In this document: positions 1-64,000 of the stretch, in pieces
Layout of the letters: each line of letters starts with the position of its first letter
Position numbering within the stretch: the first letter of the stretch is position 1
Virus record (IMG/VR): IMGVR_UViG_3300036766_000678
Coordinates: 62,001 to 126,000 of that record
Reading direction: 5' to 3' (one strand)
DNA from: a virus
Length of the DNA: 64,000 bases
The notes under the pieces: model-generated
Told to the model about the DNA's origin: nothing
Database searches by the model: none
Seen by the model: only the letters and a program-made list of their open reading frames with translations
Made by a program: the position numbers and the translations under genes

Positions 1-22
1 TCTCGATGATTTTGTTCATATT

Positions 23-193
23 TTAATTATTTTTAAAATCTCGATTTTTTAATCCAGATTCCACAGCAACGCCGAATGACTTATGCACTAAACACATATT
101 ATTCAACAATTCTCTTTCTGTCTTATTAATATGGGAATATTTTACTAATTGTCTAGCTTGTTCAATTGAACAGCACATCATGCAAATATTCAT
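23..193 (-). CDS. hypothetical small cysteine-containing protein (56 aa)
   Basis: Short reading frame starting MNICMMCCSIEQ and ending LKNRDFKNN. Its ATG overlaps the TGA of the upstream gene (ATGA), which suggests translational coupling and supports the start. Four cysteines sit in the first 35 residues (CMMCC, then a later C), so metal binding is possible, but no known domain is recognised. A further ATG on the same strand at position 19 could begin another gene that leaves the window after six codons. No function is assigned. Confidence 0.55.
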   Translation of the reverse strand: MNICMMCCSIEQARQLVKYSHINKTERELLNNMCLVHKSFGVAVESGLKNRDFKNN

Positions 194-828
194 GCTACTT
201 TTTCTTGTTTCTTGTCAAAAATAGCTTCAAGATACTCAAGGTTATTTCCCACCCTACTGATTAAGGCTGTCAATGAATTTATCTTTCTCTGTATAGATTT
301 GAGATCTTCTATTTTGTCAATTTTTTGAAGCATCCTATTATAATCCTGATACTTACTGTAATCCTCATACCCCAATTTCCAATACCCACCTTTTTCTTTT
401 GCAAGATCCAAAACTTCTTTATTTTTCCAATTCAAGAACGCAATAACATTCACTTTAATGTAGTTCTTTGCAGCAGCCATTCTTTTAATTCGGGCAAGAT
501 AGTTCTCGTTATTGTTCAAAAGATCTTTCTCAACCACTTCCAGCTTGCCGACTATCTTATTAAACACTACAAGCTTCTTTGTACCATGATTAATATTCCC
601 GCAAGGACAGTCACAATGTGGCCCAATCGCATTCGTGCATCTCGCGTCACAAATACTCTTTGTAATATCTTTAACAAGATTTTTCCGTTGCACCCTTCCC
701 ATATAGCGAAGAGCTTTTTCACCACATAGAGGACAAGGTTGATCCAAAATAAATTGAATCTCTGTTCTTTCAGCTTCAAATGCTAATGGTCTTTCACAAT
801 ATGAGCAGCGTCCATAGTGCCGTTCCAT
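190..828 (-). CDS. zinc-finger protein with C-terminal NLEYLE tail (212 aa)
   Basis: The N-terminal 80 residues contain repeated cysteine pairs (CSYC near residue 8, CPLC near 32, then C..C and CDCPC near 60-76) typical of zinc ribbons. The middle is charged and helical. The last 25 residues contain NNLEYLEAIFDKKQ, the same tail seen on ten other small cysteine-rich proteins in this window. It lies last but one in a string of small genes with 1-4 nt junctions (start 1 nt from the stop of the 82-aa gene). A nucleic-acid-binding or adaptor role is inference only. Confidence 0.7.
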   Translation of the reverse strand: MERHYGRCSYCERPLAFEAERTEIQFILDQPCPLCGEKALRYMGRVQRKNLVKDITKSICDARCTNAIGPHCDCPCGNINHGTKKLVVFNKIVGKLEVVEKDLLNNNENYLARIKRMAAAKNYIKVNVIAFLNWKNKEVLDLAKEKGGYWKLGYEDYSKYQDYNRMLQKIDKIEDLKSIQRKINSLTALISRVGNNLEYLEAIFDKKQEKVA

Positions 829-829
829 A

Positions 830-1078
830 TTATTTACCTCTATAAGAATAACTTATAATTTCATCTTCATAAACCATTTCCACATCTTTATCCCAATAAA
901 GATGAGTAACAAGAAACGAATTATAACCTGGGCTATTTTCTACAGGAATTTTTTTCTTGGCTTCTTTACGAGCAAAATCTCGTGCTTGTTTCTCTGTACG
1001 AAAATGCCCTACCTCTTTATCACAATCGTCATAAATTCTATATGGAACTTTTAAATCTTTTCGAGTGGCAAGTTTCAT
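830..1078 (-). CDS. hypothetical basic protein (82 aa)
   Basis: Starts MKLATRKDLKVPYRIYDD. It has a strong GGGAGG-type ribosome site about 7-12 nt upstream and a consensus promoter just before that. The sequence is rich in lysine, aspartate and aromatic residues (YDDCDKEVGHFRTEKQARDF) and looks like a small soluble alpha/beta protein. I recognise no family. It is the first gene of a short transcript that continues into the zinc-finger gene at 190-828. Confidence 0.6.
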   Translation of the reverse strand: MKLATRKDLKVPYRIYDDCDKEVGHFRTEKQARDFARKEAKKKIPVENSPGYNSFLVTHLYWDKDVEMVYEDEIISYSYRGK

Positions 1079-1098
1079 TTTAATTACCTCCCTAATTA

Positions 1099-1127
1099 AT
1101 TATAACAGATTCTTACTTACTTGTCAA
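1099..1127 (-). promoter_or_regulatory. sigma70-type promoter for the 830-1078 gene
   Basis: On the minus strand: TTGACA (1127-1122), 17 bp spacer, TATAAT (1104-1099), with a TG one base before the -10 box. It is a perfect match to the bacterial consensus and leaves a leader of about 15 nt with a GGGAGG ribosome site. Confidence 0.85.
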
Positions 1128-1136
1128 GGACTTTCT

Positions 1137-1409
1137 TTAGATAAGTGGTTTAATCTTTTTCATCCAACAAGTACTTCCAAATTCATAATAGGAACAAGAA
1201 CAATAATCAGCAGTAAAATCAGATTTCTGTGATTCATCCAAGCAAAAATAGACATTAACATTAGGTTCAGGTTGTCCACATAAATCACATTTGCTGAAGG
1301 CTACTATTCCAAATCTATTGGCATCTTCATCTACAATAAACATATCCAAGGATTTAGCTAATTTTAAATCCTTAAGAACTTTTTCAAGTGATATGTTCTG
1401 TTTCTTCAT
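1137..1409 (-). CDS. hypothetical cysteine-rich protein (90 aa)
   Basis: Begins MKKQNISLEKVLKDLKLAKSL. Residues 40-85 carry CDLCGQ, then C, CSCSYY and C, a pattern that suggests one zinc site. It lacks the NLEYLE tail of the other cysteine-rich proteins. The start codon lies only 5 nt after a consensus -10 box, so the mRNA is probably leaderless. No function is recognised. Confidence 0.6.
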   Translation of the reverse strand: MKKQNISLEKVLKDLKLAKSLDMFIVDEDANRFGIVAFSKCDLCGQPEPNVNVYFCLDESQKSDFTADYCSCSYYEFGSTCWMKKIKPLI

Positions 1410-1414
1410 ACTAA

Positions 1415-1443
1415 AGTATAACAGGAGAAGATAAGATTGTCAA
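1415..1443 (-). promoter_or_regulatory. sigma70-type promoter giving a leaderless message
   Basis: Minus strand TTGACA (1443-1438), 17 bp, TATACT (1420-1415), TGn extension present. The ATG of the 90-aa gene starts at 1409, 5 nt after the -10 box, where transcription should start. Confidence 0.85.
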
Positions 1444-1481
1444 GGGGTATTTTAGATGTTAAGAGATGTTAATAAAAAGAA

Positions 1482-1518
1482 AAGCCGTGATCAACCTTTG
1501 CGAGGTAAACCACGGCTT
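1482..1518 (-). terminator. intrinsic terminator after the HNH gene
   Basis: Minus-strand hairpin with 8 bp outer stem AAGCCGTG/CACGGCTT and an inner ACCT/AGGT stem, followed directly by TTCTTTTTATT. It separates the HNH gene (1546-2055) from the next promoter (1415-1443). Confidence 0.8.
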
Positions 1519-1545
1519 AATTAATATTGAGATTTTAAAAAGATC

Positions 1546-2055
1546 TTACTTCAATCCTGCTTTCTCTAATAACTTACCATACCACTCAGAAATTTCTACT
1601 AAATTACATTTATTATTTTTACTACTATTTGCTGACCGAGTTAAATATTGAAGATTCCAAATAACATTTAATCCTGACACAAAATCACCAAGCAAAGGTA
1701 TATAATGATCCACAGTTTTACTTTTGGGGCACTTTCTAACAAAAGTTTTTATACCTTTTTGACCAAATTTAGGAGTTCTCAGATTACGTTTTATCTCTCT
1801 TTTAGCATTAGATAATCTATGCACTTCAGGATGCTTTCTTCTATAGATTCTTTTATATGCCCTACATTCTTCTTTATGTGCATCTCTATAATCTTTTTCT
1901 AACTTAGCAAGTCTTTGTTTATTTTTTCGACGATATTCTTTTTGATATATTTTATAACATATCAAACAGGAACCATTGCCTGTTCTTCCACCAATACTAT
2001 AATAATGCCCTTTAGGGCAAACAACGTGTTTAAAACCTTTTGCTCTACCCGCCAT
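1546..2055 (-). CDS. HNH homing endonuclease, family A (169 aa)
   Basis: Free-standing HNH-type endonuclease. The N-terminus has a zinc-like module (CPKGHYYSIGG then CLIC), the middle is highly basic and helical, and the C-terminus has VDHYIPLLGD followed by NVIWNLQYLT and EWYGKLLEKAGLK. This fits the HNH pattern of a His in DH..PL and a later Asn. Four other genes in this window share the ending (13866, 34342, 47653, 54961). The ATG at 2055 with AAAGGTGAG upstream is preferred over a GTG three codons earlier. It overlaps the end of the methionine aminopeptidase gene by 11 nt, as expected for an inserted mobile gene. Confidence 0.85.
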   Translation of the reverse strand: MAGRAKGFKHVVCPKGHYYSIGGRTGNGSCLICYKIYQKEYRRKNKQRLAKLEKDYRDAHKEECRAYKRIYRRKHPEVHRLSNAKREIKRNLRTPKFGQKGIKTFVRKCPKSKTVDHYIPLLGDFVSGLNVIWNLQYLTRSANSSKNNKCNLVEISEWYGKLLEKAGLK

Positions 2056-2818
2056 ATTTCTCACCTTTTTTCAAAGTTAAAACTTCTGCTTTATCTTTCG
2101 TTATCAAAATCGTATGTTCCGCGTGGGCTGCCAAACCACCATTCAATGTAAAAGTCGCCCATTCATTATCTTTGAAATATACACCAGCATCTTTAAACAT
2201 AGTAAAAATAGGTTCGATGCAAATTGTCTCATTTTGAACTAACATAGATCCTTTAGTTTTTTGCGGGATATTAGGAATCTGCGGGGCTTCATGAATTACA
2301 TTAAAACCGATCCCATGCCCCACAAAAGGAATTACTACCCCATACCCATTCTTATCTGCTTCATCAAATATGGCTTGGCTTATATCTCCCACATAATTGC
2401 CTTCCACTGCCTTCTCAATACCCCGCCAAAGGGCCGCTTTTGTGGTTTCTACAAACTTTTCCACCTCTGGACGTATCGGAGGAACCAAAAGGGTTAAAGC
2501 CGAATCTGAACACCATCCTTGAAAGGATACAACTAAATCAAACTTAACCAGGTCCCCGTCTTTAATAGGTAAGTTTGTTGGAGGACAATGGACTACAAAA
2601 TTGTTTATTCCAAGACAAATTGAATGTTTATACCCGCGATAGCCAATCGTAGCGGGAATTGCATTATGATCTCTAATAAATTCCTCTGCTTTTTTATCAA
2701 GTTCTACCCCTGTAACCCCTGGTTGGCATAAAGAAGATAAGTAAGAAAGAGTATCAGCACAGATCTTTCCAGATTTTCTCATTAGCTCAAGATTGGAATC
2801 AGACTTTATCTTTATCAT
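2045..2818 (-). CDS. map: methionine aminopeptidase, type I (257 aa)
   Basis: Metal-dependent enzyme that removes the initiator methionine from nascent proteins. All residues expected for the pita-bread fold are visible: H77 (NNFVVHCPP), D94 (VKFDLV), D105 (WCSDSALT), H168 (VGHGIG), E202 (CIEPIF) and E234 (HAEHT). Length matches bacterial type I enzymes (about 250-260 aa). Its start overlaps the stop of the upstream amidase gene by 4 nt. Phage-encoded copies are uncommon but known; it may speed maturation of the virion proteins encoded upstream. The enzyme looks intact. Confidence 0.93.
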   Translation of the reverse strand: MIKIKSDSNLELMRKSGKICADTLSYLSSLCQPGVTGVELDKKAEEFIRDHNAIPATIGYRGYKHSICLGINNFVVHCPPTNLPIKDGDLVKFDLVVSFQGWCSDSALTLLVPPIRPEVEKFVETTKAALWRGIEKAVEGNYVGDISQAIFDEADKNGYGVVIPFVGHGIGFNVIHEAPQIPNIPQKTKGSMLVQNETICIEPIFTMFKDAGVYFKDNEWATFTLNGGLAAHAEHTILITKDKAEVLTLKKGEKYGG

Positions 2819-3414
2819 TTTAGTTGTAAACGGAATTTCTGTATATCAAATAAGGCTGGGCATTCTTTGGAAGGTTCAAAATATGAATGGGGGTAAATAG
2901 ACGAGGGAGGGAGATGATAAATATGAAGAAGATATTTGCATAGTTTTGTAAGAGAAGCGTTTTGTTCTTCAGTAAAGGTACTTAAATTATCTCCCACTAG
3001 ATGGATAGACAGAGATACATTTACGAGTCGCTGCGCTTCAGAATAACGGATGAGGGAAGAAACATGCCATGCTCTATCACTATCTCTAACTAATTGAATA
3101 ATATTCCCTTCTCTAGTAATAAGATAATGGGTCGAAGTTTGACTCACTTCACTCCTAAACCATTCAAGAGCTTTTTCAGTATCAAGAGAGCCTGTATGAT
3201 GAAGAACAATACAAGAAATATTATGTTTTTTGCGGATACTAAAATTAGAAGTAGGTACAAATTGAACAGGCGGTTTTGATGGGGGGATAGATTTTGGAAG
3301 AGGAACAAGAGATTTGTAAAATGGGTTAAGCTTTCTCAATACTGACAAAAGCTTCATTTTGAATTTAAAAAAATATCTTTTCTTTGGTTGTCTTATCTCT
3401 ACTTGTACAGGCAT
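2815..3414 (-). CDS. N-acetylmuramoyl-L-alanine amidase (endolysin, 199 aa)
   Basis: Peptidoglycan amidase of the Amidase_2 / T7-lysozyme family. The core begins near residue 66 with CIVLHHTGS (zinc ligand H72), continues through THYLITREGNIIQLV, and ends with H176 (YPHSYF) and the K183-x-C185 pair that matches the catalytic Lys and zinc Cys of T7 lysozyme. Residues 1-60 are basic and proline-rich with FKFKMKLLSVLRKLNPF, which could target a membrane or the wall, but no classical signal peptide is present. A -10 box sits 6 nt before the ATG. Likely role: host lysis. Confidence 0.88.
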   Translation of the reverse strand: MPVQVEIRQPKKRYFFKFKMKLLSVLRKLNPFYKSLVPLPKSIPPSKPPVQFVPTSNFSIRKKHNISCIVLHHTGSLDTEKALEWFRSEVSQTSTHYLITREGNIIQLVRDSDRAWHVSSLIRYSEAQRLVNVSLSIHLVGDNLSTFTEEQNASLTKLCKYLLHIYHLPPSSIYPHSYFEPSKECPALFDIQKFRLQLK

Positions 3415-3420
3415 AGGTAT

Positions 3421-3449
3421 ATTATATCAGATTTTATAAGGAAATACTA
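3421..3449 (-). promoter_or_regulatory. extended -10 promoter before the amidase gene
   Basis: Minus strand CTGATATAAT with the -10 box at 3426-3421; the -35 (TAGTAT) is poor. The ATG at 3414 is 6 nt after the -10 box, so the message would be leaderless like several others here. Confidence 0.6.
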
Positions 3450-3454
3450 TCTTT

Positions 3455-3712
3455 TTAAAGGTCTACAGGGCCATTCAAATCATCAATCTCTTCTGCATTA
3501 GAATAAAAAGCTTTAAATGCACTTGCTTGAGCACAGGCTAGAGTTTTAACTTCATTTAAATCGGTAGAATTAGATAGAACACTACTTTCAATACAAATAT
3601 GGTTGCAAGGTGATGGTATAGTTTCCCCATCAAATGAAAAAGTAACATCATAATACTGAACAGACCCATCAGCATTTTTATAAACTATACAATTAACGAT
3701 TGAATCACTCAT
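3455..3712 (-). CDS. hypothetical protein (85 aa)
   Basis: Starts MSDSIVNCIVYKNADGSVQYYD. It is a small acidic protein with three cysteines, 12 nt downstream of the collar-domain fibre gene. It may be a fibre accessory protein by position only; no family is recognised. Confidence 0.6.
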   Translation of the reverse strand: MSDSIVNCIVYKNADGSVQYYDVTFSFDGETIPSPCNHICIESSVLSNSTDLNEVKTLACAQASAFKAFYSNAEEIDDLNGPVDL

Positions 3713-3723
3713 AATTTTTTCCT

Positions 3724-5700
3724 TTATATTTTTATAATTTTGGTAACGATTGCACTTTTTTGAATAACCGAAGAAGGGTTATTAGTAGCTGTTGTACTTT
3801 GATTTGTAGCTGTTGTAGGCAGATCGTGAAGAAAAGGTCTTGAAGCTGATCCTGATGACCCTGCTCCTACAAAAATAACATCTGGAGTAAGGTTAGTAGT
3901 CCCATAAGGCCAAGAAGCCGCATTTCCTGTTACTATAACTCCAGGCGATCCCCCGACAGGAGAAATATGAGTATGTGCATCTTGAATATGATTATGAGCA
4001 TTTTGAGTAGAAGTAACATCTTCTGCCCCACCAGTATTACCAACAGTATTTCCAAGTGTTCCTGTCCCCGTACCTCCAGAACCTACTGCTACTCGTCGTC
4101 TAAAATCAGGAAGCCTAAAATTACCAGCCCCCTCCCCACCCGTATTCCAAATTGTGCTAATAACTGTAAATAAATTTGGGTAATCTGTTTGAGATTTTAC
4201 ACTACCGTCGCACAGTAAAAATCCAGAAGGACTTGAAGCACCTGCAAAATCTAACATAGCCCCCGTAGGAACTGTAAGAGATTGCCAAGAAGGACTTACT
4301 GGAGCACCATCATAATATTCTGGAGAATTAATATCCAAATTAAACCCGTATTCTCCTGGTATTGGATTTGGAGGTCTTGCCGTTGTGACCCAACGTTGAT
4401 ATCTTTCTGTAGTACTTCCAATCCTTCTTCGTTCAACCAAAGCTGAAAGAGCATTATGCCCTAAAATTCCAACATAAGTATATGTAACTGTGCAAAGCCA
4501 AAGTTTAGTAGCATCATTAGCAACCGCTGCTGTTGTTACAGCAAATGCTTGTGTAATAGAATCCCAATAAACATTATATGTACCAGATGCCGTTGGAAAA
4601 GTTACAGCAGCATCCGCTGGAACTGCACTAAAAATGGAAGTTACATTGTAAGCTGATCCATTAACAATTGCAAATTCCGTAGAAAGCAATTGATGAACAA
4701 GAATATAATCACTAGTAGCAATAATAATATCACATGCCATAGCTGATGTATTAGGATATGAAGCTGGGAATACTCCAGGTACACCAGCAATAATAGCATT
4801 ATTAACATCCGTACTGCTTCCTGGCCCACTACCATTTATTCCATGTTCAATTTGTCGATGTGCATTTACTGTGTCAAACTGGGAAACTCCTAAATCCGCT
4901 AAAGACATATTATGGGGATTGAATGGAGAAATTCCAGTTCCAGTTCCCACACTTTTTATATGGGCCTGGAGCGTGTAAGTAGAAGCAGGTGCATATGTAG
5001 AGGTTCTATCTGAGGCATTAGCTAATGGTGTGGTTATAGGAACGAGATTAGGTAAAATCTGGTAAAAATTTCTCCCTACCTGCGAAATATTAGACGGTGC
5101 AACAGCAGCAACTGGGCCAGTGGGCATAGTAACAGTAGCCAGAAAAATAGAATTGGCATTAGGTGGAACAGGAGGAGCAGGAGAAAGAGAATAGGCAACC
5201 TGAACTGTTTGAATATTATATCCATCCGTTTGTTTGTAAAACTGTTTTCCGTTTGTCTCTTTATTTAAAGTAAAAGCAGAAGTATCAATAGTAGCAAGGT
5301 AATTTATCCAAATATAAGTTATTGTTCCACTATTACCAACAGAAATATTTACTACTCCAGATGACTGGGGTGTACTGATAAATGCACCAAGACCGTCATT
5401 TGTAGTAGCTGTAACATTGGCAGGATTATAAAGAGTAACATCTGAAATATCTATAAAGATTCTATTGCCTAAATTATCTTGTGCTATAGAAGTTCCTGTG
5501 CAATTTACGCTAGGAGTAGCTGATGTATTATTTGTACCTGGAGCAATCAAAAATCCTTCCCCAGAGGAAGTAGCATTGTTAATGCCACTAGAAAAAGTAT
5601 CCCCAATAACATTATTAGTTTTTCCTTCTTGACTAGTTTGCATCCAATCAAATACCTGTTTAATTATTCTTGCTGCATTATTATAAAGTGTTGAGGCCAT
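3724..5700 (-). CDS. tail fibre protein with phage tail collar domain (658 aa)
   Basis: Long beta-rich, Ser/Thr/Asn-rich virion protein. Near residues 477-560 it has the Collar-domain signature: PTGAMLDFAG, PSGFLLCDG, YPNLFTVISTIWNTGG and FRLPDFRRRVAVGSGG, followed by the His-rich segment HNHIQDAHTHISP. This domain is typical of receptor-binding short and long tail fibres. The N-terminal part (MASTLYNNAARIIKQVFDWMQT) may attach to the baseplate. It ends a run of fibre-like genes. Host-recognition role is inferred from the family. Confidence 0.85.
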   Translation of the reverse strand: MASTLYNNAARIIKQVFDWMQTSQEGKTNNVIGDTFSSGINNATSSGEGFLIAPGTNNTSATPSVNCTGTSIAQDNLGNRIFIDISDVTLYNPANVTATTNDGLGAFISTPQSSGVVNISVGNSGTITYIWINYLATIDTSAFTLNKETNGKQFYKQTDGYNIQTVQVAYSLSPAPPVPPNANSIFLATVTMPTGPVAAVAPSNISQVGRNFYQILPNLVPITTPLANASDRTSTYAPASTYTLQAHIKSVGTGTGISPFNPHNMSLADLGVSQFDTVNAHRQIEHGINGSGPGSSTDVNNAIIAGVPGVFPASYPNTSAMACDIIIATSDYILVHQLLSTEFAIVNGSAYNVTSIFSAVPADAAVTFPTASGTYNVYWDSITQAFAVTTAAVANDATKLWLCTVTYTYVGILGHNALSALVERRRIGSTTERYQRWVTTARPPNPIPGEYGFNLDINSPEYYDGAPVSPSWQSLTVPTGAMLDFAGASSPSGFLLCDGSVKSQTDYPNLFTVISTIWNTGGEGAGNFRLPDFRRRVAVGSGGTGTGTLGNTVGNTGGAEDVTSTQNAHNHIQDAHTHISPVGGSPGVIVTGNAASWPYGTTNLTPDVIFVGAGSSGSASRPFLHDLPTTATNQSTTATNNPSSVIQKSAIVTKIIKI

Positions 5701-5711
5701 ATACTTCTCCT

Positions 5712-7241
5712 TTATTCTTGTACTCTAAAAAAAGTTTTTACTTCGGCTGGTACTAACTGGTTAACTAAAGATTCTACTGTAGGAATATTAACTGTTGCTA
5801 TATGATCACTTTGAGCAGTAATTGAATCAGTTACTGTCATACTGTCTGAAACATCCTGACTAATTGAAAATGAGGGAGTAACTGAATCACTCTGGGTAAC
5901 TGAATCGGACAACGATAAAGTTAAAACAATACTTAAAGGAGAAGGAATATCACTAGACCACGTAGGAGCAATATTAAATGTAATTGTGTTTCCATTTCCA
6001 GTAGAATCATTTAAAATATTCCCAGAACCTTCTTCCATTCTCCAATATGCTATAGGGCAAGCTGAAGGACTTCCTCCCGAAGCAATAATACTGGCATCAA
6101 CAGAAGATAAAATTACATCCCAAATTCGAGTATCATCAACACTTCCATTCCAAGGAAAACCTTGTGCATTACTAAAAGCTAATGGGGCTGCATTAGAAAG
6201 ATTTCCGCCTGGTGAGCCATATACAACTGTAGTAACATCTATTCCATCTAAATATAGTTTAGACCCTAAAACGCTATCATAAGTAGCCACTATATTATGC
6301 CACAACCCATCAACTACAGAACTTGGGGTTTTAACAATGTAATCTGACCCACCTGCACGAATAGTAAGAGCTAAAACATTTCCAAAACTATTAATTAAAG
6401 CTAAACCCCATCCAGGAGATGCTATAGAATTTATATTTGCTGTTTTCCATATTAATGTATCATAATTTGATACATTAATACTAGTTTTAAACCAAGAACT
6501 AACAGAAAACCTATTTAAATTATCTGCTAAAGTACTGTTGCTATTTGTTCCAATTTGTGTACCATTCTCGCTAATAGAATAAGCAGAACCAGCAGTTCCA
6601 CTACAATCAGAGGCAGATAAAAATATAGCCCCAGTAGATGAAAATCCAGAACATCCTCCAACGGATAGCCAATGAGCTTGTTGTGTACTTACAGGTGGAT
6701 TTATATAATAAGCATCTGCACAAGCAGGGGCAGGAATTCCAACAAAAGAAGTTCCTAACCAAGGAGAAAGAACTGTATCATAAATCTCAACATTAAAACT
6801 TTCCACAAAAGATACTAACAATTCACTTGTTGTAGAAGGGGTAAGTATAGGCCCGTTATGTGGGGGAACATGACAACCATTAGAATCCTCTGAATTAAAA
6901 ACTGCAATATCCAAAGGATCTGAAGTAGACAAAACTCCAGAAAATTCCTGAACTGAAACCACAAGATGACTACTATTTATAGAAACTGTTACAGATGTAG
7001 CCCCACTTAAGGAATTATAGGCATACCAAATTTGAACCGCTCCCCCTTGGAAGTTAACTCCGCTACCACCAGAAGCCAAATAATAAGTATTACCCGCATT
7101 GTCTGTTACTGTAGTAACAGTAGAAATTAGGGAACCAAACATTACAACAATAAGATTTCCACTTCCCGTAGCTGAAATAGGAACAGAGGTGATGGAACCT
7201 AAAGTCCTATTATTGCCTTCTTGTACAAAAGTGATAGCCAT
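5712..7241 (-). CDS. virion protein with LamG-like lectin domain (509 aa)
   Basis: Residues about 20-210 form a beta-sandwich-like region (GNLIVVMFGS...WYAYNSLSG...VSVQEFSGV). Residues about 220-410 match the concanavalin A-like/laminin G fold: FSVSSWFKTS, LYLDGIDV, SVDDTRIWDVILS and IAYWRMEEGSGN. The C-terminus has short repeats of the SDSVTQSDS type. LamG domains in phage fibres bind glycans, so adsorption is the likely role. It lies between two other fibre/baseplate genes. Confidence 0.8.
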   Translation of the reverse strand: MAITFVQEGNNRTLGSITSVPISATGSGNLIVVMFGSLISTVTTVTDNAGNTYYLASGGSGVNFQGGAVQIWYAYNSLSGATSVTVSINSSHLVVSVQEFSGVLSTSDPLDIAVFNSEDSNGCHVPPHNGPILTPSTTSELLVSFVESFNVEIYDTVLSPWLGTSFVGIPAPACADAYYINPPVSTQQAHWLSVGGCSGFSSTGAIFLSASDCSGTAGSAYSISENGTQIGTNSNSTLADNLNRFSVSSWFKTSINVSNYDTLIWKTANINSIASPGWGLALINSFGNVLALTIRAGGSDYIVKTPSSVVDGLWHNIVATYDSVLGSKLYLDGIDVTTVVYGSPGGNLSNAAPLAFSNAQGFPWNGSVDDTRIWDVILSSVDASIIASGGSPSACPIAYWRMEEGSGNILNDSTGNGNTITFNIAPTWSSDIPSPLSIVLTLSLSDSVTQSDSVTPSFSISQDVSDSMTVTDSITAQSDHIATVNIPTVESLVNQLVPAEVKTFFRVQE

Positions 7242-7266
7242 AAATTATTCTCTATTTAACTCTTAA

Positions 7267-7749
7267 CTAAAATGTGATTTGCCACGTAAGTACGAAAGTA
7301 TTACCAGAACCTTTATTTAATGCTCCAAAAGTATTACGAGCAAACATTGTTCCTGCTGGAGTAGGAGAAGTCCAATCTGTAGAAAATAATCCTGCTTCAG
7401 TAATAGCTCCGGTATCAACACCAGGACCAAAAGTTGCAACGTTTTGCCAAATATTAGTAGAACCTGGAGTTGTAAGAATTCCTTGAACTCTAGTAACAAG
7501 TGGTACTTCTAGATCTGTATTTCCAATTACAGGGGCTGTCCCACCTGTTCCCAATCCAACCCAAGACATAAATTTAGTAGATTGGGTAGTGGCAGTAAGC
7601 CAAGAAGCTAAGAAAACTGGACCCACCGTGACCACAAGGTTAGAATCTGTATGATCATAAATAAGAATACCTTTTTCATCAAAAAGTTGTTTACGAACAG
7701 ATCCTGTTATTCCTTTAAGACTATCATGTTGTATACTTTTTTCTATCAT
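7267..7749 (-). CDS. small tail-associated structural protein (160 aa)
   Basis: Matches a family common next to phage fibres, with the pattern VGLGTGGTAP, TDLEVPLVTRVQG, ATFGPGVDTGAITEAGLFS, GTMFARNTFG and NKGSGNTFVLTWQITF. The protein is all-beta with no catalytic motif. Exact position in the virion is unknown; the gene order suggests the baseplate-fibre interface. Confidence 0.7.
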   Translation of the reverse strand: MIEKSIQHDSLKGITGSVRKQLFDEKGILIYDHTDSNLVVTVGPVFLASWLTATTQSTKFMSWVGLGTGGTAPVIGNTDLEVPLVTRVQGILTTPGSTNIWQNVATFGPGVDTGAITEAGLFSTDWTSPTPAGTMFARNTFGALNKGSGNTFVLTWQITF

Positions 7750-7776
7750 AGTAATTCTCCTAATTTATACTAATAT

Positions 7777-9186
7777 TTATGCGAGGACGAAGGCTCCAGG
7801 ATTAAAAATTGTGATAAGAATGCCAGCTTTAAGTGTAGAGCGATCAAATAGGACAGGTGGAGGTAAGGAAATATCTGTGTACAACAACCGATAAGCAATA
7901 TTAACTTCAGTTGGGCCGTTCCATGGTAATAGTAAATGGGCTTGAGTGTCACTCGTTATTTGATCAATTGTTCCTATGTAAATTCCATTCAAATCTGTAA
8001 TTTGATCTCCAACCACAAGTTCAGTTAAAAATAATGTCCCACTTCCCCCAATATCATTGCTACCATTATTAAATGTTACATTTCCAGTTAATAATGTTAC
8101 ACCATCTAAAGCATCGAAGACTACTGGAAAAGGGTCATTTGGATTTCCCACATCAAATGTGGCTTGTAACGTATCAGTCGTAGCCACATTCATTGTCCAA
8201 ATTCCTAACGGCCCATCTGTTGTATAAGCACTTGTAGGGACTAATAATCCTGTTGTAATATCTTCTACTACTAATGTTGCATCAATATAAGGTTCTGAAG
8301 TATTAAATACTGTTTGTGGTCCACTTGGAACAATCGGGTCATCTTGAATTGTAATTAAAAAGAAATCTTCTAAATCACGAATATTTGTGATTGCAGGAGG
8401 AACACCAGTAAAAGATTGCACTGTTAATATAATAGCTTCATTTGTACTACCTACCAAAGAAGCTAGGAAGAGATTCATCAAAATCCAACGATAATCTACA
8501 AACTGTAAAGTATTAGGCTTTGGAAAATTAAATAATACCCCAAAATTTTGCTGAAGAAATTCATCTCTACACATATCTACATAATTATCTGTTTGAGTAA
8601 GAAAATTCTCATAAAATACTTTATCTAACTGGTTTCCATACATATCTTCTACGACATACAAATTTGAATTTCGTTGAGCTACTGGTAACAGAAGATCACC
8701 TTTACCATACACATGAGCATCAGGCAAAGAATTCATTAAATTCTCTGCATACTGTTGTTCAACTTTTTGCGGTATAGTCCAAATTAATGTTTGAGACCAA
8801 TCCGATTGAAAAGAACCAGTATGGGTTCTAACTCTAGCATACCAAACTTGTTCTATCCCATCTATACGAGCGGCCACAGGAACTGTAAATCCTTTTCTAA
8901 CATTACCATTTTGAAAAGTAATTGGAGGAGTTCCCACAAAGTTAGAAAAAACAACATCATTTGGGGAAATAAAAGCTGGATCAGTGTCAAGTTCTAGGTC
9001 AAAGGTTGCTGCAATTAATGCTGGAGTAATAAATGACGGGTCAAAACCAAACCAGAATGTATAAATTCCATCTAGAGTATTTCTATAAAAACGAAGATCT
9101 AAAGGAATACCTTGTGCTGCTGCTGTAGTAGCACCACTATAAAAATTTCCACTCGAATAAAATATCCCACTTCCAAAAAATACCAT
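7777..9186 (-). CDS. baseplate or fibre-attachment protein (469 aa)
   Basis: Residues about 25-160 look like an Ig/FN3-type domain (LRFYRNTLDGIYTFWFGF...WYARVRTHTGSFQSDWS). The middle (NLMNSLPDAHVYG...NLYVVEDMYGNQLDKVFYENF) is helical and may dock on the baseplate. The C-terminal third is beta-rich. It sits between the GIY-YIG gene and the small tail protein. Specific family not recognised. Confidence 0.65.
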   Translation of the reverse strand: MVFFGSGIFYSSGNFYSGATTAAAQGIPLDLRFYRNTLDGIYTFWFGFDPSFITPALIAATFDLELDTDPAFISPNDVVFSNFVGTPPITFQNGNVRKGFTVPVAARIDGIEQVWYARVRTHTGSFQSDWSQTLIWTIPQKVEQQYAENLMNSLPDAHVYGKGDLLLPVAQRNSNLYVVEDMYGNQLDKVFYENFLTQTDNYVDMCRDEFLQQNFGVLFNFPKPNTLQFVDYRWILMNLFLASLVGSTNEAIILTVQSFTGVPPAITNIRDLEDFFLITIQDDPIVPSGPQTVFNTSEPYIDATLVVEDITTGLLVPTSAYTTDGPLGIWTMNVATTDTLQATFDVGNPNDPFPVVFDALDGVTLLTGNVTFNNGSNDIGGSGTLFLTELVVGDQITDLNGIYIGTIDQITSDTQAHLLLPWNGPTEVNIAYRLLYTDISLPPPVLFDRSTLKAGILITIFNPGAFVLA

Positions 9187-9689
9187 TAGAGTAATCCTCT
9201 ATTTTTAGAGATTTTTCTATTCCATTTTCTTAATATGTCGCCACTTCTCTTTTTTGCTTCGGGGGTATTCATTCTAATTTTAACAATTTTACTCATTATT
9301 TTTTTATATTTTTTACCCTTTGTACTTTTCCAAAATTTTCTTTTTGCTTTTCTAGATTTAAGACTCCATTGTAATCCCAATCGACTATTAGCTTTGGGAC
9401 AAATATTATATCCTTTCATAAGGTCATAACTCTTATAGTAATCCATCCAATATTGTTCTTTTTTCTCTAATTTTTTCTTAGTTGGATTTTTAATTACTTC
9501 TATTATTTCAAATTCAAATTTATTTTCACCATACTTATTCCATGCCCTCTGAAGAAGAATAGAATGATGATAATTTCCGCGTAATTCTTTTTTATGATCT
9601 AGCCATCTTTTTATAAAATTTATGGCAGACCCAACATAGACCTTACCACTTTTAATGTGTCTAATTTTATAAATACCACTCTGTATCAT
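9186..9689 (-). CDS. GIY-YIG homing endonuclease (167 aa)
   Basis: N-terminal catalytic domain begins SGIYKIRHIKSGKVYVGSA with the GIY and YVG motif pair, then RWLDHKKEL (catalytic Arg) and NKYGENKFEFEII (catalytic Glu). The C-terminus is basic (SLKSRKAKRKFWKS) and fits a DNA-binding NUMOD-like region. It has its own AAAGGT ribosome site and is wedged between two virion genes with a 1 nt overlap at its 3' end. Likely a free-standing mobile gene. Confidence 0.9.
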   Translation of the reverse strand: MIQSGIYKIRHIKSGKVYVGSAINFIKRWLDHKKELRGNYHHSILLQRAWNKYGENKFEFEIIEVIKNPTKKKLEKKEQYWMDYYKSYDLMKGYNICPKANSRLGLQWSLKSRKAKRKFWKSTKGKKYKKIMSKIVKIRMNTPEAKKRSGDILRKWNRKISKNRGLL

Positions 9690-9707
9690 TATTATTTACC
9701 TTTATTT

Positions 9708-11888
9708 TTAACCAAGAATATTCCAAGATGTTCCGTCATAGCCGACAAACTGAGAAGTATTAGAATTAAAAATGATCATTCCTGCTACAGGTGTCAAAGC
9801 ATTCTGTTGTGTTGTATCAAGAGAAGGAAGAACAATCGCCCCATCTGTAATTCCATAATTCAGATATAAACTACCTGAATTAGTTGTGAGATTTACTTCA
9901 GAAATATTCGTAAACCCATGGACAGTGGTATCTAAACGATCAACAATTAAATAATGATCTGCAACTACCTCATTTTCTGCCCTTGCTTGAATCATAACAT
10001 TTGTATTACTTGACATTCGAATACTTGCATCTGTAGTGGTATTATCCCCCGCAGTAAGACGAAGCATGTGTGGAGATTGGAGTTCTACATCCATCTCCAA
10101 ATTTCCACCTGTGATAAAGCGCGTCTTTAAAGTTCCTGCTACATTATATCCACTATCAAAGAAAATACCTGAATAAGATGAAACTACTGCAACACCTTCT
10201 GACGGATCTTGATGCCCTTTGACAACTACTGAAGATCCATTATCTCTAAATCCCTGAACTTTTCCATTAACAAGAAGTCCTTGAGAGGGAGTTGTATTAG
10301 TAATAACTAAAGCATCTGTTGATGGGGTAGTATTAGTAATTGTTTCATTTCCATCAATTGCAGAAGTTCCAGATAAAAATAAATTCTTCCAGCGTTTTGG
10401 AGCAGATCCCAAATTAATACTGTTATCAGATCCTGGAAGAAGTGAAGTATTAATAGCAACAGCAGAAAGATTGCTCAAAGCTTGATTTGCACCAATACTT
10501 CCAGTGTCAAATTCAGTCCATATAGGAGAAGCTTTAGTTCCAGTATTAGAATACAATGCACCAGAAGTGGTATTCATATATAATGAACCAATTTCGGCAA
10601 ATGTGGCCCCAGTTACTGCATTAGTTGGAATACCAGACCCATTCAAAATACAAACTTCATGGTCCATACGAATAGCAGCATTCTTAATTGATAGTTCTAG
10701 ATACCCATTATGGGCTGCACCAAATAAATCCAATCCATAAGTAAATCCACTACCTGATTGTGAATTATTCTGCATTGCCTTAAATGCCGCATTAGCTAAA
10801 GTAACACTACTATCTCCATCAATATACGCAACAACAGCACCATCAGACTCAGTTACACCATCTGTAATCTGAGCAAGAACAGCTCCTTTAGGGTAAGTAG
10901 TTGCTTTAACCCCAGTGACACTATCAGCACCAATGACACCACCAATATAGTTAGAAATTCTAGTAAGTGAGGACCCATGGACATTGCCCATAATAGAAGC
11001 TAAATATTTAGGATTAGTAGATGTATTACTACCTGCGCCAGCACTTAACGTTTCATCACTGGCAATACCTTGATTAGACCCAGAACCAGAATATGTTTCA
11101 GATTGTGTAAGTGAACCTGTTAAAATAAGAGAAACAAAAGTAGGACTAGAGGTGATATTAATATCTTGTGGGGTAGAGAGAGTTATAGCTCCAACACTTG
11201 AACTTGCAATAATTTGATTAGTAGTTCCAGTAATAGATGTAACTGCTCCAGCACCAGTCGCAATTACATTTCCTTTCCATCTAAGATCATCACTACCATC
11301 CGAATCAAGTACATCGTCACCACTACCTGCAAAATTCCTCCAGGCAATAACATCTGTATGTGCCAGTCGTAATACTCCAGTACTTGCAGGAGAGGCTGAA
11401 GCTGTAATAAAATCTGCCGCTTTTGTTTCTCTTATAGCAGTAACATCTCTTGGAAATATAAAATCGTCTGTACCTGTATTGCTTATACTTGCTGGTTTAA
11501 CAATATTGTTAGAAAGAGAACCATTATAATTTAAAGCGACACCCACAGGTCCTTGAAGTTCATTTACATCCTCTGCGGCAAATTCTGAACCTAAACCATT
11601 ATACGATACCAAAATAGCATTTCCATCTTGTGATACATTAAATGTAATAACACCTGTTAAATAATTAACAAGAAACTGTGTTCCCGTTGGGGAACCAACT
11701 GTAATTTCATTATATCCAGGAATTGATACTATAGGAAGAAGTGGGGAGGGTGCTTCAGGAGTTTCAACAAGACGGATAAGTCCAGGGGTCACAACAGCAA
11801 CACCTGTGATTCCGACTACATGACTTTCTGACACAATAGCTTGTGCAATTAAACGCTTATTTACTTTATCAACAAATGGGATGCTCAT
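9708..11888 (-). CDS. large tail fibre/virion protein with shared repeat module (726 aa)
   Basis: Beta-rich, Ser/Thr-rich protein. Residues about 275-420 carry a module (ETLSAGAG, YLASIMGNVHG, YIGGVIGADSVTG, YPKGAVLAQITDGVTESDG, AAHNGYLELSIKNAA) that recurs in the proteins at 32835-34235 and 48593-49360. A second motif, AINTSLLPGSDNSINLGS then KRWKNLF, also occurs in the 855-aa protein at 29555. The C-terminal segment (NSNTSQFVGYDGTSWNIL) is typical of fibre tips or chaperone-less knobs. Probable fibre; not tied to a named family. Confidence 0.75.
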   Translation of the reverse strand: MSIPFVDKVNKRLIAQAIVSESHVVGITGVAVVTPGLIRLVETPEAPSPLLPIVSIPGYNEITVGSPTGTQFLVNYLTGVITFNVSQDGNAILVSYNGLGSEFAAEDVNELQGPVGVALNYNGSLSNNIVKPASISNTGTDDFIFPRDVTAIRETKAADFITASASPASTGVLRLAHTDVIAWRNFAGSGDDVLDSDGSDDLRWKGNVIATGAGAVTSITGTTNQIIASSSVGAITLSTPQDINITSSPTFVSLILTGSLTQSETYSGSGSNQGIASDETLSAGAGSNTSTNPKYLASIMGNVHGSSLTRISNYIGGVIGADSVTGVKATTYPKGAVLAQITDGVTESDGAVVAYIDGDSSVTLANAAFKAMQNNSQSGSGFTYGLDLFGAAHNGYLELSIKNAAIRMDHEVCILNGSGIPTNAVTGATFAEIGSLYMNTTSGALYSNTGTKASPIWTEFDTGSIGANQALSNLSAVAINTSLLPGSDNSINLGSAPKRWKNLFLSGTSAIDGNETITNTTPSTDALVITNTTPSQGLLVNGKVQGFRDNGSSVVVKGHQDPSEGVAVVSSYSGIFFDSGYNVAGTLKTRFITGGNLEMDVELQSPHMLRLTAGDNTTTDASIRMSSNTNVMIQARAENEVVADHYLIVDRLDTTVHGFTNISEVNLTTNSGSLYLNYGITDGAIVLPSLDTTQQNALTPVAGMIIFNSNTSQFVGYDGTSWNILG

Positions 11889-11903
11889 ATTTTTATCCTC
11901 TTA

Positions 11904-13382
11904 TTATGCTACTGAAATTGCTAATGTGCCTGGAGTGGTATAGGCTAATTTTCCGATTATTAGGCGTTGCGACGGTGGAATAGTGGTAGTGGTTGCCCCA
12001 ATAGTGGATGAAACAGTGAGTGAGTCAATTAGTACGGCATCAACTCCAGGCACCAACTCCTCGATCACGACCACATCACTTAAATCAATGACCGCGCCAA
12101 GTCCAAGTCCATTAATATATAGGCTGAGCGCAGTCTGTACATCTGTGACTACATTAGCGGAAATAAATCCTGGCAATACTAAAATTGAATTCGTAACCGA
12201 AATGAACGCTTCTAAAGCCTCTTTTACAAGTATGTCTGAAGCAACAATATGATTAGAATCATTATTAAAAAGGGCTTGAAGTGTCTCAATCAAACTATCA
12301 TATGTATAAGAAATTGTAATAACTGTATTATTATCTGGATTAGTACCTGCTGGAATCCATTCAATATAACTAGCTGCATCTGTACTACCTGCAAATAAAG
12401 TGTTTGGATTCTCCACAAAATTATAATCTACGGTTGGAGTAAAAACATGACCAGAAACACTTGCCACTACACCAGTAACAGATCCAACTGATAAGGCAGG
12501 TTGATGATTTAATATAAAAGATTGTGATCCTGTTGTTGAATACATTGGAGTATCAGAAACCGTTGTTAAAATTTGACCCTTAATATAAACATCGACAGAC
12601 CCACCAAATTGATCTCGTTGCATTTCAGGATCATTGGGGCCAACTACAATAGCTTGTTGCACACTTGGGTTTGTATTTACTAAAGAGATAATTCCATTAG
12701 GAGTACCAACATTGTTACCCTCCAGTTTAATCTGTATACGTGCTGCAAAGGCTGTGTTACTTTCAATGTCAGTGCCTCCTGTGGTGGAGACCGTGTTTAT
12801 TACACTGTCAATACCAGGAACAGAAGATACAAGAGAAGTAATTGTCTGTGCTCCAACGTTGCCCACAATTCCGATTGTTTGACACGATATTGTAGTTGAC
12901 TGTTCATAAAAACCTGAAACTGGGTTAAAGTAGCTGGGCGCGAGAGAAGGAGTAAATGTTACTCCTGCTGTAGTAGCAAAACTAACAGCGGGAGATTGCG
13001 AAGTTGCTAAAGTAGAAACTGTTGTTCCAGCATTAACGTTAATAATTGGGCTACTGGTAGTATATGTTCTAATTCGGAATGTAATATTTCCAACAGAAGC
13101 ACTTCCTGAATTTCTGGTCAATCCATAATTAAGTGCTAGGTTGTCCAAATCTGAGGGTGTAAGAATTGCTGCGTTAACAGCGAAACTTTGGACATCCTGA
13201 GTATATTGAATTGACGAAAAAACTGACTGAGAAGTTCCATCTTGTGCCGATAACTGATTGGCAACAGTGCTACAAATTACGTCCGAAACAACACTCCCAG
13301 AATTTGTTGCAATATTTGGACGCTTAGTTTGCAAAAATGAAAGCATCGAATTTAAAATTTGCGAAAATGTTGGAAGTGCCAT
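11904..13382 (-). CDS. baseplate J-like (gp6/gp47 family) protein (492 aa)
   Basis: Baseplate wedge component that forms the ring joining hub and fibres. Features that match the family are the N-terminal MLSFLQTKRPNIATNSGSVVSDVI, the conserved core with NVNAGTTV, QTITSLVSSVPGIDSVINTVSTTGGTDIESN and FAARIQIKLEGNNVGTPNG, and VVGPNDPEMQRDQFGGSVDVYIKG. Length is typical. It follows the gp25-like gene, the order found in many myoviruses. Confidence 0.85.
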   Translation of the reverse strand: MALPTFSQILNSMLSFLQTKRPNIATNSGSVVSDVICSTVANQLSAQDGTSQSVFSSIQYTQDVQSFAVNAAILTPSDLDNLALNYGLTRNSGSASVGNITFRIRTYTTSSPIINVNAGTTVSTLATSQSPAVSFATTAGVTFTPSLAPSYFNPVSGFYEQSTTISCQTIGIVGNVGAQTITSLVSSVPGIDSVINTVSTTGGTDIESNTAFAARIQIKLEGNNVGTPNGIISLVNTNPSVQQAIVVGPNDPEMQRDQFGGSVDVYIKGQILTTVSDTPMYSTTGSQSFILNHQPALSVGSVTGVVASVSGHVFTPTVDYNFVENPNTLFAGSTDAASYIEWIPAGTNPDNNTVITISYTYDSLIETLQALFNNDSNHIVASDILVKEALEAFISVTNSILVLPGFISANVVTDVQTALSLYINGLGLGAVIDLSDVVVIEELVPGVDAVLIDSLTVSSTIGATTTTIPPSQRLIIGKLAYTTPGTLAISVA

Positions 13383-13392
13383 AATATTATCC

Positions 13393-13869
13393 TTAAATGT
13401 TTCCTATTTCTATACCTGTTGTGATTTCTTGCCCTGAAGCACTTATAATTGTTAACAATGAACTAATACTAGTTAACCCCGAAATGTTCGTACTTAACGA
13501 ATGGAGTGTCTGTACAATCTCAGCAGGATTTGATCTATTTTGGGTAAGAAGGAAAAGTATCTGAAGGGCAGTTGTTATTTGATCTTGTACTGTTGCAGAT
13601 AACGTGTTTGGATTTAATTTATTGCCTATTAATACCTGTAAAGTTGTGCCATATAAAGGAAATAAAATATTAGCCCCCTGTTCTGTAAGGAGCACCTTCT
13701 GGACATCTTGTGTAGTTTCTTCAAGACCTGTTACTAAACTAAAATCTTGGTTTGGCCCTATTTGAAGATCATTTGTTCCTTCTCCAAAAAAGCTCTGGAT
13801 TCCAGGCAACGGCTGTGGAAAGTTTGGCCCCACAGGATTTGTTAATGTTATAAGTTGTAAGTCACTCAT
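13393..13869 (-). CDS. baseplate wedge protein, gp25/gpW-like (158 aa)
   Basis: Residues about 40-100 contain the gp25-family signature: DFSLVTGLEETTQDVQKVLL followed by TEQGANILFPLYGTTLQ. Family members nucleate sheath assembly on the baseplate. The gene lies directly before the J-like protein in transcript order and overlaps the end of an inserted HNH gene by 4 nt. Confidence 0.85.
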   Translation of the reverse strand: MSDLQLITLTNPVGPNFPQPLPGIQSFFGEGTNDLQIGPNQDFSLVTGLEETTQDVQKVLLTEQGANILFPLYGTTLQVLIGNKLNPNTLSATVQDQITTALQILFLLTQNRSNPAEIVQTLHSLSTNISGLTSISSLLTIISASGQEITTGIEIGNI

Positions 13870-14555
13870 TTTTTCCTCTTCTTTTTATCTTTTAATCTAA
13901 ATTTTTCTAAAAGCTTACCGTACCATTCTGAAACTTCTAGTAAATCACAACTATTACTTTTTGAAAAATTATCATGAGGAATCAAATATTGAAGATTCCA
14001 TGATACATGTAAACCAGAAATTTCATCCCCAAGTAAAGGAATATAATGATCTCCTTGCATTCCATCTGGTTTATTTATATAAAATTCATTTATTTTATTC
14101 CAATCTGTCCAAGCTACAACTCTAAGTTGCCTATTTGTTTCAGATTTTATTTTAGTTGCCTTAACTGATTCAGGATGCTTTTTTCTCCATTTTCGAACCT
14201 TTTCATTTACATGTTCTTGATGTTCCTGAACCCATTCTTTAGATCTTTTTAAACATTCTTCTCTATGACTCTTATAATAATCTCTATTCTTTTTATTAAT
14301 TTCATCTCTATGTTCTTCAATATATTCATGTTGTTGTTCGAGTATTTGGTCTCTTTTTGCCTCATATCTTTCTTTACCATATGCTATAATTTCTTTTTGA
14401 TGCTTTTCTTTATATTCTTGTTGTAATTCTCGGTTACATTCAGTACACATACCATTTTTAACTCTACCAACTATAAAGGTATCATGGCCATGCACACAAA
14501 ATTGTTTCAGAGGATTTTTACTTCCTTTTGGCCTACCTACTTTCTTTCTAGTCAC
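13866..14555 (-). CDS. HNH homing endonuclease, family A (229 aa)
   Basis: Starts with GTG preceded by AAGGAG. The N-terminus has the module QFCVHGHDTFIVGR plus CTEC, followed by about 90 residues of charged coiled helix (YKEKHQKEII...). The C-terminus carries GDHYIPLLGDEISGLHVSWN and EWYGKLLEKFRLK. It is the same family as 1546, 34342, 47653 and 54961. It is inserted between a baseplate gene and gp25-like gene. Confidence 0.87.
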   Translation of the reverse strand: MTRKKVGRPKGSKNPLKQFCVHGHDTFIVGRVKNGMCTECNRELQQEYKEKHQKEIIAYGKERYEAKRDQILEQQHEYIEEHRDEINKKNRDYYKSHREECLKRSKEWVQEHQEHVNEKVRKWRKKHPESVKATKIKSETNRQLRVVAWTDWNKINEFYINKPDGMQGDHYIPLLGDEISGLHVSWNLQYLIPHDNFSKSNSCDLLEVSEWYGKLLEKFRLKDKKKRKK

Positions 14556-14566
14556 TTACTTTCTCC

Positions 14567-15076
14567 TTAAGAATTCGAACAAACCGAATCAATATTATCT
14601 AAAATTGTTTGGGCTTGGTTTACAAATGCCTGTAACTGTATTACATAATCTGAAATTGTATTCCTTACATACTGCCTTCTATTATATTCATTAATCAAAT
14701 TCTGTAAACCTGCCAAAAATTTTGTCACAGAACCACCAGCAGGAATTCCTGGAATAGTAGGCATAGCATTTTCAGCTCGCTGCAAAAGTTGGGTAATAGC
14801 GGGACAAGTAGCATATCCAGACATAGGACCAAAAACCACATTAAGATCTGACTGAATCTTATTCTTTATTGTTGCTACTGTTTGAATTTCTAATTGAACA
14901 AAAGCATTTATAATATCAAGGGCTATAATCTCTGCTCCTAATGCTGCAATTGCTCCATTAGCCAATAAAATCTGACTATTCAAAAAAGTTTTAAAAGTAC
15001 TTCTTAAAATAGCATTTTGACAGAGGATAGTTTTAATAAATTGCACTACACATTGAGCAAGAGCAGGAGTAGGCAT
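14567..15076 (-). CDS. baseplate-region protein (169 aa)
   Basis: Predominantly helical protein (MPTPALAQCVVQFIKTILCQNAILRSTF...LDNIDSVCSNS) with two terminal cysteines regions. It lies between the spike-like and the gp25-like genes, so a baseplate role is likely. No named family recognised. Confidence 0.6.
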   Translation of the reverse strand: MPTPALAQCVVQFIKTILCQNAILRSTFKTFLNSQILLANGAIAALGAEIIALDIINAFVQLEIQTVATIKNKIQSDLNVVFGPMSGYATCPAITQLLQRAENAMPTIPGIPAGGSVTKFLAGLQNLINEYNRRQYVRNTISDYVIQLQAFVNQAQTILDNIDSVCSNS

Positions 15077-15081
15077 ATTCC

Positions 15082-16188
15082 TTATCCCCCTATAAAAACA
15101 GATGTACTACCAGACGAAATCTTAGATGTTAAAGAAGGGGGGGCTATTGGTGATTGTGCTAAAAATGCTGTTCCTAATGCCCCTAATTGTGACTGTAACA
15201 CAGGACTTCCACCTTGAAACCCAGAAAGTGCTGTAAAAAATCCCTGTATTGCATTTATAAATTTCCAGTAAATTGGATCGACTACAAGAGCAGATGTTGT
15301 AGAATCAGTAATTCGGGCAGCACCCAATGTTCCAAAATTTATATCAATCGTACCAGTCCCAGATAAAGTGATATCTGCTATACTAGTAAAACCAGCACCT
15401 ATAACTTGCAAAGAACAAATTCCTACAGGAAGCATTGTAAGAGAACACTGAGAAATGCCCGTACCTACTATAGTATTTCCTAAAGAAAGATACCCAAGAG
15501 GGGTCATTTTTAATTCACAAATTGGAATAGGAGGTACAACACTTGGAAGCCCTGTTGGAAGAGCTATCTGAGTAGCAACACTAAGTCCCTCATCAATACC
15601 TGTAAGGATATTTCTTGTAAAATTAAAAGAACTCTGAGTATTTAAAATAGGATGTGGATTAGACTCAAAAAAACCATTATTACCAGTAAGAATTACCTCA
15701 TGATCATCATCTGCACTTGTCCCACCAACAATGAGCTTTTCCCCCATGGACCCAGAACTAATCTTAGCTACACCATTATTGCCTAAGAATAAACTGGCAC
15801 CAAAACCTGGAATTAATTGGCCTGTAGGAGAAAGAGGACCAGTGGATTCCATAAATATTTCACCATCTAAAATAGAATTAGAATGATTGGCAATATCTAA
15901 AGTAGGATCACCTGTAGAAGGAATAAAACCTGCGTATTGCTGATTGGCAGTAAGAAAATCAAAGGGTTCACGAAGAACAGAAATGATATATGCTGAATAA
16001 TCCTCTAATTGAAGTACTAAAACAATACTTCCAATCAAAGGAGCACTCTGATCTTTAAGAGCATTGGGTAATTGAACCCCTACCATGTTATACCCTTCTG
16101 GGATCTGCATCACAGTATATTGCCTAGGATTTACTTCATCTTTATTTAAAATTTGACCTTGGAAAATAGAATAATTACCATTAGGCAT
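15082..16188 (-). CDS. putative baseplate spike / gpV-like protein (368 aa)
   Basis: Beta-rich protein with an N-terminal segment resembling an OB-fold (GQILNKDEVNPRQYTVMQIPEG...GSIVLVLQLEDYSAYIISVLREP), then a glycine-rich repetitive beta region (LFLGNNGVAKISSGSMGEK, GYLSLGNTIVGTG, GTIDINFGTLGAARI). This arrangement resembles tail spikes that puncture the cell envelope. ATG at 16188 (GGTGG upstream) is preferred over a TTG five codons earlier. Call rests on fold-like features and position after the hub gene. Confidence 0.55.
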   Translation of the reverse strand: MPNGNYSIFQGQILNKDEVNPRQYTVMQIPEGYNMVGVQLPNALKDQSAPLIGSIVLVLQLEDYSAYIISVLREPFDFLTANQQYAGFIPSTGDPTLDIANHSNSILDGEIFMESTGPLSPTGQLIPGFGASLFLGNNGVAKISSGSMGEKLIVGGTSADDDHEVILTGNNGFFESNPHPILNTQSSFNFTRNILTGIDEGLSVATQIALPTGLPSVVPPIPICELKMTPLGYLSLGNTIVGTGISQCSLTMLPVGICSLQVIGAGFTSIADITLSGTGTIDINFGTLGAARITDSTTSALVVDPIYWKFINAIQGFFTALSGFQGGSPVLQSQLGALGTAFLAQSPIAPPSLTSKISSGSTSVFIGG

Positions 16189-16189
16189 T

Positions 16190-18358
16190 TTATTTACCAC
16201 CAAATTTTCTTTCTAAATCTGCTAAAACTGGGAGTTGCTCAACATTAAGAACTACAATGGAATTATCTTGTCCAAGTAGAAATTCTGCATCTCGAACATA
16301 AGTAATACCAAGTGTCATTGTTGCTGTACCTGTTACAGAAATTTGTTTTGAAATATTAGAAATATAACCAAACCTATAATTTGTCTCATCTAAAAAAGTA
16401 TACCCAACATGTATAGATGGATCAAAATCACAAACAACTGTCATAGTTTTTAATCTGGCATTTAAAATTCTAAGAAGATATCTACAATACTCAAAAAGAC
16501 CATTAGTTTTATTATCATTAATTGAGGATTCGGTAGATTTTTTAAGATTAACATTTGGATTTGCTACGGTACTTGATTCAATAAGTCCAAATTGATCCAG
16601 AAGCTTGCCATCACAATATCCAAATTGTTCTAAATTACTAACTACTGGTAAACCATTTATTGAGAATCCAGTAAATAGTTTAGTAATTAGATTGTCTGTT
16701 GTTTCTGAATAAGTATTTGAAATTATATTTAAAGTGCTACTTCTAACCATACTCACGTCAAGCCTATTAGTTGCCGTCTGTTCTCCTTTAGGGTCAAAAA
16801 TTTTAGCATTATTATATTGTGGTGCCCTAATTAAAAATTGGCCATAGGAGGTTTCAAAAATCTCGACAAAAGTAATCTTTCGAATTTCTTCTAAAATTTC
16901 ATGCGGTGTTTTAAGATCGGGACTAAATTTTGTAGTAAAAACAGAATCCAAAAATTTAAAATAAGCTTGTAAACCCTGTACATCGACATCAAAAATTACA
17001 GGTGAAAAAGTATCTAAAGTACCGACTTGCCCTGATAATTTAGCTAACGCACTTTGAAATTGCTCAGGAGGAATTCCAAGATTAGTGGTTGTAAATCCAA
17101 CTTGTGACGAAATTTGAGAAGGTGCAGTTAAAGCAAAAGTAGTTATATCCTGTGGTTCGAGATATTCAAATGCCCTTCTTTTCATCACACAAGATAGCAA
17201 GTATTGAGGAATATTAAATAGATTTGCTGGATAGGTATTTCCTACAATTAAAGAAGAAATATTAAAAAAACTATTATCTAATGTTGTAACCCCATTAACT
17301 GTGCTTATATCATTAAAGTCAATTCTAAATACTAAATCAAATAAATCCCTTACAATAGCAGAAATTGGCTTACCAGCAAATACCGTTTGAAAACCAGAAA
17401 CTGCCTTTGCATTTAAAAGTTGCCCCTGCTGATATAATGCTCCAGTAAGATAAGAAGGCTTTATCAAACGTCTAGTACATCCAAATAATCTAGACCAGCC
17501 ATTTCCTGATAGCATAATCCTATCAACTTGATTGATAGCCCGAATAGGTGTCTTTTTAGTTACAAATCCATTAAGATCATTAGTAAAAAGAGGTTGACCA
17601 TTTAACATGGGAGAATTAAGAACAGTCTCATATTTAAAATTAGGATCATCTGGACTTAAGCCATTACCAGGGGGGGAAATAGTGCTTGTTCCTTGAACAA
17701 AAATTGGCAATGGATTATTAGGCAATGGTGGCTGATTTGTTGTAAAAGTTCCTACAACATCTGTTATTGGGGTAGTATTTTTATAAATATAGACGGAAAT
17801 AAAATCATACTCTTGAATCAAATCACTCAATCGTAATCCTGGAACCTGCGGTAATACACCAGTCAAGGCTGGATTCTGAACTGTAAGTCCTGCATAACCT
17901 TTACCCCTATTCTTTTTTGCAGAAATAATATTATCAATAGGTAATGTAAGATCCCTTAAAGTATCAGAATTTGCTTCATATACTGCCAATCTAGTAATTG
18001 AATCTGTTGACGTAGAAAAAGCAAGCCCTGTTGTTTTACCACCTTCGGGGGCTGGAACTTTTAATTTATTATCAATTGTTGAAAAGCTTAATGCTAAATC
18101 CTGTAACTCTAAATTCCAAGAATATGTAGTCTCATCTATATTTTGAGAAACACTATAAGAAACTACAAAAGGAGAAATATCATATTTAGTAAAATACAGA
18201 GTATCATTTAATACTGTCGCATAAGCATCAAATGAGACTAATCCAGGAACTGAGGGATTAGGATTTGATATAATAACAGGATCAAATGGGGGTGTATATT
18301 TATAAAGAAATACCTTTGTAATAAGATATTCTATGTTAGTTTGGTTATTATCAGCCAT
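16190..18358 (-). CDS. putative baseplate hub protein (722 aa)
   Basis: Large protein starting MADNNQTNIEYLITKVFLYKY, directly downstream of the tape measure and the small post-tape-measure gene. This position in contractile-tail phages usually holds the hub (gp27/gpD type). Segments such as NLELQDLALSF and the C-terminal TMTVVCDFDPSIHVGYTF...YISNISKQISVTGTATMTLGITYV resemble the hub C-terminal barrels. No lysozyme motif is seen. Family assignment is inferred from position and these segments. Confidence 0.6.
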   Translation of the reverse strand: MADNNQTNIEYLITKVFLYKYTPPFDPVIISNPNPSVPGLVSFDAYATVLNDTLYFTKYDISPFVVSYSVSQNIDETTYSWNLELQDLALSFSTIDNKLKVPAPEGGKTTGLAFSTSTDSITRLAVYEANSDTLRDLTLPIDNIISAKKNRGKGYAGLTVQNPALTGVLPQVPGLRLSDLIQEYDFISVYIYKNTTPITDVVGTFTTNQPPLPNNPLPIFVQGTSTISPPGNGLSPDDPNFKYETVLNSPMLNGQPLFTNDLNGFVTKKTPIRAINQVDRIMLSGNGWSRLFGCTRRLIKPSYLTGALYQQGQLLNAKAVSGFQTVFAGKPISAIVRDLFDLVFRIDFNDISTVNGVTTLDNSFFNISSLIVGNTYPANLFNIPQYLLSCVMKRRAFEYLEPQDITTFALTAPSQISSQVGFTTTNLGIPPEQFQSALAKLSGQVGTLDTFSPVIFDVDVQGLQAYFKFLDSVFTTKFSPDLKTPHEILEEIRKITFVEIFETSYGQFLIRAPQYNNAKIFDPKGEQTATNRLDVSMVRSSTLNIISNTYSETTDNLITKLFTGFSINGLPVVSNLEQFGYCDGKLLDQFGLIESSTVANPNVNLKKSTESSINDNKTNGLFEYCRYLLRILNARLKTMTVVCDFDPSIHVGYTFLDETNYRFGYISNISKQISVTGTATMTLGITYVRDAEFLLGQDNSIVVLNVEQLPVLADLERKFGGK

Positions 18359-18360
18359 AA

Positions 18361-18858
18361 TTAGAATTTCTGCAATAGGCTAGTAATTTTTGCATTAGCC
18401 TGATTTAAAGGAATATTTAAAATAGTCTGTAATCGACCAATGGCTCCTAATACAAGACCATTATTTGTAGTAGAAATAGAAAAATCTTCGATAGCAAACT
18501 CTTGACCCGTTAAGAGTTGAAAATTTAGTGTGTATGTAAATTCATTTAAATGCCCCGTAGAAGCTTCAACATCTAACAGAGTGATAAAACCTTGATAAAG
18601 ACGAGTTTTATAAAAAAGAGTACTCGACTTATTATTTTTTTCATACTGTTGCTTAAGGAATAAAAGTTCTTGATAAGCTGTTTGGCCAGCGGAAGCACCT
18701 GATAAGACAAGCATTTCAGGGGCATTATACCAAACTTGATATTGTACACCGCTCTGAGTTGGTAAAGGGGCAAAACTTACATTCTTTGTAATCTTCATGT
18801 TACGAGGATTTACAAAGAACCGAAGATTATTAAGAGTTAATGGGTATATAGAAGCCAT
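18361..18858 (-). CDS. tail protein following the tape measure (165 aa)
   Basis: Begins MASIYPLTLNNLRFFVNPRNM and contains a beta-strand-rich core (TRLYQGFITLLDVEASTG, FTYTLNFQLLTG). Small proteins between tape measure and hub in myoviruses are commonly baseplate or tail-tip components (LysM-like gp53 type). That is positional inference. Confidence 0.55.
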   Translation of the reverse strand: MASIYPLTLNNLRFFVNPRNMKITKNVSFAPLPTQSGVQYQVWYNAPEMLVLSGASAGQTAYQELLFLKQQYEKNNKSSTLFYKTRLYQGFITLLDVEASTGHLNEFTYTLNFQLLTGQEFAIEDFSISTTNNGLVLGAIGRLQTILNIPLNQANAKITSLLQKF

Positions 18859-18869
18859 GTTATTTACCT

Positions 18870-20543
18870 TTATTTATGACGAGCCCCTTGCATACTACGA
18901 GCTACAGAAGTAGCTGTACCAATAACATTACCTGTTAAAAGATTTGATGCAATATCTGCTGCTGCCATACTTTTAAGAGGATCATTAAGAATTCCACTCC
19001 AAAGATTCAAAAGTTTGTTCTCAATAGTAGCCAATCCTGTTGTAGCATCTGTTAATGATTTTCGACCAGCTTCTTCTGCTTTAGCTGCTTCATTATCAAA
19101 TTGTGCCATCTTAGCTTGAGCCTCTTTATCAGTAATTCCAGGAGCAGACAAAGATTCTATCAACTCATCAAATTTGGGTATAAGACGCATGGGAAGATTG
19201 GGAAAGAATTGCTCTTGTAACTGACCTTTTACCATCATGGATTCAGTAGAGCCCTTACCAAATTGTGACGTAATGCCTTGTAAGAAACCCCCCATCAATG
19301 CTCCAGGATTTCTAAAGACATTTTGCATTTGCTTCTCATTGGGTAGTTCTCCACCATGAGTAAATGCAAACATTCCGGCTAATTGAGAGAATTTAAGGTT
19401 TGCAATTCCACCACCAATAGCTTCAGCAAATTCTCGTTTCTCTCTTGGTCCTTTTGTTACATCCTTTAAATATGAGGATAATCCTAACAAAGTAGCAGCG
19501 GCGGCGTGGCCATCTGTAGTAAAGGTACGAAAAGTTTTTGTCAAACTAAGGTATGCCTCAAGAGTATCTTTTTGATTAATATTAAACTCTTTTTGACTGT
19601 GGCTCATTTTCATGGCAGCTAATCGGCTGACAGTAAACACATTAGTTAATTCATCTAAATTAAGACCTAAATCCTTAGAATTTTTAGAAAACATTTCTAG
19701 TAATTCAGTAGAATTTGGCATGATATTACCAAACATAAATAAGGCTTTTTGAAACTTTTCGGTATTATCTGTGGCCTCACCTAATAAAGCAGGGGATTGT
19801 GCTAAAGCTCCAACTCCAGCACGTTGTTCTGTTGGGGATAATAATTTCTCAAACACCCCACTAAATAATTTGGTACGAAGATTTTCTACCCCCATACCTG
19901 TTGTCCCAATTATTGCACCAGCAGATACGAGTCCAGCAGCACTACGGGCCAATTCTGTTTGTCGTTCCTGATATGCCACTGTTGCTCTAGCAGCCAAGAC
20001 TATGGCAGTTGAAAAAAGAGTAACTCCTGAAGCGGTAGAAGCAATTAAATCACCAAAACCACTAAGAGCTGTGCCAACAGACGGTAATGCAATTCCTGCT
20101 GCTTGTTGTACACCACCAAACATTGTGGATACATTACTTAATCTACGCTCTCTACCTGCTTGTATTTCTATAAGATTTCTTTCTTTTTCTTTATATTCCC
20201 TTCTTGAAGCTTCAATTTTTTGGTTGGCTAAAGCTGCATCTTTAACTTCTTTTTGAATATTTTCTTCTTTTATTTTTTGTTCTTGCCGAAGATTGTTCAT
20301 GCTCTTTTCATGTTGTCTATCTAAAACTCCATAATAACTTTGGGCAAAATTTGTTGTTCTTTTCCAATAACTATCTGCTTCCTGCCCAAGCATTTTAAAT
20401 TGATTTTTTTGTAAGGCAATAACTTTTTCTAATTGACCAGCAAGATCCGCAGCAGCCCTTTGAGATGAACTCATATCTGGGGGGATGGGCCCACTACTTT
20501 GAAAAGGATTAGGTTGCCCCGTAGGGCCTATTGGATCTGGCAA
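18870..20543 (-). CDS. tail tape measure protein (557 aa)
   Basis: Determines tail length. Residues about 35-145 are coiled coil (QLEKVIALQKNQFKMLG...NIQKEVKDAALANQKIEAS), followed by a glycine/alanine-rich hydrophobic stretch around 147-235 (AAGIALPSVGTALSGFGDL, TLFSTAIVLAARATVAY) and more helices. It follows the frameshifted chaperone genes as expected. At 557 residues it would predict a short tail of roughly 80 nm by the usual 1.5 A per residue rule. Confidence 0.85.
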   Translation of the reverse strand: MPDPIGPTGQPNPFQSSGPIPPDMSSSQRAAADLAGQLEKVIALQKNQFKMLGQEADSYWKRTTNFAQSYYGVLDRQHEKSMNNLRQEQKIKEENIQKEVKDAALANQKIEASRREYKEKERNLIEIQAGRERRLSNVSTMFGGVQQAAGIALPSVGTALSGFGDLIASTASGVTLFSTAIVLAARATVAYQERQTELARSAAGLVSAGAIIGTTGMGVENLRTKLFSGVFEKLLSPTEQRAGVGALAQSPALLGEATDNTEKFQKALFMFGNIMPNSTELLEMFSKNSKDLGLNLDELTNVFTVSRLAAMKMSHSQKEFNINQKDTLEAYLSLTKTFRTFTTDGHAAAATLLGLSSYLKDVTKGPREKREFAEAIGGGIANLKFSQLAGMFAFTHGGELPNEKQMQNVFRNPGALMGGFLQGITSQFGKGSTESMMVKGQLQEQFFPNLPMRLIPKFDELIESLSAPGITDKEAQAKMAQFDNEAAKAEEAGRKSLTDATTGLATIENKLLNLWSGILNDPLKSMAAADIASNLLTGNVIGTATSVARSMQGARHK

Positions 20544-20599
20544 TGGAATTACCTCGGATTGTACTACGTTAGGTTGGAACTACAAAAATTAACAAACTA

Positions 20600-20638
20600 T
20601 TTACTATATTTACTATATTTACTATATTTACTATATTT
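20600..20638. repeat. tandem 9-bp repeat TTTACTATA
   Basis: About four head-to-tail copies of TTTACTATA upstream of the tape measure start. The rest of 20544-20862 holds the small membrane protein and its promoter. Confidence 0.85.
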
Positions 20639-20663
20639 AAAAATTACAGGTTAAAGATATCTA

Positions 20664-20771
20664 TTACACAGGACCATTTGTAAATGGTATTTTTGAATCA
20701 AGTATAACACTTATTATACCTCCAACAATACACACCAAAGAAAAAAGAAAAAAAACTAAAGTGCTATCCAT
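20664..20771 (-). CDS. small single-span membrane protein (35 aa)
   Basis: ATG preceded at ideal distance by AGGAGG, with a consensus promoter 38 nt upstream. The product MDSTLVFFLFSLVCIVGGII continues to a short polar C-terminus ending NGPV. Residues 4-24 form one hydrophobic span. It could be a holin/antiholin-like or exclusion peptide, but nothing in the sequence decides this. Confidence 0.65.
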   Translation of the reverse strand: MDSTLVFFLFSLVCIVGGIISVILDSKIPFTNGPV

Positions 20772-20808
20772 ATTAGTTACCTCCTGTTTAATTCTCTTAT
20801 CTATTTTA

Positions 20809-20837
20809 AGTATAACAGGAAAAGATAAGGATGTCAA
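20809..20837 (-). promoter_or_regulatory. sigma70-type promoter before the small membrane protein
   Basis: Minus strand TTGACA (20837-20832), 17 bp, TATACT (20814-20809), TGn extension. Lies between the chaperone genes and the 35-aa gene; may also feed the tape measure gene. Confidence 0.83.
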
Positions 20838-20862
20838 AGGTTATTTTTGATGTTAAGGTAGG

Positions 20863-21563
20863 TTAAACTTTTTCAATACGATCTAACTCTTGATAATGTT
20901 CTGGGGATTCTAACATAGATTCAAGCTCTTCTGGACTATATTTATCTTTGAGTTCTTTTGGCATTTCTTCGAACATGAACGAATCTGTACTTTCAGTTCT
21001 TTCTACAACACTTTCATCAAACACTTTTTTGGCTGCTTCTGGATTGATAAATCGGGCGAGGAGTTTTACTTTATCAAAATCTTCTTGTTGATCTTTATGA
21101 TAATTGAGGAGAGTCCAATAGAATTCAGAAGGAGAGAGTGTGGCCACTTCAGGAGAGAACGGAGAAAGGTGTAAAGCTTTTGCTACTAACCACATTTCCC
21201 GAAAGGGGGGGTCATTTAAATCTTTTTTTTTAAAATGTCTAATGCTTCTTGTTGTGGCTGTGATAATTCATCAAAGGCTGTATAAATTTCATTAAACAAA
21301 GGCGTTTGAAGGTTTGAATAAAATTCTTTGGACTGTTCTAAGGTAACAGCTTCATTATTAATATGAGAAGTGGCATACATCAAGAAAGCCATCTGCATAA
21401 TTAAACCGCGATACGAGGCATCACTATTTAATGCACTAGGAATTTCTGCAAGTGCTTTCTGAGTTTCAAGTGTTGAAAGTGAATGTAATGTTACATTCAA
21501 ATCCTTTGTTACCTCTACTTGCTTTTCTACTTTTCCGAGACTCCCAAAGCTTTTTAAATCCAT
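20863..21563 (-). CDS. tail assembly chaperone, frameshift fusion form (about 233 aa)
   Basis: Equivalent of lambda gpGT. The first frame ends ALDILKKKI at a run of nine A. A -1 slip there joins it to a second frame that reads KKDLNDPPFREMWLVAKALHL and continues to 20863. The joined peptide DPPFREMWLVAKALHLSP is typical of the T part of tail chaperones. Position between tube and tape measure is the standard one. The fusion product, made at low level, chaperones the tape measure protein. Confidence 0.82.
21216..21563 (-). CDS. tail assembly chaperone, unshifted form (115 aa)
   Basis: Equivalent of lambda gpG, the main product of the frameshift pair. It begins MDLKSFGSLGKVEKQVEV and is mostly helical (SLSTLETQKALAEIPSAL, QSKEFYSNLQTPLFNEIYTAF). 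The stop follows directly after the slippery run. Confidence 0.8.
   Translation of the reverse strand: MDLKSFGSLGKVEKQVEVTKDLNVTLHSLSTLETQKALAEIPSALNSDASYRGLIMQMAFLMYATSHINNEAVTLEQSKEFYSNLQTPLFNEIYTAFDELSQPQQEALDILKKKI
21223..21236 (-). promoter_or_regulatory. -1 ribosomal frameshift site
   Basis: Minus-strand TTTTA followed by more A to a total of nine A and then G (A run 21231-21223). The zero frame reads TTA AAA AAA AAG; slipping one base back gives AAA GAT TTA AAT, which opens the long downstream frame. Confidence 0.78.
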
Positions 21564-21565
21564 AT

Positions 21566-21612
21566 CTTATCTCCTTTTAGCTCTTATCTTTTAGCTCTTA
21601 TCTTTTAAAACT
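21566..21612. repeat. short imperfect direct repeats in chaperone leader
   Basis: Three near copies of a TAGCTCTTATCTTTT-like unit between the tube and chaperone genes; function unknown. Confidence 0.6.
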
Positions 21613-21635
21613 AGTTTTAATTTTTAAAAAAATTA

Positions 21636-22157
21636 TTACACTACTGTTTTACTCGTGTATCCAAGATCAACATTTTCAATGACGCGGAGATCACCACCAG
21701 CGATATTATAACTTTTTGCGACTGAATGGACCCACAAACCAATGTACACAGTGGTTCGGGTACTTATCCCAGATCCAGCAGGTGCTCGTTCAACTTTAAC
21801 CATAGCTAAGGGGGCTGTGTTGTTTGTAATTTCATCAGCAGAAATTCCAAGAATATCTAGAATTGTAGAACTATACAAAACGGCCCTATCAATTCTAATG
21901 GAATACTCGTCAACCGTTCTAGGAAGACGCTCCACAGGAAGGCCCCCTGGATTATCTGCATCAAGCTCAAATCGAAAATCTGTATTACGTCTTTGAGTCT
22001 CGGTGAAGGTCTGAACAGCACCAATCTTCGTCGAGCCCTGAGCCAAGGCAAGAAGGGCAGCAGGATTATTTAGCGTCTGTTGGTCAAGCGATTTTGGTAA
22101 AACGAACAAGGATACGCTTGTAGCAAGCCTTGCATTAGTTGCGCCTAGATCAGCCAT
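21636..22157 (-). CDS. tail tube protein (173 aa)
   Basis: Begins MADLGATNARLATSVSLFVL, with a beta-rich middle (QTFTETQRRNTDFRFELD, DEYSIRIDRAVLYSS) and end (RTTVYIGLWVHSVAKSYNI...NVDLGYTSKTVV). Size and position (after sheath, before chaperones) fit the inner tube of a contractile tail. An endonuclease gene separates it from the sheath. Confidence 0.75.
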   Translation of the reverse strand: MADLGATNARLATSVSLFVLPKSLDQQTLNNPAALLALAQGSTKIGAVQTFTETQRRNTDFRFELDADNPGGLPVERLPRTVDEYSIRIDRAVLYSSTILDILGISADEITNNTAPLAMVKVERAPAGSGISTRTTVYIGLWVHSVAKSYNIAGGDLRVIENVDLGYTSKTVV

Positions 22158-22158
22158 T

Positions 22159-23598
22159 TTAATTCTCCTTAATGCTATCTAAAGTATTTAATTTCCATTT
22201 AATTTTACCACAATCATATACTCTGTAAAAACCCTTTTTTTTCGCCTCTACTTCTTCGTCAACTCCAGCTTTTACTCGAAAATTAAATTTATGTTTTCTT
22301 ACATTTCCATCTGTATACTCATAATCAGGCTGTAATTCTTTAACATTTTCAAATCCTAATTTAGAATACATACTACCATCAAATAAACGATTATCAGAAA
22401 AAGTAATTACAGAATTACAATCAAACTTATTTATTGCGTACTGCAAAGCTTTTTCATGGGGATTCCAAGCTTTAAAGTTATGATTCCAAAAAGCTCTGTT
22501 CCAATCTAAAGTAGTTTCATTTATTTTCTTAAAAGACCATCCACCAATAGGAGTATCTTTATAATAAGCTAGAAGATAAATGGAAGCAGTTACTTTTCTA
22601 CCAGAAAGATAGTGCCATTTATCATGATAAGTTTGAAACTCATTCTGAGATACTTCTTTTATTTCAAAACTGTAAATCCGTTTAGCATTCTTAGTAACAT
22701 TACAAGCATTTAAAATAAGATTTAAAAAGAGATCTTTATGATTTTGCCATTCATCAGAAAATATACCAATATACCTAATACCCAAATTTTTTAATTCAAG
22801 ATATTTTTCATAATCTGTGAATAATCTTGATTTTATTTTAGTTTTTCCCGAATGCCATCGTAATCCATTATATTCAATAGCTATTTTATTTTGTGGAAAG
22901 TAGAAATCTATTTCTTTCCTTTTTAGCACGTTTTGAACACTAAACAACAACGTAGGAATGTAACTTTTTAATTTTTCAAAAATAACTTTAGAGATCTTAG
23001 AAACCCTACCAGGAAAATCCATTCCACAACCACAAGAAGTTGATTTCCCAAATGTTACATCATAAAATCGTATATTGTTTACTTTTCCACAGTCACATTT
23101 GAATAAAAATTTCGAATTTGTATAAGGAGAAATATTCTCAGGAAGGTTATTATTAACTAAAATCAATTTACCAAATTTTTGTGAAAGCCAATAATCCTTA
23201 GATTTCTTATTACAACCACCACAAGAAATAAGGTGCCCACGAATTACTAATCCGAATACTTTTTTACATAAATTACCACAATCACATTTAAATGTAAAAA
23301 TTTTATAAGAACCAGGACTAATTAATTCTGGCAATTCTTTATCTACAAGTTCTAATTTCCCAAATTTCTTCAATAAAAAATATTGCTTTGGCTTTGCTGT
23401 ACACTTACCACATGAAGTTCTATGCCCAGATAATACTTCTCTTAAAACTAATTTTGGTATATTACCGCAATCACATTTAAAGTTATATTCTTTATGAGAA
23501 CCCTTAGTCAATAAATTTGGTAAATTTTCATCTATTAATTGTAACTTACCAAACTTCAAATTCAAAAAATCTTCTTTTAATATTTTATTTATAGCCAT
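22159..23598 (-). CDS. Vsr-like (EDxHD) homing endonuclease with zinc repeats (479 aa)
   Basis: The N-terminal 210 residues contain three or four repeats, each with FKCDCGN then about 20 residues later SCG.C, after a LKFGKLQLIDENLP-like segment; these are likely zinc-binding DNA-recognition units. Residues about 225-310 (KEIDFYFPQNKIAIEYNGLRWHS ... LGIRYIGIFSDEW, split here) match the Vsr-type nuclease core of the I-Bth0305I family. The C-terminus (GGWSFKK, SDNRLFDGSMYSKLGFENV) is an extra domain common in these phage enzymes. ATG at 23598 lies behind GAGGAAA, inside a structured leader. It separates sheath and tube genes. Confidence 0.82.
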   Translation of the reverse strand: MAINKILKEDFLNLKFGKLQLIDENLPNLLTKGSHKEYNFKCDCGNIPKLVLREVLSGHRTSCGKCTAKPKQYFLLKKFGKLELVDKELPELISPGSYKIFTFKCDCGNLCKKVFGLVIRGHLISCGGCNKKSKDYWLSQKFGKLILVNNNLPENISPYTNSKFLFKCDCGKVNNIRFYDVTFGKSTSCGCGMDFPGRVSKISKVIFEKLKSYIPTLLFSVQNVLKRKEIDFYFPQNKIAIEYNGLRWHSGKTKIKSRLFTDYEKYLELKNLGIRYIGIFSDEWQNHKDLFLNLILNACNVTKNAKRIYSFEIKEVSQNEFQTYHDKWHYLSGRKVTASIYLLAYYKDTPIGGWSFKKINETTLDWNRAFWNHNFKAWNPHEKALQYAINKFDCNSVITFSDNRLFDGSMYSKLGFENVKELQPDYEYTDGNVRKHKFNFRVKAGVDEEVEAKKKGFYRVYDCGKIKWKLNTLDSIKEN

Positions 23599-23604
23599 TT
23601 TAAT

Positions 23605-23672
23605 TTCCTCGAAGGTGGTAGTCCATAGATAGGAATGTGCCTTCGAGTTCACACTCCCATCCATAGAGTACC
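23605..23672 (-). ncRNA. pseudoknot leader covering an endonuclease ribosome site (copy B)
   Basis: Stem 1 pairs 23664-23650 with 23639-23625 (15 bp with several G-U pairs). Its 10-nt loop (23649-23640, starting AACT) contains CTCGAAGG, which is fully complementary to CCTTCGAG at 23615-23608. A 3-bp TGG/CCA hairpin lies between (23625-23616). The 3' pseudoknot arm runs into the GAGGAAA ribosome site, so folding would block translation. The same architecture is present at 48474-48525. Confidence 0.75.
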
Positions 23673-23701
23673 AAATTATTTATTCCTAAATCTTCACTAT
23701 A

Positions 23702-23730
23702 ATTATATCAGATATTTGTCTATTTGTCAA
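23702..23730 (-). promoter_or_regulatory. consensus promoter for the Vsr-like endonuclease
   Basis: Minus strand TTGACA (23730-23725), 17 bp, TATAAT (23707-23702), TGn extension: a perfect consensus. The transcript begins just before the pseudoknot leader. Confidence 0.88.
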
Positions 23731-23736
23731 GTCCTA

Positions 23737-25701
23737 TTAAACAAGATTTAATCCCAACGTTATAATTATTGTGTCAGTTTCCAATGTGGGTTGTACACCT
23801 ACACTAAGGTTCACTTGGGTAGGAACTACTGAATCCACTGTTGCAGAAGGTGTAGTAAACGCAATAATAATTGTGTCATTTTGTATAGTTTGAAGAATAG
23901 CACTCGTTACTGTTTGAATCTGAAATGGTGTATCTTTCAAAAGTTTCTGACCTATGAAAATTGGATCAAGAAGTCCACGTAAGCTCTGAGCTACAAAATC
24001 CATAATTTGTGTAACTTGATAAAGCTGATTAGCAATCGTATCAAAAGCTGTAGTAGTTCCAAACAATACCTTGGGAACTGCCTGAATTGTATCAACAACA
24101 CAAACTCCTTGATTAATAAGCAGAGATTTTTCTGCCTGAGTCAAAGTATTTGTAATTGAAGTAAATCCAGAAATAACTTCACGAGTCATTGGTTGAGCTA
24201 CATCAAAAGAAGGATTACATCGAACACCAGCAAGTGCTGCTGCAACAAATTGACTACCAACAACTGTTTCAGTTGTATCTGTTCCGATAAATAGTTTGTT
24301 AGTCACTGTGGAATTGTTAAGTAACACTACACGCTTATCAGATACTGACGAAGCAAATCCCAGCATATCTTGATCTGTATAAGTTCCCTCAAGACCAACA
24401 ATAGTAGTACGTTCTAATTTATTAATAGTAGAACTAGCTGTATCAACATGATTTTTTATAACGGCTAAAAGCTGAGCATTTGCTGTACCCGCTAATGAAA
24501 CTACAATACTAATATTTGCTGTAGAAAGAAGTTTATTTAAAGAATTTTGAACTTGGGCAAAAACACTCCCATCATCTGGATCTTGCTGAATCACACAAAC
24601 AATACTAGCTCCATTTTGAAATGCTAAACTTGCACCAAGAGAAATGGAGGTGCTATTACTTACTGGACCATAATCATTCACAACTGATTGAAGTGTAAAA
24701 TAGAATTTGGGCGTATAATCTGCCGTTACTTTTGCATATTCATAAGTAACGAAATAATTAACTCCAGTAGCAGGAGCATCGGGGGTTTCAACAAATGACC
24801 CCGAAGTAAACCCAAGAAGGGAATTCGCTGTACCAGCACCAATATAAAGGCTGGAATTAACAGTATCTGTAGTAGCAATTTTTACATAATCTGACCCACC
24901 AGTTAATGTCACACCTGATTTAGGAAGATTAGTTGCATCACTAGTGGCTAAGGTTACAGCATTTCCTGAACGACCTGATGGAGTAGCAGTAATATTTACA
25001 ACTGCCCCAACAGCAACTGCACTCACTTCAGATAAAGCATTAATAGCACTAGCTAAAGAAGTAGCGGTGGCGGGATTCGATACTGCGGCTGTCCATTCAG
25101 CACCATTTGTCAATACATGACCTGCTACTGTAACAGTATCACCAGCAAGAGCTGTATAATCTACAACTGTATAAAAACCAGTAGCAGCAGTAGCAGCAAT
25201 ATTAGTTGTATTCGTAACTCCAGTAAAATTCGCCAAAATTGCGGTTTTTACTTCAGCAGCAGTGGCAGCAGATGGAACAGAAAAATTTCCATCAACAAAT
25301 GTATAAGTTTGAACTGAACCATTAGCGACGGCCAATTCAAATGTCTTATCATTTCCAGAAAGATCATATGTATCGGCTTCTGTACCAGTAAGTGAAGCGG
25401 CTAATGTAAGCCATTCTACTTTTCCAGCATTCCCACCCGTACCTAATTGATAGTCGATACCATTATCATAAAGTACAAAATTTTCATCTTGAATAGTTGA
25501 AGCAAGAGAAGTGGCAGTATGTGCTAAAGCATCATAAGCTGTTCCACCACGAGTAACTTCTTCGTTACTTGCTAAATTTGTAGTACGCCCAGTTCCCACC
25601 AATGCGGGAATGCGAATTCCCCCAGGTGCCGTGGGTAAAAGATTTGCTTGTATTTGTGAAAAAACGCCAGGAAGAACGAAGGCTCCATTTACGATAGGCA
25701 T
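23737..25701 (-). CDS. tail sheath protein (654 aa)
   Basis: Contractile sheath subunit. N-terminus MPIVNGAFVLPGVFSQIQAN, an inserted beta domain around residues 105-290 (TYTFVDGNFSVPSAA, GHVLTNGAEWTAAVSNPATA) and the conserved C-terminal half (NLERTTIVGLEGTY-like segment, QVTQIMDFVAQSLRGLLDP, PFQIQTVTSAILQTI). It has an AAGGAG ribosome site. The inserted domain recurs in the proteins at 25846 and 42186. Gene order sheath-tube-chaperones-tape measure is preserved despite the endonuclease insertion. Confidence 0.83.
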   Translation of the reverse strand: MPIVNGAFVLPGVFSQIQANLLPTAPGGIRIPALVGTGRTTNLASNEEVTRGGTAYDALAHTATSLASTIQDENFVLYDNGIDYQLGTGGNAGKVEWLTLAASLTGTEADTYDLSGNDKTFELAVANGSVQTYTFVDGNFSVPSAATAAEVKTAILANFTGVTNTTNIAATAATGFYTVVDYTALAGDTVTVAGHVLTNGAEWTAAVSNPATATSLASAINALSEVSAVAVGAVVNITATPSGRSGNAVTLATSDATNLPKSGVTLTGGSDYVKIATTDTVNSSLYIGAGTANSLLGFTSGSFVETPDAPATGVNYFVTYEYAKVTADYTPKFYFTLQSVVNDYGPVSNSTSISLGASLAFQNGASIVCVIQQDPDDGSVFAQVQNSLNKLLSTANISIVVSLAGTANAQLLAVIKNHVDTASSTINKLERTTIVGLEGTYTDQDMLGFASSVSDKRVVLLNNSTVTNKLFIGTDTTETVVGSQFVAAALAGVRCNPSFDVAQPMTREVISGFTSITNTLTQAEKSLLINQGVCVVDTIQAVPKVLFGTTTAFDTIANQLYQVTQIMDFVAQSLRGLLDPIFIGQKLLKDTPFQIQTVTSAILQTIQNDTIIIAFTTPSATVDSVVPTQVNLSVGVQPTLETDTIIITLGLNLV

Positions 25702-25792
25702 TGGTAATTTCTCCTTAAAATAAACTAAAAATCAAAACTATCTGTATGACAAAAATTTGAGTAAATAACTATTAAAATACTACTTAAACAGT

Positions 25793-25850
25793 ATTCCCTA
25801 TATACACGCATTTTAATTATATTTTTACATCAAAAACAATATTACCTACT
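25793..25850. repeat. conserved intergenic element (copy 1)
   Basis: About 58 bp almost identical to 61632-61690, with a shorter version at 35842-35882. Shared core: TTATATTTTTACATCA preceded by CCCTATATACAC. It lies upstream (minus strand) of the sheath gene. It does not match the housekeeping promoter consensus and may be a late promoter. Confidence 0.75.
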
Positions 25851-27216
25851 GAGATAAATCTATAGTTAAAGTGAGAGGTGAAGTTCCTGTTCCTGTCGCG
25901 TTTGTTGCTTGCAATGTTACATAGAAAGTTCCAGAAACTGTAGGTTCACCGCTAACTAGCCCATTTCCGCTATCTACAGTTAATCCAAAAGGAAGGTCTA
26001 GAGCACCGTAGCTTAGAGGGCTATTAATAGCAGTAATTAAGTATGTAAAAGGTAAAATTAGGGCGGTTACATTTCCAGCAATAAATCCAGTTGTATCAGA
26101 AACAACTAAATGAGTAGCATCTGTTACCGAAGTAACTAAAGTTGTATTAATATCCTGAACAATTTTATATCCAGCAACGATACCATCTGTAGTATCTACT
26201 GTTAAATCGGTTGCATTATCAACGGATACAATATTAAATAAAATCTTCTCAGGTCCAGAAGCACTAATTGGGCTAGTAATTTTAGGTACTGGGGCTGTAT
26301 CTAAAGCTAAAGAAGTATTAACCCCAGTAACATTAGTAATTTCTAGGTCATCCGACCATTCACAATAAACATTTAGTACAAAATGATTTGTTATATACCA
26401 ACGACCATCTTGATAAGCTCTGCTTTCAGCAGGAAAAGTACGATCGATCATCTCAATGCCATGTGTGGCTAAATCATCTCTTATGGTTGAAATATTGTTG
26501 TATATTAGATCTAAAATTTCATCTCTAGCAATCGTATCATCAATTGTATAGAGATTGATATTTACTGTAACTACTAAACTTGAAAATATTTTATCTTGAG
26601 TAACTACCCCAAATTCATTTTTTGTCCAACCTAAATCATCTGGGCCAATATAACGAGTTTCATTTGCAGAGGTGGAATCAACCACGACCATGGGCCAGTC
26701 GTTGTAGTCCTGCGGGATAACATCTCCAATAAAAATCTGAGAATTATCAAAATCCCATTCTCCACCTTGAGTTAAAGTAGGGCCTGAAATTTGAACAACA
26801 GTAGAAATATTTGTCACTAATGTTATTGAATTACCAGCAGTACCTGAAATAGTAGCAGTTAAATTTACTACATTATTAACTGGACTTTGAGTAGCAGTGA
26901 CATTTAAAGTGGACGAATGAGCATTTACAAAAGCAATAAAATTAGCTTGTGTTATTACCTGGGTAACACCAATTTGAACTTGATTGCCAACTGGGGCACC
27001 AGTGACAAATGTAATTGTTACACCATTTATAATAACAGTATTTGTATTAGCAGGATTTCCAACAAATCTAATTGTACCTGTAGACGAAGATTCAAGATAA
27101 GGATATTTAAAATTTGGAACAGCCGTATTATTTTCGGGACGAAATAAATCTCTTAGGTTACGGATAACAGAATCCCGCACCCGACGAAGTACCAAAAAAG
27201 GGTTCGAATTAGCCAT
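25846..27216 (-). CDS. neck/virion protein with Ig-like C-terminus (456 aa)
   Basis: N-terminus MANSNPFLVLRRVRDSVIRNL; residues about 60-140 contain the GTAGN-type beta domain (NFIAFVNAHSSTLNV, TISGTAGNSITLVTN). Residues 175-290 include WPMVVVDSTSANETRYIG and DEILDLIYNNISTIRDDL. The last 80 residues resemble a putative Ig domain (SPLSYGALDLPFGLTVDSGNG, EPTVSGTFYVTLQATNA). Position between the head genes and the sheath suggests a tail terminator/neck role. Confidence 0.55.
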   Translation of the reverse strand: MANSNPFLVLRRVRDSVIRNLRDLFRPENNTAVPNFKYPYLESSSTGTIRFVGNPANTNTVIINGVTITFVTGAPVGNQVQIGVTQVITQANFIAFVNAHSSTLNVTATQSPVNNVVNLTATISGTAGNSITLVTNISTVVQISGPTLTQGGEWDFDNSQIFIGDVIPQDYNDWPMVVVDSTSANETRYIGPDDLGWTKNEFGVVTQDKIFSSLVVTVNINLYTIDDTIARDEILDLIYNNISTIRDDLATHGIEMIDRTFPAESRAYQDGRWYITNHFVLNVYCEWSDDLEITNVTGVNTSLALDTAPVPKITSPISASGPEKILFNIVSVDNATDLTVDTTDGIVAGYKIVQDINTTLVTSVTDATHLVVSDTTGFIAGNVTALILPFTYLITAINSPLSYGALDLPFGLTVDSGNGLVSGEPTVSGTFYVTLQATNATGTGTSPLTLTIDLSQ

Positions 27217-27218
27217 TG

Positions 27219-27782
27219 TTAAAGTCCCGAAGGCAAAGTATAAACTATATTTCCACGTTCTACTTCTACTAGATCGAAATCTTGATGAGTGATAAAATGC
27301 TTCATTCTTCGAGGAAAAACCTGGGTAACAAAAAATCTTTGATTATTACGACGTACAATCATATCACCAGATGCCAAAAGAGGTTCCCATAGCGTCCACG
27401 AATGTGGTTTGTAAACTCTCTGTACACCAAAATCTGTTTTAGTAAATTCCTCTGGGCCACTAGAAAGCAAACTTATTACAATTTCAATTGGAGCAAAATA
27501 CCCATGATAAGGCCCTCCAATATCGGAACCTGTTGTTGTAGAATTTTCTGCAACAAATCCAGTTCCAAAACATTCGGTATCAGAATGTTGAACAGATGAA
27601 TGTCGAACAGCGTCATATTGGCTACAGCGTCGGCCAGAATATCTCCGCTTATAAAGTAATACCCGCTCGCCCCCTGCGGTCAACACCCATTTATCGCGTT
27701 CTCTTATACTCAAAAAGTACCACTCCCAACCAGATGGGCCACGTAAAGACAAATCAGGGAGTATGCCAAAAGAATGTCCCAT
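27219..27782 (-). CDS. putative neck / head-tail joining protein (187 aa)
   Basis: Starts MGHSFGILPDLSLRGPSG and is rich in aromatic and basic residues (FGVQRVYKPHSWTLWEPLL, RFFVTQVFPRRMKHFITHQDF). No family is recognised. Its place immediately upstream of the 456-aa protein and the sheath fits a head completion or neck component. Confidence 0.5.
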   Translation of the reverse strand: MGHSFGILPDLSLRGPSGWEWYFLSIRERDKWVLTAGGERVLLYKRRYSGRRCSQYDAVRHSSVQHSDTECFGTGFVAENSTTTGSDIGGPYHGYFAPIEIVISLLSSGPEEFTKTDFGVQRVYKPHSWTLWEPLLASGDMIVRRNNQRFFVTQVFPRRMKHFITHQDFDLVEVERGNIVYTLPSGL

Positions 27783-27783
27783 G

Positions 27784-28707
27784 TTAAAAATTACCTCTTT
27801 TTATTTTGTAAGGAATTTTTTTAATTTTCTTAGCCAATATAGGATTGTACCCTTTAGAATTTGGACTTATATAATAAGCCAATTTCATTTTTAACTGTCG
27901 TTCTTTTTTATTATTAGATTTTCTAGTGGGACGATACCCATGTTTATTAATAAACTTAAAAATTTCATTTTCTACTTTTTTTAATTTATATACAGTGAAA
28001 GTTGGAAATCTATTTATCTTTTTCTCAAAATTTAGATCATATGCAGAACCATTATGGTTTAAATATACGCTTAGGGCATTACCCAATATAGATTCATATT
28101 TATTATCTGTTTGATATACTGGCCTATATCCATACTTTTTACAAAATTCTAATATTTCGTTCTTTCTATCTTCTGCTCCTTTAATAGCTTTATCAGGATA
28201 TTTAGAAATTATTTTTGCAAATTCTGGGTCATACGAAAAAGTTGTTTTTCCCATATACATACGTAAAGCATTACCTAAAAATCTTTCTCTTTTAGTTCCA
28301 GTTCCACTAGAGGGCCTATACCCAAATTTTTTAATAAATTTTAAAATATTCTTTTTATTTTTAATTGTTTGTGGCTCTGGACCAAATTTTATTCCAAAAT
28401 TACTTTCTGCAATCTTACGAATATTGTACCCAAATTTATCATCATAACTTTGCAGCTTATCCATCCAATATTGCTCTCTTTTTTCTAATTTCTTTTTAGT
28501 TGGATTCTTTATAATTTCAAGTATTTTAAATACAAAGTTATCTTCTCCATATTTATTCCAAGCATTTTGAAGATACGGATTTTCATGTTTATTAAAAAAA
28601 AGATCATGGAAATGCATAGTATTTCTATGAGATAAATCTCCAGAACTACCTACATATCCTTTCCCATTAATCTTATTTACTATCCTGTAAATACCTGATT
28701 GTTTCAT
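27784..28707 (-). CDS. GIY-YIG homing endonuclease with three C-terminal repeats (307 aa)
   Basis: Catalytic domain: SGIYRIVNKINGKGYVGSSG, then HRNTMHF, then NKYGEDNFVFKILEI. After the linker with QYWMDKLQSYDDKFGYNIRK come three repeats of about 70 residues, each with the pattern KFIKKFGYRPSSGTGTKRE..LGNALRMYM; they resemble helicase-associated-type repeats and probably bind DNA. The start codon is 7 nt from a TATAAT box and lacks a ribosome site, so the message is probably leaderless. Confidence 0.88.
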   Translation of the reverse strand: MKQSGIYRIVNKINGKGYVGSSGDLSHRNTMHFHDLFFNKHENPYLQNAWNKYGEDNFVFKILEIIKNPTKKKLEKREQYWMDKLQSYDDKFGYNIRKIAESNFGIKFGPEPQTIKNKKNILKFIKKFGYRPSSGTGTKRERFLGNALRMYMGKTTFSYDPEFAKIISKYPDKAIKGAEDRKNEILEFCKKYGYRPVYQTDNKYESILGNALSVYLNHNGSAYDLNFEKKINRFPTFTVYKLKKVENEIFKFINKHGYRPTRKSNNKKERQLKMKLAYYISPNSKGYNPILAKKIKKIPYKIKRGNF

Positions 28708-28714
28708 ATCTTTA

Positions 28715-28743
28715 ATTATATCATATTTATATTTATTTTACAG
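28715..28743 (-). promoter_or_regulatory. promoter of the GIY-YIG gene
   Basis: Minus strand CTGTAA (28743-28738), 17 bp, TATAAT (28720-28715), TGA extension. ATG starts at 28707. Confidence 0.65.
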
Positions 28744-28790
28744 CCAATATAAATGAATGTCCGATTGTAGTATACCTCTCTAGTTAAAAT

Positions 28791-28949
28791 TTAATTTGGC
28801 TGCAATAATATAATCGCAGAATTATATTCTTCTTCAGTAATAAACTGAATATCTGCGCCACCTAATTCAGTAAGAAGCCTAATTACTGTTTCCTGATCCA
28901 TTCCTTCTGTTGATTGATATCCTCTTGAGGAACTTATATAAAGTTTCAT
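28791..28949 (-). CDS. hypothetical small protein coupled to fibre domain gene (52 aa)
   Basis: ATG overlaps the TAA of the 164-aa gene (TAATGA). Product begins MKLYISSSRGYQSTEGMDQE and ends IILLQPN. A broken relative follows the 855-aa fibre gene at 29523-29555, so the gene and the fibre domain appear to have been duplicated together. Possibly a fibre accessory protein; no family known. Confidence 0.65.
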   Translation of the reverse strand: MKLYISSSRGYQSTEGMDQETVIRLLTELGGADIQFITEEEYNSAIILLQPN

Positions 28950-29443
28950 TAACGCATTCTCCTTGCTGATAATCGAGCGGTACAGAAAAAGGAGCCTGTA
29001 TAGGTAGCACTCTCTTTTAGATAAACTGTTGTAGTTCCACTTAATGACATTCGATAACTTGAAACCACTTGGGTAAAGTCATGTGTTGTTGCACCAATAA
29101 CATCTATTGCTTGATTACTTCCAGCAACTAGTCCTGTGCTAGAATTCCCAGATGTAGTTGAAATTCCCGTAATAGCTATAGTAATCGCTGTACCACTATT
29201 AAAGTAATTTATCGCTGTAACATCCCAATCCCCAGCAGTAAGACTTATAGATGTAACATCACCATAAGTTCCAGAAGCAGCTACGGCTGTACCAGCAGTA
29301 ATTGATTCAATATATTCCCCTACAACTCCAGAAGATGCATTATCATTTGTTGTAGTACCTTTAATTCCTGCTGTAGTAGGACTAAAGATAAGATTCGAGC
29401 TTAAATTATTAAATAAAGCTGGATCTATTCGTGTTCGAGACAT
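28949..29443 (-). CDS. stand-alone copy of a fibre C-terminal domain (164 aa)
   Basis: After MSRTRIDPALFNNLSS the sequence from IKGTTTNDNASSGVVGEYIE to the end TARLSARRMR parallels the last 140 residues of the upstream 855-aa fibre (IKGTTTNDSAAAGYVGEYVE ... GRLSARRVR). SLTAGDWDVT is shared. Likely a tip domain expressed separately or the product of a partial duplication. Confidence 0.7.
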   Translation of the reverse strand: MSRTRIDPALFNNLSSNLIFSPTTAGIKGTTTNDNASSGVVGEYIESITAGTAVAASGTYGDVTSISLTAGDWDVTAINYFNSGTAITIAITGISTTSGNSSTGLVAGSNQAIDVIGATTHDFTQVVSSYRMSLSGTTTVYLKESATYTGSFFCTARLSARRMR

Positions 29444-29522
29444 AAAATTATATCTCCTGTTAAGTTAAAATAACTAATTAGGTTTGTAATTCTAAAATTA
29501 AATGGTAAATCTTTTACTATTT

Positions 29523-29555
29523 TCAAGCATTACCATCAGATGTATAAAATCTCAT
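29523..29555 (-). pseudogene. remnant of a duplicated small gene
   Basis: An ATG overlapping the stop of the fibre gene opens MRFYTSDGNA and then stops. It has the same placement and a similar first half as the intact 52-aa gene (MKLYISSSRG) at 28791-28949. Confidence 0.45.
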
Positions 29556-32122
29556 TAACGCACTCTCCTCGCGGATAAACGCCCATCCCATTGAGGGGGA
29601 CCACCAGAAGCATACTCAGCACGAAATTTTGCATAGATGGTTGTTGTTCCATTTAAGGATTGATGATAAACTGCAACCGTACCATCAGATTCATTATCAG
29701 CCGTAGTGGGTGACCGTAAATAATGTAAATTACTTCCTATGACTAGCCCAGTACTGCTATTCCCCGTAGTTTGGGAAACGCCAATCTGGTAGGCTGAGTT
29801 ATTATTAACTGTTGCACCATTTCTTGACACATGGGCATTCAATGTAACGTCCCAATCCCCAGCAGTTAAAGAAATAGATGTCAAATCTCCATACGCACCG
29901 CTGGACGGAGAATTAACTGCCGAGACGACACTTTCAACATATTCCCCAACATACCCAGCAGCAGCACTATCATTTGTGGTTGTACCTTTAATAGTAGTAG
30001 GTAAAAATGTGGTAATAGCTGTAGTACTAATTGTAAAACGGATGGTTTTACTGAAAGAGTTCCCAGAAGTAAGTCCACTATCTCCTGTTATATTTAATAC
30101 TCCACCAACTTTAGTGAGTGCATATGCCGATGTACTACGAGCGATATCAGCATTACCTGTCCATTCAGAATCAAATTCGAGTTGCACATTATCTGCTGAA
30201 TAAGTAAGAAATCCTAGATTTCCTAGTCCATTTGCTTTAATATGAAATTGCTCTGCTGATGGAGTAGCCCCAGTATCTATTACAAGTGGAAGTGCTGCTG
30301 TAATAGCCGTGGTACTTACTTCTAATTGTTTAATACCATTTGTAGCGAGAGCAATATCATCTGCGCCAATTCTATATAAACCAGTATTAACATCTCCTGA
30401 AAAAGAATAACCTGGAAGAGAGACAGTCCCATCTGTAACTAATAATTGATTACTTGAATTGGTAGTAATACTACTATCCCCACTTACTGTAGTACCACTA
30501 GTAGCATAATAGGCTAATTGATTAGCCGTTCCACTATTAACATTTCCAGAAGTAGATGTTGCTGGTTGAGAAAAAATAAAACTTACTTTCTCACCAGATA
30601 TCAAGGCATTATTAAAGGTTACTGTTGTACTATTTGTTTCTAAATAATCTACTGTGGCCCCAATCGTTTGAACATCTCCATCAAGAGTAACAATTAATGT
30701 ATGCCCCCCTACATTATAAGAATTAACTAAATTAAAAACAGTTGTTGACCCAGTGTAGTTACTTAAAGCAGTTCCTACAACATAATCTTCTCGATAGCCG
30801 ACTCCACCACCTTGTTGCCAAGTTGTATTTCCCGACCCGTCTGTTTGCAAGAAATAAGCAGAAGTTCCTGCTGTTGTTGGTAATTGTAATGTATAAGAAG
30901 TTGTACTATTTGTAGCTTTTAGTGTAACAGTATTTGTTGAATTGTCTGTAAGGACTAAAGCTTTTGTACTTGCAAGAGTAATACTATTAGAAAAACTCCA
31001 AGTCCCACCAATAGTATAATTACCTTTATCCAATACCATATTTGCGGCACTACCTGCATCTGGAATAGTATAAGTTCTTGAAGCAGCAGGTGCTGTTGAA
31101 GAAATTGTAGTTGTATTAGTAACCCCTAATACTAATTGATTTGTTGTAGGATTAATTGTAACAGCACTTGAAAATGTTTTGGCCCCATTTATTGTAGCGG
31201 TACCTTCAGACATTACAAAATTAGCACTAGTCCCCGCATCTAAAATTGTATAAGTTCTAGCTCCTGCTTGAGAAGCATTTGTAATAGTTGTAGTGGTGTC
31301 CCCCGAACTTGATGTAGCAGTAATTTCAATTTTACCTGTAGTAGCGGATGAGGGAAAAACATCCACAGTTCCTGCTGTACCAGAAGCACCTGCTTTAATA
31401 TCTTTTGCAAATACTGTTGTCCATCTTTTCGAACTAGAACCTAATGCAATTGAATTATCTGTTCCTGGTAACAAGGCCGTATTTATGGCTACTCCAGATA
31501 GATTATCTAAAGCAACAGTTGCCCCAGAACTTGCAGGAGTTGACCATGAGGTAACACCTGAACCATTAGTAGTGAGAACCTGTCCACTATCCCCGTCATT
31601 GACGGGCAAAGTTAATGCCCATGAAGCATCTAATATTGCAGGGGCACCAATTGTAATTGTATCAGTTCCTGCTCCTGCCTCTTGGATAATAAGGCTGGTT
31701 CCAAGATAAAGTGTTCGCCAATTGATACTAGATGTTCCTAAATCATCAGTATCATGAGTATCACTTACTAGAGTAGTATTTATAGCAACGGATGCTAAGT
31801 TATCTAATGCTGTTGTTGCCCCTCCGCTACTTGAGTTCCAAGAAAGATTACCACTGCCGTCATTTTGAAGAAATTGCACCCCTGTAGATTGGGCAACAGG
31901 CAATTTTAATATATACGAAGTTGTTACATCATCAGGAGCTTCTATTGTAACTGAATCTGTTCCATTTCCAGTTTGTTCTTTAAAAATAACAGAACCCTGA
32001 TTTATAAGAGTAAGATTTCCTGTACCAAGTTTAGAAAGCTGAATAGCTGCCGTAGTAGCTATGTCATCATCTACAATACTGCCATCAAGTATTTGGTCTG
32101 CGTTAATCTGTGTTCGTGGCAT
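29555..32122 (-). CDS. large tail fibre protein (855 aa)
   Basis: Begins MPRTQINADQILDGSIVDDD, a start often seen in trimeric phage fibres, and contains repeated cassettes: ALDNLASVAINTTLVSDTHD then WRTLYLGTS, ALDNLSGVAINTALLPGTDN then KRWTTVFAKD, and repeated YTILDAGT / YTIPDAGS blocks. A segment near residues 445-525 has the NLVNSYNVGG...TLDGDVQTIGATVDY hairpin domain. The C-terminal 140 residues equal the 164-aa protein downstream. Likely a long fibre or side-fibre subunit. Confidence 0.75.
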   Translation of the reverse strand: MPRTQINADQILDGSIVDDDIATTAAIQLSKLGTGNLTLINQGSVIFKEQTGNGTDSVTIEAPDDVTTSYILKLPVAQSTGVQFLQNDGSGNLSWNSSSGGATTALDNLASVAINTTLVSDTHDTDDLGTSSINWRTLYLGTSLIIQEAGAGTDTITIGAPAILDASWALTLPVNDGDSGQVLTTNGSGVTSWSTPASSGATVALDNLSGVAINTALLPGTDNSIALGSSSKRWTTVFAKDIKAGASGTAGTVDVFPSSATTGKIEITATSSSGDTTTTITNASQAGARTYTILDAGTSANFVMSEGTATINGAKTFSSAVTINPTTNQLVLGVTNTTTISSTAPAASRTYTIPDAGSAANMVLDKGNYTIGGTWSFSNSITLASTKALVLTDNSTNTVTLKATNSTTSYTLQLPTTAGTSAYFLQTDGSGNTTWQQGGGVGYREDYVVGTALSNYTGSTTVFNLVNSYNVGGHTLIVTLDGDVQTIGATVDYLETNSTTVTFNNALISGEKVSFIFSQPATSTSGNVNSGTANQLAYYATSGTTVSGDSSITTNSSNQLLVTDGTVSLPGYSFSGDVNTGLYRIGADDIALATNGIKQLEVSTTAITAALPLVIDTGATPSAEQFHIKANGLGNLGFLTYSADNVQLEFDSEWTGNADIARSTSAYALTKVGGVLNITGDSGLTSGNSFSKTIRFTISTTAITTFLPTTIKGTTTNDSAAAGYVGEYVESVVSAVNSPSSGAYGDLTSISLTAGDWDVTLNAHVSRNGATVNNNSAYQIGVSQTTGNSSTGLVIGSNLHYLRSPTTADNESDGTVAVYHQSLNGTTTIYAKFRAEYASGGPPQWDGRLSARRVR

Positions 32123-32371
32123 CTAATTAAAATCCTTAAAATCTATTTGTGTAATTAATCGTGCTGCTTTTTGAAAAGCTCCTTCTGGAACTTTTATGTG
32201 AGTTCCGTCAGTTGAAAGTGTGCCCCAAGTTATCTCCCTTGCATGACTTAACGGAGTATCCTTTTTTAAAAGGACAACAATATAGAAGATATCGTGCTCG
32301 AATGAAAATGCTTTTACTACTTGTAAATTAAGAGTAAATGGAATCTTTTGATTAACTCGTAGAATCGGCAT
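32123..32371 (-). CDS. hypothetical virion-associated protein (82 aa)
   Basis: Starts MPILRVNQKIPFTLNLQVV; beta-rich with a C-terminal helix (PEGAFQKAARLITQIDF). It ends 1 nt before the fibre gene and is probably co-translated with it. No family recognised. Confidence 0.6.
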   Translation of the reverse strand: MPILRVNQKIPFTLNLQVVKAFSFEHDIFYIVVLLKKDTPLSHAREITWGTLSTDGTHIKVPEGAFQKAARLITQIDFKDFN

Positions 32372-32460
32372 AGTACTCCTAAATATATTTTTAAATAAAC
32401 AGAAATAACACTACATTATTACAATGTAATGTTAAAAATGGAAGAATTATTTACTGCGGA

Positions 32461-32706
32461 TTACTTCTTTAAACTATCAGCTAGAAGCTGGAGTCCTTCT
32501 AAGGCACCTTCCAATTTCGTCGCCAAAATTTTCTGTGCTTCAAATTGCTGTTGCAATTTTGCCATATTACTTTTGGCTACTTCAAGCTGCTTACGAAAGT
32601 TATCCTGTTGGGCTGTAAGCACTTCAACAGGTGTCTTTGTTACAACTGGAGTAGAATTATTTTCTACAACTGTAGCTTCAACTGCTTCATTGCTTTTCTT
32701 TGTCAT
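32461..32706 (-). CDS. coiled-coil protein (81 aa)
   Basis: The N-terminal 30 residues are polar and probably disordered (MTKKSNEAVEATVVENNSTP). Residues 30-81 form a long amphipathic helix (QQDNFRKQLEVAKSNMAKLQ ... LEGLQLLADSLKK). It has an AGGAG ribosome site behind a 40-nt hairpin leader. Function unknown; possibly a fibre assembly factor. Confidence 0.6.
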   Translation of the reverse strand: MTKKSNEAVEATVVENNSTPVVTKTPVEVLTAQQDNFRKQLEVAKSNMAKLQQQFEAQKILATKLEGALEGLQLLADSLKK

Positions 32707-32736
32707 CTCTGATCTCCTATTTTAATAATATACCGA

Positions 32737-32780
32737 AGAGCAATAAAGGGGGTAAACCTCTACTGCTCTTCATTAGTATA
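32737..32780 (-). promoter_or_regulatory. weak extended -10 promoter and hairpin leader
   Basis: Minus strand TGATATACT (-10 at 32780-32775) with no clear -35. Downstream an 8-bp stem GAAGAGCA/TGCTCTTC encloses a loop with GGTTTACCCCC. The hairpin might alternatively be the 3' end of the 32835-34235 transcript. Confidence 0.45.
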
Positions 32781-32834
32781 TCATACTTTTCGAATTTTTA
32801 TTCTACTTATTTTTATCTAATAGATAACTATCTA

Positions 32835-34235
32835 TTATGATTTCCAATAAGTAACTAGTACAACACTTCCTGTTTTAGGGGCATTTCCAGCTTCAAATGT
32901 AATCTGACCTGGGTTAGTACCCGTAACAGTATAATCATTTCCAGAACCTTTTTGCTGAACACTACCATTTAAATAGACCATTTCTGATCCAGATACAAGT
33001 GTATTATCAACAGTGAATACTGTAAGAACATCATTAGGAGTTTCGTTAACTTTTTCCAAAACTACTTCAGTAGTATCAGCAAATGCTACAGAACCTGCAC
33101 CAGATTCAAATGCCGTCCAAGCAGGAACTGCTTTACTTCCTGTATTTGCATACATCTTTCCAGTAGAATTATCAATATACAATGAACCCTTTTCAGTAAA
33201 TCCTGCCCCAGTTACAGCATCAACTGGTGCTCCAGAACCATTCAAAATACAAACTTCATGGTCCATACGAATAGCTGCATTTTTAATTGAAAGTTCAAGA
33301 TACCCATTATGGGCTGCACCAAATAAATCCAATCCATAAGTAAATCCAGATCCTGGAGTAGAGTTATTCTGCATTGCTTTAAAAGCAGCATTTGCAAGTG
33401 TTAGAGAACTATCTCCATCAATATAAGCAACTACTGCACCATCAGACTCAGTTACACCATCTGTAATCTGAGCTAAAACAGCACCTTTAGGATAGGTAGT
33501 AGCTTTGGCTCCTGTAACACTGTCTGCACCAATAACACCACCAATATAATTGGCATTTTTGGTAAGGCTATCTCCGTGAACATTACCCATTATAGAGGCT
33601 AGATATGCAGTACCAGAAGCAAAGTCTTTCCCTGCACCAGCAGACAATGTTTCATCAGAGGCAATACCTTGATTAGAAGGTGCCAATGAATAAGTTTCAG
33701 CTTGTGTAATTGAATGTGCTGGAACTACAACATTTACTCCAAATGTGGCCGCAGTACTATTTAAAGTCAACAGATCAGTTGCTACTTCCTTGAAATGGAA
33801 CTCTTTTCCAGTATTAACAAGGAAGTTTAAAGCCTCTGTACCAGAGGTTTCAATCATCTCAATAGTTGGATAATAATCACCTGAACCATCAAGTTCAGCG
33901 TTTGCAAATAATGAAAATCGTCTTGGGGACATTAAATATGTTGTTTGAGCACTATCACTCTCCAACATAATACCAGGCACATCAGTATTATATCGAACCC
34001 AAGCATCATTACTATTACCTAAAATAACTTTCTTAGTATCTGTTAAAACAAAATTTTCATCCGTTTTAACATCTTTTGTACTATGAACAATACCTGTGCC
34101 ATTTGGTTGCAATAGAATATTTTTATCTGCTGCAACTGTACTAATAGTAAGGTCAGTTGTTCTATTTTTTAAACTATCATTTGTTAATGTATCATTTTGG
34201 AGCTGAGAATCGCCCCTAATCGCCGTAACACTCAT
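32835..34235 (-). CDS. fibre-like virion protein with shared repeat module (466 aa)
   Basis: N-terminus MSVTAIRGDSQLQNDTLTND; residues about 190-335 are the same module as in 9708-11888 (ETLSAGAGKD, YLASIMGNVHGDSLTK, YPKGAVLAQITDGVTESDG, KNAAIRMDHEVCILNGSG). The DNA of this block is very similar to 10637-11060. The C-terminal 70 residues hold the hairpin domain FTVDNTLVSGSEMVYLNGS...GSVVLVTYWKS that also ends the proteins at 35244 and 35905. Confidence 0.72.
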   Translation of the reverse strand: MSVTAIRGDSQLQNDTLTNDSLKNRTTDLTISTVAADKNILLQPNGTGIVHSTKDVKTDENFVLTDTKKVILGNSNDAWVRYNTDVPGIMLESDSAQTTYLMSPRRFSLFANAELDGSGDYYPTIEMIETSGTEALNFLVNTGKEFHFKEVATDLLTLNSTAATFGVNVVVPAHSITQAETYSLAPSNQGIASDETLSAGAGKDFASGTAYLASIMGNVHGDSLTKNANYIGGVIGADSVTGAKATTYPKGAVLAQITDGVTESDGAVVAYIDGDSSLTLANAAFKAMQNNSTPGSGFTYGLDLFGAAHNGYLELSIKNAAIRMDHEVCILNGSGAPVDAVTGAGFTEKGSLYIDNSTGKMYANTGSKAVPAWTAFESGAGSVAFADTTEVVLEKVNETPNDVLTVFTVDNTLVSGSEMVYLNGSVQQKGSGNDYTVTGTNPGQITFEAGNAPKTGSVVLVTYWKS

Positions 34236-34341
34236 ATTTAATTACCTCATTATATTTTTATTACTTATCTATACATACCTAAAATTCATCATTTCTTTAA
34301 AAAATCTAAATCATATTCTCATCATAAGAATACAACTAAAT

Positions 34342-35226
34342 CTATTTTAAACCTGCTTGTTCTAAAATTTTACCATACCATTTTGAAATTTCTACTAAAT
34401 TTGCTTTATTATATTTAATAGTATTATCATGTGGAGTTAAATACTGTAAGTTCCATGATACATGTAATCCACTTACTTCATCACCTTGTAAAGGAATGTA
34501 ATGATCTCCTACCATATCATCTGGCATTTTATCATAAAACTCTATAATTTTATTCCAATCGGCCCATAAAGGAACACGTAATTTACGATTTATTTTGGTT
34601 TTTATTTTTGAAGCTTTAATTACATTACGATGTGCCTTTTCCCATCTTTTTCTCATGGTTATAACTTTTTCTGGATTTTCTTTAGCCCATTGTTTATTAC
34701 GTTCTAAAATTTGTTTTTTATTCTTTTCATACCTTTTTCTGTTTCTAAGTTTAAGTATCTCTTTATTCTTATCTCTCCATTCCTTAGATTTTAATTTAAG
34801 TTCTTCCTTATGTTCCCCTCTATATTCTTTATTCCTAGCTGAAATAGCATCTTTATTTTCTTCATAAAATTTTTTCCCAAATTCTTTTTCAGCTAATCTT
34901 TGGCATTCAATACAACATCCATTATATTTATCTCTTCCTACTGCAAATGTATCGTGACCTTTCGGACAAAATTGTTTAATACGAGAATCTTTTGTAGGAT
35001 CTTTACGTTGCTTTAATTTACTACATTCTCTACAATATCCATCTTTAGTTCTTCCTACAATGTCTTTATCATGGCCTTTAGGACAAAATTGGGTTTTTCT
35101 TGAAATTGGAGTTTTTAATCCCAAAGAAACTGGTCTTTTACAACCATTACATTGGCCATTTTTAGCTCTTCCAAAAATGAAAGTATCATGTCCCTGTGGG
35201 CAAAACTGTTTAATTGGCGCAGCCAT
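34342..35226 (-). CDS. HNH homing endonuclease, family A, with three zinc modules (294 aa)
   Basis: The N-terminal module QFCPQGHDTFIFGRAKNGQC occurs here three times in a row (also QFCPKGHDKDIVGRTKDGYC and QFCPKGHDTFAVGRDKYNGC), followed by a charged helix and the C-terminal HNH part GDHYIPLQGDEVSGLHVSWN and KWYGKILEQAGLK. It is the longest member of the family and suggests that the zinc module can multiply. It lies between two virion genes and has an AAGGAAAG ribosome site. Confidence 0.88.
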   Translation of the reverse strand: MAAPIKQFCPQGHDTFIFGRAKNGQCNGCKRPVSLGLKTPISRKTQFCPKGHDKDIVGRTKDGYCRECSKLKQRKDPTKDSRIKQFCPKGHDTFAVGRDKYNGCCIECQRLAEKEFGKKFYEENKDAISARNKEYRGEHKEELKLKSKEWRDKNKEILKLRNRKRYEKNKKQILERNKQWAKENPEKVITMRKRWEKAHRNVIKASKIKTKINRKLRVPLWADWNKIIEFYDKMPDDMVGDHYIPLQGDEVSGLHVSWNLQYLTPHDNTIKYNKANLVEISKWYGKILEQAGLK

Positions 35227-35243
35227 TTAATATTCTTTCCTTT

Positions 35244-35831
35244 TTACATAATGTAATCAACTAGTAAAATATCCATAGATTGGGGGGCAGATGAAAATGT
35301 AATTGTGCCACCCAAAATAAAATAATCTTTTACATTTAAAGGGCCTCTTTTAAGTTTAACACCATTCGAAAAAACAGATTCTTTATCTGATAGGGGGGTA
35401 TTCGCTAATGTAAATATCTTATTAATTCCATTTAATGTTCCACTTGGAGTTTCTCCTATTACAAAATTAGAAGCTAATAATGTATTTGGAGAAGAAATCG
35501 TTATAGTATTTCCAAGTGAAGATATACTTATATTTGTACCCGCTGATAAAGTTATATCGCCTGTTAAACCATTAATAGATGAAACATCTGCACCTGTAGC
35601 AACAGGAACAAACGAGGTTCCATTATCAACAAACACTTCATTTACATCGCTTCTCCAAATTAAACGACCTGGATTCCCAGCAACAGGATCAGAAACTAAA
35701 TTCTCAAGCCGAAGTGACAAAGCTTGATGTTCATTAAAAGTGAGATCAGCATCAATATCTATAAGTGACGTAGTAATTGAAAGCGGTCGTATTTGTTCAT
35801 AGCCTAAAATGTGCTGGAAATTTGGTGCCAT
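35244..35831 (-). CDS. virion protein (195 aa)
   Basis: Residues 60-120 resemble fibre shaft segments (GRLIWRSDVNEVFVDNGTSF, INGLTGDITLSAGTNISISS). The C-terminal 65 residues are the hairpin domain ETPSGTLNGINKIFTLANTP ... FILGGTITFSSAPQ shared with 32835 and 35905. Probably a fibre or fibre-attachment component. Confidence 0.62.
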   Translation of the reverse strand: MAPNFQHILGYEQIRPLSITTSLIDIDADLTFNEHQALSLRLENLVSDPVAGNPGRLIWRSDVNEVFVDNGTSFVPVATGADVSSINGLTGDITLSAGTNISISSLGNTITISSPNTLLASNFVIGETPSGTLNGINKIFTLANTPLSDKESVFSNGVKLKRGPLNVKDYFILGGTITFSSAPQSMDILLVDYIM

Positions 35832-35841
35832 GTCTTATCGT

Positions 35842-35882
35842 CCCTATGTATATATACGCAATTTAATTATATTTTTACATCA
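35842..35882. repeat. conserved intergenic element (copy 3, shorter)
   Basis: Contains TTTAATTATATTTTTACATC preceded by a TATATACGC block, matching copies at 25793 and 61632. It lies upstream of the 195-aa virion gene on the minus strand. Confidence 0.7.
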
Positions 35883-35904
35883 ATTTATCGGCGGAAAACC
35901 CAAC

Positions 35905-37071
35905 CTAGAACTTTAAATAGCTTACGCGAATAAAATCGCCACTTACTGGAGCCACAATAAAAATAAATTGTTGCGGAATACTAACCGTATAGTCAACTCC
36001 TAATATCATTTGTGCCCCGTTTAGATAAATCTGCAAACTTCCAGTTCTATATGGGAAGCTAGTTGTAAATAAAGTATTTGCTCCATCTACTGCCCCACTT
36101 GGAGTTTCTTGATTTACTATACTATTTGAAAGAATTGTCGTCGGAAAAGGCTGCTCAGAAAATTGGGAAAACGACATATCCTGAACGGGATTCGTCAATT
36201 CCAATGAACTTGAATTATTCCCCGTATCAACAGCAGTTACTTTATAATACCAAGTAATTCCAAAAGTGAAACTTACATTATCCACATAAGAAGTTACATT
36301 AGCTGGCGTTGTTGCAATAACTTGAAATGATGAATCATCCGTAGGAGAACTGCTTCTATATACTCTATATAAAACAATATTTGGTTCAACATTTGCAGAC
36401 CATTCAATTAAAAATCCACGATTGGCCAAGAGATTTGTTGAACGGGTTCCCATAACCGTAGATGGACCTACATGAGTAGTCACAGATCCCAAACTTGTAT
36501 AAGCTGTTTCTACCAATACACTATTTCGAGCTTTTACACGAGCATAATAAACTGTACTAGGCAAAAGATTTGTAAAAAGGAAAGAGGTATCTGTAATCCA
36601 ACCACTATTTGTTACATTAAAAATAAAAGAAGGATCAGGAGAAATCTGAACAAAGAACTCAGTGTCTTGTGGATTTGAATTAACTTGCCAATTTGCTGTA
36701 ACCTGAGTTGAATATACACCTGAAAATGGAAGAAATAAAGGTATAGAAGCTAATGTAGTAGCGGATGCAACAGGTCCATAAGAAGTTGCGCCAGTTCCTA
36801 AGACATCTGACGCAGCAGCCAAAGCAACAAAGAATGCAGTATTTGGGACAAGTTCTTCTGCTGTAATTGATGAGAGACCAAGCCACACAGGAATTGGAGA
36901 AAAAGATCCATCCGACATAAGGTACTGTACAACAGCATTTAATCCTACGGTATAGCTAACCTGCCAAGAATAAAAAGTGCCTCCTGGATTTCCATCAGCA
37001 TTTTTTACTACCATTGCAGAACTAGCGGTAATTCCAAGAAGAGTAGGTGAAACGGGTGTATTCAAACTCAT
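35905..37071 (-). CDS. fibronectin type III virion protein (388 aa)
   Basis: Contains about three FN3-like repeats (TPVSPTLLGITASSAMVV...; VYSTQVTANWQVNSNPQDTE...LLPSTVYYARVKARNS; LANRGFLIEWSANVEPNIVLYRVYR...WYYKVTAVDTGNN) and the C-terminal hairpin domain FTTSFPYRTGSLQIYLNGAQ. The first FN3 parallels the start of the intein-bearing protein at 40972 (both MSL..., PPGTFY/PGGTFY). ATG at 37071 with GGTGG upstream is preferred to an upstream start inside the preceding gene. FN3 domains in phages often mediate surface binding. Confidence 0.72.
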   Translation of the reverse strand: MSLNTPVSPTLLGITASSAMVVKNADGNPGGTFYSWQVSYTVGLNAVVQYLMSDGSFSPIPVWLGLSSITAEELVPNTAFFVALAAASDVLGTGATSYGPVASATTLASIPLFLPFSGVYSTQVTANWQVNSNPQDTEFFVQISPDPSFIFNVTNSGWITDTSFLFTNLLPSTVYYARVKARNSVLVETAYTSLGSVTTHVGPSTVMGTRSTNLLANRGFLIEWSANVEPNIVLYRVYRSSSPTDDSSFQVIATTPANVTSYVDNVSFTFGITWYYKVTAVDTGNNSSSLELTNPVQDMSFSQFSEQPFPTTILSNSIVNQETPSGAVDGANTLFTTSFPYRTGSLQIYLNGAQMILGVDYTVSIPQQFIFIVAPVSGDFIRVSYLKF

Positions 37072-37072
37072 A

Positions 37073-37585
37073 TTATTTTCCACCTTCTGAATCAACTTTC
37101 TCAAGCATATCTGAACTTAAAGTAATAAAATCAACATTAACTTTTGCTTCTATTACTTCATCTGTGTCCACATCAATAAGTGATGCAACTACAGGAAGAT
37201 CCAAATCTACAATTTGAATATTTTCTCCTCGATCTTTATTCACATATCCAATACTTCCTGCTGAAATTGTCACTTCTTGCTCACCAATCATATTTGCACT
37301 TTCAGTTGGTTCACCAATAAACATATACCCGTCATCCTCATAAATAGAAGCTTGTATTTTAATATCTTGATTAATCTGAATTTTATCCCCAATCTTGAAT
37401 AATTTTGCATTTGTTTTTCCAGTTTTCTCGATTTTTTCAACTGACAAATGAGAAAGCTTAGCTGCTAACCCCTCACCTACCCCTTCTGTTAATAGGAACG
37501 ATAGGTCTGATAGATTAAGGGCATCATCAGATTCAATATCAATATTAAAACTAACTTTATACTGACCACGCAATGGTTGTTCCAT
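37073..37585 (-). CDS. hypothetical protein (170 aa)
   Basis: Starts MEQPLRGQYKVSFNIDIESD. Acidic, alternating helix and strand, with segments KLFKIGDKIQINQDIKIQAS and EEVTISAGSIGYVN-like beta strands that could form a small barrel. It ends 1 nt from the FN3 gene. The 207 bp upstream (37586-37792) hold no gene I can support. Confidence 0.55.
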   Translation of the reverse strand: MEQPLRGQYKVSFNIDIESDDALNLSDLSFLLTEGVGEGLAAKLSHLSVEKIEKTGKTNAKLFKIGDKIQINQDIKIQASIYEDDGYMFIGEPTESANMIGEQEVTISAGSIGYVNKDRGENIQIVDLDLPVVASLIDVDTDEVIEAKVNVDFITLSSDMLEKVDSEGGK

Positions 37586-37792
37586 TTTTGGACCTCAGTT
37601 TACAGAGATGTATTGGGTTTTTAATTCAGGACTTTACAGATGTCTTTTGCAACACTATTCTTTTAAATGAACAACAATCTTTAAAAATTATCTAATCTTC
37701 TTCCCCAAATAACCTTTGAAGAAAAACATTATAAGTATTTGACAAGGATACTATAACGGCCTAGGGTCGCGGAATTCCTTAAAATTTATTTG

Positions 37793-37984
37793 TTATTTCT
37801 TAAGTTTTACTTCAAAAACTTTATTTGTTTTAGTATCTTCCAAAATTGCGTTATGTCCAAATTTTAAATGTTTAACCGCTTCAGATAAAGCATCTTTTTT
37901 ACTATTAGTACGAAGCCAATATTCACTCCATGATCCACTCATACCAAATAAAACCCAACGATATCGAGGTTGTTTCTTTTTCAT
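37793..37984 (-). CDS. hypothetical small basic protein (63 aa)
   Basis: Starts MKKKQPRYRWVLFGMSGSWS and contains SKKDALSEAVKHLKFGHNA. It overlaps the stop of the membrane protein gene by 1 nt, so the two are likely coupled. No family recognised. Confidence 0.55.
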   Translation of the reverse strand: MKKKQPRYRWVLFGMSGSWSEYWLRTNSKKDALSEAVKHLKFGHNAILEDTKTNKVFEVKLKK

Positions 37985-38559
37985 TAAAATCGTACTTTAA
38001 GTACAAGTCCAGGATATTTTTGAGAATTAATGCTAACTCCCAAACTTGTATGACTATAAATGTTATATGAAATATTCATATTAGCCGTAACATCATTTAA
38101 GGCAAGAGAAGAGGATGGGTAAATCCCTAATCCAAATCCTAGATCAAATTTATTCCAATAAAAAACATCCAATCCCAAACCAGCTCTAAATTTGTTATCA
38201 ACCCCAATTCCGAGATAGGGGCGCATCTCAGGTCCAAATTTCCTCGATTCGATCTTTACTTTACCATCATTTGTCTCAACAATTGCAATTGGACGATCAG
38301 GTAGATAAGTACTATGTGTTATTTCTTTGCCATTCTTATCTTTTGTCACGGTAGTAATTTTATGTTTAATGGGGTCGATTATGGCTTTGCGCTGTTCATT
38401 GGGCTGTAGGATCGTGTTGGTGATGTTCTGGTCTACCTTCCTTGCGTGATGTACCCAAAATCTGTAGCCTAAGAGGGCTAACAAAATTACCCCACTTAAA
38501 ACTAAAATATGCTTAATTTTTGATAAAGTTAATTGTTTTATTTTCTGTAAAAATTCCAT
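37984..38559 (-). CDS. membrane-anchored protein with beta-barrel-like C-terminus (191 aa)
   Basis: Residues 14-36 (KIKHILVLSGVILLALLGYRF) form one transmembrane helix preceded by lysines, so the rest should lie outside the cytoplasm. The C-terminal 90 residues alternate polar and hydrophobic residues (FRAGLGLDVFYWNKFDLGFG, NMNISYNIYSHTSLGVSI) and end in LVLKVRF, like an outer-membrane strand with a terminal Phe. This may indicate a Gram-negative host and a lysis or envelope role such as a spanin-like factor, but that is speculative. Confidence 0.6.
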   Translation of the reverse strand: MEFLQKIKQLTLSKIKHILVLSGVILLALLGYRFWVHHARKVDQNITNTILQPNEQRKAIIDPIKHKITTVTKDKNGKEITHSTYLPDRPIAIVETNDGKVKIESRKFGPEMRPYLGIGVDNKFRAGLGLDVFYWNKFDLGFGLGIYPSSSLALNDVTANMNISYNIYSHTSLGVSINSQKYPGLVLKVRF

Positions 38560-38599
38560 TCTTATCCCCTTTTAATCTTATCCAATCAAAATTCTTATT

Positions 38600-39013
38600 T
38601 TATGATAAATAATCTAACGCATTTTGTAAAAATATTTTATTATCTTTAAGTAACCCAAGTGCCATATTACAAGATCGACAAAGTAACCCTCTAATCTCAT
38701 CAGTATCATGATTATGATCAATTACTAAAATTTCATTTAATTGACTTTGATGTTTTTTACATATTCTACAAAGACCTTTTTGATCTTGAAATAGCTTATT
38801 ATAATCTTCTAATGATATATTAAACGTATGTTTTAATCTATAGCCTCTTATTTTATCAGGATTTTCTTTTTCCCATTTTTTATGATATTCATTACCATAT
38901 TTTGTACGATAAGCCTTTCTGCAATCATTACACATACTATTTTTGGTTCGACCACAAACAAAGGTATCATGGCCATGGGTACAAAATTGCTTTTTAGATC
39001 CTTTAATTGCCAT
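38600..39013 (-). CDS. endonuclease VII-type HNH nuclease with GHDTF zinc module (137 aa)
   Basis: The C-terminal 85 residues match the recombination endonuclease VII family: LCRICKKHQ, LVIDHNHDTDEIRGLLC and RSCNMALGLLKDN, with zinc cysteines and the DHNH-like catalytic region. The N-terminus carries QFCTHGHDTFVCGRTKNSMC, the module otherwise found on the family A HNH proteins. This looks like domain swapping between unrelated nucleases. AAGGAG ribosome site present. Confidence 0.87.
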   Translation of the reverse strand: MAIKGSKKQFCTHGHDTFVCGRTKNSMCNDCRKAYRTKYGNEYHKKWEKENPDKIRGYRLKHTFNISLEDYNKLFQDQKGLCRICKKHQSQLNEILVIDHNHDTDEIRGLLCRSCNMALGLLKDNKIFLQNALDYLS

Positions 39014-39037
39014 CGTTATCTTCTCCTTTACTTATCT

Positions 39038-39283
39038 TTATCTTGGAGCCATATTCTCATTCATTTGTGTATAGATAAAATCAAGCAACTTCTGATATCT
39101 GCCGAGTTTCAACATGGAAATAGGCGACATATTCCCAAGTAGTGGGTTTGTGCATATCATCCAGAATTTCGATTTCGATTCGTCATGGAAGAACATAGTG
39201 TCAATTGCTTTTAAAATAGTATTATAGTGGCACTCATAAAGAATTTTGTCAAATCTAGGACTTTGATTTTTGCTTCGTTTCAT
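39038..39283 (-). CDS. MbcA/ParS/Xre-type (DUF2384-like) small protein (81 aa)
   Basis: Residues 45-75 (NPLLGNMSPISMLKLGRYQK then LLDFIYTQMNEN) match the C-terminal toxin-binding domain of MbcA/ParS antitoxins, whose signature is NPLLGG.TPLELL..G. The N-terminal 40 residues are basic and lack a recognisable Xre HTH. No RES-type toxin gene lies next to it. It overlaps the preceding NLEYLE gene by 29 nt. A role as a stand-alone antitoxin or decoy is a hypothesis. Confidence 0.5.
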   Translation of the reverse strand: MKRSKNQSPRFDKILYECHYNTILKAIDTMFFHDESKSKFWMICTNPLLGNMSPISMLKLGRYQKLLDFIYTQMNENMAPR

Positions 39284-39509
39284 ATTTCCTCTCTAAGTAT
39301 TCTAAATTATCTAAAGGAAGCCATTTTCTACATCTACATCCTTCATTCCAATTCTTACAATGTGCCCAAGGCATTCTAGATTCTGTTATTTCTTCTAAAT
39401 CTTCAGGAGTAATATCTTTAATATCTATTTTACGCCAATGTTCATGGCCGCAGGTACGGCAACATCTTTCATCTAAACCAACAAAACTATATGGTACTTT
39501 TCTTAACAT
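39255..39509 (-). CDS. cysteine-rich NLEYLE-tail protein (84 aa)
   Basis: Pattern: CCRTCGHEHW near residue 16, then C and CRCRKWLP near 60, then DNLEYLERKYETKQK. It overlaps the 3' end of the 56-aa relative by 23 nt and the following DUF2384-like gene by 29 nt, so the cluster is packed head to tail. Probably zinc-binding; partner unknown. Confidence 0.72.
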   Translation of the reverse strand: MLRKVPYSFVGLDERCCRTCGHEHWRKIDIKDITPEDLEEITESRMPWAHCKNWNEGCRCRKWLPLDNLEYLERKYETKQKSKS

Positions 39510-39657
39510 ATAGATATTCGAGGTATTCTAGATTGTCACTGGGGACCCAATCGTTACAAGCATTTTCAATATAAGTGCTATGTAGATCATGGTAAAATCC
39601 ACATATACGACACCGTGGGTTATTAGTTCTAAATTTTAACTTCTTTTTTCTTTTCAT
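39487..39657 (-). CDS. cysteine-rich NLEYLE-tail protein (56 aa)
   Basis: Short gene bridging its two neighbours: its start lies in the end of the 71-aa gene and its end in the start of the 84-aa gene. It reads MKRKKKLKFRTNNPRCRICG, then FYHD, a single C in NACNDWVPS, then DNLEYLEYLYVKKSTI. The coordinated family pattern (CxxC-G-x-x-H, later C, P-x-DNLEYLE) shows it is real although it is the shortest member and has lost one cysteine of the later pair. Confidence 0.68.
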   Translation of the reverse strand: MKRKKKLKFRTNNPRCRICGFYHDLHSTYIENACNDWVPSDNLEYLEYLYVKKSTI

Positions 39658-39844
39658 ACAGAAATTCTAAATACTCAAGATTGTCAGATGGAACATACTG
39701 CATACACCATGGTTTATAAACACCACCTAAAATCCTTGCAGCTACAGCAACTCGTTCACGTTCACATGGTAGCATTTGACTTAATCCATGACAATCATCA
39801 TGCCCACAAACTCTACAGGAACTATTGAACATTTTTCTGCTCAT
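39629..39844 (-). CDS. cysteine-rich NLEYLE-tail protein (71 aa)
   Basis: MSRKMFNSSCRVCGHDDCHG, then a segment with AVAARILGGVYKP, WCMQYVPS and DNLEYLEFLYEKKKEVKI. Its start overlaps the 3' end of the Vsr-like endonuclease gene. First in a stack of three family members. Start could also be the Met at residue 5. Confidence 0.68.
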   Translation of the reverse strand: MSRKMFNSSCRVCGHDDCHGLSQMLPCERERVAVAARILGGVYKPWCMQYVPSDNLEYLEFLYEKKKEVKI

Positions 39845-40916
39845 TGATATGGGCTTCAATCTGATTTACACAGGCTTTAACGTCTTTTTTAATTTCATGC
39901 TCCCAAAAACGGAAGACTTTGTAACCACATTTTGTTAAATAAGCATTCTGAGATTTATCTATAGCCCGACGTTTGGCAATACCTGCAAATTCATTTACCT
40001 TATGCTCTAAACAACCATGCCAGTAACAGCCATCTGAAAAAATAATAATTTTATATTCTTCAATAACTGCGTCAACTAAAAATTTATTAAATAAAACTTT
40101 TTGGGTTTCAAAAGGAATATTTCGTTTTGTTAATTCTTCTTCAATAGCCACTTCAATTTTTGTATGATCAAATTTAGAAGCACCAATCCAAGCCCATTTA
40201 TCAATTTCACCAGAAGCAATAAGTCTTTTTCTAGTTTTAGATTGTTTCTTAGCTGCTTTTGCAATAATAGGACTATCTTCTTTTGTTAATCCAGAATTCC
40301 ATCCTGCTCCTGGACCAAATGCATTACCAAATTTTTCAATGTGTGTTTGTTGACTTTTCTCCTGTCTAGCTTGAATTTGCTCAGGAGTCATAAAATAATC
40401 AGGACGTTTTAATTTGCCTTCTGCAAATAGTTTCTTACGGGATTCTGATAGATTTTCAGCATTAATTTTTATACGAGGATCTGTCTCTTTTGTATGGCCT
40501 TCGTTCCAATTCAAATTACTACGATTATAAGAACCTTCTTGTTCAAAACCATTTCGTCTTAAATGCCCTTCTAAAATATGGCGAGAAATATTTAATTCAG
40601 CGGCAACATCTGTCATATTACTATTTTTAACTTTATCAATTAACTCTTGCACATTTAAAGATTCAATCCAACGAAATCTCTTTTGCAATCTACGAGCACT
40701 CCCATTTTCAACTCGTTTTGCATCAGCTTTTAATCGAATAGTTGCGTAATCTTGTTGAATATTGAAATGTTCTTTTAATCGCTTAATAATAACAGACCCG
40801 CATTTCCACTTTTTCAATAAAATAGAATAAGATTCAACAGTAAGTTCTTCTTTTAGAAGTTCTTTATTTGGGTACTCATCTAAAATTCGTTGAAATGTAG
40901 TATACATACCTATCAT
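39822..40916 (-). CDS. Vsr-like homing endonuclease with HTH and NUMOD-like repeats (364 aa)
   Basis: C-terminal nuclease core: FLVDAVIEEYKIIIFSDGCY then WHGCLEHK, KSQNAYLTKCGYKVFRFWEHE, a close match to the Vsr fold (Asp, WHGC zinc-like and FWE). The middle has WNEGHTKETDPRI and WNSGLTKEDSPII, NUMOD3-like DNA-binding repeats also present in the 46354 GIY-YIG protein. The N-terminus contains a helix-turn-helix-like region (SNMTDVAAELNISRHILEGH). A promoter lies so close that starts further upstream are unlikely; ATG at 40907 is an alternative start. Confidence 0.84.
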   Translation of the reverse strand: MIGMYTTFQRILDEYPNKELLKEELTVESYSILLKKWKCGSVIIKRLKEHFNIQQDYATIRLKADAKRVENGSARRLQKRFRWIESLNVQELIDKVKNSNMTDVAAELNISRHILEGHLRRNGFEQEGSYNRSNLNWNEGHTKETDPRIKINAENLSESRKKLFAEGKLKRPDYFMTPEQIQARQEKSQQTHIEKFGNAFGPGAGWNSGLTKEDSPIIAKAAKKQSKTRKRLIASGEIDKWAWIGASKFDHTKIEVAIEEELTKRNIPFETQKVLFNKFLVDAVIEEYKIIIFSDGCYWHGCLEHKVNEFAGIAKRRAIDKSQNAYLTKCGYKVFRFWEHEIKKDVKACVNQIEAHINEQKNVQ

Positions 40917-40920
40917 TATA

Positions 40921-40949
40921 AATATATCATAAAAAGCATTATTTTGCAA
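40921..40949 (-). promoter_or_regulatory. promoter of the Vsr-like endonuclease
   Basis: Minus strand TTGCAA (40949-40944), 17 bp, TATATT (40926-40921), TGA extension. ATGs follow 4 and 13 nt after the -10 box. Confidence 0.65.
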
Positions 40950-40971
40950 TGCCTTTAATCATTGTTATCTA

Positions 40972-42174
40972 CTACGGAGAATTCCATGAAAATGCTGAAT
41001 TATGGACAATCACACCGTCTGCATTATAGGAATGCTGCCCCTCAACACTCAAATCATAAACCTTTCCTGTGTAATCAAAGGTAGTAATATTTGTAATTTG
41101 CTGGGTAACTAAATTGATACCTACTAAACAAGAATCCCCAACTTTTAAGTCACTAGCAGGAACCCATCTTTGATCAAAAAGAAGAACCTCATGATTGCCT
41201 GTCATTTTCAAAATTCGTTTCCCAACTCTAATATCATACATAGGCTCTGAAATGTATTTTGAAATTTTGTCATAAACTTTATGAAATTTCCCATCGGAAG
41301 ATAAAACTTTCATACCAACTTTCACCTTTGTCAATGGCATATAGCCAAGAGAAGTGAGTATTCGAGTAGTATCCAAGAAACAACCAAGGCTGATTTTTAA
41401 AAATTGACCGATTTGTGACTGGAAGCGGCTGTGGCCCAAACCGGCTGCACCCACTTTAAACACAACAGTCTTTTTGTAATTCATTTTCATCTTATCGTAG
41501 AATTGCAACATATTCACGTATGATTGATTTATTTTTTCCACCTGATTTATATTCAAGGAAATTCCGTTATCATTGTACGCGAAGTCCTCCAAACCAGCCC
41601 TTTGTTGATAAAACAAATCTGCAAATAAAGAAATTCCAAAATATAAAAGATTAGCCAAATTAGGATCATTAGCCACACTATCAAATGTCAAATTTGTTAA
41701 AGGTGGCATGAAATTAATATCAGCCAAAATCAAATTTGAAAATGCCAAAATCTGGTAATCTTGTGTATTTCTACTAAAAATTTCTGGCATGAGTTTTCTA
41801 CTCTGAGAAATTACTTGCTGTTCAGAAGTAGAAAATTGACTTGGATTTGGACCATTGACTCCTGTTAACGTAGTCAAACTTGTAACAGTACCAAATGCCG
41901 TTGCATTTGTTCCAATACTATCGATAGCAGCAGCTAGGCGAACAGAATAATTCGTTCCTGGAGTTGTATTAATAACTTTTATCATTGTGGTATTAAGCCA
42001 CAATTGAACAGGTTGAATTATTCCAGTACTTTCAACGAACCCGCCAGTTCCACTAAAAATTACCTGAATAGCATAGAACGTGCCTGGGGGGTTGTTGTCT
42101 GGGGTCACTGTCACTAAAAATGAATTAGTTGTGACGTTGGATATAAACGGGGGCTGAGGCACACTGAGCGACAT
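40972..42174 (-). CDS. FN3 virion protein carrying a C-terminal mini-intein (400 aa precursor)
   Basis: Residues 1-110 form an FN3-like domain (PFISNVTTNSFLVTVTPDNN ... TPGTNYSVRLAAAIDSIG). Residues 130-264 are helical (QQVISQSRKLMPEIFSRNTQ ... NQSYVNMLQFYDKMKMNY). Residues 265-392 are a mini-intein and the C-extein is just SAFSWNSP. After splicing the product would be 272 aa ending ...QFLKISLGSAFSWNSP. It lies between the 296-aa virion protein and an endonuclease gene. Virion role inferred from neighbours. Confidence 0.8.
   Translation of the reverse strand: MSLSVPQPPFISNVTTNSFLVTVTPDNNPPGTFYAIQVIFSGTGGFVESTGIIQPVQLWLNTTMIKVINTTPGTNYSVRLAAAIDSIGTNATAFGTVTSLTTLTGVNGPNPSQFSTSEQQVISQSRKLMPEIFSRNTQDYQILAFSNLILADINFMPPLTNLTFDSVANDPNLANLLYFGISLFADLFYQQRAGLEDFAYNDNGISLNINQVEKINQSYVNMLQFYDKMKMNYKKTVVFKVGAAGLGHSRFQSQIGQFLKISLGCFLDTTRILTSLGYMPLTKVKVGMKVLSSDGKFHKVYDKISKYISEPMYDIRVGKRILKMTGNHEVLLFDQRWVPASDLKVGDSCLVGINLVTQQITNITTFDYTGKVYDLSVEGQHSYNADGVIVHNSAFSWNSP
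40999..41382 (-). other. mini-intein (128 aa)
   Basis: Begins CFLDTTRILTSLGYMPLTKV (block A, nucleophile Cys1), has TGNHEVLLF (block B with the conserved T and H) and ends YDLSVEGQHSYNADGVIVHN (blocks F and G, His-Asn), followed by Ser+1. All splicing residues are present and no endonuclease domain is inserted. Confidence 0.9.
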
Positions 42175-42185
42175 AATTTATCCTC

Positions 42186-43076
42186 TTAGATTGATATTGT
42201 AATTGCTTGATCAATACTTGCTACTAGAGTGGCACCACTTTTAACATTGGTTTCAAAATCAGACAAAGTTGTAACTGCATTTGTACCATTAGCTAAATTA
42301 GTCGCTCCAACAGCAGATTGTGCATTCCCACCATCTCCAGAAATTACAAAAGATACCAATTCAGAAGCAGCAGAAGAAAGTGTAAGTGCTTTAAGAATTT
42401 GAGCTGCGGAAGATACTCCACCTGTCATATTAACAGTAATTGCAAGCCCCGTAACAGAAACAGTTTCAAATCCAGCTCCACCTGTTCCACCAGATAATGA
42501 ATTACCAGAAACAGTAAGATTTATTGTATCCGAGGTATTTAAAGAAATGAAATTGCCAAGTGTACCTGCTGTATTAGCTGTAATTGTAATTACATTACTA
42601 ACAGCAGAAGCTGTAGAAAATGTTGCAGCAGTTGCGGATGAAATAGCTAACGCTAGAGATGTAGCTGTTGTAGAATTATCTACTGAAGTGGTCCAATCTA
42701 CCCCCTCTGTTAAACGAACTTCGTTAACTGTTAAGACTGCTCCAGTTAATTTTGTATAATCAACCACAGTAGCTGTTCCTGTTGCAGTAGCAATAGTATT
42801 TACATAAGCAACGGTAATAGAATTTTCGGATGTTCCATATCTATTTGCCGTATATGTAATATCTTGAATGGCTTTAGAAGCTTTTACCCCAGATAAAAGA
42901 ACATTATCAGAAGCTGGTTTAAATCGCTGAACGCCAGTTCGATAAACAATTTTACCTGTAGTATCAATTACAAACGGAAGGTACTGGTAATCATACATTA
43001 TATAATAAGTAGTCGTAGATAGATCGGCACGTACTTCTAGCCATGAACTGTAGTCTGACTCTATGTTGGGATACAT
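42186..43076 (-). CDS. virion protein with GTxGN beta domain (296 aa)
   Basis: Starts MYPNIESDYSSWLEVRADLS. Residues about 105-200 (AVLTVNEVRLTEGVDWTTSV, TATSLALAISSATAATF, GTLGNFISLNTSDTINLTVS) match the inserted domain of the sheath protein and a segment of the 25846 protein. The rest is Ser/Ala/Thr-rich. Probably a decoration or tail-associated protein. Confidence 0.62.
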   Translation of the reverse strand: MYPNIESDYSSWLEVRADLSTTTYYIMYDYQYLPFVIDTTGKIVYRTGVQRFKPASDNVLLSGVKASKAIQDITYTANRYGTSENSITVAYVNTIATATGTATVVDYTKLTGAVLTVNEVRLTEGVDWTTSVDNSTTATSLALAISSATAATFSTASAVSNVITITANTAGTLGNFISLNTSDTINLTVSGNSLSGGTGGAGFETVSVTGLAITVNMTGGVSSAAQILKALTLSSAASELVSFVISGDGGNAQSAVGATNLANGTNAVTTLSDFETNVKSGATLVASIDQAITISI

Positions 43077-43095
43077 TTATGTTCTCCTAAATAAA

Positions 43096-43278
43096 TTATT
43101 TATCTTCATCGTCATCATTTTCTTTTTCAACCCACAAATTCGTAGCCTTCGATTTCCTAACAGAAATTAATCCATACTCAGTATCGCAGCCTAAGCAGAC
43201 ACGCACCAAAAAGGCTCGTTTGCCTTTTTTGACTACCTTTTCTTTGTATCTTTTGCGTGAACAAGTAGGACATGCCAT
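43096..43278 (-). CDS. zinc-ribbon protein (60 aa)
   Basis: Two CxxC knuckles (MACPTCSRKRYKEK and VCLGCDTEYG) separated by 22 residues form a classic zinc ribbon; the tail is acidic (VEKENDDDEDK). It may be a transcription or nuclease accessory factor. No NLEYLE tail. Confidence 0.7.
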   Translation of the reverse strand: MACPTCSRKRYKEKVVKKGKRAFLVRVCLGCDTEYGLISVRKSKATNLWVEKENDDDEDK

Positions 43279-43286
43279 ATAACCTC

Positions 43287-43793
43287 TTAAGCAATTCGAT
43301 CTAATGTAATAGTATCTTCATAGAAATCATTTGGAACAACTAATTTCTTATGCCAATTATTAACTGGAATTTCTAACCCCGCATCTTGAAAGGCATGAGA
43401 TATAAAAGTGCTACATATCTCAGAATGTTTAGAATCTAAAAATCCCGTCAAAAAAAGAGGAATGTCATACCATTCGTCAAGATGATTGTGCAACCACATA
43501 ATTACTTGTTCTATTTGTTCATCTGTAATTTTTCTTACCCTATATAATTCAATACCATATTCTTTATTTAATTTATTTAAATCTATTTTAGAAACTCTAG
43601 TTTTTGGCCATCTTGCTTCTAACATTAAATCAGTATCTTGATCAACCAGAGCAACATGGCAATACCCAAATCCTTTTGGTACACCACCAAATAATCTTTG
43701 CGCCCAACCAATAAATTTTGAAGACCAAGAAGAACTAAGAATCACACGGAATAACAATATATCCCCTGGCTTTATTAAATCTTTACTAAACAT
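43287..43793 (-). CDS. permuted NlpC/P60-like (YiiX-type) cysteine hydrolase (168 aa)
   Basis: Residues 10-17 KPGDILLFR, then GYCHVALVDQDTDLMLEARW (candidate catalytic His in CHVALV) and SEICSTFISHAFQDAGL (candidate nucleophile Cys) follow the order of circularly permuted papain-like amidases. Such enzymes act on peptidoglycan peptides or lipids; in a virion module it could aid envelope penetration. No signal peptide. Residue roles are inferred from the family. Confidence 0.68.
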   Translation of the reverse strand: MFSKDLIKPGDILLFRVILSSSWSSKFIGWAQRLFGGVPKGFGYCHVALVDQDTDLMLEARWPKTRVSKIDLNKLNKEYGIELYRVRKITDEQIEQVIMWLHNHLDEWYDIPLFLTGFLDSKHSEICSTFISHAFQDAGLEIPVNNWHKKLVVPNDFYEDTITLDRIA

Positions 43794-44440
43794 TATTTAT
43801 ACCCAAGAAGATTAACTAACAAGGTAGCATTACTTGACCCCGCATTAACATAAGTAGTTCGAATATAAACATCTAATCCATTATAAGTAGGAGAAACTGT
43901 TTTAACTGTGGGAACTTCAAACATCTTAGTTCCTTCCCCCATAATACGATATTTATTAGAAAATTGAGCTAAAGGAACAAATGTGGATTCATCAGAAATA
44001 TCACCCGTATACAAACCAACCTCAAATAGTATACTGTCACCAATATTTGAACCAGACCAATGAACATCCACGCCATTTAATTTAAAAGGAGCTGGAAAAT
44101 GTGTTTTTACATATCCTGTTTGACCTGCTGGGATAGATAAAACTCCATTTTCTCCATCTACCCAATAACTAGCAATATCTGTAAATAAAGCATTTGCTAC
44201 TTTGGGGAGGCCATCTGTACTTCTATATTCTAAAGGTTGATTACAAGAAGCTTTGTAATTTGTCTCAAAATCTACAGCATCATCACTATTTTTTAATAAA
44301 GAGATATTCCATAAAAATGTTTGTGCTTCTGGAGCAAATATCTCATAAGTATCTACCTTTTCCATATATTGCATTAAAAGTGCTTTTGTACTTACTAATA
44401 TTTTAAAATCCACCCATGAATTAATCAACATTGTCTGCAT
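43793..44440 (-). CDS. virion-associated protein (215 aa)
   Basis: Beta-rich protein with GQTGYVKTHFPAPFKLNGVD and WSGSNIGDSILFEVGLYTGD; jelly-roll-like but not assignable. ATG at 44440 is preferred to one 24 nt upstream that overlaps the preceding gene. It abuts the NlpC/P60-like gene. Confidence 0.58.
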   Translation of the reverse strand: MQTMLINSWVDFKILVSTKALLMQYMEKVDTYEIFAPEAQTFLWNISLLKNSDDAVDFETNYKASCNQPLEYRSTDGLPKVANALFTDIASYWVDGENGVLSIPAGQTGYVKTHFPAPFKLNGVDVHWSGSNIGDSILFEVGLYTGDISDESTFVPLAQFSNKYRIMGEGTKMFEVPTVKTVSPTYNGLDVYIRTTYVNAGSSNATLLVNLLGYK

Positions 44441-44441
44441 A

Positions 44442-46352
44442 TTAATTCTCTGTCCAACCGACACTCAGAATTACTGCCCTATTGTTTGAAAAGGGATTAC
44501 CTGCAATGAGCATAGTTTGACCTGGAGATACAGCTATTTGTTCAATAATAACCATGTTTGAAGAATTAGAATTTTGTCCTACTTGGTCTATTACAACCAA
44601 AGTACCACTGGACGAAACTGTGGAACTTTTAAAAATATTCGCAACTGAAATATTACTACTTCCAAAATTAGCATTAGCGGGAGTAAAAGGTGTTCCATCA
44701 GTTGTAATTGTTGGATTTTTAAACATAAGAAAAGTTACTTGTACATTAGTTACCTTGCAATTTCCAGTTACAGAAAAAACGTTCATAGTCTTTCCACTAC
44801 CTATTGGATTTTTAAATAAGAATATGGGATTATTAGAACCAGCAGTAGCTAAATTATAATTATCAATTGCAGCATAAAAAACTTTTCCAGAAGCTAAATC
44901 GGTTGATCCTGTAACAGAAACACTTAAAGTTGGTTGATCAATTGCTAATGTAACAGGAATAGAACTAGCCATTACCTTCTGTCCTAATGTAGTAGATGTA
45001 CCACCATACTTATCTATATTAATTCCTACATCAGATTGATCAGAAGCTATAACAACTGGCATCGAAGATGCCATTGTTTTCTGACCAAGTGTTACATCAG
45101 TTCCACCAAATCCACCAATATCAGAACGCAATCTTCCAGCAAGGGTTAATGTTAAAGGACTTGTTTGCCCATTTATATATGTTGGTGGACTTGTTGTTGC
45201 AGCAGCTTGAATAAGGATTCCCTTTTCACCAGATGTTGTTGATCCTTGAGAAACTTCTAAAGCTGCTACTGTAGTATCCAAAGCTAAAGCTGAAGTATTT
45301 AAATTAGTTCCTGCATTTGCTGTTACTGTACCAGATATAACCCAGGGACTTGTGCTCTGTGTAACAGCTACAGTCCCAGTAATAGTTGTAGAAGAAAGAG
45401 AAACAACCCAAGGTGAAGTTGATTGAGTTATAGCTATAGTTGCAGGAAAATTATTAACATCAACTTGTAAATCTCCAGTTGCATCAACTGTAGCTATATT
45501 TACACCCGCCGAATCTACAATTTCTATTGGCCATTTGTTAGACGCTGTATTAGGTGTACCCTGATTAGCTGTAACAATTCCACTTACTGGTTGCGTTACC
45601 TGACTACCATCTACAATTAATCTTCCTGCTGTAGTAAGAGTTAAATCAGAAAATTGAGTTGCTGTTAAAGAAGGGGAACTTGAAACAACTCTTGCTGCAA
45701 CAGCAGTACCTTTTGTTGTTCCTGGAGTATAAGTATCTCCAGAAGAATCTAAAGTATGTTGCTCCCCAGAAGAAACTCCACCAGTAATATTTACATTAAG
45801 TGATCCACTTGTGGATGTTAAACTATTACCAGATGTATCTTCTATTTTAGCAATTACAATTCCAGATACTGGTTGTGTTACTTGTGACCCATCAACAACA
45901 AGACGATTAGATGTTGAATCTATTCTTTCCCAAGTTACTCCATTAAATCCATATAAAAGAGCAGAATTTAAACCTACTGTTTGTCCAGCCGTAATTGACC
46001 CATTATCAAGAACTGTAGGAGTGGAAGATCCTGCTACATTTATACTCCCATCTGGGTTAACAATTAATTGATTTCCGCCATCAAATATAGCAGAACGAAG
46101 AGCATATCCATCAGGACCAAAATTAACTATTGCTAATGGATGGGAAGAACTATCTACAGGATCAACACCCTCTATAGTAACAGTTCCAACAGAAATAGTT
46201 CCCGAAATAGAAAGAGCACCCTGTGCATCTGCTCTGACGGGAATAAAACGATTATCGGGGGTAACAGAATATAATACAGAAATTGGTATTGAGCTGTTAA
46301 GCTGATCAGCGTCAAGCGGGGTATTATATTCGGGAGGTATTACATTTCCCAT
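44442..46352 (-). CDS. repetitive fibre-like virion protein (636 aa)
   Basis: Contains multiple cassettes typical of phage structural proteins: NGVTWERIDSTSNRLVVDGS, paired VTQSTSPWVVS / VTQSTSPWVIS blocks, GTNLNTSALALDTTVAALE, and three TTLGQKVMASSIPV-type repeats. The C-terminal 150 residues (NPIFLFKNPIGSGKTMNVFS ... ILSVGWTEN) form a distinct beta domain. No enzymatic motif. ATG at 46352 leaves 1 nt after the upstream GIY-YIG stop. Confidence 0.72.
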   Translation of the reverse strand: MGNVIPPEYNTPLDADQLNSSIPISVLYSVTPDNRFIPVRADAQGALSISGTISVGTVTIEGVDPVDSSSHPLAIVNFGPDGYALRSAIFDGGNQLIVNPDGSINVAGSSTPTVLDNGSITAGQTVGLNSALLYGFNGVTWERIDSTSNRLVVDGSQVTQPVSGIVIAKIEDTSGNSLTSTSGSLNVNITGGVSSGEQHTLDSSGDTYTPGTTKGTAVAARVVSSSPSLTATQFSDLTLTTAGRLIVDGSQVTQPVSGIVTANQGTPNTASNKWPIEIVDSAGVNIATVDATGDLQVDVNNFPATIAITQSTSPWVVSLSSTTITGTVAVTQSTSPWVISGTVTANAGTNLNTSALALDTTVAALEVSQGSTTSGEKGILIQAAATTSPPTYINGQTSPLTLTLAGRLRSDIGGFGGTDVTLGQKTMASSMPVVIASDQSDVGINIDKYGGTSTTLGQKVMASSIPVTLAIDQPTLSVSVTGSTDLASGKVFYAAIDNYNLATAGSNNPIFLFKNPIGSGKTMNVFSVTGNCKVTNVQVTFLMFKNPTITTDGTPFTPANANFGSSNISVANIFKSSTVSSSGTLVVIDQVGQNSNSSNMVIIEQIAVSPGQTMLIAGNPFSNNRAVILSVGWTEN

Positions 46353-46353
46353 C

Positions 46354-47097
46354 TTAGTTTCCCCCAAACTTCAATTTCAATGTTTTTTTAATACTATCAG
46401 ATTGTTTTTGTAATCGAGGATCTGTCTCTTTTGTTAAACCAGTATTCCAAGATTTAATAGCATCTGGTAGCCCTTTATTCCAAGGCACTTGATTATACTT
46501 TTTTCCTTTATTTGGAGAAGGTTTACCTAATCTTACTTCAATCATATGTGCTCTATAAATAGGATCTTTCCATCTTTCAATAGCAGCTTTTTTTAAAATA
46601 TCTTTATGTTCTTGAGATAGGGTATGACCTGTTGAGCTAGATTTACCTAAATGTGCCAGACGATTTTTCTCTTTGGCTTCTTCTGTATGGTGTTTCCCAA
46701 AAAATGGGTTTCCCGCCCCTAAAAATTGAATTTTTTTCTTCACACTCATCTTTTCACGAGATTCTTTAGAACGTTTAAGGCCCAAACTTGTACCAGCTTT
46801 TGGTGCTATATTATAGCCAATTTCTGGATTAACACTATTATAATAGTCCATCCAATATTGCTCTCTTATTTCTAGCAATTCTTTTGTTGGATTTTCAATT
46901 CTTTCTATTACAGAAAATTCAAATGCTTCTTCACCATATTTGTTCCAGGCAGCTTGCAAATGAGGATTATGATGCAGATCTTTTCTCAATAAACGTTTAT
47001 GTTCACACCATCTTTTAGAGAAATCAATAGCAGATCCAATATATGGTTTACCATTTACTTTATTTAGAATTTTATAAATTCCACTTTTAGTAACCAT
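46354..47097 (-). CDS. GIY-YIG homing endonuclease with NUMOD-like tail (247 aa)
   Basis: Catalytic domain: SGIYKILNKVNGKPYIGSAI, RWCEHKRLL and NKYGEEAFEFSVIE. The tail has SLGLKRSKESREKMSVKKK, NPFFGKHHTEEAKEKNR and WNKGLPDAIKSWNTGLTKET, repeated NUMOD3-like units. It lies 1 nt upstream of the fibre gene with AGGTG as ribosome site. Confidence 0.9.
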   Translation of the reverse strand: MVTKSGIYKILNKVNGKPYIGSAIDFSKRWCEHKRLLRKDLHHNPHLQAAWNKYGEEAFEFSVIERIENPTKELLEIREQYWMDYYNSVNPEIGYNIAPKAGTSLGLKRSKESREKMSVKKKIQFLGAGNPFFGKHHTEEAKEKNRLAHLGKSSSTGHTLSQEHKDILKKAAIERWKDPIYRAHMIEVRLGKPSPNKGKKYNQVPWNKGLPDAIKSWNTGLTKETDPRLQKQSDSIKKTLKLKFGGN

Positions 47098-47098
47098 A

Positions 47099-47653
47099 CT
47101 ATTTCACCTGTAAATTTGAAAGACGTAACGTGAGGTTGTTCTTAAACTGACTTGAGGGTGTTTTACTTGAGATTTCTTTTAGTAGATCTATATTCCCGTT
47201 CTCCTTGATGAAACGCAACTTTAAGAAATGTGACAATTTGCAGAAATCTTCGTAAGAAAATACTTTTGTCAAATCTGTAATAGGTTCACTTTGGGATACA
47301 GAAACTTGATTCACTATCTTTACTTCAGGTAAAATTTGTTGTGGAGGAACTTCTGTTTGTGTTGGTAAAATTTGTGTATTTTGTTCAATAGATTCTACAT
47401 GTAAAACGAGTTTTTCTTCTGGAATTTCTTCTATCCATTTTCCATTAAGATAGCCCTTAAGACTTCCTACTTTAAAACTCTTTCTTACGTCCTCATCATC
47501 CAAGACATCAAAAGGTATTTCCTGACCCTCTTTGACCTCTAATGGTTGGGAAAAGCCATTTGAATAGGTAACATTCAAATCTAAAAATTTCAAAGTAGTA
47601 CTACACTCTTTAGCATTTTTAATACAGACACGATATCTTTTTTGCTTTTCCAT
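47099..47653 (-). CDS. hypothetical protein (184 aa)
   Basis: Starts MEKQKRYRVCIKNAKECSTT. The first 90 residues look like a compact beta domain; a proline/glutamine-rich linker (TQTEVPPQQILPEVK) leads to a helical C-terminus. No family recognised. It overlaps the end of the HNH gene by 1 nt. Confidence 0.55.
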   Translation of the reverse strand: MEKQKRYRVCIKNAKECSTTLKFLDLNVTYSNGFSQPLEVKEGQEIPFDVLDDEDVRKSFKVGSLKGYLNGKWIEEIPEEKLVLHVESIEQNTQILPTQTEVPPQQILPEVKIVNQVSVSQSEPITDLTKVFSYEDFCKLSHFLKLRFIKENGNIDLLKEISSKTPSSQFKNNLTLRLSNLQVK

Positions 47654-48465
47654 TATCTTTTTCGTCCTCTTTTCTTTGGCTTTTTATCTTTTAGTCCTGC
47701 TTGTTCTAACAATTTACCATACCACTCAGAAGCTTCTAATAAATCTATATTATTATTTTTAACCCTATTAGCATGTGGAGTCAAATATTGTAGATTCCAA
47801 ATAACATGTAACCCAGATACAAAATCACCTTGCAAAGGAATATAATGATCTATTTCCATACCATTGGGTTTATTGGTATAGAATGTTTTAATTCCTCTTT
47901 GACCAAATTTAGGAATTCTAGATTTTCTTTTTATTTCTTGTTTTGTATTTGATAATCTATGTACTTCTGGATGAGCATCCCTATATTCTTTTGATTTAAT
48001 ATAAATTTCATCTTTGTGATCTTGGAAATATTTTCTATGATACTCTAAGATTTCCTCAAGATGAGTTAGATAATATTCTTTAGCTTTTGCTAAATTATCT
48101 AGATAATATTGACTATGATATTCTCTTCTTCTAATTTTAATTTCTTGCTTATTAATTTGAAAATAAATTTTTGCATATTCTTTAAGTTCTTCTAAATGTT
48201 CCTGCCTATATTTTTCATTATATGATCTTTTTTCTTCTTTATGTTCAAGTCTATATTTTATTTTACATAAATGGCATTCGCTCCATTCATCTCTACCACA
48301 TATAAAAGTATCATGCCCTCTTGAACAAAATTGCTGTTTAGGACGACCAATAGACCCTGGATGCCTTTCATCTATACATTGGTTGCATTGACTATTTTTA
48401 GTTTTACCACATATAAATGTGTCGTGGCCATAAATACAAAATTGCTTTTTCCATCCTTTAGCCAT
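47653..48465 (-). CDS. HNH homing endonuclease, family A (270 aa)
   Basis: Two N-terminal zinc modules (QFCIYGHDTFICGKTKNSQC and QFCSRGHDTFICGRDEWSEC), a charged helix with repeating EYHSQYYLDNLAKAKEYYL-like segments, then IDHYIPLQGDFVSGLHVIWN and EWYGKLLEQAGLKDKK. The AAGGAG ribosome site is part of a pseudoknot-like leader. Mobile gene inserted between the module protein at 48593 and the 184-aa gene. Confidence 0.88.
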   Translation of the reverse strand: MAKGWKKQFCIYGHDTFICGKTKNSQCNQCIDERHPGSIGRPKQQFCSRGHDTFICGRDEWSECHLCKIKYRLEHKEEKRSYNEKYRQEHLEELKEYAKIYFQINKQEIKIRRREYHSQYYLDNLAKAKEYYLTHLEEILEYHRKYFQDHKDEIYIKSKEYRDAHPEVHRLSNTKQEIKRKSRIPKFGQRGIKTFYTNKPNGMEIDHYIPLQGDFVSGLHVIWNLQYLTPHANRVKNNNIDLLEASEWYGKLLEQAGLKDKKPKKRGRKR

Positions 48466-48473
48466 AAAATTAA

Positions 48474-48525
48474 CTCCTTAGAAGTGGCACTCCACAGGCG
48501 GGAGCTTCTAAGTTCTCCCACCTGT
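48474..48525 (-). ncRNA. pseudoknot leader covering an endonuclease ribosome site (copy A)
   Basis: Stem 1: ACAGGTGGGAG (48525-48515) with CTCCCGCCTGT (48504-48494). The 10-nt loop AACTTAGAAG contains CTTAGAAG, complementary over 8 nt to CTTCTAAG (48484-48477). A TGG/CCA mini-hairpin lies between. The 3' arm overlaps the AAGGAG ribosome site (48479-48474). Same layout and spacing as 23605-23672 with different paired bases. Confidence 0.78.
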
Positions 48526-48592
48526 TTCATACCGAATTATTTTTAACTACTTAATCCCCTGCCATTACCATTTTAAAAACTATTCTTTTAAC

Positions 48593-49360
48593 TTATGGAA
48601 TCATTGTTAACGTAACGTGCTTTGTTCCACCTGCATTAGTAAACACAATCGTATCACCTGAAACAGTAACTTTTGTACCATTAGAGAAACGAACTTCTCC
48701 ATCAAGAAAAGCTACAGCAGGATATCCATCATGTGTTGCACCACTTAAATCCAAACCCCAATGGAAACCCGATCCGGGAGTTGAATTGTTGTTCATTACT
48801 TTAAATGCAGCATTAGCAGTTGTTAATGCGGAATCGCCATCAATGTAAGCAACTACTGCACCATCTGCTTCTGTTACACCATCAGTAATTTGAGCAAGAA
48901 CTGCACCAGCAGGATACGTAGTAGAAAGTGTTCCTGTAATACTATAAGCCCCAATAACCCCACCAAGATATGGTTTTGTTTTGGTAAGACTGCCTCCAAA
49001 CAAATTCCACATCGAAGCTGCTAGGTATTTTGGGTCAGTGCTACTACCAGCACCAGCAGACAATGTAAGATCTGCGGAAGCGGCCTGATAGGAATGCGCT
49101 CCAGAATAATCTTGTGAGTTTGAAACAGTTCCAATAAGTGAACTACTATCTACAGTGTCTTGTGTTGAAAATTTACCAGAAGCAACCAAGTCAGCTAATT
49201 CTGCTTGCATAGAGGTAAATTCATCAGCAGTTAACAATGGAAGAAGGTCAACTGTAGCTCCAGAAACAACGGTTATTAGATTTGTTGGATCAAATCCAGG
49301 AACGCGAAGCGTCACATTTACAGTGCCTTCATTTTTAATAGAACGAATAAGTGTTGACAT
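48593..49360 (-). CDS. virion protein with shared repeat module (255 aa)
   Basis: ATG at 49360 follows AAGGAG. The N-terminal 75 residues (MSTLIRSIKNEGTVNVTLRV) are unique; residues 95-215 match the module in 9708 and 32835 (DLTLSAGAGSSTDPKYLAAS, YPAGAVLAQITDGVTEADGA, FHWGLDLSGATHDGYPAV). The end (ATG-free KVTVSGDTIVFTNAGGTKHV) is beta-rich. First structural gene after the tRNA region. Confidence 0.72.
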   Translation of the reverse strand: MSTLIRSIKNEGTVNVTLRVPGFDPTNLITVVSGATVDLLPLLTADEFTSMQAELADLVASGKFSTQDTVDSSSLIGTVSNSQDYSGAHSYQAASADLTLSAGAGSSTDPKYLAASMWNLFGGSLTKTKPYLGGVIGAYSITGTLSTTYPAGAVLAQITDGVTEADGAVVAYIDGDSALTTANAAFKVMNNNSTPGSGFHWGLDLSGATHDGYPAVAFLDGEVRFSNGTKVTVSGDTIVFTNAGGTKHVTLTMIP

Positions 49361-49451
49361 TTTTTGTATCTCCTTGAATTTTAATATTTTTGAACTCTTA
49401 TCTAAGGACAACTCGGTTTATTATTCTAATCGAGGCGTTTAGGTGAGAAAT

Positions 49452-49484
49452 CTGTGCAACGCCTATACAGGCTATCTTGCACAT
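49452..49484 (-). other. stem-loop in the tRNA-fibre intergenic region
   Basis: Seven-base arms TGTGCAA/TTGCACA with an inner GCCT/AGGC stem. It lies between the tRNA-Met-like sequence and the 48593 gene and may be a processing or termination signal. Confidence 0.5.
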
Positions 49485-49535
49485 ACATATTTACTGCATA
49501 GGTCTTACTTGCTAATGTTAGAACATCCTAACAAA

Positions 49536-49610
49536 TGGTTGCACCCCTACGAATCGCACGTAGCCCTCTAGCTTATGAGACTAGAATGATCACTTGATCA
49601 CTTGGGAGCG
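49536..49610 (-). tRNA. tRNA-Met(CAT)-like, degenerate
   Basis: Anticodon arm CTAGT-CTCATAA-GCTAG (anticodon CAT), 4-nt variable loop, T arm CTACG-TGCGATT-CGTAG, acceptor GGGTGCA, discriminator A and an encoded CCA are spaced correctly. The 5' acceptor CGCTCCC pairs at only five of seven positions and the D arm (TGATC/GATCA) is abnormal. CAT could also be Ile after modification. Confidence 0.5.
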
Positions 49611-49636
49611 AAATTGTTCTCAACCTAACCCTATTA

Positions 49637-49664
49637 AATCCTTATAGATTTAAGGCTGTTCCAA
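49637..49664. other. stem-loop between tRNA-like sequences
   Basis: TTAAATC/GATTTAA arms with a 6-nt loop. The stretch 49611-49753 otherwise shows no gene; it contains several short inverted repeats. Confidence 0.4.
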
Positions 49665-49753
49665 AAGATACAGAATTTAGGACGGTCGAGATTAAATTGT
49701 GCCTACAGGGGATGACCCTATAGGGCTTTATCAAGAGCTTTATAGGCTCTGAG

Positions 49754-49773
49754 CCCAATGCCGAAGCATTGGG
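49754..49773 (-). terminator. UUCG-capped hairpin after tRNA-Asn
   Basis: Perfect 8-bp stem CCCAATGC/GCATTGGG with a TTCG tetraloop on the minus strand, 15 nt after the tRNA 3' end. There is no T tract, so a processing or stabilising role is equally possible. Confidence 0.55.
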
Positions 49774-49787
49774 GGAATAAATTTATT

Positions 49788-49862
49788 TGGCTGCGAGGAC
49801 AAGATTCGAACTTGTAACCTTCTGTTTAACAGACAGACACTCTACCATTGAGTTACCTCGCA
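49788..49862 (-). tRNA. tRNA-Asn(GTT)
   Basis: Complete cloverleaf: acceptor TGCGAGG/CCTCGCA, D arm ACTC/GAGT, anticodon arm TCTGT-CTGTTAA-ACAGA (anticodon GTT), T arm ACAAG-TTCGAAT-CTTGT, discriminator G and encoded CCA. Confidence 0.92.
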
Positions 49863-49872
49863 GCTAAAGAAA

Positions 49873-50244
49873 CTATCGTCTACCTGTACGTTTTCTCCAT
49901 GCAGCATTTTTAGCTACCACATCATCGGTGCAAATTCTACAACGACACCCACGATTATAACCACTCGCATTATGTTTTCCATACCCCATATCTTTAAATG
50001 TTTTTAATTTATGGCAAGGATTACATAATACCTGACACTTAGCCAATTCAATTTCTCTTCTTTCTTTAGACCAAGACCAAACTTTATGACTAATTTTTAA
50101 TTTGGGATCTATATGATCTATATTTAAATCGTCCCAAGAACCACATTTAGTACACGGACCATTAGCCAAAAGCCACTCAATACGTCTTTTAGCTATCCAA
50201 ACTCGATTAAATTCTCTTTGTTGATTAGGATCTTTATAAGGCAT
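49873..50244 (-). CDS. HNH endonuclease, stand-alone (123 aa)
   Basis: MPYKDPNQQREFNRVWIAKR, then CTKCGSWDDLNIDHIDPKLK, CQVLCNPCHKLKT and a C-terminal CRCRICTDD. Two CxxC zinc knuckles flank the HNH core (DHID, NPCHKLK). Start at 50244 is 6 nt after a -10 box, so the message would be leaderless; the open frame extends upstream only through tRNA sequence. It separates tRNA-Asn from the tRNA-Ala and a tRNA fragment, suggesting insertion in the tRNA cluster. Confidence 0.85.
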   Translation of the reverse strand: MPYKDPNQQREFNRVWIAKRRIEWLLANGPCTKCGSWDDLNIDHIDPKLKISHKVWSWSKERREIELAKCQVLCNPCHKLKTFKDMGYGKHNASGYNRGCRCRICTDDVVAKNAAWRKRTGRR

Positions 50245-50250
50245 ATATTT

Positions 50251-50279
50251 ATTATAACATATTAAATATAAAATTACAA
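50251..50279 (-). promoter_or_regulatory. promoter of the HNH gene in the tRNA cluster
   Basis: Minus strand TTGTAA (50279-50274), 17 bp, TATAAT (50256-50251), TG extension; then six bases AAATAT before the ATG. Confidence 0.7.
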
Positions 50280-50326
50280 CCCTTCGGTTAACAGCCGAGA
50301 GCACTGCCATTGTGCTACTCTTGAAC
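50276..50326 (-). pseudogene. truncated tRNA-Asn-like remnant
   Basis: D arm GCAC/GTGC and anticodon arm TCGG-CTGTTAA-CCGA (GTT) are recognisable, but the T arm and 3' acceptor are missing. The break falls exactly where the HNH promoter begins. Confidence 0.5.
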
Positions 50327-50345
50327 GAAATAAACTTAATTTGTT

Positions 50346-50421
50346 TGGTGGACCAGACAGGTTCTGCCCCTGCTGCCTCGACATTGCAGGTGTCGCGCTC
50401 TCCTAATTGAGCTACTAGCCC
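50346..50421 (-). tRNA. tRNA-Ala(TGC), atypical T loop
   Basis: Acceptor GGGCTAG/CTGGTCC (two wobbles), D arm GCTC/GAGC, anticodon arm CGACA-CCTGCAA-TGTCG (anticodon TGC), T stem GCAGG/CCTGT, discriminator A, encoded CCA. Position 33 is C instead of T and the T loop GGCAGAA lacks TTC. Confidence 0.68.
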
Positions 50422-50422
50422 A

Positions 50423-50635
50423 CTAAACAAACTTAGTTATTTTATAAAGATATTCTAGGTATTCTAAATTACCCATATTTCTTGGGCATTTACAAATTAT
50501 CCAATCCACAGTTTCTAATTTATAACAAATTCTTTCCCCATTTTTACACAAATAATGATCATAATGACCACAACCAGTACATTTAACATGGCGAATTAAA
50601 GAATTATCAATTTTCAAATCAGATGGAAAATCCAT
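50423..50635 (-). CDS. cysteine-rich NLEYLE-tail protein (70 aa)
   Basis: Family features: KCTGCGHYDHYLC near residue 18, C and CKCPRN near 47, then GNLEYLEYLYKITKFV. It stands alone between a GIY-YIG gene and tRNA-Ala, away from the other family clusters, and has its own consensus promoter with a leaderless start. Confidence 0.75.
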   Translation of the reverse strand: MDFPSDLKIDNSLIRHVKCTGCGHYDHYLCKNGERICYKLETVDWIICKCPRNMGNLEYLEYLYKITKFV

Positions 50636-50641
50636 ATATTT

Positions 50642-50670
50642 ATTGTATCAGATCTTTATCTATTTGTCAA
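50642..50670 (-). promoter_or_regulatory. consensus promoter for the stand-alone NLEYLE gene
   Basis: Minus strand TTGACA (50670-50665), 17 bp, TACAAT (50647-50642), TGA extension; ATG begins 6 nt later. The promoter overlaps the last codons of the GIY-YIG gene. Confidence 0.85.
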
Positions 50671-51388
50671 GGGCTTTCTCTAATTCCCTTCTAACTGCTT
50701 GAGCTTTACACATTTTAATAAGAGTTTCTGGTTTGTGTTTTAGACCAAAATTGCTTTCAGCTACTTTGCGAATATTATACCCATTCCAATCTTCATAGGT
50801 TTTAAATTCATCAATATAATATTGCTCTCTTTCTAAAAGCTTAGAATGCTCTAAAACTTCTTCTAAAATAACACATTCGAAAGCTTTTTCTCCATACTTA
50901 TTCCAAGACTTTTGTAAATAGTCATTATCATGATCATTTAAATATAAATCATGCTTATGTTCTGACCAACGTTTCTCTACATTAATAGCAGAACCAATAT
51001 AAGCTTTCTTACTGATTTTATGAATAATGGCATAAATACCTGATATAGCTTTTCCAATTAAAGAAATTGCTACTTTAGAAATATCTTTATCTGGGGAATT
51101 ATATTTAACTACCCCAACGACAGCAGAACCATTTCTAAGTTTTTCGGGAACATTTAAGCGATTAATTGTTTGATAAGTAAGCCAACATTCTTTACTGCAA
51201 TATTCACTTTTAGAACTTGCAATTTTACCAAACTGTTTACCACAAAATAAACAAATTATATTTTTATGGCCTTTACAATCAGGAACATTCCCAATAGATT
51301 TATTATGACAAATTTCATCACAAAATTTCTCTAAGAAGAAACTATTTTTTGGAGCTTTTACGCAATATTTACATCTTAAATATTTCAT
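50660..51388 (-). CDS. GIY-YIG homing endonuclease with N-terminal zinc region (242 aa)
   Basis: The first 70 residues have cysteine pairs (CKYC, FCDEIC, CLFCG, YCSKEC) that look like two zinc sites of the kind used to recognise cut-site DNA. The GIY-YIG domain starts near residue 115: SGIYAIIHKISKKAYIGSAI, RWSEHKHDLY, NKYGEKAFECVILEE. The C-terminus has NIRKVAESNFGLKHKPETL, shared with the 27784 protein. ATG lies 6 nt after a -10 box. Confidence 0.88.
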   Translation of the reverse strand: MKYLRCKYCVKAPKNSFFLEKFCDEICHNKSIGNVPDCKGHKNIICLFCGKQFGKIASSKSEYCSKECWLTYQTINRLNVPEKLRNGSAVVGVVKYNSPDKDISKVAISLIGKAISGIYAIIHKISKKAYIGSAINVEKRWSEHKHDLYLNDHDNDYLQKSWNKYGEKAFECVILEEVLEHSKLLEREQYYIDEFKTYEDWNGYNIRKVAESNFGLKHKPETLIKMCKAQAVRRELEKALDK

Positions 51389-51394
51389 ATATTA

Positions 51395-51423
51395 AGTATA
51401 TCACAAATTAGTCTACATTTCAA
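51395..51423 (-). promoter_or_regulatory. promoter of the GIY-YIG gene after the capsid gene
   Basis: Minus strand TTGAAA (51423-51418), 17 bp, TATACT (51400-51395), TGA extension; ATG 6 nt later. Confidence 0.72.
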
Positions 51424-51442
51424 GCCTTTTTATTGATATACT

Positions 51443-51468
51443 AGGAGGGATTAGCAATAATCCCTCCT
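51443..51468 (-). terminator. stem-loop after the major capsid gene
   Basis: Perfect 11-bp stem AGGAGGGATTA/TAATCCCTCCT with a 4-nt loop, about 35 nt beyond the capsid stop. No strong T tract follows on the minus strand, so it may act as an mRNA 3' stabiliser as well as a terminator. Confidence 0.62.
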
Positions 51469-51504
51469 ATATATCAACATCTTTTAAAGATGTTTTTCAA
51501 TAGC

Positions 51505-51586
51505 TTACGGAAGTGTAATACGAACAATTCCCTTTGCATATCGAACAAGAAACCCAATATCTTCCCAAATCTTCCTGTTACTTAAA
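51505..51586 (-). CDS. major capsid exon 5
   Basis: Reads (L)LSNRKIWEDIGFLVRYAKG and IVRITLP then stop. Starts after the intron 4 terminal G at 51587. Confidence 0.78.
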
Positions 51587-54218
51587 CCTTTTATCAAGGC
51601 GAGTAATTATTTCTAATTACTTCTTCATATTTCTATGAAGTTCGGACTATAACTTCATCCTTTCGGAGTCAGGCGTTTAGTCTCTACGGATTCTGAAAAC
51701 TTCTTCAGTCTTTCCTCGGTATTGTCTTCAACATTACTTGGTAAGAGTTCCACCGATACGGCCTAATTTTACTTCACCATTTGGAGGTACAATTTCTTGC
51801 ACACTTGTTTTATTTTAGCGAAGACATCTGCCATCTTATTAACCATTATGTTACGACTCTCTTTGCAAAGAAAGCGGTTAATCATTTCTGATTAACTCTT
51901 CATATTTCTATGAAGTTCGGATCATGTCATTATCTTTCGATATTCTGTGTATGATCTCTACACATTTCCTTATTTCTAAGGGTTAGCTCGAAGTTGCCTT
52001 TTGCCTTTCGGCAGTCAGGTTTTCTTCGAATTAGCAGAATTTTAGAAGGACATTAAAAATATTAGAAACTATTTTTAGAAGTTTATCCTTCATCGTTTCA
52101 ACTAAGAGGTCAGTACGAACAGCCAACACGCCAAGATAATCAGCGGGAGCGAGAACGTAACACTCTGAAGAAGGAACAACGACGGACTCTAGAACGTCAA
52201 CACCCATAATTCCACCTACGCGACCAGCTTTGAGGGCCATGTCCTGGAAATTAGGAGCGAAGATTCCTGCCCCGCCTGTACCAGAAGTAGTCGTATTGAA
52301 TAGAATTAGATCCTTACGTGTGAATGGATTGATCCATAGTTTGGAAGGAACCAAAAGCTTTGAGCTTAGAGTAACAATACCAGTTGCTAGGGCTTCCATC
52401 GTAAGTTTTGTTCCACCTGCGGAAAATACCGTAGGGTTGTTTGTTGCAGCACTCGTACCTGCGAGTGAAGCTACTGGGGTCTGATTCGTTAAGCCGGAGG
52501 CGAACAGAATCAACTGATAACCACGAGTATCTTCCTGTAGCATGATTGAGGCTTTTGCACGTTCTTGCTGTCTATTACTTTATGACCTACTGAGGTAGGC
52601 GGATAATTATTTCTAATTATCTCTCATTATTACTAATGAGGATGGACTATGACTTCACCCTGTTTAAGGGGCTCTACGTTTAGTCTCTGAGGATTTTGAA
52701 GATAATTAATAATTTTATTTTTAAGTTTCAAGACATCTTTTAACTCATAACTCCAAATAACAAGACATTCATGCCCGACTTCTTTGTATTGTTGAATTAC
52801 TTTAACTTCTTCATCTTTAGAATGAAAATGTTCTCCAAATAACTCAATCAATTTATTAGAATTTTTTACAACAAAGTCAGGATATTTTACATGCCCATCA
52901 TTTAAAATTACTTGAAAAGTAGCATCTCCAGTATATTCAATTTCAGAAAAACCTAAATTAAGAATCTGTTTCTCAGCATAGTTTGGTCTTTCACAACCAT
53001 TAGAAAGACATTCATGAGCAATCTCTCTAACCTTCATTACGTTATCTACTCCATATTTATTAAAAACACCATCTCTAGTTTTTAATTGAATTTCTGGAAC
53101 AGACAAAGTAGATTCAACACCATACTTATTTAAATTAGATTCTTTTCTATTTTCTACTGCTTTATCTTGGAAATCTGAAATCATCTCTTTCCAAGAATTT
53201 TGGTATTCTTCTGAATTATATTTACTATCTGGATCTTGCCATTTTTCTGAAACTTTAACACGTCGTTTGTCTTGAAATTCTTTAACTTGACTGGGATTAG
53301 AAACACCATACTTTTCCATACAAGTCTTTTTAGCTGAACTTATTCTCTTAACATTAAGAGAAGAATCTTCTAAAATAGCAAGTGGAAATTTCTGCCTATA
53401 GATATCAAAAGCCATACCATGTGTAAGCAAATGTGTTTTAGTAATCTTTAAAAAAGAATTCTGGCAAACTTCGCAATTAATCATTTTCAACCTTTCCTGC
53501 AAATTGTCCTCTTATTAATTATATCATAAAAGGATGTCCTTGCATATGGTAGAGTTTTACTAAATCTCTTTCGAGATTAGGAACCCATTGTGTTAAGTTC
53601 TGTTAAGAACATCATATTTCCTAAAATTACTTTCATTCCATCTAATCATAGGTCGAGTCGAAATAGGCGACGTTTCAACACGAATACGATCAGCTAGAAC
53701 TTCGAGCTGTTGGGGAAGTCCTTCTACACTAATAGATGCAGCAGGAACATCGAGATCAGCATCGAAAACAGCTTCCTCACCCAATGCCAACTTGTAGGTT
53801 TGGAATAGCTGACGAATACGGCCTTCATACAGAAGGTCTCGCTTTAGGGGCGATAACCATTATGTTAACTATATATTTCTATATAGATCGGACTATATCT
53901 TCATCCTATTTTATTAGGAGATCAACGTGTAGTCTCTACGGATTCTTGAAAACATCTTCAAGTCTTTCCTCGGTATTGTCTTGATAACGAACGTGCAAGT
54001 TCACCATCAGGTTTCCACCGATATAGTTGATTTTTTCCCATTCTCATTACTGAGAAGACAGACGTTTATGGTTGTGTATGGATAGGAGATTCTTTCAAAA
54101 TCTGTTGGGCGATCTTTTGAAGACCCCCAGGCGAATTCATCAGCCGAGTTAGTTTTTCTTCAACTTGGGCACTTGAAAGTACCTCGGATGAAGCTGTAAC
54201 ATTCAGCTTGTCATTCAT
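51505..54218 (-). CDS. major capsid protein, five exons split by four group I introns (323 aa)
   Basis: Reconstructed minus-strand exons: 54218-54100, 53857-53606, 52577-52085, 51842-51817 and 51586-51505. Together they give one frame of 323 codons plus stop. The protein starts MNDKLNVTASSEVLSSAQVE, continues through LSPLKRDLLYEGRIRQLFQT, VPAASISVEGLPQQLEVLAD, QQERAKASIMLQEDTRGYQL and ends NRKIWEDIGFLVRYAKGIVR-ITLP. The VPAASISVEG and WNESNFRK segments and the final strand fit HK97-fold capsid proteins. AAGGAG precedes the ATG. Exon 2/3 junction is the least certain. Position after protease/scaffold and decoration gene is the standard one for the capsid gene. Confidence 0.8.
51587..51816 (-). 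ncRNA. group I intron 4 in the capsid gene (230 nt)
   Basis: P1 pairs exon CTTCGCT with guide GGTGAAG 38 nt inside, with the required U-G at the splice site. The core contains AGAGACTAAACG and AAGTTATAGTCC (P7 strands) and P9 hairpin CTTCATAG/ATATGAAG. It ends in G. Confidence 0.85.
51817..51842 (-). CDS. major capsid exon 4 (26 nt)
   Basis: Encodes LIRWQMSSL (last codon completed by exon 5) between introns 3 and 4. Confidence 0.75.
51843..52084 (-). ncRNA. group I intron 3 in the capsid gene (242 nt)
   Basis: P1: exon GAAGGAT with guide GTCCTTC, a 7-bp helix ending in U-G, 33 nt inside. P7 strands GAGATCAT and ATGATCC covary with the GACTA/TAGTC pair of the other introns. P9 hairpin like that of intron 4; ends TAACATAATGG. 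Confidence 0.85.
52085..52577 (-). CDS. major capsid exon 3
   Basis: Largest exon: from (LN)RQQERAKASIMLQEDTRG through the P-domain and beta-strands to DLLVETMKD. Reading on past 52085 gives an artificial tail ending in a stop inside intron 3. Confidence 0.8.
52633..53484 (-). CDS. intron-encoded Vsr/PD-(D/E)XK-like homing endonuclease (283 aa)
   Basis: MINCEVCQNSFLKITKTHLL starts a short zinc-like region; the middle has three KYGV-type units (MEKYGVSNPSQVKEF, LNKYGVESTLSVPEI, FNKYGVDNVMKVREI), likely DNA-binding. The C-terminal 90 residues form the nuclease core: KYPDFVVKNSNKLIELFGEH, FHSKDEE, YKEVGHECLVIWSYEL. ATG at 53484 follows AGGAAAGG; a TTG six codons earlier is less likely. It lies inside intron 2 and has its own extended -10 promoter. 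Confidence 0.82.
   Translation of the reverse strand: MINCEVCQNSFLKITKTHLLTHGMAFDIYRQKFPLAILEDSSLNVKRISSAKKTCMEKYGVSNPSQVKEFQDKRRVKVSEKWQDPDSKYNSEEYQNSWKEMISDFQDKAVENRKESNLNKYGVESTLSVPEIQLKTRDGVFNKYGVDNVMKVREIAHECLSNGCERPNYAEKQILNLGFSEIEYTGDATFQVILNDGHVKYPDFVVKNSNKLIELFGEHFHSKDEEVKVIQQYKEVGHECLVIWSYELKDVLKLKNKIINYLQNPQRLNVEPLKQGEVIVHPH
53518..53546 (-). promoter_or_regulatory. extended -10 promoter inside intron 2
   Basis: ATGATATAAT with -10 at 53523-53518; -35 region poor (TATGCA). A 33-nt leader with AGGAAAGG precedes the endonuclease ATG. Confidence 0.5.
53606..53857 (-). CDS. major capsid exon 2
   Basis: Encodes (M)LSPLKRDLLYEGRIRQLFQT, YKLALGEEAVFDADLDVPAA, then SISVEGLP to RKYDV. The frame continues into intron 2 for a few codons before a stop. 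Confidence 0.8.
53858..54099 (-). ncRNA. group I intron 1 in the capsid gene (242 nt)
   Basis: P1: exon ACAGAT with guide GTCTGT, 36 nt inside, ending in U-G. P7 strands AGAGACTACACG and AAGATATAGTCC, P9 hairpin CTATATAG/ATATAG, end TAACATAATG. The segment around TATCGGTGGAA and GACAATACCGAGGAAAGACT is shared with intron 4. An alternative exon end at TCCT (guide GGGA) also keeps the frame. Confidence 0.83.
54100..54218 (-). CDS. major capsid exon 1
   Basis: Starts at ATG behind AAGGAGA; encodes MNDKLNVTASSEVLSSAQVE to LQKIAQQ(M). Reading on gives a false tail ending SPIHTQP. Confidence 0.8.
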
Positions 54219-54286
54219 ATAAATCTCCTTTAAATTACAAGTCAGCCTCACGGCCAATCTTGTTTACAACTAAACTCTAATTAAAA

Positions 54287-54757
54287 TTAGAGAATTGACT
54301 TAATTTCCAACTGGGTAGGATTGGTAGCAGTATCGTAACCAACAACATATCCAACAATAACGCCCGTTGTGGTAGCAGATGTGATAATACCATCTGTTGC
54401 ACTAGACGTGTATACTGGAGCATTAACTGCATACGTTGTGGCTGCGTAAGGTGATCCACGACCATCATCAAACAGGACGAAATCTCCACCGTTTAAATAA
54501 ACGGATTCGAGACCTCCCCTATTAAAATTCGTGTAATCAAAACCTTGACCAGCTACTTCACCATTTGAGGGTTGGAGTGGGAAAAATACATTTGATTCAA
54601 TTGCAAGACCATAGGGCTTACCAGTTGTATTGGTTTTGACCCAAGGCTGAACTGTTCCATCTGCATTAATCTGTAATGCCATTCCACCAACAATATTCCC
54701 AGAGAGAATTTTGGCACCGCCGCTGCGGTTAACTTCCTTAATCTGACGTATTGCCAT
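54287..54757 (-). CDS. putative capsid decoration protein (156 aa)
   Basis: ATG at 54757 with AAGGAG upstream; a longer upstream reading is non-native. MAIRQIKEVNRSGGAKILSG then GGMALQINADGTVQPW, DGRGSPYAATTYAVNAPVYT and GVIVGYVVGYDTATNPTQLE. Small beta-rich proteins of this type just before the capsid gene are usually head decoration or stabilisation proteins. The following 200 bp hold a CCACACA/TGTGTGG hairpin (54839-54855) and no gene. Confidence 0.62.
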   Translation of the reverse strand: MAIRQIKEVNRSGGAKILSGNIVGGMALQINADGTVQPWVKTNTTGKPYGLAIESNVFFPLQPSNGEVAGQGFDYTNFNRGGLESVYLNGGDFVLFDDGRGSPYAATTYAVNAPVYTSSATDGIITSATTTGVIVGYVVGYDTATNPTQLEIKSIL

Positions 54758-54960
54758 AATAGACTCCTTGTTTTTTATTTTGTGTTTTGTAACAGGCGAG
54801 TCTAGTCTTTTCTTAGTTGAGGGGTACTTATTTAAAGGCCACACAACATGTGTGGAAAATTGTTTATCTTTTATACTTTTAAACGAGGCTAAACATGAAA
54901 CGAATAAGATGTTATAAATTTTCCAATATAACAAATTTTGAACCTAGGTTTTATTCAAAT

Positions 54961-55527
54961 CTATTTTAATCCTGCTTCTTCTAACAACTTACCATACCAT
55001 TCTGACACTTCAAGTAAATTGCATTTATTATGCTTTCGGGCATTCTGGGTTTGTGTAAGACATTGTAAATTCCAAGAAACATGTAATCCAGATACTTTTT
55101 TACCTTGCAATGGAATATAATGATCCCCAACCATATCATCTGGTTTATTTTTATAAAATTCAATTATATTATCCCAGTCTGTCCAAGCTACCTCTCTAAG
55201 ATTTCTATTTGTCTGATTTTTGATATTGTATGCTAAACATTTTTCTCGATTATTTATAAAATATTGCCTATCAATTTCGGCCTTTTGTTCTCTATGATTA
55301 TCCCACCATTCTTTTTGTTTGAGTGCTAAAATAGGGCCATTTTCAGTACGATAATCTTTCATTTTAGCCAAAAGAATATCTCTATGTTCTTGAAAATATT
55401 CTTTATAATAATTAGAGTTTTCTAAACTCCATTGCCTTTTACAATCATTACAAGCATTTCTGGAATCTCTTCCATAAATATTTGTGTCATGACCATGTTT
55501 ACAAAATTGAGATTTAGGTCTAGCCAT
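54961..55527 (-). CDS. HNH homing endonuclease, family A (188 aa)
   Basis: One zinc module (QFCKHGHDTNIYGRDSRNAC then C), charged helix (YKEYFQEHRDILLAKMKDYR), and the C-terminal part GDHYIPLQGKKVSGLHVSWN and EWYGKLLEEAGLK. It starts 2 nt after the protease/scaffold gene and has no clear ribosome site, so it may be translated by coupling. Confidence 0.87.
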   Translation of the reverse strand: MARPKSQFCKHGHDTNIYGRDSRNACNDCKRQWSLENSNYYKEYFQEHRDILLAKMKDYRTENGPILALKQKEWWDNHREQKAEIDRQYFINNREKCLAYNIKNQTNRNLREVAWTDWDNIIEFYKNKPDDMVGDHYIPLQGKKVSGLHVSWNLQCLTQTQNARKHNKCNLLEVSEWYGKLLEEAGLK

Positions 55528-55529
55528 GT

Positions 55530-58500
55530 TTATTTTTTAGGTACATCATTAATTGTCTTATGTTTTAATGTGCCCATACTTCTAAAAATATTTCCAACTT
55601 CGTCATGATCACTAGGATCATAAGTCAAATAAGGGACACGAGTGGCTTTCTTCTCATTAACTGTAGAAGAGGGCATTGGAAGTTCTTCAATAGCTTTTTC
55701 CATGGCCTTTAACGCCATATCATCGAAGGCAAGTAATTCTTTATGCTTGGCCTTAATTGCATGAGTCATAGCTTTATGACGAGCATCTAATAGATAAGTA
55801 CCAGATTTAAGTTCACTATCTAGTACATCTGGGCTCAATTGAAGAACATTTTTGTCAACCATATTAGCAACAATTTTCTGGCATCGTTCAGAACGTGCAG
55901 AAAGAATAGCAGCAAATTTCTTTGCTTTCTCTTCCTCTTGAGCCTTAACTTCAATAGCTTTTAGTTCGGCCTCTTTCTTAGAAATAGCTTCCTCACGAGT
56001 TTTAAGAGCAGATTCTTTCATACCCATTTCATCTTCATGAGCTTCTTCAAGTGCGGGATGCTCTTCAACTTTAGGAGCCTCTTCCATCTTAGGAGCTTCT
56101 GGCATAGCGGGAGCCATCTCAGGCTTTTTTTCCTCAACTGGAGGAAGACCAAGAACAGCTTTCATAAGCTTAAGCACTTCACCAACTTCTTTACCAAAAC
56201 CATCTGGCAATCTTTTAACTTCCTTGCCATCTTTCTCAATAATAACTTCTTTAGATTCTTTGTCCTTATGAGCAGAGTATCCTTCACCAATATCAAGTTT
56301 ATCTGCTTTATCAAATGCAGAAACTTCTTCTTTAGGAGTATCACCAGGGAGAGCTAAATTCTCAGTTTCGTGCTCAGGAACTCCAGCAGGTTTCTCTTCA
56401 ACCTTAACATCATCAACTAAAGGATCTGCGTGTTCAGGTGTAGGAGGCATTTCAGTTGCAGCAGATTTATTAACAGCCACATCTGGCTCTTTTGTAAGAT
56501 TAGGAGTAGTATGTTCTGTTTTACCTTTAACAGCTTCATCAGGCTTGCTAGAGGGATTAGAAGAAGGTTCCTTTTTATCCTTTACTGCTTGATCTGGTTC
56601 CTTAGTTAAATTAGGTGTCTTATTTACTTTATCCCCATCAACACTTGTTTCAGGAGTAGCAGATTTGCCTTCTTCTGGTAAAGTTGTACCCTTAACAGAT
56701 TCATCTGGTTTTGCATCAAATTTTTTCGTACCTTCTGGTAAAGTAGATCCATCAACTGCTTCTGTTGGTTTATCAGCTGCTTTCTTTTCCATAATAGTCT
56801 CCTGAGATGATTTCTTTGGAACATCCATACCCTTTTCTCTAGCTTCAGAATAGGCTGCTGCTACCGCTTGGGCTCGTTCCATTCCATCTTCTTTAATATG
56901 TTTTTCTACATGCTTCTTAATAAATTCTTGTGCTTCGGGTGTCATTGAAGACCACTTAATTTGTGCATTAGCTTCTTTATAATTAACAGAGGCTTTCTTT
57001 TCATCAACTAATTTGCAAGGTTTACCATTCATACTATGTCGTCCATATTCCAGCATCTCACCACATTCGGGACATTTTGTTGCTGCTTCTTTTTTAGAAC
57101 CCTTCTCTTCAGCTTCCATTTCCTCAGTTCCCTTAGCTACATAAGAAGTTTCAACCTCTTTCTCTGATTTCTCCAGTTTCTTCTCTTCTGGATTCTTAGG
57201 AGTAGTGGTAACTTCTTTACCTTCAGCTTCAGGCTTAGGTTCTGAATAATCTGTTTTTACTTCTTTTGCTTTAGGGGCGGCAGGTCCTGTTTGACCCTTT
57301 TCCTGCCCTGGCATTTTAAATTGTGGATCAGTCTTAGCATCTGTACCTGCTGGTGCTGCTGGACCTTTTTGAGCTTGTTCCTGTCCTGGTTTTGTTACTG
57401 GGGAATTTTTAACATTGTGTTCTTTATTATTTGTGCCAGTAGAAGGTTTTGCATAACTACCATCAGGTCCTAGTTCTGGACCTTTTGCGGTTTTATTTAA
57501 TTTATGTGTTACATCCCATAAATCAGCCAATTTCTCAATTCCTTCTTTAGTATAACGAGCAACAACCTCTTTACCATATGCTTCACTGGTTGCCCATTTC
57601 TGATCATCAAAAGAAAGTGTTTCAAATGTACTACCCCAAATATCTTTAAGAGAAGCATCTAATAGGCACTTAGCATCTTCATACACTGACCAAGTAGAAG
57701 CAAGTACATTATTTTTATCTTCATTAAATTTGGCTGAGATGGAAGATTTCTTATCTTTTTTCTTCCCATAATCACATGTTACACACGTAACTTCATCCCC
57801 CACTTTACGGGCAGCAACACTATCACAGTTTGGACATTTGACAAATTCTGTTTTAGCTGTTTCTTTTCCCAATTCCTCTTTAGCCACTGCTTCAACTTTC
57901 TTTTCCAATAATTGAGCAGCAAAGCTATCTTTTACTTTAGCCACAATTCTAGATAGAAATGTTTCTTCTTTCTTAGTGGCATCAGCAACCACTTCTTTAT
58001 TAACTACTTCGTTAGCTTTCTTGGTTTTATGCTGAATATAGCTCTCAAGTTGCTCCATTTCTAGGGCGGAAATTTTTGATAAAATCTTTTTTTGATCTTC
58101 GGATACAATATTCTTATCTGACATGGATGACTCCTTGGATGATTCTTGTGCTTCTTTATCAGTAGTTGGGCAAATTCCGCAGAACTCAGCCTTCAAATTT
58201 TTTGCTGTCTCTGAATCTACTTTAGTTAAAAGACCTTCAAATTGTTTTACAAAATCTTGTTGCTCATCTTTAGAAAGAGCGGCGGTTTTCGAAAGTCTGC
58301 TTCTCATATTGCTTAAAATTGTTTTCACAATCGCTTTAGGGTCTGCGGGAATTCCAACCAAAGACAATTCATTGAATGCAATCCCACTATTTAAAGACAT
58401 GGCTTTAACTTTTTGACCTTTAGAAATGTTATACTTAAGATTATCAACTTCAGCATCAAACTCATGTCCCAAAGAAAATGCTTCAAGATGTTTACAACGT

Positions 58501-60236
58501 GGATCAGCATCTGAATGAAGAACCAAACCACACACGCTACACGCACTTTCATCAACGGAACAATTGTGAACAGCAACACCATTAACAAGATAAGAATTTT
58601 TCTCTTTAACACTAAAATTATAGACAAGTAATTTTTGATCTTCTACTTCAATACCACTAATTGGGATCATTAAATAATTATTTACTAAAAGTTTCTGTTG
58701 TTTATTACCACCTACAGGCAAACCAGTAGGAATCTTATCACAATATTTTGCCATTTCATGTAATGATTCCCCTGAAATACAAATTCTATATGTTCTAGAG
58801 GCAGCAATTGTTTTAGTGCCACTTTTAAAATTAGCTATTTTTTCTTTATAATGCTTTTCTTCTAATGCAAAAAGAAGAGAAGCACGACAAAATAACCATG
58901 CCATCTGATAAATAAAAGCTTGGGAAGCAGTTTCCAAATAGGCACGTCTAATATGGGGATGAGCATCTTTTCTATTTATCTCTTCATAATCGCTATAGCA
59001 GCCATCCCCGCAAAGAAATGCTCCTAGAAGTTCTTTTTGGAATTCAATATTCCATAAAAGAACAGAGGGATCAAGCTTTTTAGTTTTAGCTTTTTCTCCA
59101 CCTAATTGCATTAATTTTTCTGCCAGTTCTTTATCATATATAAAAATACGGCAAGCATTTAATTTTGGATATTTCTTTATAGTTACTTTCTTTTTAGTAA
59201 TAGAGCTAATAAGGGTTTTAATCTCTTTAGCATATTTGGCTTCTTTTATATGCAAAGTAAACATTGCTCCACCAACTAAATTGCAACGACAAATCTTATT
59301 TACTTTTCTACATGGGTAACATTTATAATAAATAATATTGCCCTCTGCAAGATACCAACCTAAAAGACGTGCAAACTCTTTAGTTATATTATCGGGGGTT
59401 TTTTCTTCTTTAGAAAAGGGAAAAGATACATAATCCCCTGGACGAAGATTCTCAGCAGATATCCACTCAAAATATTTAGCATTACTGGCTATTTTTTCTA
59501 GGGATTGCCCAGTAATACTATGCCCTGCCTCAACTAAAGAGACAGAATTTAAAATATTAATTATGTTCTCTTTTTTTATGCTCCAAAAAGGATGTTCATT
59601 TGTGGCAGTAATAGGAAGTTTTGTAAATCCTAAAAGTTTTAAAGTATACATTAACCCGTCATAAGGTCTAATCATTGTTTCAATTACTTCATCAGAAAGA
59701 CCTAAATGATTTAAAACTTTATCCCCTACTTTGATATCTTCGATATTTTTAAAGGTATGATCGGATAGTAAAATTTGGGTCCCTTCTTTAAAACAACCCA
59801 TACTCACCGTGTTCAAAATACCAGTTTGAACTTGCCTCGCTAGTTCAGGAAATAAATATTTATCGAGCTTCGCTAATACTTCAATATATTTCTCACCAGT
59901 CTCTGGATCTTCAACAGGATATGAGTCGATGAGTCTGCCCACGGCTTTCAAAACCGAATCAGCCGAATGGTCTATGTACAATCCCTTTCCTTGAAAAGAA
60001 GCATAACTTTTTAAAAGATCATCCCAACCAAACGCATCCCAATTGCCGTTAGCTCCATTTGTTTCATAACTTGAAATTGCACGAGCCCTCAGATACAAAA
60101 ACTGTTCGTTTTTAGGTTCAATGATATGTGAAGATCCTGGAACCTTTTCTTCCATAGGACGATCAATCAATAATTCTTCCACTGCTGCGGCAGTTTTTAA
60201 AATCTTCCATGAAGAACCAATTTTTTGTAATGACAT
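55530..60236 (-). CDS. prohead maturation protease-scaffold fusion interrupted by an intein (1568 aa precursor)
   Basis: Residues 1-147 and 559 onward form the protease: IDH at 88-90 gives the candidate catalytic His and VSMG at 144-147 the candidate Ser145, followed after the intein by CSVDESACSVCG with zinc-like cysteines. Residues 148-558 are the intein. From about 640 the chain becomes a long charged region with two zinc-like knuckles (CPNCD...CVTC near 800, KCPECG near 1060) and extended Lys/Glu/Pro repeats (KPDEAVKG, TPNLTKEPD) ending in helices (EMGMKESALKTREEAISKKE). That resembles scaffold fused to the protease as in many phages; the fused gene is intact throughout. Confidence 0.82.
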   Translation of the reverse strand: MSLQKIGSSWKILKTAAAVEELLIDRPMEEKVPGSSHIIEPKNEQFLYLRARAISSYETNGANGNWDAFGWDDLLKSYASFQGKGLYIDHSADSVLKAVGRLIDSYPVEDPETGEKYIEVLAKLDKYLFPELARQVQTGILNTVSMGCFKEGTQILLSDHTFKNIEDIKVGDKVLNHLGLSDEVIETMIRPYDGLMYTLKLLGFTKLPITATNEHPFWSIKKENIINILNSVSLVEAGHSITGQSLEKIASNAKYFEWISAENLRPGDYVSFPFSKEEKTPDNITKEFARLLGWYLAEGNIIYYKCYPCRKVNKICRCNLVGGAMFTLHIKEAKYAKEIKTLISSITKKKVTIKKYPKLNACRIFIYDKELAEKLMQLGGEKAKTKKLDPSVLLWNIEFQKELLGAFLCGDGCYSDYEEINRKDAHPHIRRAYLETASQAFIYQMAWLFCRASLLFALEEKHYKEKIANFKSGTKTIAASRTYRICISGESLHEMAKYCDKIPTGLPVGGNKQQKLLVNNYLMIPISGIEVEDQKLLVYNFSVKEKNSYLVNGVAVHNCSVDESACSVCGLVLHSDADPRCKHLEAFSLGHEFDAEVDNLKYNISKGQKVKAMSLNSGIAFNELSLVGIPADPKAIVKTILSNMRSRLSKTAALSKDEQQDFVKQFEGLLTKVDSETAKNLKAEFCGICPTTDKEAQESSKESSMSDKNIVSEDQKKILSKISALEMEQLESYIQHKTKKANEVVNKEVVADATKKEETFLSRIVAKVKDSFAAQLLEKKVEAVAKEELGKETAKTEFVKCPNCDSVAARKVGDEVTCVTCDYGKKKDKKSSISAKFNEDKNNVLASTWSVYEDAKCLLDASLKDIWGSTFETLSFDDQKWATSEAYGKEVVARYTKEGIEKLADLWDVTHKLNKTAKGPELGPDGSYAKPSTGTNNKEHNVKNSPVTKPGQEQAQKGPAAPAGTDAKTDPQFKMPGQEKGQTGPAAPKAKEVKTDYSEPKPEAEGKEVTTTPKNPEEKKLEKSEKEVETSYVAKGTEEMEAEEKGSKKEAATKCPECGEMLEYGRHSMNGKPCKLVDEKKASVNYKEANAQIKWSSMTPEAQEFIKKHVEKHIKEDGMERAQAVAAAYSEAREKGMDVPKKSSQETIMEKKAADKPTEAVDGSTLPEGTKKFDAKPDESVKGTTLPEEGKSATPETSVDGDKVNKTPNLTKEPDQAVKDKKEPSSNPSSKPDEAVKGKTEHTTPNLTKEPDVAVNKSAATEMPPTPEHADPLVDDVKVEEKPAGVPEHETENLALPGDTPKEEVSAFDKADKLDIGEGYSAHKDKESKEVIIEKDGKEVKRLPDGFGKEVGEVLKLMKAVLGLPPVEEKKPEMAPAMPEAPKMEEAPKVEEHPALEEAHEDEMGMKESALKTREEAISKKEAELKAIEVKAQEEEKAKKFAAILSARSERCQKIVANMVDKNVLQLSPDVLDSELKSGTYLLDARHKAMTHAIKAKHKELLAFDDMALKAMEKAIEELPMPSSTVNEKKATRVPYLTYDPSDHDEVGNIFRSMGTLKHKTINDVPKK
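58563..59795 (-). other. LAGLIDADG intein at the protease active site (411 aa)
   Basis: Block A CFKEGTQILLSDHTFKNIED with Cys1; block B TATNEHPFW; endonuclease motifs LLGWYLAEGN (intein residues 144-153) and LLGAFLCGDG (256-265), both ending in the acidic catalytic position; blocks F/G YNFSVKEKNSYLVNGVAVHN; Cys+1. All splicing residues present. It sits two residues after the presumed catalytic serine. Confidence 0.93.
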
Positions 60237-60238
60237 AA

Positions 60239-60889
60239 TTATTCCTCAACAATTCCCTTAAGCAAATTTCGAGCCTTATTCAAACTTGTTTCAACATTAA
60301 AATTCTTGATTTCATCCCATTCTTCATCTGTCAATTCTTTCTTAGGAGGTATTGCTTCCTCAGTAACATCGTGTAAAGAAGGCTGCTCTGGGATTTGTTC
60401 CCATTCTTTTTTAGGAACATATTGATATTTTTTCTTTGGTTCTAAAGGAACATTAACTTGTTTTGGTTTTTGAACAGGTGCTTGCCTAACTCGTTTAGGA
60501 GCAACAGGAGTCTTTGTTTTTGGTGCATATTGTGGTGTTGAAATACTTGTGTCGGTGTTTCCATATGAATCAACACGAACATCAGACAAGTTTGGGCCAG
60601 AGACAATCAATGTACAATTAATATCGCCTGGATGCGATTTTTCGAATAAGGGGGCCGAAAAATTTAAACCCCCTACAAAATCTTCTATATTCCACTTTTG
60701 ACGATTTAGATCGACGCAACGTGAGTGCCTAGACGCGCCTGAGTCCCATTCTACAATCTGATACCCCTGGGAAGCTAAATCTTCCAATACTGGTAAGGAC
60801 ATATCCTGACGAGTATTTCCTACAGCCTGTTTATTTAGCCTGTTTATTTTTTGAGCTTTTTCGGCTAGTTTTTCTTCCCAATTGGTCAT
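60239..60889 (-). CDS. possible MuF-like head morphogenesis protein (216 aa)
   Basis: Residues 45-100 (EWDSGASRHSRCVDLNRQKW ... FEKSHPGDINCTLIVSG) resemble the RC..L....W and HPxCRC pattern of MuF-like minor head proteins. The C-terminal half is proline/lysine-rich and disordered (KTPVAPKRVRQAPVQKPKQV). It ends 2 nt before the protease gene, the expected place for a portal-associated head protein. Family call is tentative. Confidence 0.42.
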   Translation of the reverse strand: MTNWEEKLAEKAQKINRLNKQAVGNTRQDMSLPVLEDLASQGYQIVEWDSGASRHSRCVDLNRQKWNIEDFVGGLNFSAPLFEKSHPGDINCTLIVSGPNLSDVRVDSYGNTDTSISTPQYAPKTKTPVAPKRVRQAPVQKPKQVNVPLEPKKKYQYVPKKEWEQIPEQPSLHDVTEEAIPPKKELTDEEWDEIKNFNVETSLNKARNLLKGIVEE

Positions 60890-61118
60890 ATTTTAGTTCC
60901 AAATATTCGAGATTATCACTTGTTAAAAAATTAGGGCATTTACAATCAAAATTTGGTCTTGGATTACTTAGAATTTTTATCCACAAGCAGGGCTTCTTCC
61001 CTTTTCGTGAACAGGTAGCGTGATCAAAACGTGAATGCTTGCATGTTCGGCACCTATCTCTATTTGTTTCTTCTACTATTTGCATGTACCCTGAAAAATT
61101 ATATGTTTTGCTTATCAT
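60831..61118 (-). CDS. cysteine-rich NLEYLE-tail protein (95 aa)
   Basis: Core: RCRTCKHSRFDHATC, later FDCKCPNFLTS, then DNLEYLELKYDQLGRK with a basic extension. Its 5' end overlaps the end of the next upstream family member by 20 nt, and its 3' end overlaps the MuF-like gene. Probable zinc-binding small protein. Confidence 0.73.
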   Translation of the reverse strand: MISKTYNFSGYMQIVEETNRDRCRTCKHSRFDHATCSRKGKKPCLWIKILSNPRPNFDCKCPNFLTSDNLEYLELKYDQLGRKTSRKSSKNKQAK

Positions 61119-61311
61119 AAAGGTACTCTAAATACTTCAAGTTCTCTTTAGGTAAAAATTCTGCACATTTACAAGCTAGAGTAAAATTCTTAAAAGCCAT
61201 ATAAATACATTTACCTGGTTTTTTATCCACATCAGTATGACTTAAAAAATAATGTTCACAATTCCTGCACAATTCGAAATTAAAAATATTCTTAATTCGT
61301 CTAATTGGCAT
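61099..61311 (-). CDS. cysteine-rich NLEYLE-tail protein (70 aa)
   Basis: LCRNCEHYFLSH, a single C, then ACKCAEFLPK and ENLKYLEYLYDKQNI. The tail has K for E at one position. Overlaps the following family member by 20 nt. Confidence 0.73.
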   Translation of the reverse strand: MPIRRIKNIFNFELCRNCEHYFLSHTDVDKKPGKCIYMAFKNFTLACKCAEFLPKENLKYLEYLYDKQNI

Positions 61312-61577
61312 TATCTTCCAGGCTCATTGTACCCATGTTCAGCCAAAATCTTAGAAGCCATTTTAATTAAATTATAATTTTTATCTTTAACACTACGTTC
61401 AAATTGTTTAAATGCTTGTTCATTTTGAACAGCCATACGAGCACAATCTATAGAAAATCCCATAAGCTGTGTAAGCAAAGAACCCATTAATATCGGGATA
61501 TTAAGCTCTTCTTGCCCATCAGATCCTACGATTAAATATTCATCTTCTTTTTTTGGTTTCTCTTGCATAATACCCAC
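61311..61577 (-). CDS. hypothetical head-region protein (88 aa)
   Basis: MGIMQEKPKKEDEYLIVGSD, then a helical region (PILMGSLLTQLMGFSIDCAR) and a charged helix ending KILAEHGYNEPGR. It overlaps the following NLEYLE gene by 1 nt. No family recognised. Confidence 0.58.
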   Translation of the reverse strand: MGIMQEKPKKEDEYLIVGSDGQEELNIPILMGSLLTQLMGFSIDCARMAVQNEQAFKQFERSVKDKNYNLIKMASKILAEHGYNEPGR

Positions 61578-61631
61578 CTTATCTTATCCTTTTAATTAAG
61601 TTAAATGACTAAAAAATCGTATATAAACAAT

Positions 61632-61690
61632 ATTCCCTATATACACCACTTTTAGTTATATTTTTACATCAAAAACAATATTACCTACTA
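61632..61690. repeat. conserved intergenic element (copy 2)
   Basis: About 58 bp nearly identical to 25793-25850 (differences in the CGCATTTTAA / CCACTTTTAG segment). It starts just after the stop of the 78-aa gene and lies upstream of the 88-aa gene. Confidence 0.75.
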
Positions 61691-61692
61691 CG

Positions 61693-61929
61693 TTACTTTG
61701 TAACTGAAAAACCTACTGCTTCCAACCTTCCAATTAATACAGACAAATCATCTGGCCCGTAATCCACGACCCCAATTTGCTTGATAGCAGTATGAAGATC
61801 GTCAATTGTCAGTTGTTTTTTGGGCCATTGTTTCAATAAAATCTCTGAAATATAATTAGGGTCTATAGTGAAACCACCATATTTAATTACTTTCAATTTA
61901 TAGGAACTTCCAATCTTATTTAATGCCAT
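61693..61929 (-). CDS. hypothetical protein sharing an N-terminal motif with the protease (78 aa)
   Basis: MALNKIGSSYKLKVIKYGGF mirrors the first residues of the protease gene (MSLQKIGSSWKILK). The rest is a compact helical domain (YISEILLKQWPKKQLTIDDL...LSVLIGRLEAVGFS). Function unknown; the shared start suggests a common interaction or a duplication. Confidence 0.6.
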   Translation of the reverse strand: MALNKIGSSYKLKVIKYGGFTIDPNYISEILLKQWPKKQLTIDDLHTAIKQIGVVDYGPDDLSVLIGRLEAVGFSVTK

Positions 61930-61930
61930 A

Positions 61931-62596
61931 TTATTTACCTAGAAAATGTCGGACATCTTGAATAGAAACCGCTAAAGTTATTCCTGACCAACTAAAAGAA
62001 CTGCCTTCAGTCATTGCATTAACTCCCACTAATTCTCCTCTATAATTAAAAACACCTCCACCAGAAGAACCTGAATTAATGGCAGCATCTGTTACTATGT
62101 ATAAACTTTTATATAATTCTATTTCAACATTTAAAGCAGATACAATACCATGAGAAACTAAAAATTCCATATTAAATGGGCTTCCAACATTTATAATCTC
62201 TTCTCCAACTTTTAAATGTTTACCTAATTTGACATATTTATGACGTAATCCTTTTACACGAAGAAGACTTAAATCGTGGAGGGCATCTAACTTAATTACT
62301 TCTGCTGTATATGATTTTCCATTTATATCCCTAATCCAAATTTGTGAGGGAACAGTGGGTTGAAAACAATGCCCAGCAGACAGTATTTCATCCTTAGAAA
62401 TAAATGTGCCAGAACATCCGCCACGTAAAATTTGTTCTTTACCTTCTTTATTTTTAATTTTAGCTTTTATATGAATAAGTACAGAAGCTTTAAGTGCTCG
62501 ATTAGTGGCTCTTTCGTAATTCATTTTTGCATTGGCACAACTAGAAGAACTTAAAACTATCGTGCTAGTTAGCAACATAGCTAGTAATTTTCTCAT
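61931..62596 (-). CDS. secreted trypsin-like serine protease (221 aa)
   Basis: Signal peptide MRKLLAMLLTSTIVLSSSSC with cleavage probable near residue 20-23. The catalytic triad of the chymotrypsin fold is visible: H76 (SAGHCF), D108 (LHDLSLL) and S178 (NSGSSGG). Closest in look to the S1C/DegP protease domain, without PDZ. Export by the host Sec system would place it in the periplasm or outside the cell. It is inserted in the head gene region between small genes of unknown function; its substrate is unknown. Confidence 0.85.
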   Translation of the reverse strand: MRKLLAMLLTSTIVLSSSSCANAKMNYERATNRALKASVLIHIKAKIKNKEGKEQILRGGCSGTFISKDEILSAGHCFQPTVPSQIWIRDINGKSYTAEVIKLDALHDLSLLRVKGLRHKYVKLGKHLKVGEEIINVGSPFNMEFLVSHGIVSALNVEIELYKSLYIVTDAAINSGSSGGGVFNYRGELVGVNAMTEGSSFSWSGITLAVSIQDVRHFLGK

Positions 62597-62604
62597 AAAA
62601 TTCC

Positions 62605-62826
62605 TTATAAATTTTTATTATACAAATATTCGAAATACTCAAGATTGGACATTGGAGTATAGAAATCACAAGGGCATTTCCCCGTTTGTGACCAGATACA
62701 CCAAGATATAGCAGGTTTATCTTCTATAAGAATTCCTTGTTGGTAAGTTTCAATACTACCTAAATCTTTATGGTCTTCATAAGAATGATAACAATTACAA
62801 AGAAGATGTACTTTCTTTTCTTTCAT
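62605..62826 (-). CDS. cysteine-rich NLEYLE-tail protein (73 aa)
   Basis: LLCNCYHSYEDH, then WCIWSQTGKCPCDFYTPM and SNLEYFEYLYNKNL. The first pair is CxC rather than CxxC, so the zinc site may differ. Start overlaps the upstream family member by 32 nt. Confidence 0.72.
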   Translation of the reverse strand: MKEKKVHLLCNCYHSYEDHKDLGSIETYQQGILIEDKPAISWCIWSQTGKCPCDFYTPMSNLEYFEYLYNKNL

Positions 62827-63040
62827 AACACCATTCCAAATACTCTAAATTATCTGATGGGATATATCTCAAACAAATACATCTATTAGTTCGACAAATT
62901 CTCCCCAAATATTCACTATCTCTATGTTGATAATTTAGACAAGAAGTATTTTTAGAAGTATGCCAACTAGGAGAACATTTGCACGTCTTGCAAACACTAT
63001 TAAAACGCTGATGGATCTTTACTTCTTTCTTTTTTATCAT
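62795..63040 (-). CDS. cysteine-rich NLEYLE-tail protein (81 aa)
   Basis: VCKTCKCSPSWHTSKNTSC, then ICRTNRCICLRYIPS and DNLEYLEWCYERKESTS. Overlaps both neighbours of the same family. Confidence 0.73.
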   Translation of the reverse strand: MIKKKEVKIHQRFNSVCKTCKCSPSWHTSKNTSCLNYQHRDSEYLGRICRTNRCICLRYIPSDNLEYLEWCYERKESTSSL

Positions 63041-63344
63041 ATAAATGTTCTAAATATTCTAGGTTATCTTTTGGTGTATATTCTTTGCATTGGCAATTTA
63101 CAAACGTAACTGCCCCCCAATCGGAAAATTCAACACACTGATCATTAAGGTGGGCATGATTACAATCTCTACATCTTTTGGTAGTAGGTATAATTGTGCT
63201 AGGGCTAGTTGTAGTAGTCGTATAAGTATAAGGATAAGGATTTGTATTGGGAGAATACGAAGGATCTATTCCAGTAGTTGTATTATAATTCCAAATAGGA
63301 TTATTTGTTGCTAACACATTAGCCGTTGTAACACTATTAAACAT
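63000..63344 (-). CDS. cysteine-rich NLEYLE-tail protein with Tyr/Thr-rich extension (114 aa)
   Basis: Unusual N-terminal 55 residues rich in Tyr, Thr, Asn and Pro (NPYPYTYTTTTTSPSTIIPT), then the family core RCRDCNHAHLNDQC, VNCQCKEYTPK, DNLEYLEHLYDKKERS. Longest of the compact family members. Confidence 0.72.
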   Translation of the reverse strand: MFNSVTTANVLATNNPIWNYNTTTGIDPSYSPNTNPYPYTYTTTTTSPSTIIPTTKRCRDCNHAHLNDQCVEFSDWGAVTFVNCQCKEYTPKDNLEYLEHLYDKKERSKDPSAF

Positions 63345-63534
63345 TTATCTCTCCTTTTCGTTTCTTATCATATAAGTATTCTAGGTATTCTAAGTTATTT
63401 CTAGGTTCATAACCTAAACACTCAGAAGCACCATTTAAAAGTTTTGGGCAATAACAATGTATTGGAACATACTCACTCTCAGAATTTCCATAATAATGTA
63501 AACAATTACAATTTCTACATGTACTTAAAAACAT
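63337..63534 (-). CDS. cysteine-rich NLEYLE-tail protein (65 aa)
   Basis: TCRNCNCLHYYG, HCYCPKL, C, then RNNLEYLEYLYDKKRKGE. First in the run of four overlapping family members directly behind the portal-like gene. Confidence 0.73.
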   Translation of the reverse strand: MFLSTCRNCNCLHYYGNSESEYVPIHCYCPKLLNGASECLGYEPRNNLEYLEYLYDKKRKGEINV

Positions 63535-64000
63535 TATCTTTCAGGTGCGGCCAACTCAACAGCTCCGCCTTCGGGAGCTTCTACCATTTCTGGTGTTGCT
63601 CCAACTTCTCCTGGTACTTCTTCACCTACTCCTTCTGCACCTTCTTCTCCAGGTTCAATTGGTTCTATAGGTTCTACTGGTTCGGGCATTTCCCCACCCA
63701 TTCCACCCCCACCGGCACCTACTTCTCCACCGCCAGAAGGTTTACTAATTTTTGCGGGTATACGATCTTTCCCACCACCCTTATCAAAAATAGTACCTCT
63801 TTCTTGTTCAAGATTTTGTCTTTCAGTTTCAAAATCAAGCTCAGGAAATTTAGCGAAAAGAGTCTTTGTAGAAATAAGGCCCTTATCATGAAGATCCATC
63901 ATTCTGTCTTTTTCCGCATCTTCATCTTCAATATCCAAAGATTTATACCAAGAGATCTGTGGGAGAATTAATTCTTTTTTACCAGTAGCAGGATCAACAG
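63534..64000 (-). CDS. probable portal protein, C-terminal part (open at window edge)
   Basis: The frame is open to the right edge. It reads ILPQISWYKSLDIEDEDAEK, then DLHDKGLISTKTLFAKFPEL, then a Gly/Glu/Pro-rich disordered tail ending ELAAPER. The sequence before the Met at 63938 is coding, so that Met is internal. The DxxDKGxIS and LF.KFPELD features fit portal C-termini, as does the position upstream of the protease. About 155 residues are visible. Confidence 0.58.
   Translation of the reverse strand, partial: VDPATGKKELILPQISWYKSLDIEDEDAEKDRMMDLHDKGLISTKTLFAKFPELDFETERQNLEQERGTIFDKGGGKDRIPAKISKPSGGGEVGAGGGGMGGEMPEPVEPIEPIEPGEEGAEGVGEEVPGEVGATPEMVEAPEGGAVELAAPER

What the first reader, a model, noticed from the sequence alone, without database searches (positions are those of the whole stretch)
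51505..54218. Major capsid gene interrupted by four group I introns
Seen: four separate sets of group I P7 strands (AGAGACTA/TAGTCC type, one with the covarying GATCAT/ATGATCC) between pieces that join into one 323-codon capsid frame. Three 5' splice sites have guide helices with U-G at the cut (ACAGAT/GTCTGT, GAAGGAT/GTCCTTC, CTTCGCT/GGTGAAG). Four introns in one structural gene is unusual; a splicing failure would block virion assembly.
Basis: partly seen in the sequence, partly recalled or inferred. Interest (0 to 1): 0.92.

Follow-up and report, generated by a model that had tools for sequence, protein, structure and literature searches.

The report
Phage capsid gene with four introns
The gene for the main shell protein of an uncultured phage is cut by four self-splicing RNA introns. 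They are the only such introns found in its 180-kb genome, and related introns crowd capsid genes of unrelated phages too, with 16 in one gene.

Summary
On the minus strand, 54218-51505 is a major capsid protein (MCP) gene of five exons (119, 262, 483, 27, 66 nt) and four group I introns (242, 1028, 241, 246 nt). About 50 related contigs carry the gene, nearly all intact. They fix every junction to the base and give a 318-residue MCP (dN/dS about 0.05-0.08 against the two nearest relatives). All four introns match Rfam Intron_gpI (58.9, 41.6, 48.8, 41.6 bits). A covariance model built without window sequence finds these four in the 180-kb record and nothing outside the MCP gene. P1 is present at all four sites, and P10 is clear for introns 3 and 4. 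Intron 2 encodes a predicted homing endonuclease. Splicing itself is inferred, not shown.

Precedents: a crAss-like MCP in five fragments (PMC7886860) and one proven MCP intron (PMC3706429). So this is a variant of a known kind.

New here: intron cores of this type lay only in MCP genes in all seven records searched whole (792 kb; six chosen for MCP introns). One unrelated MCP gene carries 16, with exons down to 11 nt.

The parts
54100..54218 (-). MCP exon 1 (119 nt, ATG to AT of codon 40, MNDKLN...IAQQ(M)); ends ...CAACAGAT
   Evidence: Relatives' MCP alignment, spliced alignment
53858..54099 (-). Intron 1, 242 nt, no ORF; P1 ACAGAU/GUCUGU, last base G, P10 3 bp
   Evidence: RF00028 58.9 bits, above gathering score; R1 112.7 bits; P1; P10
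53596..53857 (-). MCP exon 2 (262 nt, LSPLKRD...VLNRT)
52568..53595 (-). Intron 2, 1028 nt; P1 GAACU/GGUUC; 3' half of core at 52624-52759, 5' half at 53414-53556
   Evidence: RF00028 41.6 bits, E 4e-8; R1 39.0 and 24 bits; P1
52633..53502 (-). Intron-2 ORF (289 aa from TTG; likely start ATG within KMINCEV): predicted homing endonuclease with YPDF...IELFGEHFHS, read as a Vsr-like nuclease motif; overlaps P7
   Evidence: Pfam DUF7487 E 9.7e-16; PHROG 3339 and 12131 homing endonuclease; nuclease motif read by eye
52085..52567 (-). MCP exon 3 (483 nt, QERAKAS...VETMKD)
51844..52084 (-). Intron 3, 241 nt, no ORF; P1 GAAGGAU/GUCCUUC, P10 5 bp, P7 compensatory (GAUCAU/AUGAUC)
   Evidence: RF00028 48.8 bits, E 9.5e-12; R1 89.7 bits
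51817..51843 (-). MCP exon 4, 27-nt micro-exon VNKMADVFA
   Evidence: Identical peptide in intact relative L002 with synonymous differences; alignment score drops by 36 if randomised
51571..51816 (-). Intron 4, 246 nt, no ORF; P1 CUUCGCU/GGUGAAG, P10 7 pairs
   Evidence: RF00028 41.6 bits, E 1.4e-9; R1 140.5 bits
51505..51570 (-). MCP exon 5 (66 nt with stop, IWEDIGFLVRYAKGIVRITLP*)
50660..51388 (-). Free-standing GIY-YIG homing endonuclease gene starting 117 nt after the MCP stop; candidate helper for mobility of ORF-less introns
   Evidence: Pfam GIY-YIG E 3.4e-13; similar gene downstream of MCP in every intron-bearing relative

Best explanation
The MCP gene of this uncultured tailed phage carries four group I introns that must all be removed from the mRNA to make the 318-residue HK97-fold capsid protein. 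Each works in the standard way: an external guanosine attacks after the U of the U-G pair in P1 (guide sequence + 5' exon), then the freed exon attacks after the terminal G, with P10 aligning the 3' exon. Shown here: gene identity, exact junctions, P1, P4-P7, P8/P9 and terminal G, and purifying selection on the spliced protein. Inferred: that splicing occurs and is efficient (unspliced RNA reads into stops at all four introns). Also inferred is how they came. Introns 1 and 4 have related cores and probably share an ancestor; the four were acquired one at a time. Movement was probably helped by the intron-2 endonuclease and the GIY-YIG gene just downstream (collaborative homing), plus occasional local transfer to new sites in MCP transcripts, possibly by reverse splicing.
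For: Intact MCPs in most of about 50 related contigs fix every junction; programme-found exons agree; every short exon matters to the alignment. Rfam hits for all four introns. Model R1, with no window sequence, finds the four and nothing outside the gene in 180 kb. Covariation over 47 intron cores: 95.1% of cells paired, 17 of 18 pairs with two-sided changes, 0 of 500 shuffles as high. P1 at all four protein-defined donors, U before and G at the end of each; P10 of 7 pairs in intron 4 and 5 in intron 3. dN 0.12 against dS 1.5-2.3 with the two nearest relatives. No other MCP in the record. Introns 1 and 4: 84% over 111 nt. Relatives L034/L049: 90% and 89% to intron 4 over 161 nt at another MCP site, with guide and target both changed. 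Endonuclease gene downstream in 10 contigs, 4 of them intron-bearing; 0 of 44 contigs without it bear introns (Fisher 7e-4, ignoring kinship).
Against: No RNA evidence. Three of the four introns score below the Rfam gathering threshold of 50 bits, though E-values are small. Intron 2 is the weakest (39 bits with R1; its P4-P6 half lies upstream of the ORF at 24 bits) and its ORF overlaps the P7 region, so reduced splicing there is possible. The contig is a metagenome assembly and may be incomplete, so another MCP outside it cannot be excluded. The endonuclease association rests on few, related contigs.
Confidence: 0.93

Rival explanations
1. The gene is dead: introns or their remnants have broken the MCP, and the phage relies on another capsid gene or is a defective genome.
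For: All four introns hold in-frame stops; intron 2 has diverged most from the model.
Against: 318 codons without a stop or frameshift once joined; dN far below dS; exact splice sites, P1 and P10 retained; no second MCP in 180 kb.
Confidence: 0.04
2. The insertions are assembly artefacts or chimeras.
For: Metagenome-derived contig; read data not available here.
Against: Each insertion is a complete ribozyme beginning after U and ending in G exactly at the protein-defined junction; introns of the same kind occur in MCP genes of independent contigs, at other sites.
Confidence: 0.01
3. The introns are kept because they help the phage: splicing delays or tunes MCP output, usually a very abundant late protein, rather than being neutral parasites.
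For: All detected introns of the genome lie in this one gene; in some C-terminal introns of relatives the unspliced reading still gives a near-complete MCP, compatible with selection on unspliced message; light-responsive splicing of a cyanophage psbA intron is reported (PMC5931967).
Against: Most close relatives have intact MCP genes and no intron, so introns are dispensable; patchy distribution and nearby endonucleases fit selfish spread.
Confidence: 0.12
4. Mobility is purely endonuclease-driven homing by DNA break and repair; clustering in MCP reflects only that MCP DNA is conserved and that endonuclease genes sit beside it.
For: Intron 2 and L025 carry endonuclease ORFs; downstream GIY-YIG gene correlates with introns.
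Against: Closely similar cores at different sites with re-fitted guide sequences and spread over sequence-unrelated MCP families are not simple homing, which returns to the same site.
Confidence: 0.4

Closest known systems
crAss-like phage (Zeta group) MCP gene of cMAG OLRF01000054 (Yutin et al. 2021, PMC7886860)
   Same: MCP ORF in five fragments; three of the four intervening segments encode group I intron-type domains
   Different: Different phage group; the retrieved passages give no exact splice sites or ribozyme anatomy. Here three of four introns lack ORFs, junctions are exact and one exon is 27 nt
Mycobacteriophage LittleE capsid intron (Pope et al. 2013, PMC3706429)
   Same: Intron in an MCP gene, U before and G at end, endonuclease inside; splicing shown by RT-PCR and N-terminal sequencing
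   Different: One intron, not four; type left as most likely group I there
[quoted passage not shown] Bastillevirinae polymerase and terminase genes with up to three introns (PMC11878797)
   Same: Several group I introns in one phage gene
   Different: 'capsid' does not occur in the main text of PMC11878797; at most three introns per gene reported
Cyanophage S-PM2 psbA intron with downstream F-CphI (PMC5931967)
   Same: Group I intron with a homing endonuclease gene downstream that targets the intron site
   Different: One intron, photosynthesis gene; here cleavage specificity of the GIY-YIG enzyme is unknown
Jug phages (PMC12363816)
   Same: Many group I introns in core genes, 37 of 76 predicted introns supported by metatranscriptome reads
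   Different: Introns described in terL, nrdD and polymerase genes, not concentrated in one MCP gene

Membership tests
Group I intron (Rfam RF00028) | Covariance-model match | tested here: met
   All four: 58.9 (above gathering 50), 41.6, 48.8, 41.6 bits; E 3e-13 to 4e-8 on small stretches
Group I intron (Rfam RF00028) | P7 and core helices P4-P6 with covariation | tested here: met
   47 cores, 95.1% paired, 17/18 pairs with two-sided changes, 0/500 shuffles; P7 of intron 3 compensated. In intron 2 only P7 is clear in the 3' half; P4-P6 lie in a 24-bit match
Group I intron (Rfam RF00028) | 5' splice site after U paired with G in P1 (guide sequence) | tested here: met
   All four at protein-defined sites; shuffle p 0.01, 0.05, 0.007, 0.033
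Group I intron (Rfam RF00028) | Intron ends in G; P10 with 3' exon | tested here: met
   Terminal G in all; P10 7 and 5 pairs in introns 4 and 3, only 3 and 2 in introns 1 and 2
Group I intron (Rfam RF00028) | P3 of the P3/P7 pseudoknot | tested here: inconclusive
   Visible in the Rfam alignments but not modelled or covariation-tested
Group I intron (Rfam RF00028) | Self-splicing with guanosine | not testable with these tools
   Needs in vitro transcription or RNA reads
HK97-fold major capsid protein, PHROG 2522 | Family profile match of spliced protein | tested here: met
   E 1.9e-21 over residues 10-301 of the first joined draft; profile of intact relatives to phage G gp27, 6wkk, E 7.8e-37
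HK97-fold major capsid protein, PHROG 2522 | HK97 fold | tested here: inconclusive
   Fold of intact relative matches HK97 capsids best (E 1e-6) but model confidence is low, pLDDT 56
Collaborative homing pair (ORF-less intron + free-standing endonuclease) | Endonuclease gene beside the intron-bearing gene, co-occurring | tested here: met
   4 of 10 contigs with the GIY-YIG gene have MCP introns, 0 of 44 without; related contigs not independent
Collaborative homing pair (ORF-less intron + free-standing endonuclease) | Enzyme cuts the intronless MCP at or near the intron site and not the intron-bearing one | not testable with these tools
   Needs cleavage assay

The most novel reading that the evidence does not exclude
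A lineage of small group I introns has specialised on phage major capsid genes. It spreads between sites and between unrelated capsid families by reverse splicing into an abundant late mRNA, re-fitting its guide sequence, and has accumulated up to 16 copies in one gene (L120: exons down to 11 nt). At the gene's 3' end the intron can carry a copy of the coding end it displaces, so that unspliced message still encodes a capsid protein.
Probability: 0.25. Interest if true: 0.85.

Novelty: new variant of a known kind. Interest (0 to 1): 0.62.

Why it matters
MCP is usually among the most highly made phage proteins; four (and in another phage 16) ribozymes must fold and react, with exons as short as 11-27 nt between them, before a virion can form. 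That makes a natural test of how efficient and ordered multi-intron self-splicing can be, and of exon skipping. The concentration in capsid genes makes the open question of how ORF-less group I introns reach new sites directly testable (homing against reverse splicing). Practically, capsid genes broken into short exons are easily missed: some contigs may seem to lack an MCP because of introns.

Tried and rejected
My first joins (QQI|PL, a too-early exon-5 start) were corrected the same way; the first pfam and phrogs searches used that 304-aa draft. A 14-intron solution for L120 placed exon 1 inside the upstream protease gene; masking it gave 15, and the covariance model revealed a 16th. Spliced alignment on a short slice lost exon 1 through an edge effect. 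Rfam at window scale misses introns 3 and 4; short slices find them. AlphaFold of an intact relative was low confidence and is not relied on. Intron 4 against isolated-phage genomes gave only 40-50 nt matches. A literature search for micro-exons between phage group I introns found nothing in the held library, which is not proof of absence.

Full report
WHAT IS THERE. The window is bases 62001-126000 of a 180,416-base IMG/VR virus record. The finding lies on the minus strand. A scan of viral contigs with exon-3 protein gave 49 relatives, most with an uninterrupted MCP of about 318 residues; a second scan with exon-2 protein gave 61 loci, many from the same contigs, and again almost all intact. 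Against these the window gene has five exons: 54218-54100, 53857-53596, 52567-52085, 51843-51817 and 51570-51505. Joined, they give 957 nt and 318 codons with no internal stop. A spliced-alignment programme that knows only a relative's protein and the rule 'T before, G at the end' finds the same exons. Replacing any exon by random bases costs 36 (the 27-nt exon) to over 660 score units. The spliced protein differs from the two nearest relatives at 40 amino-acid positions but at 132-146 further codons synonymously (dN 0.12, dS 1.5-2.3), so it is under strong purifying selection.

IDENTITY OF THE GENE. The joined protein matches PHROG 2522, major head protein (E 1.9e-21). A profile of 20 intact relatives matches the solved capsid protein gp27 of Bacillus phage G (6wkk, E 7.8e-37); direct search against named phages gives phage G (29%), Tunturiibacter phage Tunturi_5 (27%) and Mycobacterium phages (24%). 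No other copy exists in the record.

THE INTRONS. Rfam Intron_gpI matches all four: 58.9 bits, 41.6, 48.8, 41.6. I built a covariance model (R1) only from introns of other contigs; over the whole 180-kb record it gives four strong matches, all in this gene (140.5, 112.7, 89.7, 39.0 bits), and a weaker fifth that is the 5' half of intron 2, upstream of its ORF. Rfam at gathering score finds nothing in the rest of the record. Across 47 cores the four modelled helices (P4-P7) are paired in 95% of cells with changes on both sides in 17 of 18 pairs, against 9.9 in shuffles, and sliding the partners destroys the signal. Intron 3's odd P7 (GATCAT/ATGATC) is one of the compensated cases. At the junctions fixed by protein homology, every exon ends in U and every intron in G, and a guide helix with U-G at the cut is present: ACAGAU/GUCUGU, GAACU/GGUUC, GAAGGAU/GUCCUUC, CUUCGCU/GGUGAAG. 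P10 joins 7 pairs in intron 4 and 5 in intron 3, a run reached at only about 1% of positions in those introns, but only 3 and 2 in introns 1 and 2. Intron 2 encodes a protein with Pfam DUF7487 and homing-endonuclease PHROGs.

ORIGIN AND SPREAD (inference). Introns 1 and 4 are 84% identical over 111 nt, and introns 3 and 4 share an 86% identical 51-nt segment in P9, so at least part of the set is related by descent or exchange. In relatives L034 and L049 an intron 90% and 89% identical to intron 4 over 161 nt sits at a different MCP site (RYA|KG). Its target is CUACGCU where intron 4's is CUUCGCU, and the guide has changed to fit. In L025 another intron with an endonuclease ORF occupies a further site, GG|LQK. 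A GIY-YIG endonuclease gene lies 117 nt after the MCP stop here, and a similar gene is downstream in every intron-bearing relative; 4 of 10 contigs with it carry MCP introns against 0 of 44 without, with the caveat that the contigs are related. This fits collaborative homing, as described for T4-like phages and cyanophages (PMC2988022; PMC5931967), but cleavage was not testable.

A WIDER PATTERN. An exact scan of viral contigs for 20 nt of the intron-1/4 core gave 13 stretches. One is in a portal gene (L059). Two are the MCP relatives L034/L049, and L058, L060, L062, L063, L067 and L120 match other major head protein families; L056, L057 and L066 are homologous to L060/L062; L055 is judged capsid-like from sequence and position only. 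As a comparison, the upstream exons of a sister core motif matched major head protein families in about 14 of 56 loci, the rest mostly in terminase, tape measure and other genes; 12/13 against 14/56 gives p 1e-5, with the sample small and some contigs related. In six other records searched whole plus this one (792 kb) all R1 matches fall inside MCP genes, though those six were chosen because they have MCP introns and some trained the model. The extreme case is L120 (73.8-kb contig): 16 R1 matches, one per inferred intron, and an MCP of 17 exons, several of 11-30 nt. Exons 1 and 2 there are weak by protein score but have 8-bp guide helices. In L034/L049 the first 30 nt of the intron read KSIVKIVVS-stop, a copy of the downstream exon KGIVKIVVS-stop with 19-20 of 30 nt identical; L120's last intron reads RIININSSI-stop against spliced RIINIAP-stop. 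The window introns do not do this: unspliced reading gives unrelated tails and early stops at all four.

WHAT IS KNOWN. Several group I introns in a phage MCP are not new in kind: Yutin et al. 2021 show a crAss-like MCP in five fragments (PMC7886860), and a single MCP intron was proven to splice in mycobacteriophage LittleE (PMC3706429). Up to three introns per gene are reported for Bastillevirinae and for phage Twort (PMC11878797), and Jug phages average 18.5 group I introns per genome with splicing seen in RNA (PMC12363816). I found no report of capsid-restricted introns, of 16 in one phage gene, or of the C-terminal copy, in a library that lacks most subscription journals.

VERDICT. Splicing and mobility are inferred.

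Noticed in passing
L120 3939-11717 (IMGVR_UViG_3300032053_000045; overlaps L064): MCP gene of another family (PHROG 267-like) needing 16 group I introns and 17 exons (several of 11-30 nt); one R1 match per intron and none elsewhere in the 73.8-kb contig.
   Followed up: yes
L034 5370-5614, L049 5370-5611; L120 11405-11699: Introns near the MCP C-terminus whose first bases copy the displaced coding end (KSIVKIVVS* for KGIVKIVVS*; RIININSSI* for RIINIAP*), so unspliced RNA still encodes a near-complete MCP.
   Followed up: partly
L056 4364-7757; also L057, L058, L060, L062, L063, L066, L067: Further capsid genes with one to about six introns of the same type; LAGLIDADG-like ORFs seen in some.
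   Followed up: partly
L059 2927-3239: Intron related to window introns 1, 3 and 4 in a portal protein gene of another phage.
   Followed up: partly
L124, L125, L128, L130, L131: Relatives of the L120 capsid family with one to three MCP introns of about 0.85-1.2 kb.
   Followed up: partly
window 55530-60236 (-) and 40972-42174 (-): Two predicted inteins: one in a prohead protease-like protein next to the MCP, one in a putative structural protein.
   Followed up: partly
window 1546-2064, 9186-9689, 13866-14555, 22159-23664, 27784-28707, 34342-35226, 38600-39013, 39822-40949, 46354-47097, 47653-48465, 54961-55527: About a dozen ORFs that look like free-standing endonucleases between virion genes; GIY-YIG/NUMOD3 and Vsr-like domains confirmed only for 46354-47097 and 39822-40949, the others by eye.
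   Followed up: partly
window 49791-49862 (-) and 50349-50421 (-): Two tRNA genes near the MCP locus, 74.5 and 43.7 bits.
   Followed up: no
L139 and L140: Same intron-core 20-mer in two bacterial MAG contigs, one labelled Candidatus Gottesmanbacteria.
   Followed up: no
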